Source of the DNA: Synergistaceae bacterium | Lineage (GTDB): Bacteria > Synergistota > Synergistia > Synergistales > Aminobacteriaceae | Length of the DNA stretch: 14,945 nt | Direction of reading: 5' to 3' | Assembly (NCBI GenBank): GCA_017455085.1 | Contig: JAFTBT010000172.1 | Location: 1-14,945, forward strand | Shown: positions 1 through 14,945 of the stretch, piece after piece | Numbering within the stretch: the stretch's first letter is position 1 | Layout: each line of letters starts with the position of its first letter | Notes under the pieces: generated by a model | The model's database searches: none | Told to the model about the DNA's origin: nothing | The model's input: the letters and a program-made list of their open reading frames with translations, nothing else | Translations under genes and position numbers: made by a program

Positions 1-1
1 A

Positions 2-1384
2 ACACACACTGACTCGGCAAAAAATCTTCTCGACAATTTCCCGGTACTCGTGCAAAAACCCTCAATCCCTGCCCCTCAGACAGAGCTGCCCTTCACGGCA
101 GACACCCGCACCACAATAGAGTTCAGGGACGCGGAACTTCAGGATGTATTTCGCCTGTTCATGGCTGCACTTGGCCGGAACATAGTGATAGACTCTTCGT
201 TCCCGAAAAATACTCTGGTTACGATGACGCTCGTTGACGTTAGGATAGACGAAATCATGAACTATCTGCTCAGGACGTACGATATAGCCTGCTACAACTA
301 TGCGCCCAATATTACAGCATTCGGTACTCGCGAAGCACTCTACAAGCTATCAGGTGCAAAGGAGCTCAAGACGTTCAAGATATCCTATGCCAGCCCGCAG
401 AGAATAGGCGAAATCCTCAAGAACCTGCTGGGATTCTCGGTGACTCTAATCCGTGAAAGTGCAGGCGAAGGCTCAGGCTCAAACACCGGCGTAAACACCA
501 CCAGCTCCACAAGCACAGGCTCATCCATCAGTGCAAGGGAAGCTCAAACCGGAGGAAGAAGTTCCGGAAGCTCGGGCAGCAGCACTAATACTGTGTCGGA
601 AGTCATGATTGATGAGAGATTCAGGATGCTCTACGTCAAGACCAACCCCGCACGCATGGAGGAAGTCGAGGAAATGATCAAGATGCTGGATGTCCCGTTA
701 AGGCAGGTCATGATTCGAGCGAGCATCTTCGAGTTCAGCGATGAGGCAACTCAGGACGTGCAGACTACTCTGAATATGGTGTATGACAGGTGGTCTCTTA
801 ATAGCGATCTAGCGAACGGCATAGGAGTAATTTCGTATGAGGATAGGACGTACAGGAACGGGCGTTCAAATTTTGACAGGTACATAACTGCGTCATTCAG
901 TGCGTTGGAGGCCAAGAACAAGGGCAAAACCATAGCCAACCCATCAGTCATAACGATAGAGGGAGAAGAAGCAAAGATTACCCTGAAGCATGACATAACG
1001 TATTCAGCAGGAAGAGACGACAGCGGAAATCCTACGTGGCAGACCACACAGGTAGGGCCTGAGCTGACATTCACACCAATAATCGAGGACAAAGGCTACA
1101 TCAACCTCACGATAAAGATTAACACCGGAGACTATCTCGGCACGGACGCGCAAGGGCATCTCCAGACTACGGACAGGGACATAGAGACGCATATACGTGT
1201 ACGTGACGGAATGCCGTTTGTAGTAGGTGGTCTGTTTCAGGACATAAGCACCAAAATGAAGAGCAAGATACCTATACTCGGAGATATTCCGCTGCTGGGG
1301 AGTTTCTTTTCTTACACGGCAGACAATAAAAGCAAGACGCAGGCAGTCATGATCGTAACTCCGTATATAATTGATTCCAGATAG
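2..1384 (+). CDS. Secretin of a type IV pilus / type II secretion system (PilQ/GspD family), 5' truncated by window edge
   Basis: The frame is open from base 2 to the TAG at 1382-1384, giving 460 visible codons. A GTG at 50 is in frame but is probably internal, because the frame stays open upstream and no ribosome binding site precedes it. An N0/STN-like domain lies at about residues 39-105 of the fragment (TIEFRDAELQDVFR). An N1-like repeat follows at about 121-143. A Ser/Gly/Thr-rich linker covers about 154-198, as is common in secretins. The C-terminal gate-forming domain runs from about 234 to the end, with the signature VVGGLFQD near 407 followed by KIPILGDIPLLGSFF. Known role of the family: a multimeric outer-membrane channel for pili or secreted proteins, which implies a diderm cell. 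PilQ and GspD cannot be separated without the N-terminus and neighbours. The family assignment is secure. Confidence 0.93.
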   Translation, partial: THTDSAKNLLDNFPVLVQKPSIPAPQTELPFTADTRTTIEFRDAELQDVFRLFMAALGRNIVIDSSFPKNTLVTMTLVDVRIDEIMNYLLRTYDIACYNYAPNITAFGTREALYKLSGAKELKTFKISYASPQRIGEILKNLLGFSVTLIRESAGEGSGSNTGVNTTSSTSTGSSISAREAQTGGRSSGSSGSSTNTVSEVMIDERFRMLYVKTNPARMEEVEEMIKMLDVPLRQVMIRASIFEFSDEATQDVQTTLNMVYDRWSLNSDLANGIGVISYEDRTYRNGRSNFDRYITASFSALEAKNKGKTIANPSVITIEGEEAKITLKHDITYSAGRDDSGNPTWQTTQVGPELTFTPIIEDKGYINLTIKINTGDYLGTDAQGHLQTTDRDIETHIRVRDGMPFVVGGLFQDISTKMKSKIPILGDIPLLGSFFSYTADNKSKTQAVMIVTPYIIDSR

Positions 1385-1415
1385 AGAGTTTTTTGTGAAC
1401 ATACAGGCAGAGATT

Positions 1416-1450
1416 TTCCCTCGTGTGAAGGTTCATGCGGGGGAATTTTT
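1416..1450 (+). terminator. Intrinsic terminator after the secretin gene
   Basis: An 8-bp stem pairs TTCCCTCG (1416-1423) with CGGGGGAA (1438-1445), with one G-U pair. It encloses a 14-nt loop and is followed by TTTTT at 1446-1450. It lies 31 nt after the secretin stop codon. Seen directly in the sequence; strength not calculated. Confidence 0.75.
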
Positions 1451-1493
1451 GTGTTTATGGGCTGATGTGAAACTCTGATATTGATGTGATGAT

Positions 1494-1589
1494 ATATGCT
1501 CTCAAGCTGTGAGGGAGGCACTGACGCAAAAGCTGTATTCTGTTGCGAGGGGGAGTGTAGCATAAATAGATATGCTCTCAACCTGTGAG
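1494..1589. repeat. Pair of 20-bp near-identical direct repeats (1494-1513, 1570-1589)
   Basis: The copies read ATATGCTCTCAAGCTGTGAG (1494-1513) and ATATGCTCTCAACCTGTGAG (1570-1589), matching at 19 of 20 positions and offset by 76 bp. The 3' half carries a short CTCA...TGAG inverted repeat. A much weaker partial echo (ATATATTCTCAA) occurs at about 1674-1685. They lie in the non-coding space before efp. Function unknown; possible roles are a protein-binding site or a small dispersed repeat. Confidence 0.6.
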
Positions 1590-1598
1590 AAAGCAGCC

Positions 1599-1662
1599 GT
1601 TGATTCTTGACTCTGCATTTGAGGCTGTTATGGCGTGTTGATTCTTGACTCTGCATTGAGGC
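1599..1662 (+). repeat. Pair of direct repeats carrying TTGACT (1599-1624, 1637-1661)
   Basis: The 21-bp core GTTGATTCTTGACTCTGCATT occurs at 1599-1619 and 1637-1657. Each copy continues into GAGGC, with one extra T in the first copy. The offset is 38 bp, exactly half of the 76-bp offset of the upstream repeat pair. Each copy contains a possible -35 hexamer TTGACT, but only the second is followed by TATAAT. Confidence 0.65.
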
Positions 1663-1675
1663 CGTATAATATAAT
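1645..1675 (+). promoter_or_regulatory. Candidate sigma-70-type promoter for the efp operon
   Basis: TTGACT (1645-1650) is followed by two overlapping TATAAT boxes at 1665-1670 (14-nt spacer) and 1670-1675 (19-nt spacer). Neither spacer is the ideal 17 nt. The perfect -10 boxes in a short AT-rich patch just before the operon make this the best candidate. The transcription start would lie at about 1677-1683, giving a leader of some 45 nt. Inference from motif only. Confidence 0.5.
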
Positions 1676-1723
1676 ATATTCTCAAATTCACACACACATA
1701 ATTTTTCAGGAGGGTATACATTC

Positions 1724-2299
1724 ATGGCAGTAGCAGATACTACTAGTTTTTACGTGGGCTTAAAGTTCCGTTGGCAGGGCGGCATCTGGGAGATAGTCGA
1801 GTATGACCACCACAAAATGGGCAGAGGCGGCGCAGTCGTCCGTACAAAGCTCCGCAACGTCGAGACAGGCTCCATCGTGGAAAATTCTTTCAAGCCAGGC
1901 GAAAAGTTCGAGCGCATAATCTACGAGGACAAACCCGCTCAGTACTCTTACAGGGACGGCGAAGACTATGTATTCATGGACTTGGCCACCTACGAGGAAA
2001 TGAGGCTCTCTCCACAAGTTCTCGGCGAGGCAGCAAAATATCTCGTCGACGACATAGAGATTCAGCTTGAGTACTTCGAAGGCAAAGTCATGGGCATAGA
2101 GCTTCCCAAGAGCGTCACCATGAAAGTCATCGACACTCCCCCTGCGTTCAAGGGCGACACAGTTACCGGCGGAGGCAAACCCGCAACCCTCCAGACGGGA
2201 CTCGTAGTGACTGTACCGGTATTTGTCGAACCCGGAGAAGATATCGTAGTAGACACCCGCACCGGCGCATACTTGGAACGCGCAAAAAAGGGTAACTAG
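1724..2299 (+). CDS. efp: Elongation factor P with arginine at the tip position
   Basis: Encodes 191 residues, close to the usual 185-190. The ATG at 1724 follows AGGAGGG (1708-1714) with 9-nt spacing. EF-P binds between the P and E sites of the ribosome and relieves stalling at polyproline stretches. The N-terminal KOW-like domain carries the loop HHKMGRGGAVVRTKLRN. The central and C-terminal OB domains are recognisable, ending in the family signature around GEDIVVDTRTGAYLERAK. Residue 34, at the loop tip where E. coli EF-P has the beta-lysylated lysine (PGKG), is arginine here (MGRG). Arginine at the tip is known in EarP-rhamnosylated EF-Ps (Pseudomonas, Neisseria), but the surrounding loop here is of the ordinary GRGGA type. 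It is the first gene of the operon and the Asp23-family gene starts 2 nt after its stop. Confidence 0.96.
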   Translation: MAVADTTSFYVGLKFRWQGGIWEIVEYDHHKMGRGGAVVRTKLRNVETGSIVENSFKPGEKFERIIYEDKPAQYSYRDGEDYVFMDLATYEEMRLSPQVLGEAAKYLVDDIEIQLEYFEGKVMGIELPKSVTMKVIDTPPAFKGDTVTGGGKPATLQTGLVVTVPVFVEPGEDIVVDTRTGAYLERAKKGN

Positions 2300-2301
2300 C
2301 C

Positions 2302-2706
2302 TTGCCTGACGATAAGCCCTCAAACGGCGGGGCTATACATATTTCTGAGGACGTAATCTCAGAGTTAGCCCGCAAAACCATTCAGGGAATCCCCAACATC
2401 AAGACAGCTTCACGGTCAGGCTCAAAGTTCGGGCTTGGCCGCAAAAGCTCAGGCATAAAAGTCTCTGTAGACCACCCGCATGGCTGCATAGACATTGATG
2501 CGTATGTACTTGTGCGCTATGGCCAGAGGATACCCGATCTTGCTTGGGACGTTCAGGAAAAAATCAAGGACAATCTCGAACGCTACACCGGCTACAGCGT
2601 CAGGGCAGTGAATGTTAATGTTCAGGGGATATATTCTGACGCAGGGGATGACTTCACGCTGGACATAGGGACAGAATCCCAAGAACCTGACGACGAGGAA
2701 GACTAG
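2302..2706 (+). CDS. Asp23/Gls24 (DUF322) family envelope-stress-type protein
   Basis: Encodes 134 residues from a TTG at 2302, two bases after the efp stop. An AAGGG (2288-2292, inside efp) can serve as ribosome binding site. The protein shows the Asp23 pattern: an N-terminal strand GAIHISEDVISELARKTIQGI, a glycine-rich loop, GIKVSVDHPHGCIDIDAYVLVRYG, and a C-terminal YSVRAVNVNVQGI, then an acidic tail. Family knowledge: these are cytosolic proteins that often sit at the membrane through a partner (AmaP in staphylococci) and are linked to cell-envelope homeostasis. The gene commonly lies between efp and nusB in Firmicutes, as here. There is no signal peptide or membrane segment in this protein. 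The next gene starts 1 nt after its stop and could supply the membrane partner. Confidence 0.88.
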   Translation: MPDDKPSNGGAIHISEDVISELARKTIQGIPNIKTASRSGSKFGLGRKSSGIKVSVDHPHGCIDIDAYVLVRYGQRIPDLAWDVQEKIKDNLERYTGYSVRAVNVNVQGIYSDAGDDFTLDIGTESQEPDDEED

Positions 2707-2707
2707 C

Positions 2708-3154
2708 ATGTATTTTCGGTGGAAGGATACGCCTTACGGGATAATACGGGTCTCATGCGGGGGCTTGCGGGAATTTGTGGGAGAAGCAGTGAAATCGAGG
2801 CTGAGGCTGTACGGTGTAACGTTGCAGGGCTCAGACAGGAAGGAAGATGCAGATATGAGTATAGTACTGTCTGAGGAAAACGTGATACCTGAGACAAAGA
2901 AGAAAGTAGAGCAGCATTTTACGGCAGTGTTTGAGCCGATGGGGATAAATGCGTCAGTAGTGTGGGCAGTTCCCGACAAGAGCATAGTGAAGTTTTTGTG
3001 TTCGCCGTGGTCATGGGCAGGGATCGGAGCGTGTGTAGCGGGCTTCGTGAATGCTGGGTCGGCAGGATTTTTCTGGACGGCGTTCTGGGCGGCAGCAGGA
3101 TGGTTCTCCGTGCATGGCCTGAATGTGTTAGCGCGATACCTCAGGAGGCCTTAA
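2708..3154 (+). CDS. Small protein with two C-terminal membrane segments; possible Asp23-like membrane anchor
   Basis: Encodes 148 residues starting at ATG 2708, one base after the Asp23-family stop. I do not recognise it as a named family. Residues 1-90 are soluble and charged. Residues 91-148 contain two hydrophobic stretches (about 92-114 and 117-135) ending in a basic tail RYLRRP, so it is probably an inner-membrane protein. The N-terminal part (GIIRVSCGGLREFVGEAV ... MGINASVVWAV) follows the order of an Asp23 fold: an opening strand, a helix, a strand, then a helix and a closing strand after a G-x-x-A/V motif. This suggests a diverged Asp23-like domain fused to a membrane hairpin. AmaP has the reverse order, with membrane segments first. 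Existence of the gene is well supported by packing; the function is a guess. Confidence 0.8.
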   Translation: MYFRWKDTPYGIIRVSCGGLREFVGEAVKSRLRLYGVTLQGSDRKEDADMSIVLSEENVIPETKKKVEQHFTAVFEPMGINASVVWAVPDKSIVKFLCSPWSWAGIGACVAGFVNAGSAGFFWTAFWAAAGWFSVHGLNVLARYLRRP

Positions 3155-3155
3155 C

Positions 3156-3635
3156 ATGACCGCAAAAAAATTCATAGGCCGCAAGTTCGGAGCAATACAC
3201 CGGTCTCGTGAGCTTGCAGTGCAGTTTTTGTACTCGGTTGATGTGTGTCCGGAACAGAATACCAGTGAGGCGTTGGAGCTGTTCATGACGCTGGATGATG
3301 TTGCGCAGGAGGATAAGCCCGAAGTCAAGGAGCGGTGCAGAGAATTGGTGCGTCAAGTTTTGGCGAGGAAGGCAGAGATTGACGGAGTGCTTTTGCGGGT
3401 AGTTACCGGCTGGAGGCCTGAGCGTATGGTCAGCGTGGACAGGACTATATTGCGCTTGATGGTGCTGGAGGGATTCATGCTGAAGACGCTTCCGGTGAAG
3501 GCAGCAGTGAGTGAAGCGACGAGTCTGGCGGGAGATTTTGGGACTACGGACTCGCCGAGATTCGTGAACGGAGTCATGCGGAGGGCAGCGAAATATTTTG
3601 AGGGCAAAGGAGACGGAGAGGATGCCGGAGATTGA
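3156..3635 (+). CDS. nusB: Transcription antitermination factor NusB
   Basis: Encodes 159 residues. The ATG at 3156 follows CAGGAGG (3142-3148) and lies 1 nt after the previous stop. NusB forms a dimer with NusE (ribosomal protein S10) on boxA RNA and supports antitermination of rRNA operons. Typical features are the N-terminal basic SRELAVQFLYSVDV, the central helices, and the C-terminal block MVSVDRTILRLMVLEGFML ... PVKAAVSEATSLAGDFGTTDSPRFVNGVMRRAA, which matches the family consensus (vInEaveLaK.fg...s..FvNGvLd). The protein carries a short acidic C-terminal tail. Its last 14 nt overlap the start of the glycosyltransferase gene, so the two are probably translationally coupled. Confidence 0.95.
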   Translation: MTAKKFIGRKFGAIHRSRELAVQFLYSVDVCPEQNTSEALELFMTLDDVAQEDKPEVKERCRELVRQVLARKAEIDGVLLRVVTGWRPERMVSVDRTILRLMVLEGFMLKTLPVKAAVSEATSLAGDFGTTDSPRFVNGVMRRAAKYFEGKGDGEDAGD

Positions 3636-4572
3636 TATATTGATGGCGGTTAGAAACGGGGAAAAGTACATAGCAGAGCAGATAGATTCGATTCTTAACC
3701 AGACATTTCAAGACTTCAGGCTGATCATACGCGATAATAGCTCAACCGATAACACCCCAGCAATAATTGAGGAATACGTGAAGAAATATCCGGGCAAGGT
3801 TCAGGCAGTTCATGATGATGTTGACTGCACAGCGAGCTTCACGGAAAACTTCATGCAGCTGTTGACGTACGCAGAGGCTGATTACGTGATGTTCACGGAT
3901 TCTGATGATTACTGGCTGCCGTACAAGATTCAGGTCAGTTTGTGGCACATGAAGGAACTCGAACGCAAGAATCCCGGTATGCCTGCGCTGGTATTCTCAG
4001 GCCTGCAAGTGGTAGATGAAAACCTCCAGAGCATGGATAAATGTTCACAGTACATTACTGGCGTACCTGAATACAGGAACTTCACGAACCTTCTGCTGTC
4101 GAACGTAGTATCAGGGTGTACGTCTATACTGAACAGAGCACTGTACTCGAAATCCAAAGGCTACATAGAGGACATGCCTTTTGCACATGACAGCTTTTTC
4201 GGAGCGATGGCTTCGGGGTGCGGGGTTTTGGAGCATATACCTGCAGCAATGATACTTTACCGTCAGCATGGACACAATGCTTCAGGCTATATTGGAGCAA
4301 GCGGGAAACACGGTGTTATTATGAGCTGGCTGGTGAAGGTGCTGGAATTTAGGACATACGCGGTAAACGTGAGGAAAAAATGCAAGTTTATGCTCGAACA
4401 TTACTCTGACGTGATGCTTCCAGAGAGGCGTGAGAATCTGGAGAAGTTTGTGGCACTGCTGGACAAGCCAAAGATAGCGAAGTTCTTCATGCTGCTGTTC
4501 GGGAAGTGGTACAAGCTGGAGGGTCGGCTGTATTGCAAGATAAAGTACTTTTTCAGGGTAGTACTGAGCTGA
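3622..4572 (+). CDS. Family 2 glycosyltransferase, rhamnosyltransferase-like
   Basis: Encodes 316 residues from ATG 3622, chosen because it follows GGAGACGGAGAGG (3609-3621) and starts right before the GT-A fold (PEIDILMAVRNGEKYI). A TTG at 3598 is in frame but would add eight unconserved residues. The nucleotide-sugar part shows DNSSTD (38-43) and DSDD with YW (93-98), the metal-binding signature of the DQDDxW subgroup. Later come HD at 189-190 and YRQHGHN (213-219), a pattern I associate with O-antigen and exopolysaccharide rhamnosyltransferases. No membrane segment is obvious, so it is likely a cytosolic or membrane-peripheral enzyme. The acceptor is unknown. The gene overlaps nusB by 14 nt, an unusual partner for a polysaccharide gene. 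EF-P in the same operon carries an arginine tip. A link between the two is speculative. Confidence 0.88.
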   Translation: MPEIDILMAVRNGEKYIAEQIDSILNQTFQDFRLIIRDNSSTDNTPAIIEEYVKKYPGKVQAVHDDVDCTASFTENFMQLLTYAEADYVMFTDSDDYWLPYKIQVSLWHMKELERKNPGMPALVFSGLQVVDENLQSMDKCSQYITGVPEYRNFTNLLLSNVVSGCTSILNRALYSKSKGYIEDMPFAHDSFFGAMASGCGVLEHIPAAMILYRQHGHNASGYIGASGKHGVIMSWLVKVLEFRTYAVNVRKKCKFMLEHYSDVMLPERRENLEKFVALLDKPKIAKFFMLLFGKWYKLEGRLYCKIKYFFRVVLS

Positions 4573-4589
4573 TTGCAGGCATAATAAAT

Positions 4590-4619
4590 CCCCCCAAACG
4601 TTCAGGGGGGAAATTTTTT
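4590..4619 (+). terminator. Intrinsic terminator between convergent operons
   Basis: CCCCCC (4590-4595) pairs with GGGGGG (4605-4610) around a 9-nt loop and is followed by AAATTTTTT. It ends the efp-to-glycosyltransferase operon. On the minus strand the same stem is followed only by ATTTATTA, so it may also stop gatB transcription, but less well. Confidence 0.85.
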
Positions 4620-4624
4620 CGGGA

Positions 4625-6094
4625 TTACTTCACAGCTTCGGCTATAGCTTCTGCAACTTCCTGAGGCTTTGCCTGTCCCTTAGTCTCCTTCATGACGAGT
4701 CCCTGCAAGAACTTCAGCTTTTTGCCCTTCTTGTCCCTGCCGGAGCGAATCTCCTCAAGTACGTCCGGGTTCGCTGCAATAACACTCGCAATAATATCGT
4801 TCAAGGCGTTTCCTGCAATTCCTCCCTCAGTAATGCCGAGAGCCTTTATCGCGTCATCAAGGCCTGCATTTTTCGCAGTCATGTAGTCAAAAACTTCTTT
4901 GCCCTGCGTGGTCGAGAGTTTCCCCTCATCAACACGCTTCACCAGTCCCGCCAAAACCTCCGGAGAAATTCCGAATCCAGCTATCTCCTGCACCTTCTGG
5001 CCTGATTCGTTCAGCACACGCAGCACTTCAGTACGCACCCAGTGAGCAGCCCTCACAGGATTCGCCCCGGCCTTCACGCACGCCTCGAAGTAGTCCGCAA
5101 GATTCCTGTCGTCCGTCAAAACGTCAGCAACTTCACGCGGCACTCCCCACTCGTTAACGTAGCGATTTGCTCTCACGTCGGGCATTTCGGGCATTCTGGC
5201 AGCGACTCTGTCGATCCATTCCTGCGAGATATACAGCGGAGGCAGATCGGGCTCAACGATGAACTTCCTGTAGTTTTCCTTTACCCTTGATGATGAAGTT
5301 ATACCCTGTGCGTCGTTCCAGTGCCGAGTCTCCTGTATGACTTCTCCGCCCTGAAGCATGATTTTTCTCTGACGCTTTATCTCGTACTCTATAGCCCGTT
5401 CCAGAGCCTTGAAGGAGTTCATATTCTTCACTTCGACTTTTTTGCCCCAGCGGCCGTCACTGCACTTCATGGACACGTTCGCGTCAAAGCGCATCATCCC
5501 TTTTTCGAGTTCCACGTCCGAAGCTCCAGAGTATATTACGCGTCTCCTGAGGGTCATAACGTACTCCACAGCCTCAGCAGCACTCGCAACATCCGGTTCT
5601 GAGACTATCTCCGCTAACGGAGTCCCTGACCTGTTGTAGTCAACGTATGATGTATCTGCGCCCTCAAGCCTGCCGTCTGAAGCACTGTGATGCAAGCTCC
5701 CTACATCCTCCTCAAGGTGAAGATGGTGTACGCGTATTTTCTTGAGGTTGCCTTCTGAATCATGCACCTCAATGTAGCCCGATGTGGTTATTGGCAAATC
5801 GCACTGGCTGACCTGATGGCCTTTAGGCAGATCCGGGTAGAAATATGACTTCCGGAAAAATAATGACTTGTGACGGATTCCGCAGTTCAGCGCAAATCCC
5901 GCTAACATACCCTGCTCCACAACATGGTGATTCAGGTACGGCAGACTTCCCGGAAGACCCATGCATACCGGGCAAATATTCGTGTTGGGTGCTGCGTCAG
6001 TGTTCGTTGAGCATGAGCAGAAAAGTTTGGAGTCAGACTTCAGACGAATGTGTATCTCTATTCCGATTACCGGTGTAAAAGTAAGTTCGGCCAT
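4625..6094 (-). CDS. gatB: Aspartyl/glutamyl-tRNA(Asn/Gln) amidotransferase subunit B
   Basis: Encodes 489 residues. I place the start at the ATG whose first base is 6094, two bases after the gatA stop. An upstream in-frame ATG at 6103 overlaps gatA and lies only 2 nt from GGAGGG, too close to use well. GatB binds the mischarged tRNA, phosphorylates the Glu or Asp moiety and uses ammonia channelled from GatA. The N-terminal block IGIEIHIRL, NTNICPVCMGLPGSLP, the EEDVGSLHH motif and SGTPLAEIVSEPD are family signatures. Cys26, Cys28, Cys41 and Cys44 form the zinc-site pattern present in a subset of GatB proteins. The C-terminal YqeY-like tail (LKFLQGLVMKETKGQAKP) binds the tRNA elbow. Last gene of gatCAB. 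Confidence 0.97.
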   Translation of the reverse strand: MAELTFTPVIGIEIHIRLKSDSKLFCSCSTNTDAAPNTNICPVCMGLPGSLPYLNHHVVEQGMLAGFALNCGIRHKSLFFRKSYFYPDLPKGHQVSQCDLPITTSGYIEVHDSEGNLKKIRVHHLHLEEDVGSLHHSASDGRLEGADTSYVDYNRSGTPLAEIVSEPDVASAAEAVEYVMTLRRRVIYSGASDVELEKGMMRFDANVSMKCSDGRWGKKVEVKNMNSFKALERAIEYEIKRQRKIMLQGGEVIQETRHWNDAQGITSSSRVKENYRKFIVEPDLPPLYISQEWIDRVAARMPEMPDVRANRYVNEWGVPREVADVLTDDRNLADYFEACVKAGANPVRAAHWVRTEVLRVLNESGQKVQEIAGFGISPEVLAGLVKRVDEGKLSTTQGKEVFDYMTAKNAGLDDAIKALGITEGGIAGNALNDIIASVIAANPDVLEEIRSGRDKKGKKLKFLQGLVMKETKGQAKPQEVAEAIAEAVK

Positions 6095-6096
6095 GA

Positions 6097-7533
6097 TTAG
6101 CATATCCCTCCGTTCGCAATTTTCGGTGTGCCTAAGTGACGCTGCAAGACTATTCCGGTGTTGAGGATGTCCGAGTCACTCCAGCGAGGCCCTATCAGCT
6201 GCAGACCTACAGGCAGATCCTCAGCATACCCCGAGAAGAATGACAGCCCCGGCAGTCCGGCCAAGTTCACCGGAAGTGTGTACAAGTCAGTTTCGTAGCC
6301 CTTCATAGCGTCATCTTCAGGCTCACCGATTTTTTCGGGCAGTGAAGGCGTAACAGGCTGCAAGATAAACTCACACTCACCGAATGCCCTCGTGAACTCC
6401 TGAGCTATGAGCGTCCGGACTTTCGTAGCAGCAACGTAATACTCCTCGCAACGTGACGGCTCCGTTAAGCAAGTGCCTGCTATGATTCTGGCTTTGACTT
6501 CGCTCCCGAAACCGTAAGACCTCACGCGTTCAAACATCTCTTTGATTCCCCGTGCGTCTTTGACCGTATAGCCTAATCTTACGCCGTCGTAACGCTCCAG
6601 ATTCGTGTGTGCCTCACTCATGGCAAGAGCATAGTAGCAAGCTACAGCATACTTCGCGACAACAGGCAGAGATACTTCGGTGATGATTGCACCTTCGGAT
6701 TCGAGTATCTTTCTGGTCTTGGCTAGAGCCTCAGCGATCGGAGCATCAAGCGTGAAATTCTGGAACTCCTTCACGAGGGCGATACGTTTACCCTTCACGG
6801 AAAAGTCCAGCTTGTGTGAAAAGTCGTGCGGTCTGTCGCGGAAGCTGCTGGAATCCATAACGTCATGACCAGAAATTACGGACATGATGATTTGCAGGTC
6901 CTCAACTGTGCGAGCAAACGGGCCTATCTGGTCGAGTGATGACCCGTAAGAGATTAATCCGTAACGACTCACCATGCCGTACGTGGGCTTGAAGCCGTAT
7001 ACTCCGCAGAAGCTAGCCGGCTGACGGATGGAGCCTCCTGTGTCGCTGCCGAGTGAGAAGGGTACGTAGCCAGCACTGACAGCAGCAGCACTGCCTCCGG
7101 AAGAGCCGCCCGGGACGCGTGAAATGTCGTTGGGGTTGTGTGTCGGACCGAAGGCAGAATTTCCGCAGGTGTTGCCCATCGCGAACTCGTCCATGTTGAC
7201 CTTGCCCATGAGGACAGCTCCAGCTTCGCGCAGGGACTTCCAGGCTGTGGCATCGTATGGAGGTCTCCAGTTGCCGAGAATTTTGCTTGCGGCAGTGGTT
7301 CGGAGTCCTTTGGTGCATAAATTATCCTTGAGGACTGTGGGAATCCCGGACAAGAGTCCGTTGGGATTCTGTGAGGCCTGAAATTCTGAGTCAGTGCGGG
7401 TAATAAACGCGTGTATATTCGGCTCGCAGGAGTCTATTCTGGCTTTGCAGGAGGCGAAAAGCTCGGAAGGGGAAAATTTTTTGTCCCTGAGACCCGCAAT
7501 TGCGTCGTGTAGATTCAGTTCGTATAGCTGCAT
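6097..7533 (-). CDS. gatA: Aspartyl/glutamyl-tRNA(Asn/Gln) amidotransferase subunit A (glutaminase/amidase)
   Basis: Encodes 478 residues. The ATG at 7533 follows GGAGGA (7546-7541 on the minus strand, inside gatC) with 7-nt spacing. GatA is an amidase-signature enzyme that hydrolyses glutamine and passes ammonia to GatB. The Ser-cisSer-Lys triad is intact: Lys69 (VLKDNLC), Ser144 (GGSSGGS) and Ser168 (GSDTGGSIRQP). These are offset by a constant ten residues from the S. aureus triad Lys79, Ser154, Ser178. Residues GNTCGNSAFGPTHNP and the long amidase-signature block are also conserved. Three bases separate it from the gatC stop, and its stop lies just before the gatB start. Confidence 0.98.
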   Translation of the reverse strand: MQLYELNLHDAIAGLRDKKFSPSELFASCKARIDSCEPNIHAFITRTDSEFQASQNPNGLLSGIPTVLKDNLCTKGLRTTAASKILGNWRPPYDATAWKSLREAGAVLMGKVNMDEFAMGNTCGNSAFGPTHNPNDISRVPGGSSGGSAAAVSAGYVPFSLGSDTGGSIRQPASFCGVYGFKPTYGMVSRYGLISYGSSLDQIGPFARTVEDLQIIMSVISGHDVMDSSSFRDRPHDFSHKLDFSVKGKRIALVKEFQNFTLDAPIAEALAKTRKILESEGAIITEVSLPVVAKYAVACYYALAMSEAHTNLERYDGVRLGYTVKDARGIKEMFERVRSYGFGSEVKARIIAGTCLTEPSRCEEYYVAATKVRTLIAQEFTRAFGECEFILQPVTPSLPEKIGEPEDDAMKGYETDLYTLPVNLAGLPGLSFFSGYAEDLPVGLQLIGPRWSDSDILNTGIVLQRHLGTPKIANGGIC

Positions 7534-7536
7534 GAT

Positions 7537-7827
7537 TTAGTCCTCCATGATTCTGGGTACTTTGAAGTATGAGCCGTCTACGTGTTCGCTTTCGTGGAGT
7601 ATGGCTTCATTGTCCGGTAAGGGAATTACTTTGTCGTCGCGCAGGGGACATTCGAGGACTTCGGCAAAACTGAAGGGCTCAACGTCTTTGAGGTCTAACT
7701 CTTTGAAGCAGTCGAGCATGTCTAGAAAGTTGTTGATGTAGCGGACAGCTCCGGTGAGTTCCTGTTCAGTGAGGAGAAGGCGGGACTCTAGAGCTATCTC
7801 GTTGACTTGTTCAGCATCAAGTTTCAA
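7537..7827 (-). CDS. gatC: Aspartyl/glutamyl-tRNA(Asn/Gln) amidotransferase subunit C
   Basis: Encodes 96 residues, the usual GatC length. The start is TTG (first base 7827) preceded by AAGGAG with about 9-nt spacing; there is no nearer ATG. GatC wraps around the GatA-GatB interface and stabilises the complex. The N-terminal helices VNEIALESRLLLTEQEL and the segment YINNFLDMLDCFKELDLKDVEP match the family, as does the C-terminal region with LRDDKVI and YFKVPRIMED. First gene of the gatCAB operon. Confidence 0.95.
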   Translation of the reverse strand: MKLDAEQVNEIALESRLLLTEQELTGAVRYINNFLDMLDCFKELDLKDVEPFSFAEVLECPLRDDKVIPLPDNEAILHESEHVDGSYFKVPRIMED

Positions 7828-7872
7828 GTTATTACGCTCCTTTATGTGAATGGGGGTAAAAATTTCGTGAGT

Positions 7873-7901
7873 ATTATATCAGTGTCCGAGTGAGATAAAC
7901 T
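7873..7901 (-). promoter_or_regulatory. Candidate gatCAB promoter (minus strand)
   Basis: On the minus strand a perfect TATAAT occurs at 7878-7873, about 46 nt upstream of the gatC start. The -35 region is poor: TTTATC with a 15-nt spacer, or GTTTAT with 16. The -10 box makes it the best candidate in the region. Inference from motif. Confidence 0.45.
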
Positions 7902-7904
7902 GAT

Positions 7905-8040
7905 TCATGCTGGTATAGTTTGCGCCGAAGGTCAATTTTTCGTCTCAGGTCTGGCTGGGAATATCCGAACCATGCATCAGAGAATATCTGATTGTCCTGC
8001 CGAACACTGCGCCAGAATTTACTCATGCACAAGGCACTAT
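7905..8040. other. Unexplained part of the gatC-dapA intergenic region
   Basis: This stretch lies between the gatC promoter and the promoter of the dapA leader. It contains a perfect 6-bp inverted repeat ATCAGA-GAATA-TCTGAT (7976-7992). A 99-codon frame on the minus strand (8173-7874) covers it, but that frame has a TTG start, no ribosome binding site at any candidate start, and crosses the gatC -10 box. I recognise no RNA family here. Confidence 0.3.
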
Positions 8041-8045
8041 AAAGA

Positions 8046-8074
8046 TTGACAGAATAATTTTTCACGTTTATCAT
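8046..8074 (+). promoter_or_regulatory. Near-consensus sigma-70 promoter upstream of the dapA leader
   Basis: TTGACA (8046-8051) and TATCAT (8069-8074) are separated by 17 nt, matching the consensus at 11 of 12 positions. Transcription would start at about 8080-8082, giving a leader of about 300 nt before dapA. It probably drives the dap-lysC operon. Confidence 0.75.
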
Positions 8075-8120
8075 TTCATTTATCGCATAAACACATTTTT
8101 TCACAGGGAGGACTCGCAAG

Positions 8121-8210
8121 ATGACTATTGCAGCATTTGTTGACGGCTGGTCATTTTCTGCGTACACCCTCAAGATAAAACGTAACTGTCTATTGTTCTT
8201 TGGTGAATGA
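8121..8210 (+). CDS. Candidate 29-residue leader peptide upstream of dapA
   Basis: ATG 8121 to TGA 8208-8210. It is preceded by AGGGAGGA (8105-8112) with 8-nt spacing, as good a ribosome binding site as any in the window. The product is 29 residues, beginning MTIAAFVDGW and ending RNCLLFFGE. It includes T-L-K-I-K, with Lys codons AAG at 8172-8174 and AAA at 8178-8180. Just downstream, CTGTCT (8186-8191) can pair with GGACAG (8212-8217) across the stop codon. A terminator follows at 8243-8279. Promoter, short ORF, hairpin and terminator before a biosynthetic gene is the layout of a transcription attenuator. Two lysine codons are few for that role, so this stays tentative. It could instead be a small unrelated peptide or part of a small RNA. 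Confidence 0.4.
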   Translation: MTIAAFVDGWSFSAYTLKIKRNCLLFFGE

Positions 8211-8242
8211 CGGACAGCTAATATACTATCAATGCATATCAG

Positions 8243-8279
8243 AGCCGCTCTTCATCAGGAACATAGGGGCGGTTTTTTT
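8243..8279 (+). terminator. Intrinsic terminator/attenuator in the dapA leader
   Basis: The arms 8243-8252 (AGCCGCTCTT) and 8265-8274 pair over 10 bp, with G-U pairs at the base and near the loop. They enclose a 12-nt loop and run into TTTTTTT (8273-8279). The position, after a promoter and short ORF but 101 nt before dapA, suggests conditional termination. An AGCCG in the 5' arm (8243-8247) is complementary to CGGCT in the leader ORF (8144-8148), a possible but short competing pair. Confidence 0.7.
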
Positions 8280-8379
8280 GTGTGTACTGATAGTGCGTGT
8301 GTATGTTTGTGATGCGTGTACGTTATGCGTATTTGTATTTACGTGTGTATTAATAATTCACAGGAGGTTTATATTAACC

Positions 8380-9267
8380 ATGACAGACAGCCCAATTTTC
8401 AAGGGAGTAGCTACCGCCCTCATCACTCCACTCAATGAGCAGGGTGTGGACTACGAATCTTTCGGCAGACTCATAGACTGGCAGTGTGAGCAAGGTATCA
8501 ACGCACTCGTTATCGCCGGCACTACAGGTGAAGGCTCAACCCTCAACGACGCAGACCACAAAGCCGTCATCAAGTTCTCTGTCGAACGCATCGCAGGAAG
8601 GTGCAAGGTCATCGCCGCAACAGGCTCAAACGATACCGCCTACGCAATCCAGCTCTCAAAGTTCGCGTGTGACGTTGGAGCAGACGCATTACTAGTAATC
8701 ACTCCTTACTACAACAAGGCCACACAAAACGGGCTAATCACTTCCTTCACGAAAATCGCTGACGCTTCCACAAAACCCATCATCCTCTACAATGTTCCTT
8801 CACGCACAGGCATAAACATAGAGCCGGAAACTTACGCGGCCGTAGCTGAACATCCCATGATTCAGGGCATCAAGGAAGCAAATAGCAACATCAGCAAGAT
8901 CGTCCACACTGCACAGCTCGTTGGCGACAAGCTCGATATATATTCCGGCAATGACGACCAGATTGTGCCGATTCTCTCAATGGGAGGAAAAGGTGTGATT
9001 TCAGTGTTGTCGAACGTTGCCCCAAAGCAGACTATGGAGATCTGTAATAGATTCTTTGCTGGAGACGTTAAGGGAGCTGCTGAGTTGCAGTGCAAGTATC
9101 TTCCGCTCATCAATGCACTCTTCAGCGAAGTCAACCCGATTCCCGTCAAGGCCGCTATGGCTGCAATGGGTTGGTGCGAAAACTATGTGCGCCTTCCGTT
9201 GACACCAATGGAGCCTAAGCACTGGGAACACCTCAAGGCGTTAATGCAGGAGCAGGGGTTAATCTAG
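8380..9267 (+). CDS. dapA: 4-hydroxy-tetrahydrodipicolinate synthase
   Basis: Encodes 295 residues from ATG 8380, which follows CAGGAGG (8361-8367). The frame is open further upstream to 8200, but that extension reads through the terminator and has no family match. DapA condenses pyruvate with aspartate semialdehyde, the first step committed to diaminopimelate and lysine. It is a TIM-barrel class I aldolase. The catalytic residues are all present: Schiff-base Lys165 (IKEANS), Tyr137 (LYNVPSRTG), Thr48 (GTTGE), Tyr111 and Arg142. Each is offset by four from E. coli Lys161, Tyr133, Thr44, Tyr107 and Arg138. The enzyme acts in the cytosol, usually as a tetramer, and is often lysine-feedback inhibited. 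It heads the operon and dapB follows after 2 nt. Confidence 0.97.
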   Translation: MTDSPIFKGVATALITPLNEQGVDYESFGRLIDWQCEQGINALVIAGTTGEGSTLNDADHKAVIKFSVERIAGRCKVIAATGSNDTAYAIQLSKFACDVGADALLVITPYYNKATQNGLITSFTKIADASTKPIILYNVPSRTGINIEPETYAAVAEHPMIQGIKEANSNISKIVHTAQLVGDKLDIYSGNDDQIVPILSMGGKGVISVLSNVAPKQTMEICNRFFAGDVKGAAELQCKYLPLINALFSEVNPIPVKAAMAAMGWCENYVRLPLTPMEPKHWEHLKALMQEQGLI

Positions 9268-9269
9268 CC

Positions 9270-9995
9270 ATGAAGTTAATCATCAACGGTGCAAACGGAA
9301 AGATGGGGCATATCATCACGAAAATGGCAGGCAGTGAAAATATCGCCGCCCTCGTCGACGTGAACCCCGCAGAAGGTATGTACAAGTCCCTCAATGAGTT
9401 CACCGGAGCTGCTGACTGCGTGATAGACTTCACGAATCACAAAGCTACTCCCGAAGTCCTGAACTGGTGCGTGAGTCACAACATGCCCGTGCTGATCGCC
9501 TCGACCGGCCAGACTGACGATGAACTTGCACAGGTACGTGAAGCCGCAAAGAATATCCCTGTGTTCATGTCGCCGAATATGTCCGTAGGTGTCGCACTGG
9601 TGGCAGACTTGGCCGAAAGAGTCACGAGAATCTTCGGGGACTGCGATATCGAGATGATAGAGGCTCACCACAACCAGAAGCTAGATATTCCCAGCGGTAC
9701 AGCCCTCATGCTCGCGAAACGGATTCAGGAGGCTAGAGATACCCTCACGTTCAACATAGGCAGGCACGAAAACGGAAAACGTCCCGAAAACGAGATAGGC
9801 ATTCACTCCTTGCGATACGGCACTGAAGTCGGAACACATGAAGTCATTTTCTCGAACGGCCTCGAAACCATAACTATCAGGCATGACGCAAAGGACAGGG
9901 CATTATTCGCGAAGGGTGCATTAGCTGCGGTGAAATGGCTCGTGAATCAGAAGGCAGGCCTCTACGGTATGAGAGAGTTCCTCAAGGAGGCATAA
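9270..9995 (+). CDS. dapB: 4-hydroxy-tetrahydrodipicolinate reductase
   Basis: Encodes 241 residues, slightly shorter than E. coli DapB (273). The ATG at 9270 lies 2 nt after the dapA stop, with the end of dapA (CAGGAGCAGGGG) as ribosome binding site. The enzyme reduces the DapA product with NAD(P)H to tetrahydrodipicolinate. The Rossmann motif GANGKMG (7-13) binds the cofactor. The catalytic and substrate-binding block [15 protein letters not shown] (131-145) contains the proton-donor His133 and Lys137. The C-terminal strand [19 protein letters not shown] is also typical of the family. Third and fourth operon steps follow immediately downstream. Confidence 0.97.
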
Positions 9996-9997
9996 TC

Positions 9998-10696
9998 ATG
10001 GAAGCTCAGGAAATCATCAGCTTTATTGCGAACGCCAAGAAAGTTACTCCAGTAAAGATATTCATCAAGGAGAGAGAACCTATCGACTTTTCCCACACCA
10101 ACGCAAGAGTCTTCGGAGCTGCTGACAGGATAATTTTCGGGGATTGGTCGGAAATTCAGCCCGTTCTCAGAATGAACAGCGACAAAATCGCAGACATAGT
10201 GATTGAGAATGACGCACGCAATTCCGCTATACCCCTGCTTGACCTGAAGGATATTCCCGCAAGAATCGAACCCGGCGCAATCATCAGGGACAACGTTACG
10301 ATCGGGAAGAATGCAGTGATCATGATGGGAGCAATCCTGAATATCGGCGCAGTTGTCGGTGATGGCACAATGATCGACATGGGAGCAGTTCTCGGAGGCA
10401 GGGCAACTGTCGGGAAAAACTGCCACATCGGTGCGGGGGCGGTCTTGGCCGGAGTCATTGAGCCTGCGAGTGCAAAGCCGGTAATCGTGGATGACGGTGT
10501 ACTCATCGGAGCAAATGCTGTAGTTATCGAGGGAGTACACATCGGTGAAAACGCTGTAGTCGCTGCCGGAGCTGTGGTGATTGAGGACGTTGAACCCGGT
10601 AAAGTCGTAGCAGGTTGTCCCGCAAGAGTCATCAAGGACAAGGACGAAAATACTACCCTCAAGACAGCCCTTCAGCAATCGTTGCGCAAGATATGA
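9998..10696 (+). CDS. dapH: Tetrahydrodipicolinate N-acetyltransferase
   Basis: Encodes 232 residues (B. subtilis DapH is 236). The ATG at 9998 follows AAGGAGG (9984-9990) with 7-nt spacing and lies 2 nt after the dapB stop, so I prefer it to upstream in-frame starts within dapB. Residues 1-90 form the DapH N-terminal domain ([20 protein letters not shown]). Residues 90-212 are hexapeptide repeats forming a left-handed beta helix ([36 protein letters not shown]), ending with the usual [13 protein letters not shown]. The enzyme acetylates tetrahydrodipicolinate from acetyl-CoA. N-acetyl rather than N-succinyl transfer is inferred from the DapH-type N-terminal domain and the M20D-type deacetylase next door. 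Confidence 0.95.
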
Positions 10697-11838
10697 GTAT
10701 AGATTTTTTCAGTGAGGCAGAGTCTCTCAGGCAAAAGCTCACGGAGATTCGCGAGACCATCCACAAAATTCCAGAGATAGGCGATCACGAGTTCAGGACA
10801 GCAGAATTTCTAGAGCATGTTCTGGATGGGTTTGGTATTCCTCATCACAGAGTACTAGACACCGGAATCGTTGCCCGCATTGACGGAAAGCTATCGGGGA
10901 ATCACTGCGCTATACGTACGGACATTGACGCACTCCCAGTGAACGAGGAGACAGGCTGCGAGTTTGCGAGTCAGACTCCGGGAATGATGCACGCTTGCGG
11001 CCACGACGTACACATGACCAGTGCTCTCGGAGCTGCAATGATTCTGAATGCTCACCGTGAGGAATTATGCGGCTCTGTGAGTATTTTCTTCCAGCCCAAC
11101 GAGGAAGGAGACGGCGGAGCTAAACGCATGATTGACGCGGGAGTGCTTGATGGTATCTCTGCGGTGTTCGGAGCGCATGTTGACCCTGCATTACCTGCTG
11201 GACATATCGGGGTGAAGTATGGAGATTTTTACGCAGCTTCTGCTACGTGGAAGATAAATATCATCGGGAAATCCGCTCACGGTGCGCAGAGAGACAAGGG
11301 CATTGACGCGATCGAGGCTGCTGCTCACGTAGTGCCGGAGATTTTGGCGATAAAGGGCGGAGTCGTCAGTGCAGGGACTATTCATGCGGGGACAGCGAAT
11401 AATATTCTTGCTGGCAACTGTGAACTCACGGGCATAGTCAGAACTTACGGCATGGATGAACGCTCCAGAATGTGCCGTGAACTTGAGACTAGGTGCGTTG
11501 AGACTGCGGCCAAGTTCGGGGCTAAGTGCTTGTGCGAAATCACCGACTCTTGCCCGGGAATCGTGAACGACAATGACGCATTGACCTCAATGGTTGAGGC
11601 AACAGCAAGGGAAACTCTCGGCAGTGAATGCGTGGATATTATCGACAAGCCTCTATTCATCAGCGAGGACTTCGGGTACTTCATCATGGCGAAAACAGGA
11701 TGCTTCTACCACATCGGAGCAGGAAGTTCGTACCCATTGCACAGCCCCCATTTTTTGCCCGTACCTGACGCGTTCGTGACAGCTTCAGCAGTTCATGCAG
11801 CCATAGCAAGCAAATATAACTCTACAATACAGGACTGA
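10693..11838 (+). CDS. M20-family amidohydrolase, probable N-acetyl-LL-diaminopimelate deacetylase
   Basis: Encodes 381 residues. The ATG at 10693 overlaps the dapH stop (ATGA), so translation is probably coupled; no strong ribosome binding site is visible. The binuclear-metal residues of the M20D amidohydrolases are present: Cys102 and His104 (HACGHD 100-105), Glu137/Glu138 (PNEEG), His162 (GAHVD) and the C-terminal His350/His353 (LHSPHF). Enzymes of this subfamily remove acyl groups from amino acids (hippurate, auxin conjugates, N-acetyl-diaminopimelate). The position directly after dapH makes N-acetyl-LL-diaminopimelate the likely substrate, as with B. subtilis YkuR. The family is certain; the substrate is inferred from context. 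Confidence 0.92.
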
Positions 11839-11844
11839 TACACT

Positions 11845-13176
11845 TTGAATCGTAATATAGTAGTCGCAAAATTCGGAGGCACTTCATTAGCGGATGCCTC
11901 ACAGATCAAGAAAGCCTGCAACATCATCAACGCAGACCCTTCACGCAAATATGTCGTGGCTTCAGCTCCAGGCAAAAGATACTCAGAGGACATCAAGATT
12001 ACTGACATGCTGTATAAGGCACATGCTCAGGCAAAATCAGGCGAGGATTTTTCGGAGACACTACGCGCCATCAAGGACAGGTACGCGAAAATCATTGACG
12101 GTCTCGGAATCACGTTCGACATTGATGCAGAGATTCAGGAGATAGCCGAAAAACTCAGGGCAGGCACTTCGGCAGACTATCCAGCCAGTCGCGGAGAGTA
12201 CATCAACTCGAAGATTATAGCTGCATTTTTGGGGTGGCAGTTCGTTGACGCAGCACAAGGGATTTTCTTCACGGAGTCCGGACAGCTCGACGAGGCAAAA
12301 ACTTTCCAGACACTCGGCGAAATCCTGAAGGGTTTTGACAGGGCTGTAGTTCCCGGGTTTTACGGCTCTATGCCTGACGGAAGCATCAAGACCTTCTCAC
12401 GCGGAGGCTCTGACGTTACCGGCTCTATAGTCGCTCGTGCAGTGAATGCTGATCTCTACGAGAACTGGACGGACGTTAGCGGAATGCTCAGTGCTGACCC
12501 CAGAGTCGTCAAGAACCCCAAAGTCATTGAGCACATCACCTACACCGAATTGCGGGAACTCTCCTACATGGGTGCTAGCGTACTACACGAGGATGCTGTT
12601 TTCCCAGTGAGGCAGGCAGGAATCCCCATCAATATACGCAACACAAACAGGCCTGAAGATTCCGGGACACTGATTGCTGCATCATTGCCTGAGGAAGTCA
12701 CTAGAAGGACAGTTACAGGGATTGCAGGACGCAAAGGATTCTGTTCGGTCAGAGTCGAAAAGTCCATGATGAACGGTGAGACTGGGTTCGGTGCGAGGCT
12801 GCTGCAGGTTTTTGCGCAGAAGGGTATCCCGTTCGAGCATTGCCCCACAGGAATCGACACCATAAGCGTAATCGTGAACGGTTCGGCTTTCGAGAGCAGG
12901 CGCGATGAGATTTTGCGGGAGATCAAGAACACGTTAGCTCCGGACTTCATCACGATAGAGAAGGGCTTAGCTGCAATAGCTGTTGTCGGTGCGGGAATGG
13001 TCAACGTCAAGGGAGTTGCGGCCAAGATTTTCACGGCACTTGCTGACGCGGGGATAAACATACGGATGATCGATCAGGGGTCTGATGAGCTGAATATTAT
13101 TGTCGGAGTAGATGACTCTGATTATGTCAATGCCGTTAATGCACTGTATAATGTCATGATATCAAGCACCCTATAA
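11845..13176 (+). CDS. lysC: Aspartate kinase 1 (catalytically complete)
   Basis: Encodes 443 residues from TTG 11845, 6 nt after the deacetylase stop, with AGGA at 11831-11834. It phosphorylates aspartate, the first step of the aspartate family. The amino-acid kinase domain (about 1-280) has the full signature set: Lys9 in KFGGTS, Glu118 in SRGEY, FSRGGSDVTG (185-193, with Asp190), WTDVSG (208-213), SADPR (216-220) and VLHEDAVFPV with His248. Two ACT domains follow (about 290-360 and 375-443), including GAGMVNVKGVAAKIFTALADAGINI. The sequence is of the clostridial-type single-chain class. ACT domains usually mediate feedback by lysine or threonine. A paralogue follows 24 nt downstream. Confidence 0.96.
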   Translation: MNRNIVVAKFGGTSLADASQIKKACNIINADPSRKYVVASAPGKRYSEDIKITDMLYKAHAQAKSGEDFSETLRAIKDRYAKIIDGLGITFDIDAEIQEIAEKLRAGTSADYPASRGEYINSKIIAAFLGWQFVDAAQGIFFTESGQLDEAKTFQTLGEILKGFDRAVVPGFYGSMPDGSIKTFSRGGSDVTGSIVARAVNADLYENWTDVSGMLSADPRVVKNPKVIEHITYTELRELSYMGASVLHEDAVFPVRQAGIPINIRNTNRPEDSGTLIAASLPEEVTRRTVTGIAGRKGFCSVRVEKSMMNGETGFGARLLQVFAQKGIPFEHCPTGIDTISVIVNGSAFESRRDEILREIKNTLAPDFITIEKGLAAIAVVGAGMVNVKGVAAKIFTALADAGINIRMIDQGSDELNIIVGVDDSDYVNAVNALYNVMISSTL

Positions 13177-13200
13177 ATCTTTCATGGAAGTGAATAAAGC

Positions 13201-14520
13201 ATGAGCCTCATTGTGTCAAAGTTCGGGGGTATCTCGTTAGCAGACGCAGAAAGCGCAATGCGTACCGCCGAAATCATACGCTCAGATCCTTCACGGCGTT
13301 ACGTGGTAATCTCTTCGCCCGGGATACGCTCCGGAGATGAGATACGTGTTACTGATATGTTCTATATCTGCCACTCACGATATGCGAACAGGGAAAACTT
13401 CACCGAAATGCTCGACAAAATCGAAGCCCGCTTCAACGAAATAGTTCAGGGTCTCGGCGTAAACACCGACATTCACGCGCAAATTTCTGACCTCAAGAAG
13501 AATCTATTTCTTGGCCGAACGAATGACTATATAGTCTCACGCGGAGAGTACATCATGGCAAAAATCATGTCGGACTTTCTGGGGTGGCCGTTCATTGACG
13601 CAGCGGAGATCATTTTCTTCAACAGGGACGGGACTCTAAACGTTGAGAAGACTCTTACGGCGGTGAAGAATATTCTGGGGCCTCTGCCTCATGCTGTAGT
13701 GCCGGGGTTTTACGGGACAGTGTCAGGCACGAACATAAAGACCTTCGAGCGAGGCGGCGGGGATGTTACTGGAGCGTTGATAGCTATGGCCTTGAACGCG
13801 GACATGTTCGAGAAATGGGCGGAGACTACGGAAGTTTTCAGTGCTGACCCTGCAATCATCAAAAACCCTGCAATTATTCGCAACATAACTTACTCGGAGC
13901 TTCGAGAGCTGGCCTATATGGGCATTAATATAGTGTACGAGGATGTTATTCTGCTAATGGAGAAGTCAGGTATACCCACAAGCATACGCAACATTCACCA
14001 CAAGGAAGACATTGGGACTCTGATCACTAAGGAGCTGCCTGAAGGACTGAACAGGAATGTTGTGGCGTGTATAGCCGGACGGAGGAACTACAAGGTCATA
14101 CACATCAGGAAGTTCGGGCTGAACAAGGCGGTCGGAATCGGGCAAAAGGTGTTCGGAATCTTCACGAGCCGGAATATTTCGTGTGAGCATTATCTTTCTG
14201 GGATATACCAGTTCTCTATCGTGGTAAAGAATCCCATGTTTGACCTGAAGCGTGCGGAGATCATACAGGCACTTAATGACGCGATAGCTCCTGAGGACAT
14301 AGAGATACGTAAAGACTTGTCGATTATTGCCGTGATAGGTCAGGGAATGGGGACGGTGAAGGGGATATTTGCGAAAGTGTTCAGTGCGCTTGCTGGAGCA
14401 AACATCAAGGTGAGGCTGATAGAGCAGGGAGGAGATGACCTGAATATCTTGATAGGGGTATACGATGAAGATTTTGAGACAGCGGTCAAGGCACTGTATG
14501 AAACTATGATAGTTCAGTAA
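13201..14520 (+). CDS. Second aspartate kinase paralogue with altered active site, possible regulatory subunit
   Basis: Encodes 439 residues. The ATG at 13201 follows GGAAG (13186-13190). It aligns along its whole length with the preceding aspartate kinase, nearly without gaps, so a tandem duplication is likely. Lys7 and Glu116 (SRGEY) remain, but other signatures have changed: KFGGTS is KFGGIS (Ile11); SRGGSD is ERGGGD (Glu183, Gly187; Asp188 kept); WTDVSG is WAETTE (206-211); SADPR is SADPA (Ala218); VLHED is IVYED (Tyr246 for His). Both ACT domains are present and the second (GQGMGTVKGIFAKVFSALAGA) is well kept. The first differs at the likely effector segment, where CPTGIDTIS has become YLSGIYQFS. 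No frameshift or stop is seen, so it is not a pseudogene. I infer a weakly active or inactive regulatory partner. Weak kinase activity cannot be excluded. Confidence 0.9.
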   Translation: MSLIVSKFGGISLADAESAMRTAEIIRSDPSRRYVVISSPGIRSGDEIRVTDMFYICHSRYANRENFTEMLDKIEARFNEIVQGLGVNTDIHAQISDLKKNLFLGRTNDYIVSRGEYIMAKIMSDFLGWPFIDAAEIIFFNRDGTLNVEKTLTAVKNILGPLPHAVVPGFYGTVSGTNIKTFERGGGDVTGALIAMALNADMFEKWAETTEVFSADPAIIKNPAIIRNITYSELRELAYMGINIVYEDVILLMEKSGIPTSIRNIHHKEDIGTLITKELPEGLNRNVVACIAGRRNYKVIHIRKFGLNKAVGIGQKVFGIFTSRNISCEHYLSGIYQFSIVVKNPMFDLKRAEIIQALNDAIAPEDIEIRKDLSIIAVIGQGMGTVKGIFAKVFSALAGANIKVRLIEQGGDDLNILIGVYDEDFETAVKALYETMIVQ

Positions 14521-14538
14521 GGTTTGCAGAAATTACAG

Positions 14539-14571
14539 CCCTCCTGCGATGAACGGGAGGGTATATTTTTT
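14539..14571 (+). terminator. Intrinsic terminator of the dap-lysC operon
   Basis: CCCTCC (14539-14544) pairs with GGAGGG (14556-14561) around an 11-nt loop, followed by TATATTTTTT (14562-14571). It lies 18 nt after the stop of the second aspartate kinase. Confidence 0.8.
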
Positions 14572-14621
14572 GTGGTAGAATCTTCTGAAATCCAATCACA
14601 TACATTCACAAAAGAAAGGCC

Positions 14622-14650
14622 TTGACAAGATTGCATAATGTGTATATAAT
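14622..14650 (+). promoter_or_regulatory. Perfect-consensus sigma-70 promoter for the MBOAT gene
   Basis: TTGACA (14622-14627) and TATAAT (14645-14650) are separated by exactly 17 nt. Transcription should start at about 14656-14658, leaving a 5' UTR of about 80 nt. Confidence 0.85.
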
Positions 14651-14699
14651 CCCACATCCCACATCCCCATTATTATTGTCTTGTAGCAGCTAGTCTTTT

Positions 14700-14735
14700 C
14701 GGGTTGTCTTTCCTCACGAAACGGAGGGCTGCCCG
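14700..14735 (+). promoter_or_regulatory. 5' UTR hairpin covering the Shine-Dalgarno sequence of the MBOAT gene
   Basis: CGGGTTGTC (14700-14708) pairs with GGCTGCCCG (14727-14735), 8 of 9 positions including G-U pairs, with one U-U mismatch. The stem ends directly at the ATG and its 3' arm takes in the last bases of the ribosome binding site GGAGGG (14723-14728). CCTC (14712-14715) could alternatively pair with GAGG (14724-14727). Either fold would hide the ribosome binding site. Seen in sequence; a regulatory effect is inference. Confidence 0.45.
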
Positions 14736-14945
14736 ATGACTTTCAACAGTTTCGAGTTCATATTTCTGTTTCTTCCCGTCACAATCACACTCTTTTACAC
14801 ATTATCACGTTCACACAAAAATCTCGGTATCCTGTGTCTGATTCTGGCCTCGTTGGCATTTTACGGGAGCTTGAGTCTGCGTTCACTGCCCTTGCTGCTG
14901 GTATCAACATGCGTGAATTTCTGCATAAGCCTCACACTTTCACGT
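14736..14945 (+). CDS. MBOAT-family membrane O-acyltransferase (AlgI-like), 3' truncated by window edge
   Basis: The ATG at 14736 follows GGAGGG (14723-14728) with 7-nt spacing, and 70 codons are visible before the window ends. The start MTFNSFEFIFLFLPVTITLFY closely follows the N-terminal pattern of AlgI-type proteins (M-x-F-N-S-x-x-F-x-x-F-L-P). After a short basic loop (SRSHKN) come LGILCLILASLAFYG and a third hydrophobic stretch, LRSLPLLLVSTCVNFC, which matches the order of the first membrane helices of that family. These inner-membrane proteins transfer acyl groups, often acetyl, to cell-surface polysaccharides with a partner enzyme. The catalytic histidine region lies outside the window, so the substrate cannot be judged. 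It is transcribed separately from the dap-lysC operon. Confidence 0.83.
   Translation, partial: MTFNSFEFIFLFLPVTITLFYTLSRSHKNLGILCLILASLAFYGSLSLRSLPLLLVSTCVNFCISLTLSR

Follow-up and report, generated by a model that had tools for sequence, protein, structure and literature searches.

A degenerate aspartate kinase paralogue behind lysC in Synergistaceae, a probable pseudokinase and candidate partner of LysC

The feedback control of aspartate kinase is familiar from textbooks and from industry, and in one Synergistaceae bacterium the diaminopimelate operon carries two genes for this enzyme in a row, the second with a degraded kinase site. What is such a second copy kept for? The window, by which is meant the whole stretch of DNA analyzed here, comprises 14,945 nucleotides (positions 1 to 14,945, forward strand) of contig JAFTBT010000172.1 in assembly GCA_017455085.1. 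A preliminary description had taken the second gene, lysC2, for a pseudokinase that pairs with the first enzyme and sets its feedback response. Comparison with related sequences suggests that LysC2 is probably a sensor or control subunit and not an enzyme, that is, a pseudokinase retained for ligand sensing. The genes concerned are these.

8380..9267, + strand: dapA, first gene of the diaminopimelate operon (TIGR00674, 330.2 bits against a cut-off of 206.15; start codon approximate)
9270..9995, + strand: dapB (TIGR00036, 195.7 bits against a cut-off of 122)
9998..10696, + strand: dapH / DapD_Ac, tetrahydrodipicolinate N-acetyltransferase of the acetylase type (TIGR03532, 341.4 bits against a cut-off of 231.75; start approximate)
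10693..11838, + strand: amidohydrolase (TIGR01891, 272.1 bits against a cut-off of 153.75; start approximate), probably N-acetyl-diaminopimelate deacetylase to judge by the neighboring genes
11845..13176, + strand: lysC, canonical aspartate kinase, class A (NF006540, 538.8 bits against a cut-off of 434; listed active-site motifs intact)
13201..14520, + strand: lysC2, degenerate aspartate kinase paralogue, class C1 (from motifs, profile scores and tree)
14538..14562, + strand: terminator-like stem-loop with a T run, 3' of lysC2 (9 pairs, 6 of them G-C)

The coordinates of the two kinase genes and the 24 nt between them were right as first described, and the terminator claimed for the second copy corresponds to the stem-loop behind lysC2. 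It is the only + strand terminator-like site listed within 7800-14945, a region in which both strands together hold nine such sites against 5.0 in shuffles. No Rfam family was found in the window at gathering scores. Past the lysC2 terminator, a sigma-70-like promoter (12/12) at 14622-14650 lies ahead of a partial reading frame that starts at 14736 and runs off the window; this frame gave no Pfam match and to our eye presumably resembles the start of an MBOAT acyltransferase.

LysC and LysC2 align almost without gaps (198 identities in 443 columns, or 45%, with gaps confined to the ends), and all five substitutions first reported are found in LysC2, namely KFGGTS to KFGGIS, GGSD to GGGD, WTDVSG to WAETTE, DPR to DPA and VLH to IVY. 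LysC2 falls under the cut-offs of both the NCBIfam aspartate kinase equivalog NF006540 (392.7 bits, cut-off 434) and TIGR00657 (192.9 bits, cut-off 208.7), and it has the fold with an amino acid kinase domain and ACT domains. Database names for proteins of the family vary between "aspartate kinase", "ACT domain-containing" and "hypothetical", so kinase counts in this bacterial group are unsure.

Kinase matches (E up to 1e-20) are present in at least 51 of 180 genomes of the order. The search of the phylum covered 185 genomes, five of them beyond the order set, and 40 genomes had strong matches (E up to 1e-115), with none in the five added ones; the 13 close loci from the genome scan (L001-L012, L017) are from Synergistales assemblies, most from goat, sheep or deer gut. 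The fetched loci yielded 131 kinase frames, of which 130 were aligned and placed in a tree, while G132 (321 aa, under 380 residues) was left out. Since 80 of the regions were hand-picked among the matches listed, and joined to loci found earlier, the numbers of class B genes and of additional copies are minima; fragmentary or interrupted copies (e.g., G061 contig 394, G054 contig 69 and G078 contig 62) stand outside the frame set.

The 130 aligned frames comprise 36 of class A, which is lysC, as a rule behind the dap genes, 21 of class B, an outgroup of six sequences from Mogibacterium or Clostridiales assemblies, and 67 of class C. Two loci from Clostridiales / Mogibacterium assemblies (L013, L014) carry an independent local pair of canonical aspartate kinases, with intact motifs and about 1.1 kb between them. 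Class C consists of degenerate proteins from the genomes of 35 relatives and the window, with one to three (or more) copies each. The class was first defined by motif, so broken motifs in 67/67 are true by definition, and the clade was found afterwards: class C is a single clade beside class A (SH-aLRT 100) with no intact kinase inside, and removing the ATP lobe from the alignment does not break it up. Its subgroups are C1 (30 proteins, including the LysC2 of the window), C2k (18) and others (19). Within the frame set, a full-length class A gene is also present in 30 of the 36 class C holders (35 genomes and the window), and class A is found without class C in six genomes, although genome completeness is not given and such absence is weak evidence. 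The gene lysC2 is not a one-off decaying copy. Early-branching class C members in G052, G013 and G077 retain GGSD, so that the loss of motifs can be traced stepwise.

Class B is canonical, and 19 of its members form one clade. With a simple gene caller, asd and hom were seen to precede 14 of the class B genes and hom another three, a position which suggests that class B is active. At the class B loci (L124, L126-L143, L145, L146), the Arg of the DPR motif is replaced in 17 of 21 (His in 15, Lys in two), and it may be dispensable in this group. The change from DPR to DPA in LysC2, which is present as first reported, is therefore weak evidence when taken alone, because a second canonical kinase class also lacks that Arg.

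PMC3195717 describes Arg198 and Ser201 of E. coli AKIII as binding aspartate, and Thr221 and Arg232 as lying in the ATP-binding lobe. The AKIII residue numbers were carried over to LysC2 by alignment, giving the following positions.

13219..13221, + strand: Lys7 (AKIII Lys8), kept in 30/30 C1
13546..13548, + strand: Glu116 (AKIII Glu119), kept in 27/30 C1
13750..13764, + strand: RGGGD, in which Arg184 and Asp188 (AKIII Arg198 and Asp202) are kept and the Ser201 position is Gly; Asp188 is present in 67/67 class C and Arg184 in 25/30 C1
13810..13854, + strand: ATP-side loop, residues 204-218 (canonical ENWTDVSG....DPR), with the equivalents of AKIII Thr221, Asp222 and Arg232

On the ATP side, the LysC2 of the window has Ala, Glu and Ala at the positions of Thr221, Asp222 and Arg232. 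Its orthologues are substituted at the same places, with Asp222 and Arg232 each retained in 0/30 C1 proteins and Thr221 in 8/30; conservative swaps are common, with Ser at Thr221 in 16/30 and Glu at Asp222 in 26/30. Throughout class C, Arg232 is missing from 67/67 (Lys in two) and the Ser201 position is Gly, Ala or Cys in 61/67. On the aspartate side, to which Asp202 also belongs, the equivalents of Arg198 and Asp202 are both present in the LysC2 of the window. Seven C1 proteins have changes on this side, five at Glu116 and/or Arg184 (G006-G008, G011, G070) and two with a two-residue gap ahead of Asp188 (G009, G010), and the genes of all seven sit away from lysC.

Divergence was compared between regions whose borders were our choice (N-lobe 4-203, ATP lobe 204-278, ACT1 288-362, ACT2 363-436). 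The ratios, given for N-lobe, ATP lobe, ACT1 and ACT2 in turn, were 1.51, 3.68, 1.61 and 1.26 for C1 over lysC (28 genomes with both), 1.25, 3.35, 2.44 and 1.68 for C2k over lysC (16 genomes), 1.62, 4.91, 2.5 and 1.83 for other class C genes over lysC (11 genomes), and 0.79, 1.2, 0.7 and 0.49 for the control, class B over class A (13 genomes). Circular shifts gave an ATP-lobe excess as large in fractions of 0.012 for C1, 0.046 for C2k, 0.007 for other class C and 0.224 for the control. The column sets for the aspartate, ATP and effector sites were likewise our choice, being the AKIII equivalents, neighboring columns and effector positions, and on this basis the C1 ATP-side columns are average (mean entropy above 0.60 of random column sets), and the aspartate-side columns (0.007) and ACT1 effector columns (0.002) are conserved. 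The C2k proteins also conserve the aspartate-side columns beyond random sets, and their effector columns show no particular conservation (0.259).

Neutral evolution of the second copy would have told against the preliminary description, and its evolution is not neutral. Nine C1 pairs gave dN/dS values of 0.04-0.14 (two more were saturated), next to 0.046-0.11 in 11 class A pairs; for four pairs drawn from the remaining class C genes the range was 0.063-0.139. All of these are rough values, as dS is close to saturation in several pairs. Pooled over nine pairs, dN/dS in the ATP lobe is 0.036 in class A versus 0.081 in C1, and within C1 it is lowest in ACT1 (0.047), the most constrained region. 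That LysC2 might instead be a duplicate heading for a pseudogene would fit the stop found within the match of one C1-like copy (G061 contig 394, 4351-5657), which may be an assembly error and lies outside the 30, but decay of this kind is ruled out for C1 by its dN/dS, and for LysC2 we regard it as exceedingly improbable. All 30 C1 frames are open, which proves little by itself because only frames of at least 380 residues could enter the set. In LysC2, the catalytic site has lost its special constraint while the gene as a whole is held by purifying selection, as would be expected of a pseudoenzyme paralogue kept by selection.

Whether the altered site could still serve catalysis is a separate matter. 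An active kinase with an altered nucleotide or substrate would explain why C1 keeps Lys7, Glu116, Arg184 and Asp188 (30, 27, 25 and 30 of 30), and the wide retention of Lys7, Glu116 and Asp188 would allow weak activity of LysC2. The same reading would account for the new Lys205, which takes the place of the Asn preceding the WTD motif in 66 of 67 class C proteins (Arg in the remaining one), and for the conservative nature of the exchanges of Thr and Asp for Ser and Glu. One would expect conservation of a newly shaped nucleotide site, however, and the C1 ATP-side columns are only average, with entropy values that speak against a changed yet conserved site; moreover, the ATP lobe has the largest excess divergence and Arg replaces Lys7 in 18/18 C2k. 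We therefore consider an active LysC2 unlikely. An ATP site freed from its special constraint, together with an aspartate site and effector segment that are held, is the pattern expected of an amino-acid-binding pseudokinase, and with orthologues substituted at the same positions under purifying selection, the pseudokinase reading of the second copy is well supported and LysC2 is probably one.

The ACT domains had been called intact, which holds for the well-kept ACT2 and not for ACT1, where the effector segment has a fixed change.

14185..14208, + strand: ACT1 effector segment, residues 329-336, ending in Asp in canonical kinases (Tyr in 30/30 C1, His in 18/18 C2k, Asp in 36/36 class A)

Asp stands at the residue-336 position in 63/63 kinases of class A, class B and the outgroup together, and its replacement by Tyr or His looks like an altered ligand or an altered response, not decay. 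Mutations of AKIII at Gly323, Thr344 and Ser345 give lysine insensitivity, as stated in PMC10464499. The equivalents of the three positions named there are Gly, Ser and Gly in 30/30 C1, while the Gly323 position is Asp in 9/18 C2k, as in the insensitive AKIII mutant, and likewise in 14/21 of class B. An AlphaFold model of LysC2 (65 aligned sequences) has a mean pLDDT of 91.4 and a pTM of 0.87, and its best solved structural match is the C. acetobutylicum aspartate kinase 3tvi (TM 0.91-0.95 over ten listed chains); from this model, LysC2 would be expected to fold and to bear the usual ACT surface.

The placement of the genes bears on what LysC2 might partner with. Directly behind lysC are 16 of the 30 C1 genes, including that of the window, at spacings of 15-310 nt, and 14 are apart; the basal class C gene of G052 also directly follows lysC, at a spacing of 124 nt, and its counterpart in G013 is found 2.9 kb past lysC. 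From these positions, the lysC-lysC2 tandem is likely the original state. A full lysC locus, with lysC after the dap genes and no class C gene behind, was found in 12 of the 14 genomes with a detached C1.

The tandem placement and the conserved ACT1 effector segment favor a heteromer with LysC, which would be likely provided that LysC2 is a pseudokinase; the 14 detached C1 genes count against it. An alpha2beta2 form of aspartate kinase is described in PMC10464499. Given the pattern of change in LysC2 and its location behind lysC, a mixed oligomer would be the simplest mechanism. In a forebear of these Synergistaceae, the aspartate kinase of the lysine branch would have been duplicated, and one copy would have lost its nucleotide site but retained its fold, a good part of the aspartate site and, in retuned form, the ACT1 effector segment. 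Expressed from the dap operon alongside LysC, LysC2 would join it via the ACT domains in a mixed oligomer, add an effector site of changed specificity and pass the binding of an amino acid, perhaps also of aspartate, on to its active partner. We put the probability of this reading as a whole, a co-expressed pseudokinase duplicate that forms a hetero-oligomer with LysC and relays amino-acid binding, at about 0.55.

Another branch of the family was unexpected in its location, which hints at an unrecognized link. Of the 18 C2k genes, 16 are flanked by kdsA on one side and kdsD on the other (L078-L081, L083, L086-L088, L091-L093, L095-L097, L100 and L103; e.g., L095:4074-8000), at most 58 nt behind kdsA in 16/16, with a class II aldolase gene ahead of kdsA in 16/16 and kdsB called behind kdsD in 15/16, the kds genes being named via one representative each. 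A search for kdsA in 28 genomes that do not have C2k there gave a match in 25 (none in G009, G052 and G066). These comparison loci, which include those of G005 and G013 with C2k elsewhere, have kdsA and then kdsD on the same strand in 24 of 25, with at most 167 nt between match ends and no kinase match between, and in the 25th (G072) the contig ends ahead of the kdsD position. Because kdsA and kdsD stand without a kinase in those 24 loci, a class C copy was inserted into the KDO operon and kept; the idea that C2k replaced a KDO gene was rejected on the same loci. Other degenerate kinases (L076, L077, L085, L089, L098, L099, L102 and L104) are near response regulator, GHKL histidine kinase, LprI-like or ABC transporter genes.

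With 14 of 30 C1 genes detached and other members in the KDO operon or beside two-component and transporter genes, the family may act on partners other than LysC as well. A broader proposal builds on these same placements and on the kinase-free comparison loci: the ATP site would have been lost once and sensing kept, so that the family would be a portable ligand sensor freed from LysC, which would respond to a bound amino acid by acting on a co-encoded enzyme or regulator. It would partner LysC in the lysine operon of one lineage and control KDO (lipopolysaccharide) synthesis from between kdsA and kdsD in another, and two envelope precursor pathways would then be tied to amino-acid supply. We hold this to be a tentative and rather doubtful extension. 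The aspartate side is still conserved, and the basal gene of G052 and half of C1 lie behind lysC, which argues for an original role probably tied to LysC; C2k, with its faster ACT1 (ratio 2.44), may also have a function of its own that is uninformative on C1. For the lysC2 of the window, a pseudokinase partner of LysC is the reading we prefer.

Regulatory pseudoenzyme paralogues are an established phenomenon: in GlgC/GlgD, HisG-S/HisZ and the trypanosomatid prozymes, a degenerate paralogue or relative regulates the active enzyme. These are other enzymes, and the likeness to LysC2 meant here is one of principle. Among titles and abstracts in the literature, with most subscription papers beyond reach, none describes a pseudokinase of the aspartate kinase family. 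The series formed by lysC, the early GGSD-bearing branches of G052, G013 and G077 and the fully changed copies offers a natural test of the transition from enzyme to regulator.

The closest solved relative of LysC2 is 3tvi (CaAK, of the NF006540 kind; 38% identity), which shares the full-length fold and two ACT domains; unlike this type of lysine aspartate kinase, LysC2 is without the ATP-side residues, scores below the NF006540 cut-off and has Tyr for Asp in ACT1. Membership of LysC2 in TIGR02078 (AspKin_pair), which we take to be a paired aspartate kinase paralogue of Pyrococcus regarded as a putative subunit, is ruled out by a score of 64.4 bits against a cut-off of 242.4; the match spans residues 3-275, the kinase domain, and the profile has 327 positions versus the 439 residues of LysC2. 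In the alpha2beta2 kinases of Corynebacterium and of B. subtilis (AKII), a non-catalytic ACT chain completes the effector sites, and LysC2 would be alike in this respect if the heteromer exists. Their small chain is encoded within the gene of the large chain, as its C-terminal portion, whereas LysC2 is a separate full-length paralogue, and a full-length pseudokinase partner kept across dozens of species would differ from a regulatory chain made from an internal start.
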